Assembly: GCF_019059575.1 (NCBI RefSeq) | Contig: NW_024881693.1 | Span: 1 to 64,000 of the forward strand | Direction of reading: 5' to 3' | Length of the DNA: 64,000 bases | DNA from: Amphibalanus amphitrite | Lineage: Eukaryota; Arthropoda; Thecostraca; Balanomorpha; Balanidae | In this document: piece by piece, positions 1-64,000 of the stretch | How the letters are laid out: each line of letters starts with the position of its first letter | How positions within the stretch are numbered: position 1 is the first letter of the stretch | The notes under the pieces: model-generated | Seen by the model: only the letters and a program-made list of their open reading frames with translations | What the model was told of the DNA's origin: nothing | Databases searched by the model: none | Program-made: the position numbers and the translations under genes

Positions 1-23
1 GCCGACCGCAAACAGCCGCCGAG
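1..23 (+). CDS. sls: Kettin Ig exon, 3' end only (partial)
   Basis: The first 23 bases read ADRKQPP plus two bases, followed by a GTACAG donor. The two bases join the first base of the next exon as Arg, giving PPRFVTQIQ, the usual start of a kettin Ig A-strand. The exon is cut by the window edge. The call rests on phase and on the sense of the joined peptide only. Confidence 0.6.
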
Positions 24-227
24 GTACAGTGATCATCCTTCAACTGAACGGGGAATGGCACTAAACTAGATCGGGGCACCTGTTAAAATATCGACGTTAC
101 AAACTCGATTACGCTTATATCCAATGTCGGTCCATTAAAAAGAGCTACTGAAGAAGACAGGTATAAAGATGAGCCTGTTCCTACTAAGTTTGAAAGCTGT
201 CTGACCATGTGTTCGCCTCGTACACAG

Positions 228-361
228 GTTCGTCACCCAGATCCAGAGCCAGCCGAACTTGGTGGAGATGGAACAGACCAAGTTTGAGTGCCAGCTGGCG
301 CCCGTTGGAGACCCCAACATGAAGGTCGAGTGGTTCTTCAACGGCAGACCACTGCCATACA
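228..361 (+). CDS. sls: Kettin Ig domain A, first half
   Basis: The exon starts after CACAG and ends at the GTGAGT donor at 362. It encodes FVTQIQSQPNLVEMEQTKFE through VEWFFNGRPLPY. FECQL carries the B-strand Cys and VEWFFNG the C-strand Trp of an I-set Ig fold. It ends with one base of a codon completed by the next exon (Lys), as in other kettin Ig repeats. The domain is split between strands C and D, a placement repeated in several domains of this gene. Confidence 0.85.
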
Positions 362-607
362 GTGAGTTGATGCGTTAAAACCAGATGGGTAAAACCGCAA
401 GAAGCACGACCTTGATCTCATAGAGTATTCTGTCGATGGTCTGAATAGGAGGGCAAACGGCATTCGGGGTATCTTCATAACAAGTACTCATTCATCAATT
501 TGCGTTGCTGGCAAATGAAGTACGGGGTCTTACATATCAGATGTATGACCATCGACCTCCATGAAACCCCAATCAGCCGCTGACATTCCACGTATGTGAC
601 GTTGCAG

Positions 608-753
608 AGAACCGCTTCACACCGATCTACGACTTTGGTTACGTGGCGATGAACTTTGGCTGGGTGTACCCGGAGGACTCTGGGGAGTACCTGTGCCGCG
701 CCACCAACCTGTACGGCATGGACGAGACCAAGGCCATCATCAGACAAGATAAG
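608..753 (+). CDS. sls: Kettin Ig domain A, second half
   Basis: It runs from the GTTGCAG acceptor to AAG|GTCAGT. The peptide contains NRFTPIYDFGYVAMNFGWVY and then PEDSGEYLCRATNLYGMDET. The D-x-G-x-Y-x-C motif of the F strand is present as DSGEYLC. The string IYDFGYVAMNFGWVYPEDSG is highly characteristic of the long kettin Ig repeats, which bind actin in muscle Z-discs. It ends in phase 0 with RQDK. Confidence 0.9.
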
Positions 754-1028
754 GTCAGTAGAGGAGAGTGAACCGAAGGCAGGGTAGCGCAAGGGTTGGG
801 AATGTCACGGAAGGAAATTGGTCCTATCATGGAAGGATAGGCTGCATCTTATTTGGCGATAGCACTAAGAAAACGACAACTTATCGAATCAAACCGTTCA
901 GCATTCTCCGTCTTCCGCTCAACGGGTTGGACGCTTAGACCATCATTCAGAGGTCTCCGTTCTGTAGTTACGAAAATTTAAATGTAACCATTACCACCCC
1001 TACGTGACGGCCCTCTTCCTTCCATCAG

Positions 1029-1291
1029 GGCAAGCCGGGGTATCGTGTACGAGTCCCAGCTGCCGAAGGGCATGGAATCTGTCAAGAAGATCCAGGAGAT
1101 GGAGTCCCACTGGAACCGGGCGCCCGACGCGCCCCTGGAGGAGGAGCGCGCCACGCGAGGCGCCCGTGTTTGTCACCAAGCCGGAGCCGGTGACGGTGAA
1201 CGAGGGCGACTGGGCGCGCTTCTGCTGCCGAGTCACCGGCCATCCGCGACCCCGCGTCATGTGGCTCATCAACGGACACACCATCGTCAAC
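1029..1291 (+). CDS. sls: Kettin linker and Ig domain B, first half
   Basis: The exon follows CCATCAG and ends at AAC|GTGAGT. It opens with GKPG, continues as IVYESQLPKGMESVKKIQEM, then EAPVFVTKPEPVTVNEGDWA with B-strand RFCCRV and C-strand VMWLINGHTIVN. This linker plus Ig start is diagnostic for kettin. The three parts lie in three different frames. An extra base seems present near 1037-1041, and a second one-base gain (or two-base loss) near 1150-1157. The conserved protein on both sides argues for sequence errors rather than a dead exon. The frame at the end is phase 0. Confidence 0.82.
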
Positions 1292-1529
1292 GTGAGTGCC
1301 GAAAGCTGGTATGCTCGGTGGTATACAGCGTAAAATAGTATCAGGAGATGGCGAATGAGCTCCGGAAGGTAGGCTTTTCGGTTGTGTTTTAATATCCATT
1401 TAGATGGAATATAACTATTGGCGGCCGGCCTAGGGGCGTAGCCGGCCTAGCCGCCGGCTACGCCATCACACCAAAAGCGATCGAAGCACGATACGAGCCA
1501 GGTAGTAACTTGTAATAAACCGTCCACAG

Positions 1530-1718
1530 GGCAACACGCTACAAGCTGACCTACGACGGTATGTGGCGACTGGACATCCCCAAAACTCGTCAGTACGACC
1601 ACGGCAAGATCGAGGTCGTCGCCCGCAACTCTGCCGGCGAGGCCTACTGCTCCTGCGAGATCAACATCAACGCTCGGCAGGACGACTACCGTGCCGTCCT
1701 CAAGAACTCGCCGAAACG
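1530..1718 (+). CDS. sls: Kettin Ig domain B, second half, and start of linker
   Basis: It starts after CCACAG and ends before GTGAGT at 1719. It encodes TRYKLTYDGMWRLDIPKTRQ, YDHGKIEVVARNSAGEAYCS and then the linker DDYRAVLKNSPK. Kettin repeats read NGTRYKLTYDG here, so the first codons (GGCAACACG) appear to hold one extra base. The F-strand Cys position is Val (KIEVVARN). The linker continues in the next coding exon as PWYDYDL. Confidence 0.85.
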
Positions 1719-2465
1719 TGAGTGGGCCGGGCGGCACGCCGCGCGCGCCATCCGACGGCGACCTGGGTTACCAGAGCCTCCCAGGTGGCCGTTTGTATAT
1801 CGGGAGTAAGGGGAAGCAGAGACCAGCACATAAACAGCACGACTAACGCCGCTGGGCATCTCACACACTACACTTCCGTCACAGCGCTGGCCGCAAAACT
1901 GCCGCCGCCGCTCACTGACTTATTATAGCCAATAACACCGCCGTCTTATTGCTCAGCAGCGTTTGAAGTGAACAGGTAAGGAGCCGTTTCAGGTGCATGA
2001 GTTTCCGTTTGCGCATAAACCTATTTGGCGGTTTGAAGTGATTTTTTCCTAGGCTTTGCTTTGTTTTTATTTGCTTTCTTCGAGCCTCTGTCGCCTGATA
2101 GAATGTGCGTCCTAACCCGTAACCGAGGTGTCATCCTCATAAAACTTTGCAGCTGGTTATGCTTACCTGCGTGAAATGCAATCAATGTGTGACCACATTG
2201 GGGCCGAGAAGACAACGGATTGCCATAACCGTTAGCGAATTTTTGGTGTCAGTTGATTGCAGAGTAGTGTTCTACGTGCGACTTGATGCTTTTAGACAGT
2301 GCCTCGTGATTTTAGCCATGTTACCCGACTAATGTCACTGTCCTCGTCTTTATATGTGACCACACCCAGCATTTGTGCCTTGTCCTTGAGCGTTGCCCCG
2401 CATGTGACATCAGCACCGTGCTGCCACCTGCCGCTGCCCGCGATAACTTGCAGTTCCTCTTTTAG
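1719..2465 (+). other. Intron, 747 bases
   Basis: Intron between the two halves of a kettin linker. It opens GTGAGTGGGC and closes CTCTTTTAG. I see no gene, RNA or recognisable repeat in it. Confidence 0.7.
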
Positions 2466-2656
2466 CCTGGTATGACTATGACCTGCGACAATACCAGAGC
2501 GAGCGCCAAGAGGTGGAGACCGAGCGGGTCTTCGAAGAGAAAGTGCGGCCCGGCATATCTGTTCTCTATCAGGGAGAACACAGCAAAGTTGTGGAGGAGC
2601 CCGAGGCGCCCAGGCGGTCCAAGCGGGGCTCTGACGCTTCAGACGTCGGCAAACAG
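2466..2656 (+). CDS. sls: Kettin-type linker (PWYDYDL...)
   Basis: It runs from TTTTAG to CAG|GTACGA. The peptide reads PWYDYDLRQYQSERQEVETE, then RVFEEKVRPGISVLYQGEHS and an acidic/basic tail. The PWYDY start and the ERQE...RVF helix are typical of the linkers between kettin Ig domains. There is no globular domain. The exon continues the peptide ending NSPK in the previous exon. Confidence 0.83.
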
Positions 2657-2932
2657 GTACGAGCGTTTTGTGCCAACTGCCAGCACATATCTAGCCATGC
2701 ATTCAGCAGTGTGTTGCAATGCAATGAATATTATGAAGGGCTATCATGAAGCGTAGATGCTGCGATATCAGTTCAATCTCAGTAACATAAAAATAGCTCC
2801 GACTTTGAATGTGAAAGTACAAGATAAAAGCTTTACGAGAGCTTTACACGTTAATTATCGTTGAATGTGATTGTGGCTGGGGTGATGGAGTTCATGTCTA
2901 GAACGGGGATTGACGGCAATTTCACTCTGCAG

Positions 2933-3000
2933 CTGCCGCAAGAAAGAACCCCGCTCGGCTCTGTGGCCAAGGGCATGGCGGCTATCTACGTCCAGAAACT
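2933..3000 (+). CDS. sls: Short linker exon
   Basis: A 68-base exon between CTGCAG and GTGAGT encoding LPQERTPLGSVAKGMAAIYV and QKL. It carries no domain. The call rests on the splice sites, an open frame and phase fit with the next exon (CT joined to G). Confidence 0.65.
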
Positions 3001-3297
3001 GTGAGTCGACCAACATGGGCTTCCCCGATCACCGGTGGAAATTTAATTCATTTTGATTAATGTATCTTATATCAATCAGCATCAAATCAATTAACTCATA
3101 TTGATATAACCATTGCAAATAATAACAGCTTACAATAGGTGCACAGCAAAACTTAGAATGCTGTCTAAACCACAGTGGTCTATGAGACGAGATGTGTTCA
3201 TCTCAAACAATGAAGAGTATACCACCCTTAAATAGCATGGTATGTTTTCTCGCATATACCACTGTACTGATCACGCTTTCATGTTTGTTTTGTCCAG

Positions 3298-3379
3298 GGC
3301 TGAGGCAGGACAGAAGCCGGGAGCAGCCCGACCTGGCACAGCCTCAGCGCCCACTGAACCCGCAGCACCCGGAAAGGAG
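3298..3379 (+). CDS. sls: Short Pro/Ala-rich linker exon
   Basis: An 82-base exon between TGTCCAG and GAG|GTGAGC encoding AEAGQKPGAARPGTASAPTE and PAAPGKE. It is a flexible linker ahead of Ig domain C. Phases match on both sides. Confidence 0.65.
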
Positions 3380-3520
3380 GTGAGCTAATCACATAAAAGG
3401 CGCCTGGTAAGAGTCGGACTGCAACAACGATCGTCATTACTGAAATCGAACACATTCCAGTAATAATGAAACTGTATTTTAGGCATCACGCAAACCACTT
3501 ACGTCTCGTGTGTCTTCCAG

Positions 3521-3679
3521 GCGCCAGGCCGTGCACCGATCTTCACCCGTAAGATGCAGCCGAGCCGGGCTTTCGAGACGAACGGGGCCCGGTTCGACGT
3601 GGACTTTGTGGGCGTGCCACCGCCCGAGATCACGTGGTTCCGAGAGGACTTCCCGATCACGCCCAGCCACGACTTCAAG
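3521..3679 (+). CDS. sls: Ig domain C, first half
   Basis: It runs from CTTCCAG to AAG|GTAAGT. It encodes APIFTRKMQPSRAFETNGAR, then FDVDFVGVPPPEITWFREDF. The C-strand Trp is present (ITWFRED). The B-strand Cys is replaced (RFDVDF), so the classic disulfide cannot form. The IFTRKM start recurs in domain G as RFTRKM. Confidence 0.85.
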
Positions 3680-3849
3680 GTAAGTTGGTCGAAATATGGA
3701 TTGTGTATCGCCACATTCATATGCCATCTGTGATCTGGCACTAGTCACAATGAGCAAAGGCGAACATGCAAGCAATTATCTATGCAGTAATGAACAATGA
3801 ATATGCTACGATGTCATCTCACACTTTGCTGTCTTCGTCGTCCCCGCAG

Positions 3850-4122
3850 GTCACCACCACCGGTCGGCACTCGACGCTCGAGATCCGGGAGGTGTACAGC
3901 GAGGACTCGGGTCAGTTCTCGTGCGTGGCCTCTAACGAGCACGGCCAGGTGCGCTGCTCCGCAAACCTGGTGGTGGAGGAACGTCCACTGCCGCACGGTG
4001 TCCAGGTGCCGCCCAACTTCACCCAGACCCCGCGCGACGTGCAGCTCTGGCCCGGCACCAAGGTTGTCACGTTCGAGGCCAAGCTGGCCGGAACGAAACC
4101 GGTCGACGTCTACTGGCTGAAG
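3850..4122 (+). CDS. sls: Ig domain C second half plus Ig domain D first half
   Basis: It runs from CCCGCAG to AAG|GTGAGA. The first part, STLEIREVYSEDSGQFSCVA, completes domain C with the F-strand DSGQFSC. After the linker VEERPLPHGV it begins domain D with PPNFTQTPRDVQLWPGTKVV and a C-strand VYWLK. Domain D has Glu-Ala at the usual B-strand Cys site (VTFEAKL). The exon joins two domains without an intron between them. Confidence 0.85.
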
Positions 4123-4367
4123 GTGAGAGAGAAAATTGGCAGATTAGTGGAAGGTTGAAACGATTATGAAAGGTAGATGAACAAATACATTTATGAGAGT
4201 AATCTGAAAACCTTAGAAGAAACTAGAAAGACACATAATATAAATGAGCGATGAGACGTAAACAAAAGGAGATTGAAATGTCGGTAAGGATTAGAATCGC
4301 ATCTCTGTCAGCTTCTCGCAATTTCCACCCTTCCTTTTGACACCACATTGCCCTCCCGTCTGTTCAG

Positions 4368-4519
4368 AGCGGAGACCACGTGGAACCTGACGGTCGCCAC
4401 AAGGTGGCCAGCGACCGGGACACCTACACGCTCACTGTGCTGGAGCCGACTGCCGACGACTGCGGGCCGATCGAGTGTGTGGCCATCAACGCGTCCGGGA
4501 GGCGCGCTGCCAGGCTGAG
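4368..4519 (+). CDS. sls: Ig domain D, second half
   Basis: It runs from GTTCAG to GAG|GTGGGT. It encodes SGDHVEPDGRHKVASDRDTY, TLTVLEPTADDCGPIECVAI and NASGRRAARLR. The F strand is GPIECVAIN, so a single Cys remains in the core, and a second Cys precedes it (DDCG). Confidence 0.82.
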
Positions 4520-4876
4520 GTGGGTGGGCCGTGCGCACGTTTAGAGGAGGTTCGGTCAACGACGCAGGCATGTGTCGCTTTTGCTTGTCTGGGTGTGTTT
4601 TTCTTCTTTTACTCAGTTTCGTTGAAATGACATCACTTCGCACGAAGTCGGATAAATGGTTCTTTGATGCGTTTAATCAGTCCTTGAACAGCAATGTTGT
4701 TGTCATCAGGAATCGAGCATCATTTTCTATCTTCGAATGAAACCACTCGCTGATGTCAAAGAACACCTTTAGTCGGCGTTTGACTGAACCTAAAGAGTCG
4801 AACTAACTCCATTTAGAGGTGATTCACACATGTGAATCGATTTGCTGAATTGCTGATGCCCAATTTCTCTTTTCAG
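4520..4876 (+). other. Intron, 357 bases
   Basis: Intron between Ig domains D and E. It is AT-rich with a TTTTCAG acceptor. Nothing else is recognised in it. Confidence 0.7.
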
Positions 4877-5030
4877 CTGCGAGTCGCTGAGGGTCCAGAG
4901 GACACCACGCAGCCGAAACCCAAAGCCCAGGGGAAGGAGGTTCCGCCAAAGATAACCGTGCCCATGAAGGGCGTCACGGTGCAGGAGGGACACCCTGCCA
5001 CACTGCGGTGTCGCTTCTCCGGGCAGCCAG
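4877..5030 (+). CDS. sls: Linker and Ig domain E, first half
   Basis: It runs from TTTTCAG to CCAG|GTTAGT. After a charged linker (EGPEDTTQPKPKAQGKEV) it encodes PPKITVPMKGVTVQEGHPAT and the B-strand LRCRFSGQP. The I-set hallmark EGxPAxLRC is clear. It ends after one base of a codon, and the next exon restores GQPAPTPQWLKDG. Confidence 0.85.
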
Positions 5031-5179
5031 GTTAGTTAGACGTGGTGTTAAATAGTGGGAGGAAATATTAAAATTCAGCTGCAGGGTGACACTTGGTAAA
5101 AGACGGCTTTATGGATTAGATTCAATGTAGCAATTCCTCAGCCCTTTTCTCTTATTTCATCAAGCCATCAATCAATTCC

Positions 5180-5217
5180 ATCATAGACCACTATATAGGT
5201 ATATAGTGGTCTATGAT
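5180..5217. repeat. Perfect 38-base palindrome in an intron
   Basis: An 18-base arm (ATCATAGACCACTATATA) is followed by GG and its exact reverse complement. The core from TAGACCAC to GTGGTCTATG is flanked on both sides by the 9 bases ATTCCATCA. This looks like a tiny palindromic insertion with a 9-base target duplication, in the 305-base intron between the two exons of Ig domain E. Confidence 0.8.
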
Positions 5218-5335
5218 TCCATCAATTTCACTGATCAATACAACATTTCACCGTGCGATTTTTTCACTGAAGTTAAGCATTCCACCAGCTGTAACGATCA
5301 TTAGCCTCTGACATGCCTTCACACTTCGCCTCCAG

Positions 5336-5523
5336 CTCCGACGCCGCAATGGCTGAAGGATGGACAACCGGTAAAGCCGTCCAAATACTTCAAATCGAGC
5401 AGGACGGCGACACGTTCGTGCTGAAGATCTCCGAGTGTTTCAAGGAGGACGAGGGAATATACACCTGTGTGGCGACCAACTCGGCAGGCAAATCAACCAT
5501 GAAGGCGCCGCTGAAAGTCACAG
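5336..5523 (+). CDS. sls: Ig domain E, second half
   Basis: It runs from CTCCAG to CAG|GTGAGT. It encodes PTPQWLKDGQPVKPSKYF, then QIEQDGDTFVLKISECFKED and EGIYTCVATNSAGKSTMKAP. The C-strand Trp and F-strand EGIYTC are both present, so domain E keeps both core Cys. The two parts lie in different frames. One base seems missing near 5388-5391, where TTCAAATC would be expected to read TTC-CAA-ATC. Confidence 0.84.
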
Positions 5524-5670
5524 GTGAGTGAAGCTGAAAGTGGGAAATGACGTATGTTTTATTCGTAAGCATTTAGAGTAGTCTGTAGTTATATGGTAAA
5601 GCCGGCACAATGTGTTAACGGACCGTGATCATGGATCGGTGTCTAATATGTGGATTATTTCTATTTTCAG

Positions 5671-5831
5671 CTCCGAAGCAGGAGATCGTCCCCACTGTGT
5701 CCCCGATGAAGGACGTCATCTGTATGGAGGGTGAGCCCGCCCGGTTTGTGGCCAAAATCACCGGCAAGCCCACCCCTACGGCGACGTGGCTGCGCGAGGG
5801 CCAGATCATCCCGCAGAGCGGGGAGTTCAAG
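5671..5831 (+). CDS. sls: Ig domain F, first half
   Basis: It runs from TTTTCAG to AAG|GTAGGT. It encodes APKQEIVPTVSPMKDVICME, GEPARFVAKITGKPTPTATW and LREGQIIPQSGEFK. The ATWLREG C strand is clear. The B-strand Cys is replaced (ARFVAKI). A 3.2-kb intron separates it from its second half. Confidence 0.85.
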
Positions 5832-5895
5832 GTAGGTTCAGAGGCGAGAACTTGACACACATGATTTCGGATCGTGTTTTATGACGGAAAAAATG

Positions 5896-7697
5896 CTATG
5901 GGGCATTCCACGTCAAATCGAACAAAAATCGGCTGTTTTGCACCTTACCATCAGCGATTTCATTATAAATTTGTGAGCGAGTTCCTGTGTCGCCCCGGAC
6001 ATTACATTGATGTTTTTTGCACATTCTGACCACAGGTCTTCTAATATAGGGCATCAAATTTTTACAAAATGTTGCATCTTTATATTTTTGAACGACCATA
6101 ACTTTGGTTGTACTTGTTTGATTTGAATGAAATAAACCTTACTGTTAAGGTAATTTCTTAAGCATTTGTTTAGAATTGCATCGACTTAAATATATGACCT
6201 TGAAATTTGCTTAACTCTGTTCTTAAGCACAAAAATTGAAATAGCAAAAAACACGCCACCTTCGATTTGGCTCATTTTCATATATTTTATTGCCTACCAT
6301 ATTCTTAACAACCTGTGAAAAAATTAGAGTGGGCCATTCATAAGTTTTGAAGAAAATGGCACATATGCAAACGTATGTTAGCACGTGCAGTGGAGGGGGA
6401 AGAGTGAATTTCGCCCCACCCCTCCTGTTTTTCGCCAGTATCTCATAATATTGATGCGAAATTACTTATGGCTACCTGTCCAGAATTGAATTGCACATCT
6501 CATCGTGCAAGCAATAAGAAAATCGGTTCACAACTGTTCTAGTAATAGCGGTGTAAAGTGAACATCCTGTGGCCGCGGCGACGCGGCGACTCGGCAGCCG
6601 GCGCCGACCGCTACGCGCCGCCTGAGTTGTAGACTGTGCCGGGACGGAACGGAACGGTTCCGTCTTTACATCGCGCTCCTTACCGCTGATTACGTTCGAT
6701 TCGCGTCAAATTTTGTGAGAAGACTAAGAAATGTACAGGCAATCTTATGGTGAAAGAATTCTGAAAATAGGTTGGTAAACAATTGAAATATGAACGTGTA
6801 AACACAAAATTGTGACTGCTGCGTTTCCCGCGTCGGCCGATCCCGCCTCAGCCGGCGACATGTTACTCTTAGCAGGACTCTAACTGCCATATTTATTATC
6901 GGATTAACTAGAAATTCCCCATACATACTCAAAAATGTATGCTCTTTCGTATAGTGAAGATCAAAAGACGTGAAGATATCGTTGCGTGATAATGTTTTCG
7001 TTGAATTTATTTCATGATGCATTTCCACACGGCTCAAAATTCACCGCAAAATACCGTTTGCCTGAGACACTTTTACGATGGAACGTGAATGCTTGACTAC
7101 GATGACTATGCATTTCCATTCTCGCAGAGTTTGGGATATCACTAATCAGCAATCATTCATTTCAGAAAGTGTACACAAGCAATCATGTCTTGACTCTGTC
7201 TTTCAAGGTCACGCGCGGTTGCGTGATGTTGATGCATGAAAACGGCGTTTGCCGCGAAAGTTATGAATGGCCCACTCCAATTTTTTCACAGATGGTTAGG
7301 AACATTGTGACGGACATAATATGTAAAAATTACTCAAATCGAAGGTGGCGTGTTTTTTGCTATTTAAATTTTTCTGTTGTAACTCAAGGTCAAATGCATT
7401 TCAAGGTCACTTCAATTTAATTTATAATTAAAAATCAAAGCCTTATCAATTGCCTACAAGACCCTGTTAATATCATTTTGATACCAGAAAAGGAACCAGA
7501 GTTATAAGCATTTAAAAAAATGATGTGTGGCATTTTTGGCTATATTTGATGACCTATATCTCGGCGATACGTTATCAAATTTCGAAAATATGACACGTAA
7601 CTCAGTTTTGAACCATGCCCAGTCTGCCTACAAATTTTCAGAAAAATCGAAGGGGATGACGGATTTCGGTGTTTGATTTGACGTGGAATGCCCCTAT
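5896..7697. mobile_element. Foldback-type DNA element with long inverted arms
   Basis: The ends are inverted copies: GGGGCATTCCACGTCAAATC near 5898 and its complement near 7692. The match continues inward in diverged form. A stretch near 6233-6360 (CACGCCACCTTCGAT, GTGGGCCATTCATAA) reappears as reverse complement near 7258-7380. Arms are therefore about 440-460 bases around an unrelated centre of about 0.9 kb that includes a GC-rich patch at 6570-6670. TAT at both outer edges may be the target duplication. No transposase is recognised in any frame, so it is probably non-autonomous. It lies in the intron inside Ig domain F. Confidence 0.75.
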
Positions 7698-9023
7698 GCT
7701 GTATTAGACTGATAAGTGTCGAACAAACTTCAAATTTCTCAATTGACGAGATCATGTTTTCGAAGCCTGACATTTATGTATCAAAATGTATTTTATCAAA
7801 CGGCTGAGCATAGAAGCATTACACTATTTATCGCTCACAAAAGACTGCCAAACTTATGCATTCTAAAGGTTGCGTGTTGTAAAAATATTTCGTAAGAAGA
7901 CCATATCCCACCAAATTTATTGCCTGCGCATCGCTGCCAAGGCTAGAGTACAATTCAGCTCTGTCTGGAATGCTGGCGCCAGAAGACACACAGCCCTATG
8001 CCAGGCACGTTCCTGGCACCGGGCCGGTTCTGGCATCTAAATCCCACCTCACACGGGCCGGCAAAGACCTCTGGCTGGACGGGTGTTTATGGCGGCCATT
8101 GGGGCGGCTGTTTGGACGCCGCGGGTGACAGTTGGCACAGGGAGACCGCAGACTTATGGGACACCCTGCAGCGGGATCTGAGAGAATTCTCACATCTGGT
8201 GCAGAGTTGGCAACCGAGCTGGTCACGCGAGGCATTCGTGGTAGCTTTTTGCAATGTTTTAATTATTTAAATTTCGCAATTCGGAAAATTCGCTCCCCTT
8301 CCACGCCACTCTCTGCGACGTTTCCCGTTATGCAAGCGTGCCGGAAACACATGAAGTTCCTTTCAGGGTGAGCTGGTGCAAATGCAAACGACCACGCACC
8401 GGATCATTTTTCTTGTAATTTTTGTTTTGTTTTGTTGGGTTAGGCCCTTTCGGTCCAATGAGACCATTTCAGAGCCGGGAGGATGATAGGATGTAGGGGG
8501 AGACATTGGTCTGGGCAGGCACCCTAGTGAGTCGCCGGGGCTGAGCCCGTCCAGAGGACAGGCCACCCGGCCCCAAGGCACTCACTGCACCCGGCTACGG
8601 GGTGCGCTCCCTCGGGAGCAGCGGTGCCGCTCCAAGGGAGCAGCCCGCATGAGATAAAGTTGCCTGTCCAGCCCGGAGAGGGGTTGCGGCTTGGAGGAGA
8701 AGGATTTCAGTATCCTGAGGATAGAAGCACGGAACGGTCCCAATTCTTGTAAAATACCTATGTCAAATGAATCTATAAGGATGGAGTGTTAATTATCTTT
8801 GTATGAACCTTTCATCCATTTTTCATGGATACAACTTTTTCACAACCGTACATTCATGGGCAACTGATAAAAATCATTGACATTATCGAATAACTAAAAT
8901 AACAAATGCAAGCAAATCGATTCAAAACAGTGCCAATTGACAATATTCTGTAGCGTTATCAATCAATGCGACACCTTATCTTTAACCTCATATTTTCATC
9001 GCCGTCATCCTCGTCGCCACCAG
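7698..9023 (+). other. Rest of the 3.2-kb intron (GC-rich patches)
   Basis: Intron sequence between the foldback element and the second half of Ig domain F. It has a GC-rich stretch at 8000-8230 and another at 8440-8710 (TTAGGCCCTTTCGGTCC, GGGAGCAGCCCGCATGAG) with the look of a dispersed repeat. I cannot name it from one copy. No exon is supported. Confidence 0.5.
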
Positions 9024-9153
9024 ATGACACTGACGGGCGGCACGGCCGTGCTGGAGATCTGCGAGACGTACTCGGACGACACGGGCACCATCACGTGCCG
9101 CGCCACCAACGGCGCCGGAACCAGCGAGGCTTCCGCGCGGCTCACGGTCCAAA
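9024..9153 (+). CDS. sls: Ig domain F, second half (alternative end at 9195)
   Basis: It starts after CCACCAG. It encodes MTLTGGTAVLEICETYSDDT, GTITCRATNGAGTSEASARL and TVQ, with the F-strand DDTGTITC. Two donors fit: AAA|GTGAGT at 9154, or TCCG|GTGAGA at 9196. They are 42 bases apart, so both keep the frame into the next exon. The longer form adds 14 acidic residues, SESESESESELDDS. Reading past both donors gives a stop at 9204-9206 after GEK. Confidence 0.82.
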
Positions 9154-10833
9154 GTGAGTCAGAGTCAGAGTCGGAGTCCGAGTTGGATGACTCCGGTGAG
9201 AAATGAGCGGCGACGACCGGCGGCGGGATCCGCCGGGTCGGAGCGCTCAGGTAGCTGTCCCAGTCGTTTGTTGTTTAGACCCTGCCCCGGGATCTGTCCC
9301 AAAGGTATACCAATCGGTAGCGGTGGTAGTGGTGGCGGTTGTGGTGACTGGTGCTGCCTGGTGATGCTATAGGGAGGGTACTGGTGACGGTATCCTTTCA
9401 TCCGAAAGCTGCCCGTGCGATGCACATAATGCAAATCACCCAAACCGTTCCTGCCGGTTCCCACCGGCCCGCACACAGACAATCACATGCTAACTCGACA
9501 TTAATGAGTATCCAGTATTCAATGATTATCCTGTAAGATGTCCTTTTATCACCATACATGTACATATGTTCCACGTCCACTAATGCAGAAACGGAGTGTC
9601 TTATCGATTCGATTTTTTACGTCGATCGTTTTCTAATACCAACGGGTGCTTTTGATAACTGACCTAACACGAGGTTTTTGTATTCAGTACGACTCACCTG
9701 GCGATAATAAATGTGTACTGTTCTTGTTTTGACGAAATGTGACTCTTTTTGTCGCAGACATACTTTGCCTAACATCATTTTTTTAACATCATGCCGACGA
9801 ATGGATATTTGAGACGTTTATTTTTGGAGATAGCTTCATTTGGCTGCGTAAGCACATTTAAACCACTAAATTAACGGACTAATTAACCTTGGTGCGGATA
9901 GAAACAAGGTACCGCAGTAAATAACCACATGCTCACTAGATACTCGATTTATTTTACACCGCTAACGACATTCGGCAACACTAACCACGGCGATAGATTT
10001 GACAACTGGCCGGCAATCGTAGCGTTACTACTCCTGTGCAGAAAACGGGTATGTTGACCATAAATATCATCATATATTTAAAAGTAGCCTTCCAACACCT
10101 CACAAAATAAGCTCTAACGAGATTGAGATCGCAACCATGCACTTCATTTCTCAATAGATCTGTCACAAAAAAAGAAAATCAGAGGATAACGCACACATCG
10201 CGGCAAATTCACCAAGACATTACTCAAGAGGTTCATTAGCATTCGGCAATACAAACCGTGATATGGATTATGAAGGCGGTGGCCGCGGAGCGCTGCGGAG
10301 GGGAACGATCGTAGAGGGACGGACAGGGAGGGGTCGGAGGGGAGGGTGGCCGGGGAGGGATCGTCGCGGAACGAGCGGGGAGGGGTCGCCCAAGACTGGA
10401 CGGTAATTTAACACCGTCGCGGTGCCAGCTGCTGTCGCCCCAGGTCGCCGCGACAGCCCCGAACAGCGTCAGCAGATGACCTCGGGGCCCTGGCCGCAGC
10501 TCGCCGCTTCCAACGCGGGAAAGACAAATAAATGGGAGCGACTGCGGCCAGCGTCAGCTCGGCCGGGTGTTAGCAAACTCAGCGGGAGTCCGGGCGCAGA
10601 GATTCGCGGAACACCTAAAACATCGGTTACGCAGAACCCGAGAGCTGCTTGACAGGAGAGCATACGACTAGCATGATCAAATGGAGCCAAAACGTTTTAG
10701 CCATCTTGGTTTCTACAAAATGTATGACTACGTGAAAACGCATAAGCTTTCCCTTCAGCGTAACAAATAGCACATCTCAAACACCTTCGGCTGATCGAGC
10801 CGACTGGCACATACGCACTATGTAAACACAGAT

Positions 10834-10843
10834 CTATAAATAG
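10834..10843 (+). promoter_or_regulatory. Perfect MEF2-type / TATA-like site (candidate)
   Basis: CTATAAATAG fits the MEF2 consensus CTA(A/T)4TAG exactly and also contains a good TATA box. It is followed at once by two short hairpins (GTGGG-TAG-CCCAC at 10843-10855, CCTCCTGCT...AGCAGGAGG at 10855-10878) and GC-rich sequence. In a muscle gene this could be an enhancer or an internal promoter. A chance match is possible. Confidence 0.35.
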
Positions 10844-12159
10844 TGGGTAGCCCACCTCCTGCTACGCAAAGCAGGAGGGAAGCGGGATTTGTATACTCGC
10901 ACGCACGCAGAATAACGACTTCCAACGTAACTGCGCGGGTTCTGTGGTTGGGACAGTCCGCCAGCCCGCCACATGCTATCTCTGGCACGCACGTCTTTGC
11001 GCGGAACATCACCCTCGCAGTTCAGTAAACAGGGGCGCGGATCGTAGGAGATATGCAGCGTGGCCGACGGCCCACGGCAATCGCCACTCTCATCGACGCG
11101 CGACGCACGAGCGACGACCACGCGGCGACGGCGGCGACGCAGCTGGCCAGCGAGACGGGGGTGAATGAACCGGGCGGTGAAAAGCCGTCTCGACGGACAA
11201 AAACGGGTCTTGGAGGGCGGACACAGGACGCGTGCCAGCGGACAGTAGGGTGGGCGCTCAGGACAGAAATAGACTTCCACCGGACACATTGCACGGTGCG
11301 CAGCCAAGCCGCGGCGGAATGGGCGTGCAGGAGCTACGGCCGACTCCAATAAAATTAAAAATTGTGGCGAAATGCTACAAGAAATGGCGAGTGACTGGGT
11401 CAGAAGCGAGGCTTCACTTTCGGAGGAAGGCAGACGAGCGATAGATCCAACAGATAAGGTAGCGTTTGGTAACAATAATGGAGTGCATAACACAAATTCA
11501 AATCCAATCTTCACATTTTACACCAAGAACTCTCAACTATGTCCAGTCCAACAATTAATTTCACTTTCAACAATTGCATCAATTCAACCATACCCAATCC
11601 TCCCCCTTTCAATTGCCAATCAGAGCCATTTTTCTCATATACATTTTCATTGCATACTACACACCCGTCCTTCACTACGCCATTTATCAGCCTTTACGTT
11701 CCACTTTACACGCCCGCAGAAATCACCATTCACCACACATCGCCAAGCTCAAGTCCTCACCAATCGTTCACTTTTCTCTGGTAACAGGCTCATTCTTCCC
11801 CAGCCATCGTCCTTTCCCACAGGCCAGGTCAGGTAGTCGTTGAAATGCTCAGGACTTCGTCGTGTCACATTCCGGTAGTTGATGTGCCATGACGTCCTCG
11901 GTTTCATCAGCCTGAGCCTGCCTGCATCGTTAACCTTACAGCAGCAGGGGCTCTTCCGTCCTGTTTTGAAGCTCTCTTCTGGCTTTATGTTCTCGTACCC
12001 CGTGCAGTTATGTATGTTGACAGTCCAACCTAATCACCCGCATCGTCACTAACATTACCGTCACGATACCACCTCAGCCCATCGCACCACTGTCTCAGTC
12101 GCACCACTTCCGCCACTACCTCACCCCTTCTCCACGCCGTCACCACAACTGCCACCGTC

Positions 12160-12364
12160 GCCAATTCCAGCCCCGTCGTCCCCACGTCGCCGCCGCCGAG
12201 CTACTGGCTCCTCCCGCGCTGGGGGCGGCACGGCAGCGTGAGCGCCGATTGGTCGACCCGCCCGCTCCCCCTCCCTGTCCCCGCCCCACAGTCTGGGGAG
12301 GGGATGCTGGCGGCGTCGGTGTCTCGACCGTCGCCTGAGCCGAGCACGAACCCTGGTATAATTA
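12160..12364 (+). promoter_or_regulatory. GC-rich block with GC boxes and inverted CCAAT (candidate)
   Basis: A CpG-rich block about 400 bases upstream of the PEVK exon. It holds GGGGGCGG at 12221, ATTGG (inverted CCAAT) at 12248-12252, CCCCGCCCC at 12279-12287 and TATAATTA at 12357. The cluster resembles a housekeeping-type core promoter. Function is inference only. Confidence 0.3.
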
Positions 12365-12471
12365 GCGACGCAACCTTTCACCCGGGAGGACAAATTGCAC
12401 GACAAGGGACGGGAAGTCAGGCACCGTATCTGTGTTTGCCTGAGCTGGCTTGTTGATGACGTGCTTTTTCT

Positions 12472-12502
12472 TGAATGAATGAAAGAATGAATGAATGAAT
12501 GA
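12472..12502. repeat. (GAAT)n microsatellite
   Basis: Imperfect tandem GAAT units, seven or so with one GAAA variant, about 265 bases upstream of the next exon. Confidence 0.8.
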
Positions 12503-12765
12503 CTCTGGAGTGTTAGGTAGGTAGATATGTCCTTTCAATTAAAGATGGTGCCTAGAAGTGCTCATGAACAGTTCAAAATGAGCCAGTAGTTTTAGTACAG
12601 TAGGAAATGTACCAAACGGCATTCGCTGAAAGCTGGAACACGATGTTCCAGTATCACGTAGATTTTGCTGTTCCGCTGTTGAGTGTCGGGGAGCATGGTC
12701 ATCTAAAAGAACGCACCCTGCAGTAGATCCTACTGACATTTATGCGTTGTCTGATGCATTTTCAG

Positions 12766-15700
12766 AACAAAAGCCCGTGCTGCCAGAGACCAAAGAGGGC
12801 AAGGCAGCTCAGCCAACACAGTCAGCACAGCCGGGTCAACCGGACAAACCAGTGTGGCCGCCTTCTCGTATCGAGGTCCCCGTACTGGTCACTCCCAAGA
12901 CTCCGTCGCCCACGCCGGAGGATGACGAATCTCAGCGTGAGAAGAAGGTGAACACCGCCAAACGGTGGTGGGGTGCGGCGCCGCTCAAGAAGGCACCGCC
13001 CAAAAAGCGATCTACTCCGAAGAAGAGCGAGAAACCCGAGACAGTGCCATGGGCCAACGCCAAGAAGACGCTGAAGCGCGCAGAGCGCATCGTTCACAAG
13101 CCGACCAAATTCCAGCTGGAGCGTCCAGAGCTTCACCACGTGGAAGACGACGACGATTGGAGCGATACGATGAGCGTCAGTTCGCACATCAGTATCAGCG
13201 AGGACGACCGCGGTCGGCGCTACTCGTTCCTGATGCCCGAGGAAGGCCTGCCGGGCAGCCGGCGCGGCTCGACGGACCGCGCTCGCTCGGCTTCACCGAT
13301 GGGCCGCCGTCCGTCTGAGATCGTGTGCCTCCGTCCCACGGAGCGCCAGCAGCCCAAGCCAGTGGAGAAACCTCGCATCGAACAGGTGCCGCTCAAACCG
13401 GCCTTCGAACAGCCTCCTCTGTCACAAACACAGCAGCCACAGCAGTCACAGCAGGTTCCGTGGCAGCAGCTATGGCAGAAGCCGCAAGTTGAGCAGCCGC
13501 AACAGCCTCAGGAACAGCATGACGAGCAACAACAGCCGCAGCAGCCGTGGCAACAGCAGCCTCAGCAACCCCAACAACCGTGGCAACAGCAGCCTCAGGA
13601 ACCTCAACAACCATGGCAACAGCAGCCACAACAACCCCGGCGGCCATGGCAACAGCAGCCCGAGCAGCCTCAGCATCCTCAGCAGCCTCAGCAGCCGTGG
13701 CAAGAGCAACCTCAGCAACCTCAACAACCGTGGCAACAGCAGCCTCAGCAACCCCAACAACCGTGGCAACAGCCTCAGCAACCTCAACAACCGTGGCAAC
13801 AGCAGCCTCAGCAGCTCCAACAACCGTGGCAACAGCCTCAGCAACCTCAACAACCGTGGCAACAGCAGCCTCAACAACCCCAACAACCGTGGCAACAGCC
13901 TCAGCACCTCAACAACCGTGGCAACAGCCTCAGCAACCTCAACAACCGTGGCAACAGCAGCCTCAGCAACCCCAACAACCGTGGCAACAGCAGCAGCCTC
14001 AGCAACCCCAACAACCCTGGCAACAGCAGCCTCAGCAGAAACAGCAGCCTGAGGAGCCGTTACAACAGGCCCAACAACCTTGGCAGCAGGTTAAGCCTGA
14101 GGAGCAGCGACCATGGCTAAGACAAAAACAGCAACCACAGCAGCGACCGCAAGAGCAGCCGATGGCCGCCGAGGACGGACGCATATCACCCACAGAAGAA
14201 GAGCTAGTAGAAGCTTCTCCGTGGGCACGTGGCCTCGTGCGCCAACGGGTACAGTACACGAGTGATACGGCACCATGGGCTACCGGCAGCGTACAGTTGA
14301 AAGCCGTCGAGACCGTCGAAAAGAAGGTGTTGGAGAAACCGCAGCTGGCCACGGTGGAACTCCGACCGGTGCCTGACCAGGCTGATACTCTGCGCCGACG
14401 GTCCATGGACGCACGCGGTGAGACATCAGAGCTCCCACAAGATGCGTCCCTCCAACCTGAAGCAGAGCAGCAGGTGCCTTGGGCTCGCGCAAAAGAGCAA
14501 CTGCGCACAGCAGAAAAGCCAGAAAAGAAAAGGCCGGAGAAACCTAAACTAGAACCGGTAGAACTAAAACCAGTTCCGAAACTCGAGGAAATGCCTGTGC
14601 CAGAACGTGCGGTGGAAACAGGCGTTGACGACGAGAGACGAAACGAAAAGCGACTCCGCAAAGCCACCATGGGCGAGACGCAAGGCAGAACTAAAGCCAA
14701 CTGTGACAGAAAGTAAGCCAGTCGAGAAACCCAAACTCAGCAAGGTAGACCTCAAGCCATTAAGAAAGGCGAGGAAGCAGCGGACGGACAAGAAGCTGAA
14801 GAAACTGAAAACATCAGTGAGATGCTTAAAGATTCAGAGGTCAAGGCGCATCCAGTTCCCTGGGCACGTGAAAATGTTCAGCTTAAGCCGACCAAACAGG
14901 AAGGAAAAAGGTATTGAAAAGCAAAAACTAGAGACGGTGCAGCTGAAGCCTACGCAGCCTGTAAAACATCGCAAAGCGTTGCAGATGAACAAGGCTATGA
15001 AGTCGTAAAGAGCAGCAGCGAATCATCATTTGAAAAGATTGACGTTGTGAAAAGCTCAAGTGCTGAATCTTTTGAGATGGTGGAAAAGGCAACAATTCCT
15101 CAACAGCAGGATATCGAGCAGACAACCACTGGACCCGAAGCCGACACCCAGCCTGCTGGAGAGCTCCCAAGAAGCAAAAAGAGAAAGCACACCAGAGAAG
15201 ACGGATGAAGCTGACACACCACGAGCAAGTCCCGCCAAACCGGAAGAGACGACTCGGCCAAGAGGAATAAAACCTCAAAAAGCCAGCAGCTACGGACTTG
15301 CCAGAAGATGAACTAGCACGCGAAGAGGAAGGCAAAGCGCCAGAAGAAACCGCATCACCTACCCAAAAGCAGGAACCAAAGGGGGTTCCATGGGCGCACC
15401 CTAAACCACAAGAACCGAAGGAAGTTCCGTGGGCTCACCCCAAACTGAAAGCTACGCCACGTGCTGAGCCTACAGAGGAGCAGCCATTGGGCCAACAACC
15501 GCAGCAGCGCACCCGGACGACAGGTCGGAGCAAGATCTTCATCCATCGGAACCTGCTGATGAAAAGAAAGAGGAGCCCGAAAAGGAGCCATGGCCAAGAG
15601 GTAGAAAGCACAAGAAGGGCACAAGACCAGAAAAGGGTGTGACTGAGGTGCCAGCTGAATGTGCTCAGTCACCTGAAGATTGGGTGTCGTTGGATGCACC

Positions 15701-17374
15701 AACTGACGAAGAAATCACACAGAAAACGATGAGGCTGCTGTCAAGAAACCAAAACAAAGGCAAACTGAAGTTGTTCTGCAGAAACCAGAGGAACAGCAAG
15801 CGGCTGTACCTCCCAACACAGAGGCCAAGGATCATCCTGAGGACGTAAAATTAAAAAAGAGACCAGCGCCAGTAAAATTACAGGAGCCAGAGGAAGTTCC
15901 TTGGGCACATCCCAAGCTGAAACCTTCCGCACGGAAGGATTATGAGCCTGAACATGTGACAATGGAAGACGTTAGTCTAAAGAAGCTTCCGGAACAAGAG
16001 GAAGCTGAAATACCGACTGAGGAAAAGGAACAGAAGATCATAGAAGTAGAGCCATTCGCACCAACTGATGTGCCTACGCATGACGACGTTGAACTTGATG
16101 AGCTTGAATTGGATATGCCCGATCAGCCAAAGAAAGACAAAACTCCCAAGACTTTAAAGAAAGCTCCAAAAGCTGAAGGTCCCAAAAAGCAAAAGGATAA
16201 GTCTCCAGAGAAAGGAAGGTGGGTAAGAGGGGCAGAAACCGGACCAGGAGACACCTGAAGACGAGGAAGGTCTGAGAATCGGAAAAGGGAAACTTCCTGA
16301 AGATGATAAGCCTTTAGAATATAGGCTTAAGCCTGGTAAGCCTGGACCTCGTGGCGAAGAGCCACAAGAAGAAATAACCCTTAAGCCATTTGCTAAAGCA
16401 CCAGCAGACGAAACACCAAAAGAGGCAGATGGTCAAATAAAGCCAGATTACGTTCCAACACTGCCTGAAAGAGAGCCAGTAGAGCTTCAACCGTATGACA
16501 AGACTCCCAAAGATACAGACACACAGAAGGAGGATCTTCCAGAAACAGAAGAGAAGCCAGTGCCAAAAGACAAGGAAGATATTCCAAGCGAGGTTCCAAC
16601 GGAACCCGAAAAGCTTGGTGAAGAGTCACCGAAACCAAAGGATGGAAGAGAGACGGGTGCCATTCCCAAGGTTCGACGAGCTAAGCCGACCCAAAGGGCG
16701 ACCGAAGAGGACGTCAGTGAGGTCTTCAGAAACATGGACAACCGAAGACTTTGAAATTGTTTCCAAGGAAGCCGTTGAAGTCGATTCAACAATGGAGAAA
16801 CCTGTGAGAAAACGATCAGAAAAAGAAAGTAAAGCCTCGTAAAATGAGGCCTGAAAGCCAAGAAAAGCCCGATCAACAAGAAAAGCCTGAGAGTGTTACT
16901 ACTGAGGAAGTTTTCACTCATGAAATGGAAGAAAAGGATGAATTCGAGGAGGTAATTGAATACAGTGCTGAAGATGTTCCTGATCAGGGAGATGTTCAAG
17001 TGGAAGAAGTCCCAGGCGAAGATGTTCCAACTGAGAAGCCGAAGACAAAGAAAAGTCGCATGGTATTCTTCCCAGCCCTGGCGCACAGAAAATCAAGCCT
17101 CCTCGCTTTACTAGAAAGATGCAGCCCGTGGTCGCTAACAGAGGCGATGTTGTTACCTTTGAGGTAGAGTTTGAGGGCAATCCGGCGCCTACGGTATCGT
17201 GGTTCCTGAATAATGTTGACTTGAAAACGACTAAGCATACTACGAGCTGGAGCACCGAGTCCACAGCTGTGCTCGAGATCACCAAGGTGACGCGCAAGCA
17301 CGTCGGACACTACACCTGCAAAGTGACCAATCCCGGAGGCTCGGCCACATCAACGGCTAGCCTGGTGGTACAAG
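12766..17374 (+). CDS. sls: PEVK-like exon ending in Ig domain G
   Basis: It runs from TTTTCAG to CAAG|GTAGAT, 4.6 kb. In order it has: a Lys/Pro-rich start (EQKPVLPETKEG); an acidic stretch VEDDDDWSDTMSVSS; three RRxS motifs (RRYS, RRGS, RRPS, 13213-13316); a Pro/Gln/Trp repeat (13430-14085); then PWA...LKP modules such as VPWARAKEQLRTAEKPEKK, PPWARRKAELKP, PVPWARENVQLKP and EVPWAHPKLKP. It ends in Ig domain G, RFTRKMQPVVANRGDVVTFE ... HVGHYTCKVTNPGG. About 13 one-base frame changes (near 13905, 14650, 14757, 14900, 14962, 15165, 15275, 15510, 15730, 16225, 16735, 16815, 17060) interrupt it. The motifs continue across each, and the end phase fits the next exon. I infer consensus errors, but a decaying exon is not excluded. 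Confidence 0.78.
13430..14085 (+). repeat. Pro-Trp-Gln-Gln tandem repeat
   Basis: In-frame tandem repeat with core PWQQQPQQPQQ, about 15 to 20 copies varying between 8 and 14 residues. DNA units share CAACAACCGTGGCAACAGC. One base is missing near 13905, which shifts the frame in the middle of the array. Such slippage-prone DNA is also a plausible site of assembly error. A Trp every 8-14 residues in a Gln/Pro chain is unusual for a titin PEVK segment. Confidence 0.85.
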
Positions 17375-18087
17375 GTAGATTGCATCTCTCAGTTCTGCTG
17401 ATTTCGTTTTCTGTTTTCCTTTTTCGTTTGTTTGTTAAATAAAGCATGCTTGCGTGTGTTTACTCACATGTTCTTGTCGTTTCAGGCAAGCGACAACATT
17501 ACGATTATTTTATGCCAACGTGATTGAGTCGTGACATTTTCATTGATCCCGCTTTATTTCTTTCAGTTTCTAGTGTCATTTACTTTAATGAGTCTTAACG
17601 ATATCTTAGCAATTGTGATGTGTGTTAATAAAATATAACTAATCATTTTTTTTTCGCCAAGTTTTCTCCGTTTTGATGTTTTGCCAAGGATACCAATGCA
17701 TCAAGCAAAATGTTAATAACCGCTTCAGTGTTTGAAACGTGTCTTTACTTAACAATAATTTAACATAATGAAACCTCGTGACATAACATTAACATAACAT
17801 TAACAATCATGAATCATAAAATTAACAACGCAATGATCTGTAATGTCGAAAAATGCCAGTGCAAATTGTATCGCACTTAGGCTGAGTAAGCCAGCTAAAT
17901 AAGGATACGCTTAGGTATGTATATAAATATGAGGAACTTCAAAGACGATTTTCACATTGCCCCATATCTTTTGTCATTTGAAAATGCTGACCATTTTATC
18001 AGTAACATTGCATAACAATGATTGTTGCAACGTGCAATTAAAAACAAAAAAAGACCAAGCTGACCCTGTTTTCACCAATTTTTGCAG
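17375..18087 (+). other. Intron, 713 bases
   Basis: AT-rich intron between Ig domains G and H. It holds repeated ATAACATTAACATAAC near 17763-17805 and an AATAAA at 17438-17443 followed by GTGTGTT. The reading frame of Ig domain G stays open to 17442. No exon is seen in it. Confidence 0.65.
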
Positions 18088-18230
18088 AGAAACCAAAAGA
18101 AGGAGCACCGGCTCAGATTGTGGAGCCACTCAACCCTCGCCAAGTGCGACCCGGTCAAACCTTGGCCTGGGAGGTCAAGGTCATCGGCTCGCCACCGCCG
18201 CAAATCACTTGGTTCCACGAAGGACAGCCG
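18088..18230 (+). CDS. sls: Ig domain H, first half
   Basis: It runs from TTTGCAG to CCG|GTGAGT. It encodes EKPKEGAPAQIVEPLNPRQV, RPGQTLAWEVKVIGSPPPQI and TWFHEGQP. The C-strand ITWFHEG is clear, while the B-strand Cys is Trp-Glu (LAWEVKV). Phases match on both sides. Confidence 0.85.
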
Positions 18231-18446
18231 GTGAGTCTTAAAAAAATAATCTGTTTAATTCATTGTAGATGCTACTGGAACGTTCTTCGTCGCAGGTGTC
18301 TAAAATATCGTTTTTCATCATCACTATCCACAATCATTGCATTGACAACATTCAGTATTCACTAGATGTTGTGATGTGTCAGTTGACAATCGAGTCAGGA
18401 GAGCAAGATTCATTTATAGACATTCCGTCGTGTTCTCACTCCACAG

Positions 18447-18609
18447 ATCCGTCCCTCGGACGACTTTGTTCCGTCCTTCAACCCCGACACGGGCGTGGCG
18501 CGGCTGACGGTACCCACCGTGATGCCGGAAGACGTCGGCAACTACACCGTTCTGGCAGAGAACCCCTTCGGTCGGGATCAGAATACCGCCAACCTCATCA
18601 TTGTCGAAG
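18447..18609 (+). CDS. sls: Ig domain H, second half
   Basis: It runs from TCCACAG to GAAG|GTTCGT. It encodes IRPSDDFVPSFNPDTGVARL, TVPTVMPEDVGNYTVLAENP and FGRDQNTANLIIVE. The F strand has DVGNYTVLAEN, with Val instead of Cys, so domain H has no core disulfide. Confidence 0.84.
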
Positions 18610-18783
18610 GTTCGTTCATTACAGCTGTAATGGCTTGCTCTTGACCCAAAGATGTGATGAATGTTCAAGCCTTTGTTTTCACCTTTAGATGCATCCATCC
18701 GCGATAATATCTATGGACCAATATTTTTTCAAAGAGCTAATACATGTTTAAGAAAGTCGACAACCGTGAACCTTTTGCCACAG

Positions 18784-20198
18784 GAACCGATTTGGAGAGT
18801 CTGCCCGAGGGTAGCCAGCCGCCAGCGCTGGTGGTTCCCCTTCGAGCGGTGGTCGCCAGGCCGGGAGCCGATGTCACCTACCACACGGCCTTCGAGGGCC
18901 TGCCGCCACCGGTCATCACCTGGTTCCACAACGGCAAGCCTGTCGACGAGACCGAGGGCTACACGGTGATCACTGACGACCGCGAGTCGCGACTGGTGCT
19001 GTCCCGCGCCTCCACTCCCGATGAGGGTGTCGTTGAGGTGGTGGCAACAAACGCGGTGGTGAGGCGCGGTCACGTGCCACGCTGGTCGTTTCGCCAGAGC
19101 TGCCTGACGAGGCGGAGCTGCAAGCTCCCAGTTTCGTGCGTCCAGTCCGACCCAGCATGTCCCGCTAGGAGAAACAGTGGTCATGAGGCAGAGGTGACCG
19201 CAAAGCCTGAGGTCACCTTCACTTGGATGCGTGATAACAAGAGGCTGAAGAACACCAAGAACATTCACATTACCAGTGACGGCAACAAAACTGTGCTCGT
19301 TATTAGTGAGATGCGACCGAAGGATGTTGGAGAGTACACATGTGTTGCAGAGAATGAGGCAGGCATGACGTCCTCAGCGGCGTCCATCCAGCCGCGATCT
19401 TCGCCGGAGAAGGCGCCTCGTGAGCCTTCTGTCACCCAGCCAGCCCCAGAGCAGCCGTCCGAGACTAGCGTGGGAGCTGATCGATCCAGCCCAGTCTCCG
19501 TGACCAAATCCGAGTCCCAAGAGCAGGTGGTGCCAGACGAAAAGACGGCGCCAGAAGAGACTCCGAAGAAAACGCCAAAGAAGGCGCATAAGAAGAAGCC
19601 AGAGATATCCGAAGAAAAGCCTGAAGAAAGACCTGAAGAAGCACCTGAAGAGGTGCCAGACAAGCCAGCGGCTCCTAAAAAGGAGCCGGTACCTGAGGAG
19701 CAGGTTCCGACTGAGGAACTTCCTGAAGAGGAGGAAGCACCTTCCGACTTGCCGAAGGTAACGAGCCTAACACCGGTTATCAAGCTGATGGACGGCGAAG
19801 AGCTCAAGGTGTCCTGTAAGATCGTCTCGCCCACTCCGACCCGCGTCGCCTGGTTGCACGAAGGCCAGCCGATGGACGAGCACCGTGACGTAGAGGTGAC
19901 CATGTCGCCCGACGGCGTGTGCACGCTCTACATCAGCGAGGTGTACCCGGAGGACGCCGGCACCTTCACCTGCCGCGTCACCAACGCCGTCGGTCCCGGC
20001 GAGGCCACGTCTCACGTCAGCGTCGAGCCGTACGAGTACGTGCAGGACTCGGAGATCGCCTCAATGACGGTGGGCACCCTGCTCAGCGTGGACGACCACA
20101 GTGAGGAGGACCTGCTGGACGCACCCGATGAACTCGGACCGCGCTTCGTGCGCCGGCTGCCGCGAACGACCAGTGTGCCGGAAGGCAGCCCCATCACG
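18784..20198 (+). CDS. sls: Ig domains I, J and K with PEVK-like spacer
   Basis: It runs from GCCACAG to CACG|GTGAGT (donor GT at 20199). Domain I: PALVVPLRAVVARPGADVTY ... VITWFHNGKP ... GVVEVVATN, no core Cys. Domain J: QAPSFVRPVRPS ... VTFTWMRDNKRLKNTKN ... DVGEYTCVAENEAG. Between J and K is a Lys/Glu/Pro spacer (19390-19755; KKTPKKAHKKKPEISEEKPE). Domain K: PKVTSLTPVIKLMDGEELKV ... VAWLHEGQPM ... DAGTFTCRVTNAVG. It ends at the A strand of domain L (FVRRLPRTTSVPEGSP). At least three one-base changes lie within 19045-19190 at the I/J boundary; the frame is restored after them. Confidence 0.84.
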
Positions 20199-20510
20199 TG
20201 AGTAACGCAAAGAACGAAAATTGTTTTCAATTAAGGAAGCTTTATCGAGCTGTTCAAAAAGTAATCTACTGCAGTCCAGGAAAAGAGATAATTTAAGAAA
20301 TACGGTCAATGTATTCTAATGGGGAACTTCCTGAGGCCACAATCAATGCCAAGCATAGCGAGTGGCGCAGATTTTGACAAAAGGGCGAGATCAGGATAGT
20401 TCAGCCTGACTTGTTGATTGTTGATCTACTTATGCTGCATGCTCCCGACGCACACGCGGCATGTATTACCAGGGCCACCACTGAAATCCTACTCCCGCTC
20501 TGGACGGCAG
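20199..20510 (+). other. Intron, 312 bases
   Basis: Intron inside Ig domain L. It opens GTGAGTAACG and closes GGACGGCAG. Nothing else is recognised. Confidence 0.7.
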
Positions 20511-20740
20511 GTTCGAGTGCCGCCTGGCACCCGAGGCACCGTGCGAGGTCACGTGGTACCTCAACGAGCGCGTGATCCAGCCGGGCCGCGACTTTGAGGT
20601 GGAGGCGCTGGAGGACGGCACGCAGCGCCTGACTGTGCTGCAGGCGTTCCCTGACGACGCCGGCGTGCTGACCTGTGAGGCCGAGAGCGAACGGGGTGTG
20701 GCAACCACCAGTACCCAGCTGCTGGTAGAGTCCGCGCCCA
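20511..20740 (+). CDS. sls: Ig domain L, main part
   Basis: It runs from GACGGCAG to CCCA|GTGAGT. It encodes FECRLAPEAPCEVTWYLNER, VIQPGRDFEVEALEDGTQRL, TVLQAFPDDAGVLTCEAESE and RGVATTSTQLLVES. Both core Cys (FECRL, VLTCEAE) and the Trp (VTWYLNE) are present. The FECRLAP...VTWY spacing resembles the kettin-type domain A. Confidence 0.86.
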
Positions 20741-21722
20741 GTGAGTACCGCATTGGCGGCCGGTACCGGTGCCAGTACCGTAAGCAGCTCGGTCTGTCAG
20801 GGCGAGGCGTTGTAATTTTGGCAAATGTTTACACTTTTCATAAATCATTGTGTTGCTTATGTGCGAGAATTTGATCACAAGTGTTACAACGTCTGGTTTC
20901 TCATTTTACATCGAACTGTACTTTTTAAATGGTGTTCAGTGTCACGCAAACATCACTAAAATGGGATCAGGTGCTGGTTCACATATTATCTCATGCTGAT
21001 GCGTTTGTTGAAACTCGTTCAATTTTTCGTCCTTATAATGTGTTGCATGCAGCGAAGGGCTATTCGCTTATTTGATGCTAACATGTCTGTTTGAACGGTA
21101 CCTTCATTGAGAGGTACATTGTGCCTGATGTAACTCACCGTACTAACTTTGTTTCAGATATTTTGCTTCTTGGCTCTTTGCCTTGACAAAGGCACGGCTC
21201 TGGGACGGTTACTCAGATTTCATTTCCAGAGTTTTCAGCATACCTACATAAATACTGACACATAGGATAATAACACGGTAATCATGCATCGACCAGTGAG
21301 TGAATTTGTTGCAAGTATATATAATCTTGAAAGAGTCAACTCATTGCAATTAAAAAAGATTCACTGAAAACAATGTTTTGTCCCATTTTAAACCAGAAAT
21401 ATCACTTTTAACACTTTATAGATTAATCAACGACGGCATCGCCATTATCATTGTCATCACTCACCGGTCGATGTCGAGCTCATACTGACTACTAAGCACA
21501 CTTCGGTTTGGTTTCATGCGCTGGTCTCTGCTTCAATTGATTTATTCTTGTGGTATTGTCTTCTTATTTTCTTCCGCCTTCCATTTCTTCTGGACTCTTG
21601 CTATTTTACTGCATAGCACCAGTAACGCAAGAATAGCTCCCATAAAACTTAACGTATCGATCATGAAACGCACGCAGTACACCAGCTTCCCTCAGGCACC
21701 TGACCACATTCCCCGCATCCAG
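20741..21722 (+). other. Intron, 982 bases
   Basis: AT-rich intron between Ig domain L and the Ser/Asp/Glu-rich exon. No exon, RNA gene or clear repeat is seen in it. Confidence 0.65.
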
Positions 21723-23553
21723 GTCACGACGAGGACTCTCCCAGCTACCGGAAGCCGGACTGGGTGGTGCAGATGGAAGAGACGAAGGCGGCAATCCGAG
21801 GTAACGACTCCGGCCGCGCCGCCGACCCCGCGTGCGGTGAATCACTAACCCAGCATGGTGTGCCGCCTCCGATGGATGCCTCCACGGTCAGCATCGCAGA
21901 AATGTCCATGGGCGACGACAGTGTGTTTGCCTCTGACATGGAAGCCGCCAGCGAGGTGCAGCGGAAGCGCAGCCTCCTGCTGGAGCTTCGCGCGGCCAAC
22001 AGCGAGACTGCGGACGATGATAGCCTGATGAACGACTACCTCAGCCGCCATCGCGGCTCCATCTCCGCGGCCATCGAGATGCTGAGTCTGTTCACGGATG
22101 ATGACATCCCGGCATGGCATGGTGCCGATGCCGAGGGAGACTGCAGCTCCCGCGTTGATGATAGTCTGTCACTTCACGGGGCAGACTACACTGACATCAT
22201 ACCTGCCATGCTGCGAGGTATGGGTGGTTGGCAGGATGGCGATGTAGGTCATCGAGGTCCGCGTGACGCCGGAGACGGAGCGGAGGATCCCATCAGCACC
22301 TCATGTCGTCAGCCAGCCACAAGCGCTGTGTTCAAGAGCATGAGTGACCCTTGTGTGCCAGCTAGCCGGGTCTCAATTACTGAGGTCGCTCATGATACGC
22401 AAGCACCGACAGTCACATCGCCAACTCCGACTGATGATGCATCACGCACCTCCGAAGTCCACACCAAGATGGAGGACGTAACCGAAGTGACACAAATCGA
22501 CTCTGGAGAAAGCATCGATGAGTTTCTCAGGCTGGAATCTACACTTGCCAGAGAGGCCTCAGAGGCTAACAGTGGAGCTTTTGACAAAAGTCTTGGCTTG
22601 GAGAGCAGTGGCAACGAGCATGAGGCAGCACAAGAGCGCGAGCGCAATGTAAGCATCTGCTCCGTGATGTCTGAAGATGACCCTGCCTTGTTCCTGCGTG
22701 CCCTGTTAACCAAGGGTCGCCAGGACAGCGTAGCCTCTGCCTCGTCCGACGGGGTTCGGGTGATGGAGGTCACCTCACCACACTCTGTCCTGCATGAGCA
22801 CAGCTACGACGTCGAGGAGCCCGAGACTACCGACGCAGAGGATTCTCAAGATGATGACGATGATGAACAGACGCTGGCCGGAAGTGAAGGAGAAGAAGAT
22901 CTCCTGGATGAGGCTGAAGAAGACGACGAGGAACCAGCTCCAGAGGAGGAAGGGTTTCCGTCCATCCTGTCTCCAATCAGTGAGCGCAGTGAGCCAGGGA
23001 GTTCAGAGTCGCGAACGCCCAGTCCTGATGAGGTCAATCCCGTGGGCGAGAAACTACCGCGCGGCTACAGCGCGTCTCACTCTCTGCATGGCACCATGCG
23101 CTCACTGCTGGACAAGCTGAAGATGCCGCGCTGGTCGGCTGTGGAGCGACTAGCGGCCCTACCACCACCCTCCGCGCATCAAAGAGCTCTGGCTGCCACC
23201 CTGGCCGTATCAGAGTACAGTCCGCGGCCGTCGCTAGCAAGCTCCGGAGATGAGAGTGATGACACGCTCGGAGAAAGAGTTGTAGAAGGCTCTGAAGGAA
23301 GCGGAAGTCTACGAGCAGCCCGTTCGGGTAGTTTGGATGAGCTGTCGTCCTCGAGGAGCTCAATCGAGCGATCTCGAAAGATTTCCCGAGATCTAGAGAC
23401 GCATGAGCTTGAAGAGTCAAAGCGTGCAGGTGCTGAAAGGAGGGCTTTCCCTTTACGACGTAGCTGCAGCACCGAGGAGCTCGATGAACTTAATGAATTT
23501 CTGCAGCTTGAGAGGCAGATCATGTCAGAGACAGAGACAGAATGTGAAATGAG
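21723..23553 (+). CDS. sls: Ser/Asp/Glu-rich spacer exon without Ig domain
   Basis: It follows GCATCCAG and is open for about 610 residues. It begins HDEDSPSYRKPDWVVQMEET and continues as an acidic, Ser-rich chain (EDSQDDDDDEQTLAGSEGEE near 22850; EEDLLDEAEEDDEEPAPEEE near 22895). The C-terminal part has possible kinase sites (RSGSLDELSSSRSSIERSRK; LRRSCSTEELDELNEFLQLE) and a predicted helix. I know no named domain here. The putative donor GAG|GTGATG at 23554 gives a phase one base off the next exon. Either the donor is elsewhere, a small exon is missed, or a base is wrong. It is probably disordered and regulatory. Confidence 0.78.
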
Positions 23554-24156
23554 GTGATGCGTTTTTGGAAATTAACAACATCGAAGTCAAACAACCTGCC
23601 AACTGTCTCGCTACAAACTTTGTGTTGTGACATGCAAGAGCGTAACGATGTAATGTTTGATACTAACTGCAGTGAGAGTCCGGGAATTGTAGCTAGAAGT
23701 GTGCTGTGTTTTCATTTATTTATTGAGCTAACTACGCGTGAAGATTATTTTGCAGCCGCATGCCCCAATGCATGCGTATTTTGCAGCTAGCCGATGCTTA
23801 TCAAGGGGACCAAACAAGACAACGGCCCTGTTTGACCAGTAGTGGTAAGTCATGGACTCAACAACGATGATACAAAGTTGATCAGCATTCTTCTACAGGC
23901 TAATATGGTAGAGTTCGAGGAAAAAGTTGAGTCGTTAATAATAATATTACGTTTTAAATAATACCAGTCGTAAGGAACTGATGTTTTAACCTCTTGTTCC
24001 AAACAGCATTAGTGAAGTAACTGAAAATAGTTTGCGAACATACTTACGAACACACACTTACTTTTAACGACAAAATACTATCAGACGATATGAAGTGCAG
24101 GCGCTGAGAGTAAAAAAAAAGAATACGCGGTCTGATAAACTGTCTCCCTGTTTTAG
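23554..24156 (+). other. Intron, 603 bases
   Basis: Intron ahead of Ig domain M. A short missed exon is possible because the phases of the flanking exons do not match. None could be supported. Confidence 0.5.
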
Positions 24157-24264
24157 CCCGCCAGCAGCCGCCCAAGTTCACCACGGAGCTCACCGACCAG
24201 AAGGCGAAGGAGAACTCGAGCGAAGTGGAGTTCAAGTGTGCCGTCTCGGGTGTACCGAGACCAG
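24157..24264 (+). CDS. sls: Ig domain M, first part
   Basis: It runs from TTTTAG to CCAG|GTCAGA. It encodes RQQPPKFTTELTDQKAKENS and SEVEFKCAVSGVPRP. The B-strand FKC is intact, and the break after GVPRP is the usual C-strand intron site of this gene. Confidence 0.83.
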
Positions 24265-24582
24265 GTCAGACAGCAACGCTGCTTCGTTGGCGCCAGCGAA
24301 CCCCACTCCCTCCCGAACACAATCGTAGCTGTCTAGCTTAATTCCCCATAGAAAATTAGAATATTATTTATGTAGACACATACTCGTATCAAGCCATTTC
24401 AATAAACTACAATACGGTTCCACAATAAAGCATAAACTAGTAAAAAAAATGTACTGCTGCTATTTCACATGATGATCCTCATAATCAAAATGCTAATGAG
24501 ACATGCAAGAGCAGCGAATGGGATGAGAAATTCACGTTTCCACTTGCCGATCTCGTTCACCACCAGTCCGTTCTCCCCACAG
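24265..24582 (+). other. Intron, 318 bases
   Basis: AT-rich intron inside Ig domain M. Nothing else is recognised. Confidence 0.65.
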
Positions 24583-24765
24583 AGGTGACGCTGTTCCACA
24601 ACGACCTACGACTGTCGCTCTCTCGCTTCGTGCGTATCCTGTACGTGGACGACCGCGTCAGTCTGGTGCTGTGCGATGTCACTCCAGACATGGCCGGCCA
24701 GTACACGGTGCGCGCCGTCAACCCGGCCGGAGAGGCCACCTCCACCGCCACGCTGGAGGTGCAGG
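24583..24765 (+). CDS. sls: Ig domain M, second part
   Basis: It runs from CCCACAG to CAGG|GTGAGT. It encodes EVTLFHNDLRLSLSRFVRIL, YVDDRVSLVLCDVTPDMAGQ, YTVRAVNPAGEATSTATLEV. The canonical Trp is Leu (VTLFHND) and the F-strand Cys is Val (QYTVRAVN). The fold probably relies on packing alone. Confidence 0.84.
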
Positions 24766-25200
24766 GTGAGTCGACGCCCGTGCTCGACACGCACGGTCCC
24801 CCTCGGCACGGATGGCACTCGGTTGTCTGACGATTTGATGGAATGGTTGGGGTTGGATGAAATACCGAGCAAACACGGACAGGCATAGCGTGGGTATTGT
24901 GATGTGTAGTATTTGTTAAGCGATATCACAGAGATATGGCTTGTAAGTGTTTGACGGATGTTATGATTGTGAAACATTGTGCAACACAGTGATCAAGGTC
25001 GTAACTATGCGACCGAAAGCTTTGTGTATTTTAAAGTAATTTAAAAATAAATATCATTTTGTTATTTTGAGTTTCTTGAGTTGTCGTTATTCAGCGTACA
25101 TCTTAATGTCATTTGAGTTGTGTATAACAACCATTAAACACACGATGAAGTGTAGCAGCTGTTGTTTTGTGACTGTAACGGCGACTCGGTCCGTCGACAG
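24766..25200 (+). other. Intron, 435 bases
   Basis: AT-rich intron that ends CCGTCGACAG. No other feature is seen. Confidence 0.65.
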
Positions 25201-25349
25201 AATTGTCTGAAGAGGAGCGCGAGGAACTGATCAAGGAGCGTCAGGAGGCCGTCGAAAAACGGAAAAAGCGCGAACAGGAGCGCATCCGACGCATGGAAGA
25301 GAAGAAAACGAATCCAGGAGGAGACGGCGAGGAAGATCCGGGAGAAGAA
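25201..25349 (+). CDS. sls: Charged helix exon (E/R/K-rich)
   Basis: It runs from TCGACAG to GAA|GTGAGT. It encodes ELSEEEREELIKERQEAVEK, RKKREQERIRRMEEKKTNPG and GDGEEDPGEE. The dense i/i+4 pairing of Glu with Arg/Lys predicts a stable single alpha helix or a short coiled coil. It joins the last Ig domain here to the LKPVP repeats. Phases match (G|AA at the start, phase 0 at the end). Confidence 0.8.
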
Positions 25350-26038
25350 GTGAGTTCAGGCCTCTGCCACGTAATTATCCAATATCTACATCCCAGTGAA
25401 GTTCTAATACCATTGTTCTATGGTATATGCGCTGATATTTTAAACCAAATACTCTAATGTCGCAGCGTCTTTCCTTTACAAAAGGGGTTTTAAAGGTGTT
25501 GGCAAGTGGTACGTTATCAACATTCTCCCCAAGTCGTCACCATGGACTTACACCTGTCTCCCCAATATGTGTATCTTATAAACGTGTAATGTGCATTTAC
25601 ATGCGCTTAACCCATGTATCTCCTTTCCAGGGAGCTTCTGAAGCCTATAAAAATAAAGGTATAGTCACTGCGTGATAAACATCTTAACGCTTTAACAGTT
25701 CATTCTGATGAATAAACGCCTAACAACATACGCTTAAACGTTTCTTTTAACGCGGCCACGCATTGCATTGCCAGCTTGGTTTCAACAGAAATGCTTACTT
25801 CGCTTTGCTTCGCTTCTAATGCTTTTGCCGTTTACATATGCTTATTTCGTGCCTGATAAATCTACTCTGGTACGCTTTTACATTTGTGTGCTTCTTGCTA
25901 GCATACAAGAAGTCAACGCTTTATTCAATCGCTTTCCCAATAGCATTGCTTATTTGTGCATGAGCCAGCCCAATGCGAGCCCTATCCGCGATATGGCTGT
26001 TCATGAGCGTAACAAACTAACACACTGCCTCTTCACAG
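25350..26038 (+). other. Intron, 689 bases
   Basis: AT-rich intron. A possible mini-exon at 25631-25658 (GASEAYKNK) has a weak donor and is not needed, because the flanking exons already match in phase 0. Confidence 0.6.
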
Positions 26039-28981
26039 TCGGAGGCAGGTCAAAGGCCGAGCGGCGCAGGTGGAAGTCAGACGAATGAGGATCTTCCAAG
26101 TTGGACCAGTGTGCGACTGAAGCCCACCCAGCCCGACTCTCAGTCAGCGCCAGAAGACAGCGCAGATGTACAGCTAAGGCCGGTCTCGCCACAAGAGTCG
26201 CACCCACCAGTCGATGGTGATGACATTATTCTTAGGCCCGTTCCAGAGAAGGAGACAGAACTCCCTCACAAGGACCAGGTTAAGTTGAAGCAAGTACATT
26301 TCAAGGGACTAGATATGTTGGAAGAAGGAGAAGACATTGACTTGAGATCAGTCCCGGCTAAGGAAATTGAGGTGCCTCATAAAGACCAAGTGCAGTTGAA
26401 ACAAGTTCACTCCAAAGAGCTGACAACACTTGAAGAAGGAGAAGATATACAACTGAAGTCAGCATCGGAAACACAGCCCCAGATTCCACATAAGGGACAA
26501 GTGACGCTGAAACCAGTACCTCCAAAGGAGCCAAAGCGATTGGAAGACGCCGAGAGCATCCGTCTTAAGCCCGTTCCTCTAAAACACGTGGACCCCCAAG
26601 ATGGACCGGAAAACATTGAGCTTAAGACAGTTATGCAAAGAGAAATTGAAGTGCCACACAAAGAACAGATCAAGCTGAAACCAATCCCACCAAAGCCTGC
26701 AAAACCATTGAAGAAAAGGAGAGTGTCAAGTTAAAGCCGGTTCCCCTGAAGCAGTCAAAGGTAACGGACAAAGAGGCCCACAAATTGAAACCGATAGCTC
26801 AACAACAACAACCATCAGTACCACATAAGCAACAGACATCGCTGAAACCAATCCCACCCAAGGAACCAAAAGCAAAGCCAGAGAGAGAAAGTGTTAAGCT
26901 CAAACCAGTACCTAAGAAGGCTGCAGCTCAGAAAGGTGAATCTGAACTCAACGCAAAAACTCAAGCATCACCTGAGCAAAGAAGGCTCCAAGATCTAGAG
27001 CTGGAGATAAGCGAGGAAGACGGGATCCCGAAAACCGAGCCAAAACAGCAAATGGATGACAGTGAAAAACGGTTGGAAGATGTGGCGGACCAAGAGGTTG
27101 GTATGGAACAAACAGGTGATGTATCTCTGAACCTCACACCAAACAAGGAGCCAGACGACGTCCAGGTGGATCAAGATGATGTGTTAAAGCCGATTCCACC
27201 CAAACCTACAGAGGATGAAACAGACAGGGAGGAGGCCGCACCTAAATCTGTACCACCAAAGGAGGTTGAAATTCCTCAGGAAGAGCAGGTTTCTCTCAAA
27301 CACGTCCCAGGCAAATTACCAAAGGAGACACTGGATAAGGAAGAAGTACAGCTGAAACCTATTCCACCAAAGCCTGAGAAAGAAAAGGAAGCTATAGAAG
27401 AAGTGAAACTAAAGCCTGTACCACCAAAGGAAGTCGAGCTTCCTCACAAGGAGCAGGTGTCTCTCAAGCCGGTTCCTGGCAAAGTACCACAAGAGGCTGA
27501 AGAAAAGGAAGAAGTACACTTGAAACCAATTCCACCGAAGCATGAAAAAGAAAAGGAAACTAAAGAGGAAGTAAATTTAAAACCTGTACCACCAAAGGAA
27601 GTCAAGATCCCTCACAAGGAGCAGGTGTCTCTCAAGCCGGTTCCTGGCAAAGTACCACAAGAAGCTGAAGAAAAGGAAAAAGTCCACTTGAAACCAATTC
27701 CACCACCGAAGCTCGAGAAAGAAAAGGAAACTAAAGAGGAAGTAAAACTAAAACCTGTACCACCAAAGGAAGTCGAGCTTCCCCACAAGGAGCAGGTGTC
27801 TCTCAAGCCGGTTCCTGGCAAAGTACCACAAGAGGCTGAAGAAAAGGAAGAAGTACACTTAAACCAACTCCACCGAAGCCTGAAAAAGAAAAGGAAACTA
27901 AAGAGACAGTAAAACTAAAACCTGTACCAACAAAGGAAGTCGAGATCCCTCACAAGGAGCAGGTGTCTCTCAAGCCGGTTCCTGTCAAAGTACCACAAGA
28001 GGCTGAAGAAAAGGAAGAAGTACAACTGAAACCAATTCCACCGAAGCCTGAAAAAGAAAAGGAAACTAAAGAGGAAGTGAAACTAAAGCCTGTACCACCA
28101 AAGGAAGTAGAGATCCCTCACAAGGAGCAGGTGTCTCTCAAACCTGTCCCAGGCAAAGTACCAAAGGAGCCTCAACAAAAGGAAGAAGTACACCTGAAAC
28201 CAATTCCGCCGAAGCCTGAGAAAGAAAAGGAAACTAAAGAGGAAGTAAAACTAAAACCTTTACCACAAAAGGAAGTCGAGATCCCTCACAAGGAGCAGGT
28301 GTCTCTCAAACCTGTGCCAGGCAAAGTACCAAAGGAGACTGAAGAAAAGGAACAAGTACAACTGAAACCAATTCCAGCAAAACCCGAGAAAGAAAAGGGA
28401 ACTAATGAGGAAGTAAAACTAAAAGCTGTACCACCAAAGGAAGTCGAGATCCCTCACAAGGAGCAGGTGTCTCTCAAACCTGTCCCAGGCAAAGTACCAA
28501 AGGAGGCTGAAGAAAAGGAAGAAGTACAACTGAAACCCATTCCGCCAAAACCTGAGAAAGAAAAGGAAACTAGACAGGAAGCAAAACTAAAGCCTGTACC
28601 ACCAAAGGAAGTCGAGATCCCTCACAAGGAGCAGGTTTCTCTCAAACCTGTCCCAGGCAAAGTACCAAAGGAGACTGAGGACAGGGAAGAAGTACACCTG
28701 AAACCAGCTCCACCGAAACCTAAGAAAGAAAAGGAAACTAAAGAGGAGATAAAACTGAAGCCCGTCCCAACAAAAAAGCCCAAGGAGTCGGAAGAGAAGA
28801 AACAAGTTCAAATGAATGCAGTTCAAGAGACAAGTACTCCCTCAACGGGAGATCAATCAAGCGAACCCCCAAATAAAAAAGGGACCAAGAAGAAAACAAA
28901 GCCAAAGGAAGCTCAAGAAACACAAGAGGTTATCGTCGAGGAACTCATTGAATCCATAAAGGGGAAGAAGCCCATATGGAG
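26039..28981 (+). CDS. sls: PEVK-like exon of LKPVP repeats
   Basis: It starts after TTCACAG with SEAGQRPSGAGGSQTNEDLP and then SWTSVRLKPTQP, a variant of the PEW module. It continues as a Lys/Glu/Pro/Val chain: diverged units to about 27270, then nine 56-residue units with the pattern VEIPHKEQVSLKPVPGKVPK ... EEVHLKPIPPKPEKEKETKE. One base seems missing near 26715 and another near 27860, each followed at once by the same motif in the next frame. The end is uncertain. GAG|GTATCC at 28982 has a phase that does not fit the next exon. GAG|GTTATC at 28929 fits in phase 0 but is a weaker donor. Confidence 0.82.
27280..28740 (+). repeat. 168-base (56-residue) tandem repeat
   Basis: GAGCAGGTGTCTCTCAA recurs at about 27457, 27625, 27796, 27963, 28131, 28299, 28467 and 28635, with an earlier copy near 27290. 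The period is 168 bases. Copies are near-identical over long stretches, which points to recent tandem duplication or gene conversion. Confidence 0.9.
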
Positions 28982-29865
28982 GTATCCGTCAGCAATAGCA
29001 TTCATATTTTTCCCTAGTTTTAATTTTGCATGCGTCAATAGTGATGAGATACTAAACAAATGAAGGTAAGCTTACAGCAGCGTTGTAGATATACTTAAAA
29101 CATTTAATTCGGTCGTTCTCATTGTTGTCCTTTTTTATTTTATTTTTCTTTTTGGTAGCTCCTTTTAAGGTGACTTCGCTTCATTGGCTCATGTTTTGTG
29201 ACATCTATCAGTTTCACCGTGCCGAATCGTTATGTATTTAGAACTACGGTGTTCCACTTTCATGCATCTCCATCAAGCTAACCATAACTACACCATGTAG
29301 ACCAATGTAGCTTCTTCTCTGCACGTTGTAGAGAAGCACATGAACTTCCCTCACAATATTGTAAAGCTGTCTTCGGGGAAAAACAGATTGAACAATAATG
29401 ACAGTAGTACAGTGAAAATAGCTATTAATCTTAGTCTTAACTAGCAAGAAATCCTCTTGAATTCAGAAGTCAAAGTACAATACTTAGTTACATTGATGTG
29501 CAATGTGCATTGAACAATTAATTACCTAATATAATTACCCAAGTTACCTAACCTAAGCACCAACTTATTGGTCGCATGGTGATTCAAAATGTCGTATATG
29601 ACCTGCTTATGAAGATGTTTCGATGAAATCTTAAGATGCTTCTATTATTCGCATATGAATGGGATAGCATCCCCATCTTCCAAGCAATTATGAATGGCAT
29701 CACTGTCTTCCAGAAGCATTTAGCTTATATCACTGTTATCGAGCTCCATCAATATCTCCACGACACATCTACATATCATCGACTCGTCTCCCCGACCCGT
29801 GCCTGACCGAAACCACTATCTTCCCGACCCGTGTGTGACCGAAACCACTATCTTCCCAACAACAG
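28982..29865 (+). other. Intron, 884 bases
   Basis: AT-rich intron. Near its 3' end it carries a tandem duplication (29791-29855). A strong-looking donor AAG|GTAAGC at 29066 is preceded in frame by a stop at 29061-29063, so it is not used in the model. Confidence 0.6.
29791..29855. repeat. 32-base tandem duplication
   Basis: Two copies of CCCGACCCGTG followed by TGACCGAAACCACTATCTT, period 32 bases, ending just before the AACAACAG acceptor. The duplication also copies the pyrimidine stretch ahead of the acceptor. Confidence 0.85.
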
Positions 29866-29967
29866 AAGGTGCAGCCGATCATTGAGGAGCAGACCGCCCT
29901 GGAGACAGAGGAGACTCTGAGTGAGTCACAAACGGAGCCCCTACCGGAGGAGCGGCCCTCGCAACAG
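29866..29967 (+). CDS. sls: Small acidic PEVK-like exon
   Basis: It runs from AACAACAG to CAG|GTCAGT, 34 codons. It encodes KVQPIIEEQTALETEETLSE and SQTEPLPEERPSQQ. No domain. Both sides are in phase 0, as with most exons of this stretch, so it can be skipped without a frame change. Confidence 0.68.
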
Positions 29968-31099
29968 GTCAGTCGGACGCCACCAGTCCCCCGCTAACCC
30001 CACCCCACAGAACTACGGCCGTGTGTAAATATCATGCGACTGACTGTACAGGGAGATAGGAACATCGGAGTAAAATGAGTCTTTGACTGTGTGCTTGTAA
30101 CGACGTAATGACTATAACCACTGAATATATGAAATAAAATGAGATGTCAGCAGCGTGTTTTTCTGCAATAAACTGCAATGACAGTGTGTCTAGATCTAAC
30201 AAGTCAATCGAACATTTTTGTTCGTTTTTATTTTTGTTTTTGTAACAGTGGTATGGCCGCGGAAGTGGCCGACATTTTCGCGCGGTTATCACAAGACTTG
30301 AATAACCTTTTGAGTGCGTTTAAGTTGAGTTGGTTGCCTAAGTTGTGACTTGGTTCACCAGCGACTCATCTTTTGTGTCGCGTAGAGCGTCGGGTTTTCT
30401 TTCTTTGGGCAGAGTAACTCCTTCCCTCTGCTCTTCTGAACAATCTGTTTTTAAATGATACTTTTGTGTAAACATGTGGTGAGTTATTGGTAAGTTTTTA
30501 ATTTTTATCATTTTTGCATGACGAAAATCAACCGCATGTGCGTGAGGCTGTGACCAAGTATGTGCTATTCGCAAATCCTCTGCGGTCACATGCTTTTTCT
30601 ACCCCGCTGATACCTACACATCCACAATTTATTGTTGTGCTTCATCAGACATACAATACATCAATGTCCAGGTTGTGTGTTCCAAGCGACTGAGCAATGA
30701 ACGTAGATGCATTTGCAATTCACAAGCTAGTAAACAGTCACCTGACTGTTCAGCTATGGATGCCGTGATACAAGTCATGTTCTGTGTTTGATCACCTTGT
30801 GTCGGCAAGCTCGCACCGTGCGCCTAGCCCTGATGCCGCGTTTGTGTGCCTTGATGTCTGTCATGCATTCCACTTGCTTGATCACTGCACCAATGCATGT
30901 GTTCTGGAGAAAACGCCCCCTGCCTTCCCTGTTCCTGCCAAATATCCCATCAGAGCCCAGCCCAAATTCGACTCCCGGTGATGGGCGGCCGTCCACCGTA
31001 TTCCTCAAGCTCCGTACCTGTGTGCCGGGCACCGGTCGACGTCGCGGGCTTGGTAGACCCCGCCGCAGCGCCGCGGTGCTGACGGGCGTCATTTTACAG
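29968..31099 (+). other. Intron, 1.1 kb
   Basis: Intron with an AT-rich first half and a GC-rich end (30950-31090). No exon, RNA gene or clear repeat is seen. Confidence 0.6.
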
Positions 31100-31204
31100 C
31101 CGCCAGTAGATGTAGAGGCGGTCCGCGACCGGCCTGAGGAGACGGCTCCGGCACACCGGCCACCCGGGACGACGTCCCCGCCGGCTGAGACCGCAGAGCG
31201 AGAG
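31100..31204 (+). CDS. sls: Small Pro/Glu/Ala-rich exon
   Basis: It runs from TTTTACAG to GAG|GTCAGC, 35 codons in phase 0. It encodes PPVDVEAVRDRPEETAPAHR and PPGTTSPPAETAERE. GC-rich compared with the giant exon that follows. No domain. Confidence 0.65.
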
Positions 31205-31980
31205 GTCAGCCACGGCCATCGAGATGGCCGGCTAACAACCTAAATAAACGGCTCAGCACGCTCCACAGGACACCGACGAGGGATTAAAGCAGCCGCTCAC
31301 ACTTCATCTTGAACATGCTGCACTTAAATAAATTTACAAAACACCAATATATATTGAATGGTTTGACGCGATGTTTAAACCGTCGTGCCCTATTAAAAAG
31401 ATGCTAAATATGTAAAATAAAATAGGTAACACGTTTGGCTCAGAGTAAAAGGTACCATTGCGCAAGAAAAAAAAATATCGGCAAAGTTAAGCAAGATCCT
31501 TGAAATCTGGCTTTGTTCTTGCTTGAACTTTGAAGCGTTCCAGGTTTCCCAATTGGATCATATTACTTACATGACACACATTGGATCTTAAGTCATCACT
31601 GTGGACGGTAATAAGTTAAGGATTCATCTTTCTTTTCCATAACTTATCACATCACTGACCTTAGCACACCATACATCATTCAAACGCAGACATACAAAAA
31701 CACACGGTAAACTCCTACTAACCAAAACATTTGTATGTGCTTAGATCATAGTCTCTCATGCTCGCCCCTTTCAAATTGGTGGAGAAACAAAGCTACATTT
31801 TTTGAAAGCAGTCTCTAGGAGCCTTGGTACTTAATTTACTGCAAATCCAGCCGAATCAAGCTCAGGCTATCCTAAACGTTTATTTAAGTAGTATATATAT
31901 TTTCCGTCCTATGTGGGACGTAAACAACTTAAACCTGCCAACATAGACAATCGCAATTTGACGCAATTCAATACTTCCAG
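31205..31980 (+). other. Intron, 776 bases
   Basis: AT-rich intron before the 7.9-kb repeat exon. No feature beyond its splice sites. Confidence 0.65.
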
Positions 31981-34900
31981 GACAAAACACCCGAATGGCG
32001 CGCAGCCAAACCCCTGCATGAAGAAACCGAACAACCGAAGGACACAGTCTCTGAGACTTCAACGCCTATTGAACACCCAGCCACGGAGCAAAAACCAGAC
32101 ACATCAATTGTAGATAATGCCATTTCTAATATCCCAGGTGCAAAACATATTTCCGAGACAACAAAAACCGAAGAGCAGGAAGCTGATGATGAGGTGACAA
32201 AACTGGTTACTACGACCAAACGTATTCAGAGGGAGAAACCTGAAGACATCGAGGAGACTCAAGAGGAAGTGCTTCCTGAGGTGCCCATCGAAGCTGAACC
32301 TACCGTTACTGTCGTTGAGTCGGGAGACTTTGTTGAGGTAACAGAGGTCACAACCACAAAGGAAGTGCAGCCTGGGCCAGACAACAAGGAGGAGATTATT
32401 GTAAAAACAAAGACAAAGAAAACAAAGAGGCCCAAAGATAAACCAACCGAAGGTCCAAAGCCAGACACAAAAACAAAGACACCTTTGGATATGGAGATTG
32501 AGGACATTCCTGGTGTCAAGGAGGTCTCTGAATCAACGGTTACTGAAGTAACTGAAGAAGACGACCAGCCAGTTGAGGTCGTCACAACGACAAAGAAAAT
32601 CAAACGAACAAAACCAAAACGGCCGGAGGACGAGATTGACCAGGTACTGCCTTCGATTCCGCATGTTCCCGAGACCACCGTAACTACAGAGGAAGGCGAT
32701 GATCATGTTACCGTCGTAGAGACTACAACTGTCAAGGATATCACCCCGAAACCCGACAACGAAGAAGAAATAACAGTCGTCACAACCACCAAGAAAACAC
32801 GCAAACCAGTTGAAGGGGATACCACACCAAAGAAGAAACCAAAGAAAGACAAACCCAAACGACGAAGGCTTGAGGAAGCTCCAATCGACAAAGCTATAGC
32901 CGAATTGCCGGGGGTGACAAATATTTCCGAGACAACAAAAACCGAGGTAAAAGAAGCTGATGATGAGGTGACAGAACTAGTTACTACAACAAAACGTATC
33001 AAGAGGGAGAAACCTGACGACATCGATGAGACTCAAGAGGAAGTGCTTCCTGAGGTGCCCATCGAAGCTGAACCTACCGTTACTGCCGTTGAGTCGGACG
33101 ACTTTGTTGAGGTAACAGAAGTGACAACCACAAAGGAAGTGCAGCCTGGGCCAGACAACAAGGAGGAGATTATTGTAAAAACAAAGACAAAGAAAACAAA
33201 GAGGCCCAAAGATAGACCCACCGAAGGTCCAAAGCAAGACACAAAAACAAAGACACCTTTGGATATGGAGATTGAGGACATTCCTGGTGTCAAGGAGGTT
33301 TCTGAGTCAACAGTTACTGAAGTAACTAAAGAAGACGACCTGCCAGTTGAGGTCGTCACAACGACAAAGAAAATCAAACGAACAAGACCAAAACGGCCGG
33401 AGGACAAGATTGACCAGGTACTGCCTTCGATTCCGCATGTTCCCGAGACCACCGTAACTACAGAGGAAGGCGATGATCATGTTACTGTCGTAGAGACTAC
33501 AACTGTCAAGGACATCACCCCGAAACCCGACAACGAAGAAGAGATAACAGTCGTCACAACCACCAAGAAAATACACAAACCTATTGAAAAGGATACCACA
33601 CCAAAGAAGAAGCCAAAGAAAGACAAACCCAAACGGCGAAGGCCCGAGGAAATTCCTATCGACAAAGCTATATCCGAATTGCCGGGAGTAACAGATATTT
33701 CCGAGACGACAAAAACCGAGGTAGAAGAAGCTGATGATGAGGTGATAGAGCTAGTAACTACAACAAAACGTATCCAGAGGGAGAAACCTGAAGACATCGA
33801 GGGGACTCCAGAAGAAGTGCTTCCTGAGGTGCCCATCGAAGCTGAACCTACCGTTACTGTTGTTGAGTCGGGCGACTTTGTTGAGGTAACAGAGGTCACA
33901 ACCACAAAGGAAGTGCAGCCTGGGCCAGACAACAAGGAGGAGATTATTGTAAAAACAAAGACAAAGAAAACAAAGAGACCCAAAGATAAACCAACCGAAG
34001 GTCCAAAGCAAGACACAAAAACAAAGACACCTTTGGATATGGAGATTGAGGACATTCCTGGTGTCAAGGAGGTCTCTGAATCAACGGTTACTGAAGTAAC
34101 TGAAGAAGACGACCAGCCAGTTGAGGTCGTCACAACAACAAAGAAAATTAGACGAACAAGACAAAAACGGCCGGAGGACGACATTGACCAGATACTGCCT
34201 TCGATTCCGCATGTTCCAGAGACCACCGTAACAACAGAGGAAGGCGACGATCATGTTACTGTCGTAGAGACTACAACTGTCAAGGACATCACCCCGAAAC
34301 CCGACAACGAAGAAGAGATAACAGTCGTCACAACCACCAAGAAAACACGCAAACCCGTTGAAGGGGATACCACACCAAAGAAGAAACCAAAGAAAGACAA
34401 ACCTAAACGGCGAAGGCCTGAGGAAACTCCAATCGACAAAGCTATATCCGAATTGCCGGGGGTGACAGATATTTCCGAGACAACAAAAACCGAGGTAGAG
34501 GAAGCTGATGATGAGGTGACAGAATTAGTTACTACGACAAAACATATCCAGAGGGAGAAACGTGACGACATCGAAGAGACTCCAGAGGAAGTGCTTCCTG
34601 AGGTGCCCATCGAAGCTGAACCTACCGTTACTGTCGTTGAGTCGGGAGATTTTGTTGAGGTAACAGAGGTCACAACCATAAAGGAAGTGCAGCCTGGGCC
34701 AGACAATAAGGAGGAGATTATTGTAAAAACAAAGACAAAGAAAACAAAGAGGCCCAAAGATAGACCCACCGAAGGTCCAAAGCAAGACACAAAAACAAAG
34801 ACACCTTTGGATATGGAGATTGAGGACATTCCTGGTGTCAAGGAGGTTTCTGAGTCAACAGTTACTGAAGTAACTAAAGAAGACGACCTGCCAGTTGAGG

Positions 34901-37900
34901 TCGTCACAACGACAAAGAAAATCAAACGAACAAGACCAAAACGGCCGGAGGACGAGATTGACCAGGTACTGCCTTCGATTCCGCATGTTCCCGAGACCAC
35001 CGTAACTACAGAGGAAGGCGATGATCATGTTACTGTCGTAGAGACTATAACTGTCAAGGACATCACCCCGAAACCCGACAACGAAGAAGAGATAACAGTC
35101 GTCACAACCACCAAGAAAACACGCAAACCCGTTGAAGGGGATGCCACACCAAAGAAGAAACCAAAGAGAGACAAACCCAAACGGCGAAGGCCCGAGGAAA
35201 TTCCTATCGACAAAGCTATATCCGAATTGCCGGGAGTAACAGATATTTCCGAGACGACAAAAACCGAGGTAGAAGAAGCTGATGATGAGGTGATAGAGCT
35301 AGTAACTACAACAAAACGTATCCAGAGGGAGAAACCTGAAGACATCGAGGGGACTCCAGAAGAAGTGCTTCCTGAGGTGCCCATCGAAGCTGAACCTACC
35401 GTTACTGTTGTTGAGTCGGGCGACTTTGTTGAGGTAACAGAGGTCACAACCACAAAGGAAGTGCAGCCTGGGTCAGACAACAAGGAGGAGATTATTGTAA
35501 AAACAAAGACAAAGAAAACAAAGAGACCCAAAGATAAAACAACCGAAGGTCCAAAGCCAGACACAAAAACAAAGACAACTTTGGATATGGAGATTGAGGA
35601 CATTCCTGGTGTCAAGGAGGTCTCTGAGTCAACGGTTACTGAAGTAACTGAAGAAGACGACCAGCCAGTTGAGGTCGTCACAACAACAAAGAAAATCAAA
35701 CGAACAAGACCAAAACGGCCGGAGGACGACATTGACCAGATACTGCCTTCGATTCCGCATGTTCCCGAGACCACCGTAACAACAGAGGAAGGCGACGATC
35801 ATGTTACTGTCGTAGAGACTACAACTGTCAAGGACATCACCCCGAAACCCGACAACGAAGAAGAGATAACAGTCGTCACAACCACCAAGAAAACACGCAA
35901 ACCCGTTGAAGGGGATACCACACCAAAGAAGAAACCAAAGAAAGACAAACCTAAACGGCGAAGGCCTGAGGAAACTCCAATCGACAAAGCTATATCCGAA
36001 TTGCCGGGGGTGACAGATATTTCCGAGACAACAAAAACCGAGGTAGAAGAAGCTGATGATGAGGTGATAGAGCTAGTAACTACAACAAAACGTATCCAGA
36101 GGGAGAAACCTGAAGACATCGAGGGGACTCCAGAAGAAGTGCTTCCTGAGGTGCCCATCGAAGCTGAACCTACCGTTACTGTTGTTGAGTCGGGCGACTT
36201 TGTTGAGGTAACAGAGGTCACAACCACAAAGGAAGTGCAGCCTGGGCCAGACAACAAGGAGGAGATTATTTTAAAAACAAAGACAAAGAAAACAAAGAGA
36301 CCCAAAGATAAACCAACCGAAGGTCCAAAGCAAGACACAAAAACAAAGACACCTTTGGATATGGAGATTGAGGACATTCCTGGTGTCAAGGAGGTCTCTG
36401 AGTCAACGGTTACTGAAGTAACTGAAGAAGACGAAGAAGAAGTTGAGGTCGTCACAACAACAAAGAAAATTAGACGAACAAGACCAAAACGGCCGGAGGA
36501 CGACATTGACCAGATACTGCCTTCGATTCCGCATGTTCCCGAGACCACCGTAACAACAGAGGAAGGCGACGATCATGTTACTGTCGTAGAGACTACAACT
36601 GTCAAGGACATCACCCCGAAACCCGACAACGAAGAAGAGATAACAGTCGTCACAACCACCAAGAAAACACGCAAACCCGTTGAAGGGGATACCACACCAA
36701 AGAAGAAACCAAAGAAAGACAAACCCAAACGGCGAAGGCCCGAGGAAACTCCAATCGACAAAGCTATATCCGAATTGCCGGGAGTGACAGGTATTTCCGA
36801 GACGACAAAAACCGAGGTAGAGGAAGCTGATGATGAGGTGACAGAATTAGTTACTACGACAAAACGTATCCAGAGGGAGAAACCTGACGACATCGAAGAG
36901 ACTCCAGAGGAAGTGCTTCCTGAGGTGCCCATCGAAGCTGAACCTACCGTTACTGTCGTTGAGTCGGGAGACTTTGTTGAGGTAACAGAGGTCACAACCA
37001 TAAAGGAAGTGCAGCCTGGGCCAGACAATAAGGAGGAGGTTATTGTAAAAACAAAGACAAGGAAAACAAAGAGGCCCAAAGATAAACCAACCGAAGGTCC
37101 AAAGCCAGACACAAAAACAAAGACACCTTTGGATATGGAGATTGATGACATTCCTGGTGTCAAGGAGGTCTCTGAATCAACGGTTACTGAAGTAACTGAA
37201 GAAGACGACCAGCCAGTTGAGGTCGTCACAACAACAAAGAAAATCAAACGAACAAAACCAAAACGGCCGGAAGCCGAGATTGACCAGGTACTGCCTTCGA
37301 TTCCGCATGTTCCCGAAACCACAGTAACTACAGAGGAAGGCGATGATCATGTTACTGTCGTAGAGACTACAACTGTCAAGGACATTACCCCGAAACCCGA
37401 CAACCAAGAAGAGATAACAGTCGTCACAACCACCAAGAAAATACACAAACCCGTTGAAGGGGATGCCACACCAAACAAGAAACCAAAGAAAGACAAACCC
37501 AAACGACGAAGGCCTGAGGAAGCTTCCATCGACAAAGCTATAGCCGAATTGCCGGGGGTGACAGATATTTCCGAGACAACAAAAACCGAGGTAGAAGAAG
37601 CTGATGATGAAGTGATAGAGCTAGTAACTACAACAAAACGTATCCAGAGGGAGAAACCTGAAGACATCGAGAGGACTCCAGAGGAAGTGCTTCCTGAGGT
37701 GCCCATCGAAGCTGAACCTACCGTTACTGTTGTTGAGTCGGGCGACTTTGTTGAGGTAACAGAGGTCACAACCACAAAGGAGGTGCAGACTGGGCCAGAC
37801 AACAAGGAGGAGATTATTGTAAAAACAAAGACAAAGAAAACAAAGAGACCCAAAGATAAACCAACCGAAGGTCCAAAGCAAGACACAAGAAAGACACCTT

Positions 37901-39861
37901 TGGATATGGAGATTGAGGACATTCCTGGTGTCAAGGAGGTCTCTGAGTCAACGGTTACTGAAGTAACTGAAGAAGACGACCAGCCAGTTGAGGTCGTCAC
38001 AACAACAAAGAAAATCAAACGAACAAGACCAAAACGGCCGGAGGACGACATTGACCAGATACTGCCTTCGATTCCGCATGTTCCCGAGACCACCGTAACA
38101 ACAGAGGAAGGCGACGATCATGTTACTGTCGTAGAGACTACAACTGTCAAGGACATCACCCCGAAACCCGACAACGAAGAAGAGATAACAGTCGTCACAA
38201 CCACCAAGAAAACACGCAAACCCGTTGAAGGGGATACCACACCAAAGAAGAAACCAAAGAAAGACAAACCTAAACGGCGAAGGCCTGAGGAAGCTTTCAT
38301 CGACAAAGCTATAGCCGAATTGCCGGGAGTGACAGATATTTCCGAGACAACAAAAACCGAGGTAGAAGAAGCTGATCATGAGGTGATAGAGCTAGTAACT
38401 ACAACAAAACGTATCCAGAGGGAGAAACCTGAAGACATCGAGGGGACTCCAGAGGAAGTGCTTCCTGAGGTGCCCATCGAAGCTGAACCTACCGTTACTG
38501 TTGTTGAGTCGGGCGACTTTGTTGAGGTAACAGAGGTCACAACCACAAAGGAAGTGCAGCCTGGGCCAGACAACAAGGAGGAGATTATTGTAAAAACAAA
38601 GACAAAGAAAACAAAGAGACCCAAAGATAAACCAACCGAAGGTCCAAAGCAAGACACAAGAAAGACACCTTTGGATATGGAGATTGAGGACATTCCTGGT
38701 GTCAAGGAGGTTTCTGAGTCAACAGTTACTGAAGTAACTAAAGAAGACGACCTGCCAGTTGAGGTCGTCACAACGACAAAGAAAATCAAACGAACAAGAC
38801 CAAAACGGCCGGAGGACGAGACCGACCAGATATTACCTTCGATTCCGCATGTTCCCGAGACCACAGTATCTACAGAGGAAGGCGACGATCATGTTACTGT
38901 CGTAGAGACTACAACTGTCAAGGACATCACCCCGAAACCCGACAACGAAGAAGAAATAACAGTCGTCACAACCACCAAGAAAATACACAAACCCATTGAA
39001 GGGGATACCATACCAAAGAAGAAACCAAAGAAAGACAAACCCAAACGACGAAGGCCTGAGGAAGCTCCAATCGACAAAGCTATAGCCGAATTGCCGGGGT
39101 TGACAGGTATTTCCGAGACGACAAAAACCGAGGTAGAGGAAGCTGATGATGAGGTAACAGAATTAGTTACTACGACAAAACGTATCCAGAGGGAGAAACC
39201 TGACGACATCGAAGAGACTCCAGAGGAAGTGCTTCCTGAGGTGCCCATCGAAGCTGAACCTACCGTTACTGTTGTTGAGTCGGGAGACTTTGTTGAGGTA
39301 ACAGAGGTCACAACCACAAAGGAAGTGCAGCCTGGGCCAGACAACAAGGAGGAGATTATTGTAAAAACAAAGACAAAGAAAACAAAGAGGCCCAAAGATA
39401 AGCCAACCGAAGGTCCAAAGCAAGACACAACAACAAAGACACCTTTGGATATGGAGATTGACAACATTCCTGGTGTCAAGGAGGTCTCTGAGTCAACGGT
39501 TACTGAAGTAACTGAAGAAGACGACCAGCCAGTTGAGGTCATCACAACGACAAAGAAAATCAAACGAACAAAACCAAAACGGCCGGAGGACGACATTGAC
39601 CAGATACTGCCTTCGATTCCGCATGTTCCCGAGACCACAGTAACTACAGAGGAAGGCGATGATCATGCTACTGTCGTAGAGACTACAACTGTCAAGGACA
39701 TCACCCCGAAACCCGACAACGAAGAAGAGATAACAGTCGTCACAACTACAAAGAAAACTCGAAAGCCTACCGAGAACTTGCCTGAAGAAGCACAAAGCCC
39801 AGTTCAAGAAACCACCGCTGATACAAGCATCCTCAAACAACGCAGAAGTGACGTGCCTGAG
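31981..39861 (+). CDS. sls: Giant 7.9-kb exon, ten 258-residue Thr/Val/Lys/Glu repeats
   Basis: It runs from ACTTCCAG to GAG|GTAACT, 2,627 codons with no stop or frame change. It starts DKTPEWRAAKPLHEETEQPK, a PEW-module variant. Ten near-identical 774-base superunits follow. Each has an A unit (IPGVTDISETTKTEVEEADD ... VLPEVPIEAEPTVTVVESGD ... KTKTKKTKRPKD) and a B unit (IPGVKEVSESTVTEVTEEDD ... LPSIPHVPETTVTTEEGDDH ... VTTTKKTRKPVEGDTTPKKK). Acidic T/V-rich strands alternate with Lys/Pro-rich hinges. I know no named domain for this unit. Its place among PEVK exons makes it part of the elastic region of sallimus. It ends with RSDVPE. Confidence 0.9.
32113..39765 (+). repeat. 774-base tandem array, 10 copies (20 half-units)
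   Basis: Identical landmarks recur every 774 bases (for example the VLPEVPIEAEPTVT codons near 32270, 33044, 33818, 34592, 35366, 36140, 36914, 37688, 38456, 39224). Two copies lack six bases (TRKTP in place of TKTKTP near 37890 and 38660). Copies differ at only scattered positions. Each 774-base copy contains two related 129-residue units. Confidence 0.93.
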
Positions 39862-41592
39862 GTAACTTAAATGACGTTTTTCGAGCTTATTTTTACTGGC
39901 TTAAATATTAATTATTCTTATTTCAGCCAACAAAACTGTGTATTATGTTAATAACCGCCAGCGTTTACCATCCATTAATATGGAAATAATACCACTTTAT
40001 TTTATCGCTTCGTTATTCATATTAAAGATCCTTCCTTAATGTATAACGCATTTCACAAAACTTTTAACAAAAACTGAAATTGAAGAAATAGGCAAGTAAG
40101 TTTAGCGTGAAACATTCTTCTTGGTGAATAAATTATATTTCATACCTTTTATAATGCAAAAGAACGTAAAAACACTAATTGGTTCAAGCATTTTCCAATA
40201 ACGCTTTTTAATCGTGTCTTTGGCAACCTATTAATTTCGGAAAAAGTAGGCAACCAGTGAAACAGAGCTTTGTTTAAGGCAGCATCACACGTATTTATTT
40301 TCCTATGGTTCTCGAAACGGCAGGTACCTATGTATAATTTAATATTTAGTACGCAGCTTGGAGATCGAGTTTCGACGAAAGATCAATAAACTATTTAGAA
40401 CGTAGGCCAGTTTTTCTAATCATTTTCATTGCCAGCCATATCCATTATCCATGAACACCCGTCGCCTCAGATTGAATTAATGTTTCTTCTCAATCCAAGC
40501 ATGCTAGTATGTAAAATGCATGGATAACAATGCATCGAATCCGTCCCAGGATGTGCTTACCACTTGTCATCAATGGTTACGCTGTGCCGTCATCATGTTG
40601 TCGGGTTGTTCCATTGTCATGTTAGCATGGGAGTCATGTGTCTCGTCAGTGAACACCGTCCGTACATGTGTACAATAATTACGGAACAGATGATCTCAGC
40701 ACGCCACACGCTACACGCAGGGTTCACTTCCCCGCCCGGACGCGGCGCGGCCCGACCGCCGGGGGTCGCCTTCCGTCGCCGACAGCGATGCGACAATGCC
40801 TTCTGACGCCGAGGTTTGTGCAGGCCCTCGCAGCAGCCTCGCCTGATCACTTCTTCTTCGCTCTGTCAATGGCTTTTTTCTTTTTCGCTCGCGGGGCTGT
40901 TCGCCCATCGCTTTACCACCGTGTTGCCGTACTGGAGCGAGACCTTTACTTGAAACGCTGATGTTCACGCAAGTTTGACTTCCCGCGTATCAATGCATAA
41001 CGCCTTCGCTATGTGTGACAACGCATCTGTCAGATTTAGAGACCAGGTTGGTACTTATTTTCTTCGTTGCTCTTTATTCCTCTAATGGTGACTAGTTACT
41101 TGTTAATGAACTTGAACTTTGTGCCCGTTAAGCAGCTATGATTTCATTTAAGGTTGTTGATTCCCTAAATAAAACGTTGCATATTCTTCCCTATGGGGAA
41201 ACAGGGCGCAAACTGTTTCCTTTTTTTCCCACGAACTGTTTTGATTTGTATAATAACATTTTAACCTTTTAAATGATGTTAATGAATAATGTTGTACAAA
41301 ATGGCGAACAAAATAAACGAACTAACCATCAATCGACCCAAGATCATATTAGTACAAAATGAGATGTGTAAGTTGATAGTTGTTTGTTGTTGTTTTTTTT
41401 ACTGTTACGTAATGATAATTTGTAAAAATATTACGCGATGGTTCAAATAGAAGAACATCATTAAATCTTCACTGAGCCGATGCGTAGTGACGCTTCATGG
41501 AGGTGAAAATCCTGCAAATTTCTATACCAAGATATATTCTTGAAAAAAACGTGGTACTTGAAATTAGTATAAACTTCAACCCGCGCACCAAC

Positions 41593-41619
41593 GGGGGGGG
41601 GGGGCGGATATCCGCCCCC
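41593..41619. repeat. Poly-G run ending in a 20-base palindrome
   Basis: A run of G leads into GGGGGCGGATATCCGCCCCC (41600-41619), a perfect palindrome centred on TA at 41609-41610. Confidence 0.8.
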
Positions 41620-43182
41620 TCCCCCAGAGGTTTTCGTAAATAGCGGGAAACGTAGGGACTTTTTGCAACTTTGTCACCGTGTAAGAGCTACAGTAGATGA
41701 CGGAGGCCTTTGAAAGTCGCAGGATATAATGCGGTCATTGGTAGCTACAAGTTGTTTATCTCGGAATTTTGATATCGATGACCAAAGGTCAGGTTGACCA
41801 AACCTTGACCTCCCCATTATAGTTTTTTCACTAAAATGCGTCGGAAAATGACTTCATATGCGATTGACCTTGACTACCTTCAGGCTTGTTTTGCTATTGG
41901 GCAGCTGTAGGGTCATGTGACGTCATCAAAGGTCACCAAAGTTTTTTTTTGCAAAAACTCCTTACAGAAGCAAGATGCAGTCGCGCGGATAGTCTCAATG
42001 TGTTAAGCTCGTCAAGGCGCACTTGATGATATGCATGATGACCTTGAGGTTACGTGACCTGAGGTCAAACTTTGACCTTGACCTTTCGAGGTCAACATAT
42101 TAATGAATTGATGCGGATTGACGAGAGGATCACGATGGTGTCATTAGCTTGTTCTTAGCTTGGCTACTTCCAATGTTCTTCGAGAAAAACTTCAAAACTC
42201 TAGTCTGTTCCACATCAAGCTTGCGGTCGGAGTTTCTTCAACAGGTCGCTCCTCTGCTTAAGAATTTGCTTCCTTAAATGTAAGAGCTGTATATACAGAA
42301 ATCACACACTGCTTTCAGCATGACAGTTCGGCCGCAAGCTTGAAACGGAACAGAGTATAGTTCCGCCATTTTGACTTTTTTCCCCTTTGACGTTATCTTT
42401 GACCTGAGTCTGACCTGAAAATGACTAGAAAAAACAACTGTAGATCTTGTCCGTGCGTACCCCATGCCGTTTACCGCTTGTCACTATCTTGCTTCGTTCT
42501 CGAGATATCAGGTGGCGGTCATCCACCCCTCCCCCCCCCCCTCCGCTGTCGGTGCGAAGTTCACGCGGATGGACGGCGGACCCCAGTCGGTGCGCGAGTT
42601 AAGGACAAAGTTATATTTATAAAGAAAAAGCATATGAATGGCAAAGCTTCATGAGAGCAGACGAATGTTTTGTGCGCTGCACACATTTTTTATGACACGG
42701 CCATACTCAGATACCATAAATACCATAAATGTCATGTATGAGCAGCAAAGCTGAGCTTCGTGGATACTAGATCCTCTACGAATCAGAAAACTTTGTCACA
42801 TAAGAGTATGTAACTGTCGCGCATCGACGCATCGACGTAACACTTAAGTTCCATAGAACCTTTCGAATCTTAAGTTTTTTTTCTCGAAAACATATAAAAA
42901 AGTTGGCGACGCTTTGGCAACATTATCATTCATATCTTGTGAAAACGACTGATCAGAATCACTTGGTCAGATATGTGATCCCAGCTCAAAGCGTGGGTTT
43001 TATATTTTGGATTGAGTTTGGCTCCCCTGTCCGTCCAATTACTTCGTACTTAAGCTTTTTATATAAATTTAGTCCGAACCTTTTGAATGGAAGGATTCAC
43101 AAGGACATAGCCCCCCCCCCCTCCTAAGCGAAGCTTATTGCGTTGACCCTCCCCTCTACCCTCCGATCGCGCAATTACAGTT

Positions 43183-43213
43183 CTATGGCAGAATTTGGAG
43201 AATTCTGCCATAG
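43183..43213. repeat. Perfect 13-base hairpin
   Basis: CTATGGCAGAATT (43183-43195), spacer TGGAG, then AATTCTGCCATAG (43201-43213). A perfect stem-loop in the large intron, outside any exon. Confidence 0.8.
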
Positions 43214-43536
43214 CACCCACGTTAACCCGCGCATGACTGGGGTGGGGGCTCGACAGAGCCCCCCTCCCGTTTTTCGGCAATATCTTATTTGACGGATCAA
43301 CACAAAATTCGCGGTACCTTCAGCGGCATACATTTAACACTTTGTGTTACAATTTCGACTTCCTAGCTACCATAGTTTGGCCGGAAATGACTTCAGAGTG
43401 ACGTCATGTCGGCCGATTTTGATGCAAAATATTGAATTACGGCTGACGCTCTCAAGAACTCAGTTTTAAAGCTAGATCCAATTTATTTGCAAGAGTGGAC
43501 TACAAATACACTTAGCTACCAAACTGCTATCTCATT

Positions 43537-44447
43537 ACCCCTCGCCCGCACATGGGGGGGGGGTTGCCACCCCCCCCCCCCCCCCAGGTAGTCTTTCGGC
43601 TCTGCACTCGACATTTTTAGAGCTAGAAGGCTGATTTTTCGTATAGCTGCTCCTCTATCCTTTCTTGATGTCTGCTGAAAATTTCAAGTTTCTGTGATTT
43701 TTGGTTTCGGAGATATGACCTTGTTTTTCACGTCATGTCATGACCCAAATGGCTAATTCTCAACATCTTGCGTTTGTTATGGGCCTTGTGAGCTTTTGAC
43801 ACCTTGATTTCGGCCTTGTTTGCCAGTCTTACCTCCCACCTATCATGGAACATGTTGTTCGACGATGTACAGGTGTCAAGGTCAGGGTCAAGGTCAACCT
43901 AGGTCATCTAAGATAATTGCGTTTTAGGCAAGCTGAATTTACTTTTTGTGAAGTTTTTTGACTGCATTTTTGGTAAAAGCTTCTCAGATCATGATTTCAT
44001 GTAAAGTGGACACATAAACAATCGGTGCACACATCAGTATACACACAGACACACACAGACATACAAACACATATAATTGACCTTGACCTAACTTGACCTG
44101 AAATGACCTCAGCAGCAAAAATTTGGTCGGGTAGTGTGACAAAGAGCTTCTAGCTGGCTTGGCACCAGAAAACGGCATCGTCATCGGTATATGCTAAGCA
44201 GCGCACTTGATATCCAACGGTGACCCAAAACAGCAACATTTTTTAGTTTGACCTGACCTGGAAGGTCAATGACTGACCTGAGAAGGTAAAACTGGGTATC
44301 ATTGGATTCGTCTCTTCCCAAAGAATCTTTTTGGTCTTTACCGCTAAGCTCTATCTCCAACAGGAACGAAATGGCGCGGGGGGTGGCAACCCCCCCCCCC
44401 CCCATGTGCGTTCTGGGATGGGAAAATGGCATGTGCGGGCGAGGGTT
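43537..44447. repeat. Inverted copies bearing G/C runs
   Basis: CCCTCGCCCGCACATG plus a G run and GTTGCCACCC at 43537-43575 recur in inverted form at 44379-44447 (GGGTGGCAACCC, C run, CATGTGCG ... CATGTGCGGGCGAGGG). The right copy contains an extra segment of about 28 bases. They may be the ends of one small element or two copies of one repeat. Confidence 0.6.
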
Positions 44448-44602
44448 AAAAAAAAATGAAAAAATATGTATTTACAATTACAAAAATATATTTTTTGATT
44501 TCTACAAAAAGTTTCTCATTTTTGTCAAACACCGGAATATGTGTGATAAAACCACTGAACTCTAATATATACTGGAAGGAGCATTGGTGACTTGTTTTTG
44601 TC

Positions 44603-44775
44603 TATCGATTTCCGCCATGTTGTGTATACCAGAAATATAAATTGCATGTACGGTAGCAGAGGTGCAGTTTAGTGAGAGGTACACTACTCAAAAGTGCTGC
44701 TGCTTCATGCTTGCAGTTTGATTGCAGTGATCAACTTTTCAAGACTTTGGTATACACAACATGGCGGAAATCGTT
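44603..44775. mobile_element. MITE-like element with 28-base inverted ends
   Basis: ATCGATTTCCGCCATGTTGT to GTATACCA on the left, and TGGTATACACAACATGGCGG to AAATCGTT on the right, are near-perfect inverted copies around about 115 bases of unrelated sequence. The size (about 170 bases) and lack of coding capacity suit a miniature inverted-repeat transposable element. The family is unknown. Confidence 0.65.
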
Positions 44776-45699
44776 AGACATTCTGGCCCATATACGGCCA
44801 AGGCGAGTGCCTCCCCCTGGATAAAACACACACTGATAAACTACTTTAGCAAGTTGTAGCCCAATATCTTCAAAAATAGACAAGCTATTTGCATTATTGT
44901 CAAAATTTTACAATTATATATTTTTCAAAACAATTTTTCAGTACATTTTTGACATCGTACAGCAATATTCATGGCACCATCGTATTTCTGAACTCAAACT
45001 GCATCTGATAAGCACCATTTTTTGTTAAAAAATTTCATTTTCAAATTTTGACCTTTGCTGACCTGAAAGTGACCTGACCTGTAAATTCAGCTAGAAATGA
45101 CCTCAAATGACGCAGACGACATTTTTTTCGAAATATCCGTGTAAAATGGACCATGAGACATGCGTCACGTGACCGATACATGATATACAATTTTCGTGAC
45201 CTAGGATGACGTGGCCTTGGCCTGAAAAAAAAAAAATTGAAGTAAAAGTTCGGTACCCTCAGGGTATCTAAAGCATATATTAAGGAGTGCGTAAACCAAA
45301 AATGAGCCTGATCAGTCTTGTCAACCGGCGGTCAGAGCCTAAATTGTGAACAAGCAAAAATGCTGATAATTTTTACTTTGACCTGACCTATGACATGACA
45401 GGTGACCTCGAGGTCAATGACAATAGGCTTCGCTCGACAGTTTTTCCAGGTCTATCAGACGCCGTTTGAATTTTGACGATCGGCCCAGTATTTTCGGAGA
45501 TAGGACGCCGGGGGCTTTGGAGAGTCACTCGCGTTATGGAAAATACCCCAGCCATGCGCGGTTTAAACTTTAGCAGCATTTCCAAAGTTTAAGGTGCGCA
45601 CATAGCCAGCGCGGCCGGTCCCCTCACTGACTTCACCTGGCTACGGCCTGCCACCAACCGCAACCATACCTGTCAGGAGGCCCATAAACGTTAATCGCC

Positions 45700-45790
45700 C
45701 GTCGCGCTTCAAACCCGGACTGTTATAACTAGGAACGCGTGCTCTCACCACGCGGAGTCCAACGCTCTACCGACTGAGCTACCGGGACCA
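45700..45790 (-). repeat. tRNA-like stretch (SINE head or tRNA pseudogene)
   Basis: On the minus strand it reads GGTCCCGGTAGCTCAGTCGG then TAGAGCGTTGGACTC, an acceptor start plus a good A box (TAGCTCAGTCGGTAGAGC). About 40 bases on comes CCGGGTTTGAAGC, a weak B box. The anticodon stem and the 3' acceptor strand do not pair, so it is not a working tRNA. It is probably the head of a tRNA-derived SINE. Confidence 0.45.
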
Positions 45791-46393
45791 GCTAAAAAGA
45801 AAATTTTCACATTAACTCGTGTAGGGCCTTCGCCGGGCAAAGTTTAAGTAAGCATTCCCTCCCCTGTATAACCTGACTACTGGGCCACGTAGAGGCACGC
45901 GGTAAGGGGCGTTTAAAAAAAATCATAAAGCCATCAAAAATATACTCCGGTCAAATTTCTGCTCAGTTGAAAAAGGTCAACGGCTCAGTTGAAAACAAGA
46001 GGTCAGCAAAGGACAAACTATGCCCCTATCAACCTTTTTTGACAAATCGGCGCAAAACTCGGGACGAAAAGAGCTGCAACGCCGCAAGAAAACGAAATAA
46101 TGTATTTGACCCAAGGTCAAAGGTTTAGCCTCTATCAGGCATGACTAAGCTTTAAGCTGAGCTATGACATTTTACCTTCCTCAACCGTAAGACGATATTC
46201 CCACTCAAACATTGAGATTGATCCGTACCAACTTTGTAACAACTCCGAAGAATTAAAAAAACTTAATTCACTACACCTTATGTTCTTATGTTTTTCGTCT
46301 ACGAAGAGGGGCAAAGTAAAAAAAAAAATCCTGTCAAATGTTCGAATGTTATGCTCTTATTGACGTTACAATTACAACTTCTTCTTTTTGCAG

Positions 46394-49300
46394 GCACCGG
46401 ATCAGCTGGAGCTTACACGACTGTTGGATAAAGATATACCAGGTGTCACCGAAGTTAGTGAGCAAATCACTGCCGATGTTGAAAGGAATGGCGATGAGAA
46501 AGTCGAGACCATCACGACTACAAAGATAATCAAACGAAAGAAGCCGAAAGACGGCACAGAAACTACGGAAGAAATCCTTCCAGAAATTCCGGAGAAAGCC
46601 GAGCCCACTACGACTGTTGAGGAGACACCTGACCACGTCGAGGTAACTGAGGTTACAACGACAAAGGACATCCAGGAAGGTCCTGATGACCAGCTCATCA
46701 CAGTTGTCACCAAGACAAAGAAAACTCGCAAACCGAAGGAAAGGGCGCCGAAGGAGAAGCCAAAGAAAAAACGGCCATCCAAAACTCGACTGGATCAACA
46801 GCTTGAGGAAATCCCGGGAGTCACCGAAATAAGTGAACATACCTCTACTGATGTAGAACGGAATGATGATGAGAAAGTTGAGACCGTCACGACTACAAAG
46901 AAAATCAAGCGGAAGAAGCCTAAAGACGGCACCGAAACTACGGAAGAAATCCTTCCAGAAATTCCAGAGAAAGCCGAGCCCATTACGACAGTTGAGGAGA
47001 CGCCTGAGAACGTCGAGGTAACTGAAGTCACAACGACAAAGGAAATCCAGGAAGGTCCTGATGACCAGCTCATCACAGTGATCACCAAGACAAAGAAAAC
47101 TCGCAAACCGAAGGAAAGGGCGCCGAAGGAGAAGCCAAAGAAAAAACGGCCAACCAAAACTCGACTGGATCAACAGATTGAGGAAATCCCGGGAGTCACC
47201 GAAATAAGTGAACATACCTCTACTGATGTTGAACGGAATGATGATGAGGAAGTTGAGACCGTCACGACTACAAGGAAAATCAAACGGAAGAAGCCTACAG
47301 ACGGCACCGAAACTACGGAAGAAATCCTTCCAGAAATTCCAAAGAAAGCCGAACCCACTACGACTGTTGAGGAGACGCCTGAGCACGTCGAGGTAACTGA
47401 AGTCACAACGACAAAGGACATCCAGGAAGGTCCTGATGACCAGCTCATTACAGTTGTCACCAAGACAAAGAAAACTCGCAAACCGAAGGAAAAGGCGCCA
47501 AAAGAGGAGCCAAAGCGGAAACAGCCAACTAAAACTACGCTGGATGAACAGATTGTGAAAATCCCAGGCGTCACCGAGGTTGGTGAGCAAACTACTACTG
47601 GAATTGAAACCATTGATGACGAAGAGGTTGAGACAATGACCACTACAAAGAAAATCAAAATAAAGAAGCCTAAAGACGGCACCGAAACCACGGAAGAAAT
47701 CCTTCCAGAAATTCCAGAGAAAGCCGAGCCCACTACGAATGTCGAGGAGACGCCTGAGCACGTCGAGGTAACTGAAGTCACAACGACAAAGGACATCCAG
47801 GAAGGTCCTGATGACCAGTTCATCACAGTTGACACCAAGACAAAGAAAACTCGCAAACCGAAGGAAAAAGCACCGAAGGAGAAGCCAAAGAAGAAACAGC
47901 CATCCAAAACTCGACTGGATCAACAGATTGAGGAAATCCCGGGGGTCACCGAAATAAGTGAACATACCTCTACTGATGTGCAAGGGAATGATGATGAGGA
48001 AGTTGAGACCGTCACGACTACAAAGAAAATCAAACGTAAGAAGCCTAAAGACGGCACCGAAATTACGGAAGAAATCCTTCCAGAAATTCCAGAGAAAGCC
48101 GAACCCATTACGACAGTTGAGGAAACGCCTGAGCACGTCGAGGTAACTGAAGTCACAACGACAAAGGACATCCAGGAAGGTCCTGATGACCAGCTCATCA
48201 CAGTTGTCACCAAGACAAAGAAAACTCGCAAACCGAAGGAAAAGAAGCCGAAGGAGAAACCAAAGCGGAAACGGCCAACTAAAACTACGCTGGATGAACA
48301 GATTGAGAAAATCCCAGGCGTCACCGAGGTTGGTGAGCAAACTACTACTGGAACTGAAACCATTGATGACGATGAAGTTGAGACAATGACCACTACAAAG
48401 AAAATCAAAATAAAGAAGCCTAAAGACGGCACCGAAACCACGGAAGAAATCCTTCCACAAATTCCAGAGAAAGCCGAGCCCACTACGAATGTCGAGGAGA
48501 CGCCTGAGCACGTCGAGGTAACTGAAGTCACAACGACAAAGGACATCCAGGAAGGTCCTGATGACCAGTTCATCACAGTTGACACCAAGACAAAGAAAAC
48601 TCGCAAACAGAAGGAAAAAGCACCGAAGGAGAAGCCAAAGAAGAAACAGCCATCCAAAACTCGACTGGATCAACAGATTGAGGAAATCCCGGGGGTCACC
48701 GAAATAAGTGAACATACCTCTACTGATGTGCAAGGGAATGATGATGAGGAAGTTGAGACCGTCACGACTACAAAGAAAATCAAACGTAAGAAGCCTAAAG
48801 ACGGCACCGAAATTACGGAAGAAATCCTTCCAGAAATTCCAGAGAAAGCCGAACCCATTACGACAGTTGAGGAAACGCCTGAGCACGTCGAGGTAACTGA
48901 AGTCACAACGACAAAGGACATCCAGGAAGGTCCTGATGACCAGCTCATCACAGTTGTCACCAAGACAAAGAAAACTCGCAAACCGAAGGAAAAGAAGCCG
49001 AAGGAGAAACCAAAGCGGAAACGGCCAACTAAAACTACGCTGGATGAACAGATTGAGAAAATCCCAGGCGTCACCGAGGTTGGTGAGCAAACTACTACTG
49101 AAATTGAAACCATTGATGACGAAGAAGTTGAGACAATGACGACTACAAAGAAAATCAAAATAAAGAAGCCTACAGACGGCACCGAAACTACGGAAGAAAT
49201 CCTTCCAGAAATCCCGCAGAAAGCCGAACCCACTACGACTGTTGAGGAGACGCCTGACCTCGTCGAGGTAACTGAAGTAACAACGACAAAAGATATCCAG

Positions 49301-52300
49301 GAAGGTCCTGATGACCAGCTCATCACAGTGATCACCAAGACAAAGAAAACTCGCAAACCGAAGGAAAAAGCACCGAAGGAGAAGCCAAAAAAGACACAGC
49401 CATCCAAAACTCGATTGGATCAACAGATTGAGGAAATCCCGGGAGTCATCGAAATAAGTGAACATACCTCTACTGATGTGGAACAGAATGATGATAAGGA
49501 AGTTGAGACCGTCACGACTACAAAGAAAATCAAACGGAAGAAGCCTAAAGACGGCACCGAAGTTACGGAAGAAATCCTTCCAGAAATTCCAGAGAAAGCC
49601 GAGCCCATTACGTCAGTTGAGGAGACGCCTGAGGACGTCGAGGTAACTGAAGTCACAACGACAAAGGACATCCAGGAAGGCCCTGAAGACCAGCTCATCA
49701 CAGTTGTCACCAAGACAAAGAAAACTCGCAAACCAAAAGTAAAGGCGCCAAAGGAGAAGCCGAAGCGGAAACGGACAACTAAAACTACGCTGGATGAACA
49801 GATTGAGAAAATCCCAGGCGTCACCGAGGTTGCTGAGCAAACTACTACTGAAATTGAAACCATTGACGACGAAGAAGTTGAGACAATGACGACTACAAAG
49901 AAAATCAAAATAAAGAAGCCTAAAGACGGCACCAAAACCACGGAAGAAATTTTCCCAGAAATACCGGAGAAAGCCGAGCCCACTACAACTGTTGAGGAGA
50001 CGCCTGAGCACGTCGAGGTAACTGAGGTTACAACGACAAAGGACATCCAGGAAGGTCTTGATGACCAGCTCATCACAGTGATCACCAAGACAAAGAAAAG
50101 TCGCAAACCGAAGGAAAAAGCACCGAAGGAAAAGCCAAAGAAGACACGGCCATCCAAAACTCGACTGGATCAACACATTGAGGAAATCCCGGGAGTCACC
50201 GAAATAAGTGAACATACCTCTACTGATGTGGAACGGAATGATGATGAGGAAGTTGAGACCGTCACGACTAAAAAGAAAATCAAACGGAAGAAGCCTAAAG
50301 ACGGCACCGAAATTACGGAAGAAATCCTTCCAGAAATTCCACAGAAAGCCGAGCCCATTACGACAGTTGAGGAGACGCCTGAGGACGTCGAGGTAACTGA
50401 AGTCACAACGGCAAAGGACATCCAGGAAGGTCCTGATGACCAGCTCATCACAGTTGTCACCAAGACAAAGAAAACTCGCAAACCGAAGGAAAAGAAGCCG
50501 AAGGAGAAGCCAAAGAAGAAACGGCCATGCAAAACACGACTGGATGAACAGATTGAGGAAATCCCGGGAGTCACCGAAATAAGTGAACAAACCTCTACTG
50601 AGGTTGAACGGAATGATGATGAGGAAGTTGAGACCGTCACGTCTACAAAGAAAATCAAACGGAAGAAGCCCACCGACGGCACCGAAACTACGGAAGAAAT
50701 CCTTCCAGAAATTCCGAAGAAAGCCGAGCCCATTACGACAGTTGAGGAGACGCCTGAGCACATTGAGGTATCTGAAGTCACAACGACAAAGGACATCCAG
50801 GAAGGTCCTGATGACCAACTCATCACAGTTGTCACCAAGACAAAGAAAACTCGCAAACCGAAGGAAGAGGCGCCAAAGGAGAAGCCAAAGCGGAAACGGC
50901 CAACTAAAACTACGCTGGATGAACAGATTGAAAGAATTCCAGGCGTCACCGAGGTTGGTGAGCAAACTACTACTGAAATTGAAACCATTGATGACGAAGA
51001 GGTTGAGACAATGACGACTACAAAGAAAATCAAAATAAAGAAGCCTACAGACGGCACCGAAACTACGAAAGAAATCCTTCCAGAAATTTCGCAGAAAGCC
51101 GAACCCACTACGACTGTTGAGGAGACGCCTGACCTCGTCGAGGTAACTGAAGTCACAACGACAAAGGCCATCCAGGAAGGTCCTGATGACCAGCTCATCA
51201 CAGTGATCACCAAGACAAAGAAAACTCGCAAACCGAAGGAAAAGGCACCGAAGGAGAAGCCAAAGAAAAAACGGCCATCCAAAACTCGACTGGATCAACA
51301 GATTGAGGAAATCCCAGGCGTCACCGAGGTTGGTGAGCAAACTTCTACTGAAATTGAAACCATTGATGACGAAGAAGTTGAGAAAATAACCACTACAAAG
51401 AAAATCAAACGAAAGAAGCCGAAGGACGGAATCGAAACTTCGGAAGACATCCTTCCAGAAATTCCAGAGAAAGCCGAGCCCACTACGAATGTTGAGGAGA
51501 CGCCTGAGCACGTCGAGGTAACTGAAGTCACAACGACAAAGGACATCCAGGAAGGTCCTGATGACCAGCTCATCACAGTTGTCACCAGGACAAAGAAAAC
51601 TCGCAAACCGAAGGAAAAGGCGCCAAAAGAGAAGCCGAAGAAGAAACGGCCATCCAAAACTCGACTGGATCAACAGATTGAGGAAATCCCGGGAGTCACC
51701 GAAATAAGTGAACATACCTCTACTGATGTGGAACGGAATGATGATGAGGAAGTTGAGACCGTCACGACTACAAAGAAAATCAAACGGAAGAAGCCTAAAG
51801 ACGGCACCGAAATTACGGAAGAAATCCTTCCAGAAATTCCAGAGAAAGCCGAGCCCATTACGACAGTTGAGGAGACGCCTGAGGACGTCGAGGTAACTGA
51901 AGTCACAACTACAAAGGACATCCAGGAAGGTCCTGATGACCAACTCATCACAGTTGTCACCAAGACAAAGAAAACTCGCAAACCGAAGGAAAAGGCGCCA
52001 AAGGAGAAGCCGAAGCGGAAACGGCCAACTAAAACTACGCTGGATGAACAGATTGAGAAAATCCCAGGCGTCACCGAGGTTGGTGAGCAAACTACTACTG
52101 AAATTGAAACCATTGATGACGAAGAAGTTGAGACAATGACGACTACAAAGAAAATCAAAATAAAGAAGCCTAAAGACGGCACCGAAACCATGGAAGAAAT
52201 CCTTCCAGAAATACCGGAGAAAGCCGAGCCAACAACAACTGTTGAGGAGACACCTGAGCACGTCGAGGTAACTGAGGTTACAACGACAAAGGACATCCAG

Positions 52301-55300
52301 GAAGGTTTTGATGACCAGCTCATCACAGTCGTCACCAAGACAAAGAAAACTCGCAAACCGAAGGAAAAGACGCCAAAGAAGATGCCAAAGGAGAAACGGC
52401 CAACTGGAACTACACTGGATGAACAGGTTAAGGAAATCCCAGGTGTCACCGAAGTAGCTGAGCAAACCACTACTGAAGTTGAAACCATTGATGACAAACA
52501 AGTTGAAACAATCACGACTACAAAGAAAATCAAACGAAAGAAGCCTGAGGACGGAACCGAAACTTCGGAAGAAATTCTTCCAGAAATTCCAGAGAATGCC
52601 GAGCCCACTACGAATGTTGAGGAGACGCCTGAGAACGTCGAGGTAACTGAAGTCACAACTACAAAGGACATCCAGGAAGGTCCTGATGACCAACTCATCA
52701 CAGTTGTCACCAAGACAAAGAAAACTCGCAAACCGAAGGAAAAGGCGCCAAAGGAGAAGCCGAAGCGGAAACGGCCAACTAAAACTACGCTGGATGAACA
52801 GATTGAGGAAATCCCGGGAGTCACCGAAATAAGTGAACATACCTCTACTGATGTTGAACGGAATGATGATGAGGAAGTTGAGACCGTCACGACTACAAAG
52901 AAAATCAAACGGAAGAAGCCTACAGACGGCACCGAAACTACGGAAGAAATCCTTCCAGAAATTCCGCAGAAAGCCGAACCCACTACGACTGTTGAGGAAA
53001 CGCCTGACCTCGTCGAGGAAACTGAAGTAACAACGACAAAGGATATCCAGGAGGGTCCTGATGACCAGCTCATCACAGTGATCACCAAGACAAAGAAAAC
53101 TCGCAAACCGAAGGAAAAAGCACCGAAGGAAAAGCCAAAGAAGACACGGCCATCCAAAACTCGACTGGATCAACACATTGAGGAAATCCCGGGAGTCACC
53201 GAAATAAGTGAACATACCTCTACTGATGTGGAACGGAATGATGATGAGGAAGTTGAGACTGTCACGTCTACAAAGAAAATCAAACGGAAGAAGCCCACCG
53301 ACGGCACCGAAACTACGGAAGAAATCCTTCCAGAAATTCCGAAGAAAGCCGAGCCCATTACGACAGTTGAGGAGACGCCTGAGCACATTGAGGTATCTGA
53401 AGTCACAACGACAAAGGACATCCAGGAAGGTCCTGATGACCAGCTCATCACAGTTGTCACCAAGACAAAGAATACTCGCAAACCGAAGGAAAAGAAGCCG
53501 AAGGAGAAGCCAAAGAAGAAACGGCCATGCAAAACACGACTGGATGAACAGATTGAGGAAATCCCGGGAGTCACCGAAATAAGTGAACAAACCTCTACTG
53601 AGGTTGAACGGAATGATGATGAGGAAGTTGAGACCGTCACGTCTACAAAGAAAATCAAACGGAAGAAGCCCACCGACGGCACCGAAACTACGGAAGAAAT
53701 CCTTCCAGAAATTCCGAAGAAAGCCGAGCCCATTACGACAGTTGAGGAGACGCCTGAGGACGTCGAGGTAACTGAAGTCACAACGACAAAGGACATCCAG
53801 GAAGGTCCTGATGACCAGCTCATCACAGTTGTCACCAAGACAAAGAAAACTCGCAAACCGAAGGAAAAGGCGCCAAAGGAGAAGCCAAAGCGGAAACGGC
53901 CAACTAAAACTACGCTGGATGAACAGATTGAGAAAATCCCAGGCGTCACCGAGTTTGGTGAGCAAACTACTACTGAAATTGAAACCATTGATGACGAGGA
54001 AGTTGAGACAATGACGACTACAAAGAAAATCAAAATAAAGAAGCCTACAGACGTCACCGAAACTACGGAAGAAATACTTCCAGAAATTCCGCAGAAAGCC
54101 GAACCAACTACGACTGTTCAGGAGACGCCTGACCTCGTCGAGGTAACTGAAGTAACAACGACAAAGGATATCCAGGAAGGTCCTGATGACCAGCTGATCA
54201 CAGTGATCACCAAGACAAAGAAAACTCGCAAACCGAAGGAAAAAGCACCGAAGGAGAAGCCAAAGAAGAAACGGCCATCCAAAACTCGACTGGATCAACA
54301 GATTGAGGAAATCCCGGGAGTCACCGAAATAAGTGAACATACCTCTACTGATGTGGAACGGAATGATAATGAGGAAGTTGAGACCGTCACGACTACAAAG
54401 AAAATCAAACGGAAGAAGCCTACAGACGTCACCGAAACTACGGAAGAAATCCTTCCAGAAATTCCGCAGAAAGCCGAACCAACTACGACTGTTCAGGAGA
54501 CGCCTGACCTCGTCGAGGTAACTGAAGTAACAACGACAAAGGATATCCAGGAAGGTCCTGATGACCAGCTGATCACAGTGATCACCAAGACAAAGAAAAC
54601 TCGCAAACCGAAGGAAAAGACGCCAAAGAAGATGCCAAAGGAGAAACGGCCAACTGGAACTACACTGGATGAACAGGTTAAGGAAATCCCAGGTGTCACC
54701 GAAGTAGCTGAGCAAACCACTACTGAAGTTGAAACCATTGATGACGAACAAGTTGAAACAATCACGACTACAAAGAAAATCAAACGAAAGAAGCCTGAGG
54801 ACGGAACCGAAACTTCGGAAGAAATTCTTCCAAAAATTCCAGAGAAAGCCGAGCCCACTACGAATGTTGAGGAGACGCCTGAGAACGTCGAGGTAACTGA
54901 AGTCACAACTACAAAGGACATCCAGGAAGGTCCTGATGACCAACTCATCACAGTTGTCACCAAGACAAAGAAAACTCGCAAACCGAAGGAAAAGGCGCCA
55001 AAGGAGAAGCCAAAGCGGAAACGGCCAACTAAAACTACGATGGATGAACAGATTGAGAGAATTCCAGGCGTCACCGAGGTTGGTGAGCAAACTACTACTG
55101 AAATTGAAACCATTGATGACGAAGAGGTTGAGACAATGACGACTACAAAGAAAATCAAACGGAAGAAGCCTAAAGACGGCACCGAAATTACGGAAGAAAT
55201 CCTTCCAGAAATTCCAGAGAAAGCCGAACCCATTACGACAGTTGAGGAGACGCCTGAGGACGTCGAGGTAACTGAAGTCACAACGACAAAGGACATCCAG

Positions 55301-58300
55301 GAAGGTCCTGATGACCAGCTCATCACAGTTGTCACCAAGACAAAGAAAACTCGCAAACCGAAGGAAAAGGCGCCAAAGGAGAAGCCAAAGCGGAAACGGC
55401 CAACTAAAACTCGACTGGATCAACAGATTGAGGAAATCCCGGGAGTCACCGAAATAAGTGAACATACCTCTACTGATGTGGAACGGAATGATGATGAGGA
55501 AGTTGAGACCGTCACGACTACAAAGAAAATCAAACGGAAGAAGCCTAAAGACGGCACCGAAATTACGGAAGAAATCCTTCCAGAAATTCCGAAGAAAGCC
55601 GAGCCCATTACGACAGTTGAGGAGACGCCTGAGGACGTCGAGGTAACTGAAGTCACAACGACAAAGGACATCCAGGAAGGTCCTGATGACCAGCTCATCA
55701 CAGTTGTCACCAAGACAAAGAAAACTTGCAAACCAAAGGAAAAGACGCCTAAGAAAAAACCAAAAAAGAAACGACCAACAACAACTACACTGGATGAACA
55801 TATTGAAAAAATCCCAGGCGTCACCGAAGTTGGTGAGCAAACCACTACTGAGGTTGAAACCATTGATGACGAACAAGTTGAAACAATCACGACTACAAAG
55901 AAAATCAAACGAAAGAAGCCTAAGGACGGAACCGAAACTTCGGAAGAAATCCTTTCAGAAATTCCAGGGAAAGCCGAGCCCACTACGAATGTTGAGGAGA
56001 CGCCTGAGAACGTCGAGGTAACTGAAGTCACAACTGCAGAGGACATCCAGGAAGGTCCTGATGACCAACTCATCACAGCTGTCACCAAGACAAAGAAAAC
56101 TCGCAAACCGAAGGAAGAGGCGCCAAAGGAGAAGCCAAAGCGGAAACGGCCAACTAAAACTACGATGGATGAACAGATTGAGAGAATTCCAGGCGTCACC
56201 GAGGTTGGTGAGCAAACTACTACTGAAATTGAAACCATTGATGACGAAGAGGTTGAGACAATGACGACTACAAAGAAAATCAAAATAAAGAAGCCTACAG
56301 ATGGCACCGAAACTACGGAAGAAATCCTTTCAGAAATTCCGCAGAAAGCCGAACCCACTACGACTGTTGAGGAGACGCCTGACCTCGTCGAGGTAACTGA
56401 AGTCACAACGACAAAGGACATCCAGGAAGGTCCTGATGACCAGCTCATCACAGTGATCACCAAGACAAAGAAAACTCGCAAACCAAAGGAAAAGGCACCG
56501 AAGGAGAAGCCAAAGAAGACACGGCCATCCAAAACTCGACTGGATCAACAGATTGAGGAAATCCCGGGAGTCACCGAAATAAGTGATCATACCTCTACTG
56601 ATGTGGAACGGAATGATGATGATGAAGTTGAGACCGTCACGTCTACAAAGAAAATCAAACGGAAGAAGCCCACCGACGGCACCGAAACTACGGAAGAAAT
56701 CCTTCCAGAAATTCCGAAGAAAGCCGAGCCCATTACGACAGTTGAGGAGACGCCTGAGCACATTGAGGTATCTGAAGTCACAACGACAAAGGACATCCAG
56801 GAAGGTCCTGATGACCAACTCATCACAGTTGTCACCAAGACAAAGAAAACTCGCAAACCGAAGGAAAAAAAGCCGATGGAGAAGCCAAAGAAGAAACGGC
56901 CATGCAAAACACGACTGGATGAACAGATTGAGGAAATCCCGGGAGTCACCGAAATAAGTGAACATACCTCTACTGAGGTTGAACGGAATGATGATGATGA
57001 AGTTGAGACCGTCACGTCTACAAAGAAAATCAAACGGAAGAAGCCCACCGACGGCACCGAAACTACGGAAGAAATCCTTCCGGAAATTCCGAAGAAAGCC
57101 GAGCCCATTACGACAGTTGAGGAGACGCCTGAGCACATTGAGGTATCTGAAGTCACAACGACAAAGGACATCCAGGAAGGTCCTGATGACCAACTCATCA
57201 CAGTTGTCACCAAGACAAAGAAAACTCGCAAACCGAAGGAAAAGACGCCAAAGAAGATGCCAAAGGAGAAACGGCCAACTGGAACTACACTGGATGAACA
57301 GGTTAAGGAAATCCCAGGTGCCACCGAAGTAGCTGAGCAAACCACTACTGAAGTTGAAACCATTGATGACGAACAAGTTGAAACAATCACGACTACAAAG
57401 AAAATCAAACGAAAGAAGCCTGAGGACGGAACCGAAACTACGGAAGAAATCCTTCCAGAAATTCCGAAGAAAGCCGAGCCCATTACGTCAGTTGAGGAGA
57501 CGCCTGAGGACGTCGAGGTAACTGAAGTCACAACTACAAAGGACATCCAGGAAGGTCCTGATGACCAACTCATCACAGTTGTCACCAAGACAAAGAAAAC
57601 TCGCAAACCGAAGGAAGAGGCGCCAAAGGAGAAGCCAAAGCGGAAACGGCCAACTAAAACTACGCTGGATGAACAGATTGAGAGAATTCCAGGCGTCACC
57701 GAGGTTGGTGAGCAAACTACTACTGAAATTGAAACCATTGATGACGAAGAGGTTGAGACAATGACGACTACAAAGAAAATCAAAATAAAGAAGCCTACAG
57801 ACGGCACCGAAACTACGGAAGAAATCCTTCCAGAAATTCCGCAGAAAGCCGAACCCACTACGACTGTTGAGGAGACGCCTGACCTCGTCGAGGTAACTGA
57901 AGTCACAACGACAAAGGACATCCAGGAAGGTCCTGATGACCAGCTCATCACAGTGATCACCAAGACAAAGAAAACTCGCAAACCAAAGGAAAAGGCACCG
58001 AAGGAGAAGCCAAAGAAGACACGGCCATCCAAAACTCGACTGGATCAACAGATTGAGGAAATCCCGGGAGTCACCGAAATAAGTGAACATACCTCTACTG
58101 ATGTGGAACGGAATGATGATGAGGAAGTTGAGACCGTCACGACTACAAAGAAAATCAAACGGAAGAAGCCTAAAGACGGCACCGAAATTACGGAAGAAAT
58201 CCTTCCAGAAATTCCAGAGAAAGCCGAGCCCATTACGACAGTTGAGGAGACGCCTGAGGACGTCGAGGTAACTGAAGTCACAACGACAAAGGACATCCAG

Positions 58301-59185
58301 GAAGGTCCTGGTGACCAGCTCATCACAGTTGTCACCAAGACAAAGAAAACTCGCAAACCGAAGGAAAAGAAGCCGAAGGAGAAGCCAAAGAAAAAACGGC
58401 CATCCAAAACTCGACTGGATGAACAGATTGAGAAAATCCCAGGCGTCACCGAGGTTGGTGAGCAAACTACTACTGAAATTGAAACCATTGATGACGAAGA
58501 AGTTGAGACAATAACCACTACAAAGAAAATCAAACGAAAGAAGCCGAAGGACGGAATCGAAACTTCGGAAGAAATCCTTCCAGAAATTCCAGAGAAAGCC
58601 GAGCCCACTACGAATGTAGAGGAGACGCCTGAGCACGTCGAGGTAGCTGAAGTTACAACGACAAAGGACATCCAGGAAGGTCCTGATGACCAGCTCATCA
58701 CAGTTGTCACCAAGACAAAGAAAACTCGCAAACTGAAAGAAAAAGCGCCGAAGGAGAAGCCAAAGAAGAAACGGCCATGCAAAACACGACTGGATCAACA
58801 GATTGAGGAAATCCCGGGAGTCACCGAAATAAGTGAACATACCTCTACTGATGTTGAACGGAATGATGATGAGGAAATCGAGACTGTCACGATTACAAAG
58901 AAAATCAAACGGAAGAAGCCTACAGACGGCACCGAAACTACGGAAGAAATCCTTCCAGAAATTCCGGAGAAAGCCGAACCCACTACGACTGTTGAGGAGA
59001 CGCCTGACCTCGTCGAGGTAACTGAGGTTACAACGACAAAGGACATCCAGGAAGGCCCTGATGAAGAGCTCATCACAGTCATCACCAAGACAAAGAAAAC
59101 TCGTAGATCAAAACGCATCACAAACGACGACAGACATGGGCCGCCTTCGCCTGATGGCACTCCTGACGTCTCTCCACATAACCAG
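46394..59185 (+). CDS. sls: Giant 12.8-kb exon, about 34 repeats of 125 residues
   Basis: It runs from TTTTTGCAG to CAG|GTGTTT, 4,264 codons with no stop or frame change. It starts APDQLELTRLLDKDIPGVTE. About 34 units of 375 bases follow, each reading roughly LDQQIEEIPGVTEISEHTST ... VETVTTTKKIKRKKPKDGTE ... EEILPEIPEKAEPTTTVEET ... VEVTEVTTTKDIQEGPDDQL ... TKTKKTRKPKEKAPKEKPKK. Two subtypes often alternate (ISEHTSTDVERN and VGEQTTTEIETIDD), giving a 250-residue higher-order period in part of the array. The units are clear relatives of those in the 7.9-kb exon. It is inferred to be the main elastic, PEVK-like chain. It ends with a short unique tail (RITNDDRHGPPSPDGTPDVS). Confidence 0.9.
46425..59110 (+). 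repeat. 375-base tandem array, about 34 copies
   Basis: ATCCTTCCAGAAATTCC-type codons for EEILPEIP recur every 375 bases from about 46560 to about 58935. The phase is unbroken across 12.7 kb. Length changes between units seem confined to whole multiples of three. Confidence 0.93.
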
Positions 59186-61070
59186 GTGTTTATAAAGGGA
59201 ACATCGCCTTGTTTCTAAAATATATGATTTGTCTTGGTTGAGCAGTTTTTTTTACAGCTTTCGTAATCTATTTGCAGTGATGTTGTTATAACTCGGATTC
59301 CATTGCTTATAAAATGATGATAGAACAATAACATGATAAATGATGAAATGGCTATTCTGCGTTGATTTAAAGGGAATATTTCACTTTCCTGAAATTAGTT
59401 AATTGCTGTGGATTAATGATTTTATGCTCAAAATAACCAGATAATAAAATTAAACCTTTTTTGTGAAAACGATGTTTGTCTATGTTTTAATATAGGAAGA
59501 ACTACATTATATATTAAATCATGTTTGTCGCAGAAGCGTATTACGCGTTGACTAATCATATGGCTTAACATGGGAATTTTCAAAGTCACGTGGCACGTGC
59601 ACCAGACTGTCTGCGGAGGAGAGACCCATACCAGAACGTAGATCACCTGGCCCACTAGAAATCCTGAAAAAATCAGAATTTTTGGAGCAGCCGTTTTCTA
59701 GAGCATCAAGTTGTACTGATCTCAGGCAGCTTTTGCCAAATTGTCAGGGAACTCAGATTTGTTTTTCAATAGAAAAACACAATTCTAAAGAATAGTGTTT
59801 TAACTATTGACAACAAACCTTCGGTTATTGTGTAGTTCAAACCTACGCATGCTGCATTGGCTGTATGCTGAATGTCTGACGATGACGTAGCTGCATTCCT
59901 CAGCAAGGCACTCTTGGCGGAACGAGAAATGAAATTTATTCGTCTAGGGTGATCGTTGGGCCGTAAAAGCTCTTGATTTGTGCTAGTCTCAGCGAAAGCT
60001 ACGAAACTGCTATTGCAGTTCAAAACCCCATGTTAAAAGTGAACTGTGCCCTTTTAAGTCTTCGCTACTACGTTTCTAGCAAGTTTTGTTTAGTTTATTT
60101 ATGTGAATTTGCTGCTGCTTTGAATAAGTTTATATTTAACTCCTTCAATGGCTTCTCTTGTTTTCAGTTGCAGCTACCAAAGCTCTGTCGCAAAATATCA
60201 ACCATTACCTGCTTGTGGTGCTTATTTTTAATTGTTCACCATGTTTCACCGAAAGCAATTGTGGTGTCTTTCAAGTTATGTGAAGCATCTATGTACAACA
60301 GACATAATTTCTTTATAGCATAGTTATTACATTTGCTTTAGTAGTTTGGTACTGCAACTTTAATTCGCTCAATATTGCGTGACCATAGTTTAGCCTTTCG
60401 TCGTTATAAGATACCACTGCAACTATTCAGGGTACTATTTGCACCATAAAAGCTCCCTGCTTTTGATAGCTTTAATGGCTGGATATGATTCCCTTGCTAA
60501 GCAGTTATCCCTGTTACGGCGATGACGGACGCAGGATATGGGCGTTGTATGAATGTATATTTATTGGCGTTACATGTTATGTAGCCCTTTACCGTGGTAT
60601 TAAAAGGTGTATGTAATTGATTTGGGCTTTTATTCTTAAGTTTCGACAGATGGAATGCTTTTAAGAATTATTATGATTGTTGTTAGGTTGTTCAGCGAAT
60701 AATGTTTGACACTATGAAGCTCCGACAAATGCACACCCGCCGATCAATCACATAAAACACAATGCAGCCACAAGATATTCTGGAACAAACACAATGTCAC
60801 CGGTGCATGCTGAATCCTGTCATGCGTGCATGCATGTTTTTAGGAACGCATCTGAAGCCTACGAGCTATTTAGCCTGATTTCCATCGCATCCTGCTCAAT
60901 ACCAAGCTTGAGACCACGCGTTCCGAATGAGCCAACTGACAAGACACTGCTCGTCTTATCGTCACTGCTTTCAGCGGAAGTGAGCATGCTACTAATCCTG
61001 CACCCGGTGACCCACTGGGTGTCGATCAGCTCTGTCCCGTGCTGTCACTCACTGAGTTGTGTACCCGCAG
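59186..61070 (+). other. Intron, 1.9 kb
   Basis: AT-rich intron. It carries one copy of a 108-base repeat shared with the next intron. No exon or RNA gene is seen. Confidence 0.65.
59721..59828 (+). repeat. Dispersed repeat, copy 1
   Basis: The stretch from CTCAGGCAGCTTTTGCC to TTCGGTTA matches 61744-61850 with few differences (shared: GGGAACTCAGATTTGTTTTT and AATAGTGTTTTAACTATTGA). Same orientation, 2.0 kb apart, in two neighbouring introns. Confidence 0.85.
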
Positions 61071-61496
61071 GAGCACGTTCCGGAGGACGCCAAGCCGCAG
61101 CAGAAGGAGAAGCCCAAGAAGCCAGACGGAGCACCCGAATGGAAGGGCTTCAAGTTGAAGAAGGTCGCCAAGCCGGAGGATGAGGACGAGGACGTGTTAA
61201 CGAGCATGACACTCAGCCGCCCCGATCGGATACCCAGAACAGAGTTGGAATTCAAGGAAGTACCGAAAAAGTCATCTGATGATGTTCAGCCGGCAGATGG
61301 TATCATCTCGGAAGAGGATACGAGACCAGAGGACAAGATTCCCGGCGAAACTGAGGAAGACAAGAGCAGTGCAAAGAAACCAAAAAAGCGAAGGCCTAAG
61401 AAACGCCCGGAAGCTGTCGAAGAGGTTCCCGTAACAACACCCGAGGCAAGAGAAGGAGAGCAAGTTCCAGAAAAGCAAGATGACCGGCAGCCAGAG
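61071..61496 (+). CDS. sls: PEVK-like exon with PEW module
   Basis: It runs from ACCCGCAG to GAG|GTAAGT, 142 codons, phase 0 on both sides. It encodes EHVPEDAKPQQKEKPKKPDG, APEWKGFKLKKVAKPEDEDE, LTSMTLSRPDRIPRTELEFK and a Lys/Arg-rich end (KKPKKRRPKKRPEAVEEVPV). The module PEW-x-x-F-x-LKK ... RPDRIPxTEL is shared with the exon at 63483. No enzyme or globular domain is present. Confidence 0.82.
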
Positions 61497-61743
61497 GTAA
61501 GTTTTTTTTGTGATTGTCATATATTTTACAAAGACGCTTATAAAAGACCAGCAATGGAGATCAAACCAAACAAACAGTGAAAATGCAAAAATGAATGACA
61601 CATCATAACATAAATTTTGTGGGTATGTTGCTAGGCTTACATGACCTCTAACAAAGAAACATCAAGGATAATAAAATAGCTCATTCTTAATACACCTACT
61701 TACATGTATTACTTAGCCTCCTAACCAAACCTTCCTAAGTGCA

Positions 61744-61850
61744 CTCAGGCAGCTTTTGCAAAATTGTCAGGGAACTCAGATTTGTTTTTCAATAGAAAAA
61801 CACAATTCTAACGAATAGTGTTTTAACTATTGACAAAAAAAATTTGGTTA
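61744..61850 (+). repeat. Dispersed repeat, copy 2
   Basis: Near-identical to 59721-59828. The left end CTCAGGCAGC and the right end TTTGGTTA are shared. It lies next to the inverted-repeat element that starts near 61950. Confidence 0.85.
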
Positions 61851-61949
61851 CCGATTAGTGTATGTATATGCGCTAGGAAATGGTTGGGTGGTATGCTATT
61901 TCACCTTGTTACAATTGTTACCATCCTCTTCAGATATCATCCGTCACTG

Positions 61950-62616
61950 CTTGGTTACGGAGCGAGCGAAGCGAGCGTAGCTTTCCTTAGATTAACGGAA
62001 ATTTCTGAGTATGAGCGGCCGGCCGGCCGGCCGGCCGTGGTCACGCTTTTGCGAGGCTTATATCTCAGCAACCACTTGACCGATTTACACGCGGTAATTT
62101 TTGTAGGGTAGCTTCATTCCTTCTACCAAGTATTGGACTATTCCTGATGCATGTGGGTGACCCCTTATGCACGTGCCACGTGCAAAACGAAGAGGTGTCC
62201 GTTTTGTAATTGTTGCAATATCTCGGTAACTACTTGGCCGATTGCGCTGAAAGTTGGCATGTAGGTAGGCACCCACTAGGCACTGCATATCCATGTGCCA
62301 GAGTTGGGGCGCTGCTGCACGTGCGCACGTGCAGGGGTCGTTTCCAGATCTCCAGAACGGCTCGACCAATTACCCTCAAATTTGGTACACAGTTAGGGAC
62401 CGGTTAGTAGGGTGCCGTGCAAAAGTCAGTTGGGACCCATTTTGCACGTGCGCACGTGCAGGGTGCCGCTTCCAGATCTCGAGAACGGCTGGGCCGATTG
62501 TGCTCAAATTTGGCACATCGCTAGAGACCGGTTAGTAGGGTGCCGTGCACAAGTCAGCTGGAGGTTACCCCTCGAAATTTCGCACGTGCAAGGCTCACCC
62601 TCTCGCTCGCTCCGTT
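61950..62616. mobile_element. Element with GAGCGAGCG ends and 127-base tandem units
   Basis: The left edge GTTACGGAGCGAGCGAAGCG is matched in inverted form by CTCGCTCGCTCCGTTAG at the right edge. Inside are a (GGCC)n run at 62014-62037 and diverged tandem units of about 127 bases. The units carry the 18-base palindrome TGCACGTGCGCACGTGCA, CCAGATCTC-GAGAACGGCT-like sequence and GGTTAGTAGGGTGCCGTGCA. No protein is recognised. It fits a non-autonomous DNA element with internal repeats. Confidence 0.6.
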
Positions 62617-62875
62617 AGTCGCCCCAAAAGGCGTTATACTGGTTTGGTATTTTTCATATTTGATCTTTATTTGTTGCTGCCATTAAATCTATCAATGCAT
62701 CATTTCACTTACAGTGAAAAGTTTTACAACTCACTAAGCGCGATCAACGTTTCCATGCGTAATAACAAACATGCCACCAAGGTGGATTCAATGGCACCCA
62801 TATTGATACGTTTTTTCCCTGAATTAGTACCATATCCACTGGTTCTGTCAACTCATGTGTAAATTGCGCTTTCAG

Positions 62876-63235
62876 GACAAGGACAAAAAGCCGAAGAAGC
62901 CCAAGCGCGGACAACCATTGGATTCAGAAACTCCTGAGTGGATCGACTTCTCATTAAAACCGGTGAAACAGGTTCCCAAGGAGATAGACGAGGAAAAGCT
63001 GGAAACTGTGGAGCTGAAACCACTAAGTGATACAGAGGAGGACATCACTGACAAAGGCCGCATTGATAAAAAACCAGAACAGCCTGGAGAAGCGGACACG
63101 ATTCTCAAGAAAATCCCCGGTGATGATAAAGAGAAACCCGATAAAAAGCCAAAGAAGAAAAAGATCAAGAAGCTAAAAACACCGGACGACATGGCCAAAC
63201 CGGATGAAGAGGAATTGCCGTCAGGGGACGATGAG
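62876..63235 (+). CDS. sls: PEVK-like exon with PEW module
   Basis: It runs from CTTTCAG to GAG|GTTTGT, 120 codons, phase 0. It encodes DKDKKPKKPKRGQPLDSETP, EWIDFSLKPVKQVPKEIDEE, KLETVELKPLSDTEEDITDK and a Lys/Pro-rich end (KKPKKKKIKKLKTPDDMAKP). KLETVELKP echoes the KLETVQLKP modules of the 12.8-17.4 kb exon. Confidence 0.82.
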
Positions 63236-63482
63236 GTTTGTGCCGTTCATACTTATTTTAATGCGCTAGCATATCTTTATGTTGCACTGGATATTCAAAG
63301 AAGCTCAGGTTTGCCTCTTTGGATGCTAGTTTATTTAATATAAATAGTGCGTAATAAAACATGTACAGTAGTTATCTATGCTAGTTTAGCAACAGTACTC
63401 AGTAGGCTGTCCAATGTAATGAATTTAATCAAGGTCTCTGATACTTACATAGCTCACCGTTCATTTCGAATGAATATTTCAG

Positions 63483-63929
63483 GAGGTGCCGCAGCCAGCC
63501 GAGGTGACGGAAGTCCAGCCGGAGGAGCCGCTGCAGCCCGAGGACCACCTTCCAGAGTGGCAGCGTGTGAAGCTGAAGAAGGTGGAGGTGGAGCAGGAGG
63601 AGGACGCCATCACCTCCCTCATCATGACGCGACCCGATCGCATCCCCACCACCGAACTGCCCGACTTCAGCAAGAAGCCGCCGAAACCCGACATGGAGCA
63701 GACGGCGCCGGCGCCAACCGAGGAAGAAACTCTTGACGAGACCCCAAAGAAAAAGACCAAGAAGCCGAAGAAACAGAAAAAGCGACCAACGGAGGGTGAA
63801 CAACCAGAGGCGCCCACTGAGGCCGTCACTACCGAAGAACCCGCTCAAGACGAGGCACATTCAGATGAGGTTCCCGAAGAGAAGCCGACGCCTCTGAAAC
63901 AGCTACCAGACCAGACAACTTCAGACGAG
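63483..63929 (+). CDS. sls: PEVK-like exon with PEW module
   Basis: It runs from TTTCAG to GAG|GTTTGT, 149 codons, phase 0. It encodes EVPQPAEVTEVQPEEPLQPE, DHLPEWQRVKLKKVEVEQEE, DAITSLIMTRPDRIPTTELP and a Lys-rich part (KKKTKKPKKQKKRPTEGEQP). It is a clear duplicate in plan of the exon at 61071. The gene continues beyond the window, since no stop is used. Confidence 0.82.
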
Positions 63930-64000
63930 GTTTGTGGCCGACAAAACGGTGTCTATGCTTAACAGGGCTATCGAAAGTAGCCTAAATAATGATAAACCCT

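Follow-up and report, generated by a model that had tools for sequence, protein, structure and literature searches.

Titin-like springs set passive muscle stiffness, and sarcomere length varies widely in arthropod muscles. The described system closest to the locus reported here is the arthropod titin gene sallimus (also D-titin or I-connectin, with kettin as the short isoform), with which our locus shares gene orthology, collinear kettin Ig exons, PEVK sequence, and a C-terminal end of Ig and Fn3 domains. Crayfish I-connectin is reported to have 17,352 residues and, in the work of Fukuzawa et al. 2001, to contain 68- and 71-residue repeats besides PEVK. These resemble the units described below in being charged, in being neither Ig nor PEVK, and in belonging to the spring portion of sallimus; they differ from them in period. 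Titin tandem Ig chains are also built of serial folded elements, which are said to be able to open under force, and the titin PEVK region is an extensible, charged, and repetitive I-band segment. In PMC6469411, the mammalian titin PEVK region is described as prone to repeat expansion, and the program PEVK_Finder is given a minimum PEVK ratio of 0.54 (Ala counted), with means of 0.79 and 0.84 for mammalian subregions. The long PEVK parts of Drosophila Sls are presented in PMC9886281 as an elastic spring and as not expressed in flight muscle.

The window, i.e., the whole stretch of 64,000 nucleotides of Amphibalanus amphitrite DNA that was analysed, is the start of a contig here called C196. Unlike sallimus as represented by 13 arthropod proteins (all of at most 7886 residues), none of which shows such units, it contains two giant exons of Thr-rich units of 125 or 133 residues, designated array 1 and array 2. 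The following features were identified in the window.

226..1716, + strand: kettin-type Ig exons identifying sallimus (226-360, 607-744, 1039-1291, and 1519-1716)
3524..4137, + strand: further collinear sallimus Ig exons (3524-3682 and 3847-4137)
12630..17440, + strand: first PEVK-type region, which carries a Gln-rich PQQPWQQ repeat and has a complete Ig domain (17101-17370) at its end
18741..20201, + strand: Ig domains collinear with those of other arthropod sallimus
27244..28757, + strand: 56-residue PEVK-type tandem repeat, period 168, in the same spring region
31981..39861, + strand: array 1, the sister exon, 2627 codons, 20 related units forming 10 dimers (from the open frame, with the donor from a splice scan)
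46394..59185, + strand: array 2, an exon-like single block of 4264 codons, phase 0/0, with 34 units of 125 residues and a unique head and tail (from the open frame, splice signals, and TRF)
46436..59122, + strand: the 34 repeat units of array 2 (33 full; the last conserved over about 105 residues)
61056..61496, + strand: PEW-motif spring exon 3' of array 2, with a phase-0 donor; start taken from the open frame, no acceptor mapped
62873..63235, + strand: PEW-motif spring exon with a phase-0 donor; start approximate, no acceptor mapped
63474..63929, + strand: PEW-motif spring exon with a phase-0 donor; start approximate, no acceptor mapped

Array 2 lies in a frame that is open over 4284 codons (46364-59218, + strand), and its splice-site bounds (acceptor TTTTTGCAG/GC and donor CCAG/GTGTTT) delimit a block of 12792 nt, 46394-59185, with phase 0 at both the 5' and the 3' end. 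The open frame and the splice sites reproduce exactly the coordinates of the unbroken 4,264-codon frame reported in the initial annotation, which had also called the block a 12.8-kb single exon; the same two kinds of signal are the basis on which it is predicted here to be a single exon. The count of about 34 units of 125 residues was likewise confirmed, as 34 unit anchors were found and all 33 spacings between them were exactly 125 residues. The last unit retains about 105 conserved residues and is followed by the unique tail, and TRF reported a period of 375 with 33.8 copies and 0% indels. The description of the units as near-identical was too strong, since the pairwise identities among the 34 units had means of 0.833 for protein (range, 0.616 to 1.000) and 0.881 for DNA (range, 0.723 to 1.000), and 33 of the 34 DNA units were distinct. 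No higher-order period was found in the array, where unit similarity had no clear dependence on distance. In 527 pairwise comparisons among the 33 full units, dN averaged 0.084 and dS averaged 0.277 (ratio, 0.30), indicating purifying selection between the units. A chance open frame, a pseudogene, or junk sequence could be ruled out for the arrays on the basis of this ratio and of frames that are open in both contigs carrying the locus (see below).

The 125-residue unit belongs to a family that comprises array 2 and array 1. The units of array 1 alternate between 125 (twice 124) and 133 residues, and their alignment with the units of array 2 spans the whole unit. The splice scan detected the donor of array 1 and missed its acceptor, CCAG at 31980, because the pyrimidine tract there is weak. 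When the window was scanned with a hidden Markov model (HMM) of the unit, 34 + 20 copies were recovered, and none outside the two arrays was significant. Thirteen residues (P2, G3, T27, I32, E56, E63, E72, T75, T92, T94, P109, K110, and D120) were invariant in all 52 aligned units, from the 54 that exist. In array 1, the ratio of mean dN to mean dS was 0.26 for one subunit type (8 of its 10 units used) and 0.34 for the other (9 of its 10). The initial annotation did not mention array 1.

The host gene can be assigned to sallimus, as had been proposed, on the basis of kettin exons upstream of the arrays, a collinear C-terminal Ig/Fn3 end downstream, and a control search with a conserved kettin segment near the window start. 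This search returned 13/13 candidates, all from arthropods; most of these proteins are named titin or titin-like, and the others are unnamed or hypothetical. Matches in tblastn to shrimp and krill proteins, and partly to crayfish protein, were collinear from 226 to 20126. Over a 241-residue kettin block of the same gene, sequence identity with the window was 72 to 74% for seven insect proteins and an ostracod protein, 60 to 65% for the proteins of three malacostracans (krill, shrimp, and crayfish), and 49 and 55% for those of two chelicerates. The C-terminal part of crayfish protein P0014 had collinear tblastn matches at 116.3 to 123.3 kb of C196, on the same strand as the arrays, and further collinear matches at 124.8 to 133.4 kb that reach to within 3 residues of its end. 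The order of kettin, PEVK/spring, and C-terminal Ig and Fn3 was thus found on one strand of C196, with the arrays between. Because of the collinear kettin part upstream and the Ig/Fn3 end downstream, the arrays can be placed in the spring region of sallimus and are, as judged by this position, part of its I-band spring. In an IQ-TREE analysis of sallimus segments, the window was pancrustacean and fell outside the sampled insects and the krill, shrimp, and crayfish. The node adjoining the window had 49% support, and the placement is loose because the alignment probably includes a few paralogous Ig segments (e.g., the rows of the ant Cyphomyrmex and, in the last block, of the crayfish).

No Pfam family (at E ≤ 1) and no NCBIfam family matched array 2, in line with the earlier statement that the unit corresponds to no named domain. 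In array 1, the Pfam families CP12 (51.4 bits; cut-off, 22.7; one stretch) and AsnC_trans_reg_3 (26.2 bits; cut-off, 24.4; no stretch alone) passed the whole-protein score and were judged to be artefacts of composition or of repeated weak matches. Protein searches with the unit retrieved nothing at lengths of 2345 to 7462 residues, where the best 1679 candidates by shared words were scored, or among 2448 candidates of 5500 to 17500 residues. HMMs of the unit, the half-unit, and the permuted unit scored no higher on the 13 arthropod sallimus proteins than on reversed or shuffled controls. This is a weak negative result: up to 17500 residues were allowed, yet the longest of these proteins had 7886, and of the three from malacostracans one is a partial record, one is an isoform that stops shortly after the Ig block, and one has little PEVK. 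An Anopheles stretch with a PG motif near residue 6302 looked similar by eye and was rejected as not significant. No description of such a unit was found in the open-licence literature, a set from which most subscription papers are absent.

AlphaFold modelling of a two-unit segment (30 alignment rows; mean pLDDT, 68.5; pTM, 0.39) predicted strands at residues 4-18, 21-35, 58-63, 67-81, and 85-100 of the first unit, and the second unit repeats this pattern. The pLDDT values of ten-residue strand blocks were 69 to 85 in the first unit and 59 to 79 in the second, and segment 105-116 was below 50. For the 56-residue PEVK repeat, no secondary structure was predicted (mean pLDDT, 55.8, from 8 alignment rows versus the 30 of the unit). 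Between the three unit types, identity was 0.61 to 0.62 in the predicted strand segments and 0.42 in the two linkers. Charge pairing across the first putative hairpin was best at the modelled register, and across the second the optimum lay one step away, with a negative value at the nominal register (registers were taken from the strand ends), so that it gives weak support for hairpins. Comparison of the unit with the PDB by sequence and by fold yielded no structure matching well; matches to KRas and Lmo2241 were judged to reflect charged stretches or chance.

In composition, the unit has a charged fraction of 0.42, few aromatic residues, a P+E+V+K content of 0.485, and 0.19 Thr, compared with 0.73 P+E+V+K (27918-28757) and 0.03 Thr in the adjacent 56-residue repeat. 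With Ala counted, the ratio is 0.501 for the array 2 exon and 0.754 for the adjacent repeat. The former value falls below the PEVK_Finder threshold of 0.54, which was tuned on human and mouse titin, where it is used in sliding windows, and far below the means of 0.79 and 0.84 for mammalian PEVK subregions. Array 2 also differs from the titin PEVK region in its predicted hairpins and in being one huge exon instead of many short ones, and it differs from titin tandem Ig chains in that no Ig fold is predicted.

A second contig, C840, carries the same locus as C196; the two are 97.9% identical along a 28.5-kb stretch on the 5' side and 98.0% identical along a 17.5-kb stretch on the 3' side. When the assembly (807.6 Mb, 2644 contigs) was searched with one unit, at least 101 matches were obtained at E ≤ 0.001 (124 candidates scored), and all 101 matches found fall in the arrays of these two contigs (34, 27, 20, and 20 units). 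The large array has 34 units and 4264 codons in C196 versus 27 units and 3389 codons in C840, a difference of 875 residues or exactly 7 units, and the exon in C840 has an open frame and the same splice sites as in C196. The small array (array 1) has 20 units in both contigs, which are 96.2% identical there over 11.2 kb. The identity of large-array units was 0.887 between the contigs versus 0.888 and 0.886 within them. None of the 34 C196 DNA units recurs exactly in C840 (median best cross-contig identity, 0.953), and the best collinear pairing of the two large arrays contained 21 pairs with a mean identity of 0.935 (2 of the 21 at ≥0.97), leaving 13/34 units of C196 and 6/27 units of C840 unpaired. 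Units 6 to 11 and 12 to 17 of C840 are 98.9 to 100% alike and reflect a recent duplication of six units. Given the poor cross-contig pairing and this duplication, array 2 appears to turn over faster than its flanks. C196 and C840 are likely to be haplotypes, since in several other cases, too, Ig matches in the genome occur on paired contigs.

The two contigs also differ in reading-frame integrity. A frame-tracking script run on C196 counted 10 frame switches within the first PEVK region (4.3 kb) and 2 within the second (3.0 kb), or 12 and 2, respectively, at its most permissive setting, which makes 12 (14) in 7.3 kb of PEVK coding sequence. The control exon 21704-23557 had 1 switch, at its very end (3 at the most permissive setting), and none was found in the 20.7 kb of arrays. 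The corresponding PEVK frames of C840 are open over 1606 residues (first region) and 902 residues. Exon 1039-1291 has a frame change near 1150 in C196 and none in C840, and the 56-residue repeat has one frame break near 27855 in C196. Since the frames are open in C840, the breaks in C196 can be regarded as contig-specific errors or as a damaged allele. Polishing may have been more thorough in the arrays than around them, and it could then also have evened out differences from one unit to the next.

The reading that we favour, with a probability of about 0.6, is that array 2 is a giant cassette exon of sallimus encoding an extensible I-band spring segment of hairpins on charged linkers. The segment would lie between the kettin part, which is bound to the Z-disc, and the Ig/Fn3 end, which is bound to the thick filament. 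Each unit would start with a hairpin (residues 4-35) and an LPxIP linker; then would come another hairpin, supplemented by one short strand (58-100), and finally a Lys/Pro-rich linker that is disordered (101-116). Under a pull from both ends, the linkers would straighten first, as a charged entropic chain, and the hairpins would then unzip at low force and re-zip once released. The number of units would therefore set the length of the spring. At about 0.38 nm per residue of extended chain, 4264 residues would span at most 1.6 micrometres, and the 875-residue difference between the contigs would correspond to 0.33 micrometres. As the exon is in phase 0 at both ends, the whole spring could be included or skipped by splicing with the frame intact. 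The array would gain and lose units by unequal exchange in multiples of 375 bp. Of the initial suggestion that the unit is an undescribed elastic module, a plausible module in the spring region stands, and its elasticity is something that we infer. If the hairpins are real, they would add a low-force, stepwise-opening element to the Ig domains and the PEVK chain. More tentatively, and at somewhat less than even odds, the exon could represent a third kind of titin spring besides Ig chains and PEVK, with fixed-length two-hairpin units in a phase-0 cassette exon, 34 versus 27 units between the haplotypes of one animal, and spring length as a heritable copy-number trait. With a seven-unit contig difference in a cassette array of fast turnover, spring length would become a genetic variable open to direct testing.

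A simpler account of the same exon, which we consider somewhat improbable, is that the units are intrinsically disordered and form a plain PEVK-like polyampholyte entropic spring, the repeat being a by-product of amplification with no folded element. The high charged fraction, the few aromatic residues, and the PEVK neighbours agree with it, as does the description of sallimus PEVK as a flexible spring in PMC9886281. However, the unit is much poorer in P, E, V, and K and much richer in Thr than the adjacent PEVK repeat, its strands were predicted with fair confidence whereas the PEVK control had none, the strand segments are conserved above the linkers, and the 125-residue period is fixed, with no indel in 33 spacings. 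A periodic ladder or ruler that binds thin-filament, signalling, or chaperone partners, with LPxIP and LDxxIxxIPG as docking sites and elasticity as a secondary property, could account for the regular spacing and the 13 invariant residues in 52 of the 54 units; it is highly improbable, as a ruler would not easily tolerate a 7-unit difference between contigs and no partner is suggested by a named domain or a related solved structure.

It is quite unlikely that the unit and the 68- and 71-residue repeats of crayfish I-connectin are one module, which would then already be known in another form. Both occur in the same gene and in the same kind of place, and the unit may have arisen by an old duplication, with halves of about 60 and about 65 residues, given that only 4, 7, and 28 out of 1000 shuffles reached its half-versus-half score in the three types of unit and that its autocorrelation has weak bumps at lags of 60 to 65, but its period is 125 or 133 residues against the reported 68 and 71. 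Rather unlikely, too, is the explanation that the 34 versus 27 units and part of the regularity are products of assembly, in which one locus would have been built twice and errors made in its tandem repeats. Arrays of repeats collapse easily, and the 12 frame switches in PEVK sequence of C196 against 0 in its arrays suggest that polishing was perhaps uneven. Yet both contigs have an open exon with the same splice sites and differ by exactly 7 units, the small array has the same number of units in both, and the lack of any exactly recurring DNA unit, together with the median best identity of 0.953, argues that neither contig copies the other. On the preferred reading of a cassette exon encoding a hairpin spring, the difference in unit number would instead be one between haplotypes.

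As for the rest of the locus, hairpin-like stretches in the other spring exons were rejected, the best of them scoring 12.3 bits versus 12.5 bits for reversed and 18.6 bits for shuffled sequence. No Rfam family matched the window at gathering scores, and the splice scan mapped no donor for the exon of the 56-residue repeat. Beyond the window, C196 has more giant open blocks at 70337-74524 and 86007-102203.

The 125-residue unit family of the 34-unit sallimus array (46394 to 59185, forward strand) also occupies a second exon, and other repeats and open blocks lie both within the window and farther along the same contig (C196):

31981 to 39861, forward strand: second exon of the family (array 1), 20 units forming 10 dimers, each of ~258 residues
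21704 to 23557: acidic, Ser-rich open block of 617 residues, between Ig exons
62316 to 62561: 128-base tandem repeat in two copies, between spring exons
C196 70337 to 74524, outside the window: giant open block of the sallimus region, 1396 residues with WQRGKPKKKKPKRPEAP-type repeats
C196 86007 to 102203, outside the window: giant open block of the sallimus region, 5399 residues with abundant acidic and Thr/Ser repeats

Array 1 was absent from the initial annotation. The 617-residue block carries a YRKPDW motif close to its start, and the sallimus proteins of insects, shrimp, and ostracods have YRKPEW or YKKPDW after their Ig domains. A Gln-rich PQQPWQQ tandem repeat of gluten-like composition was also seen within the first PEVK region of sallimus (13545 to 14037).

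The PEVK coding regions of C196 contain ~12 frame switches (at 12700 to 17040 and 26050 to 29000), and one further switch lies near 1150, inside a conserved Ig exon. Since the interrupted frames are open in C840, a second contig with the same locus and likely the other haplotype, the switches are read as either contig-specific errors or a damaged allele.

In the intron between the two arrays (39862 to 46393), stretches of ~80 to 345 bases have inverted matches of 84% to 91% near 76.6 to 77.6 kb of C196, which likely represent a dispersed mobile element. Downstream of the window, the sallimus region also holds an open frame (L020; C196 108460 to 110493) that, judged by eye, looks like part of a reverse transcriptase.
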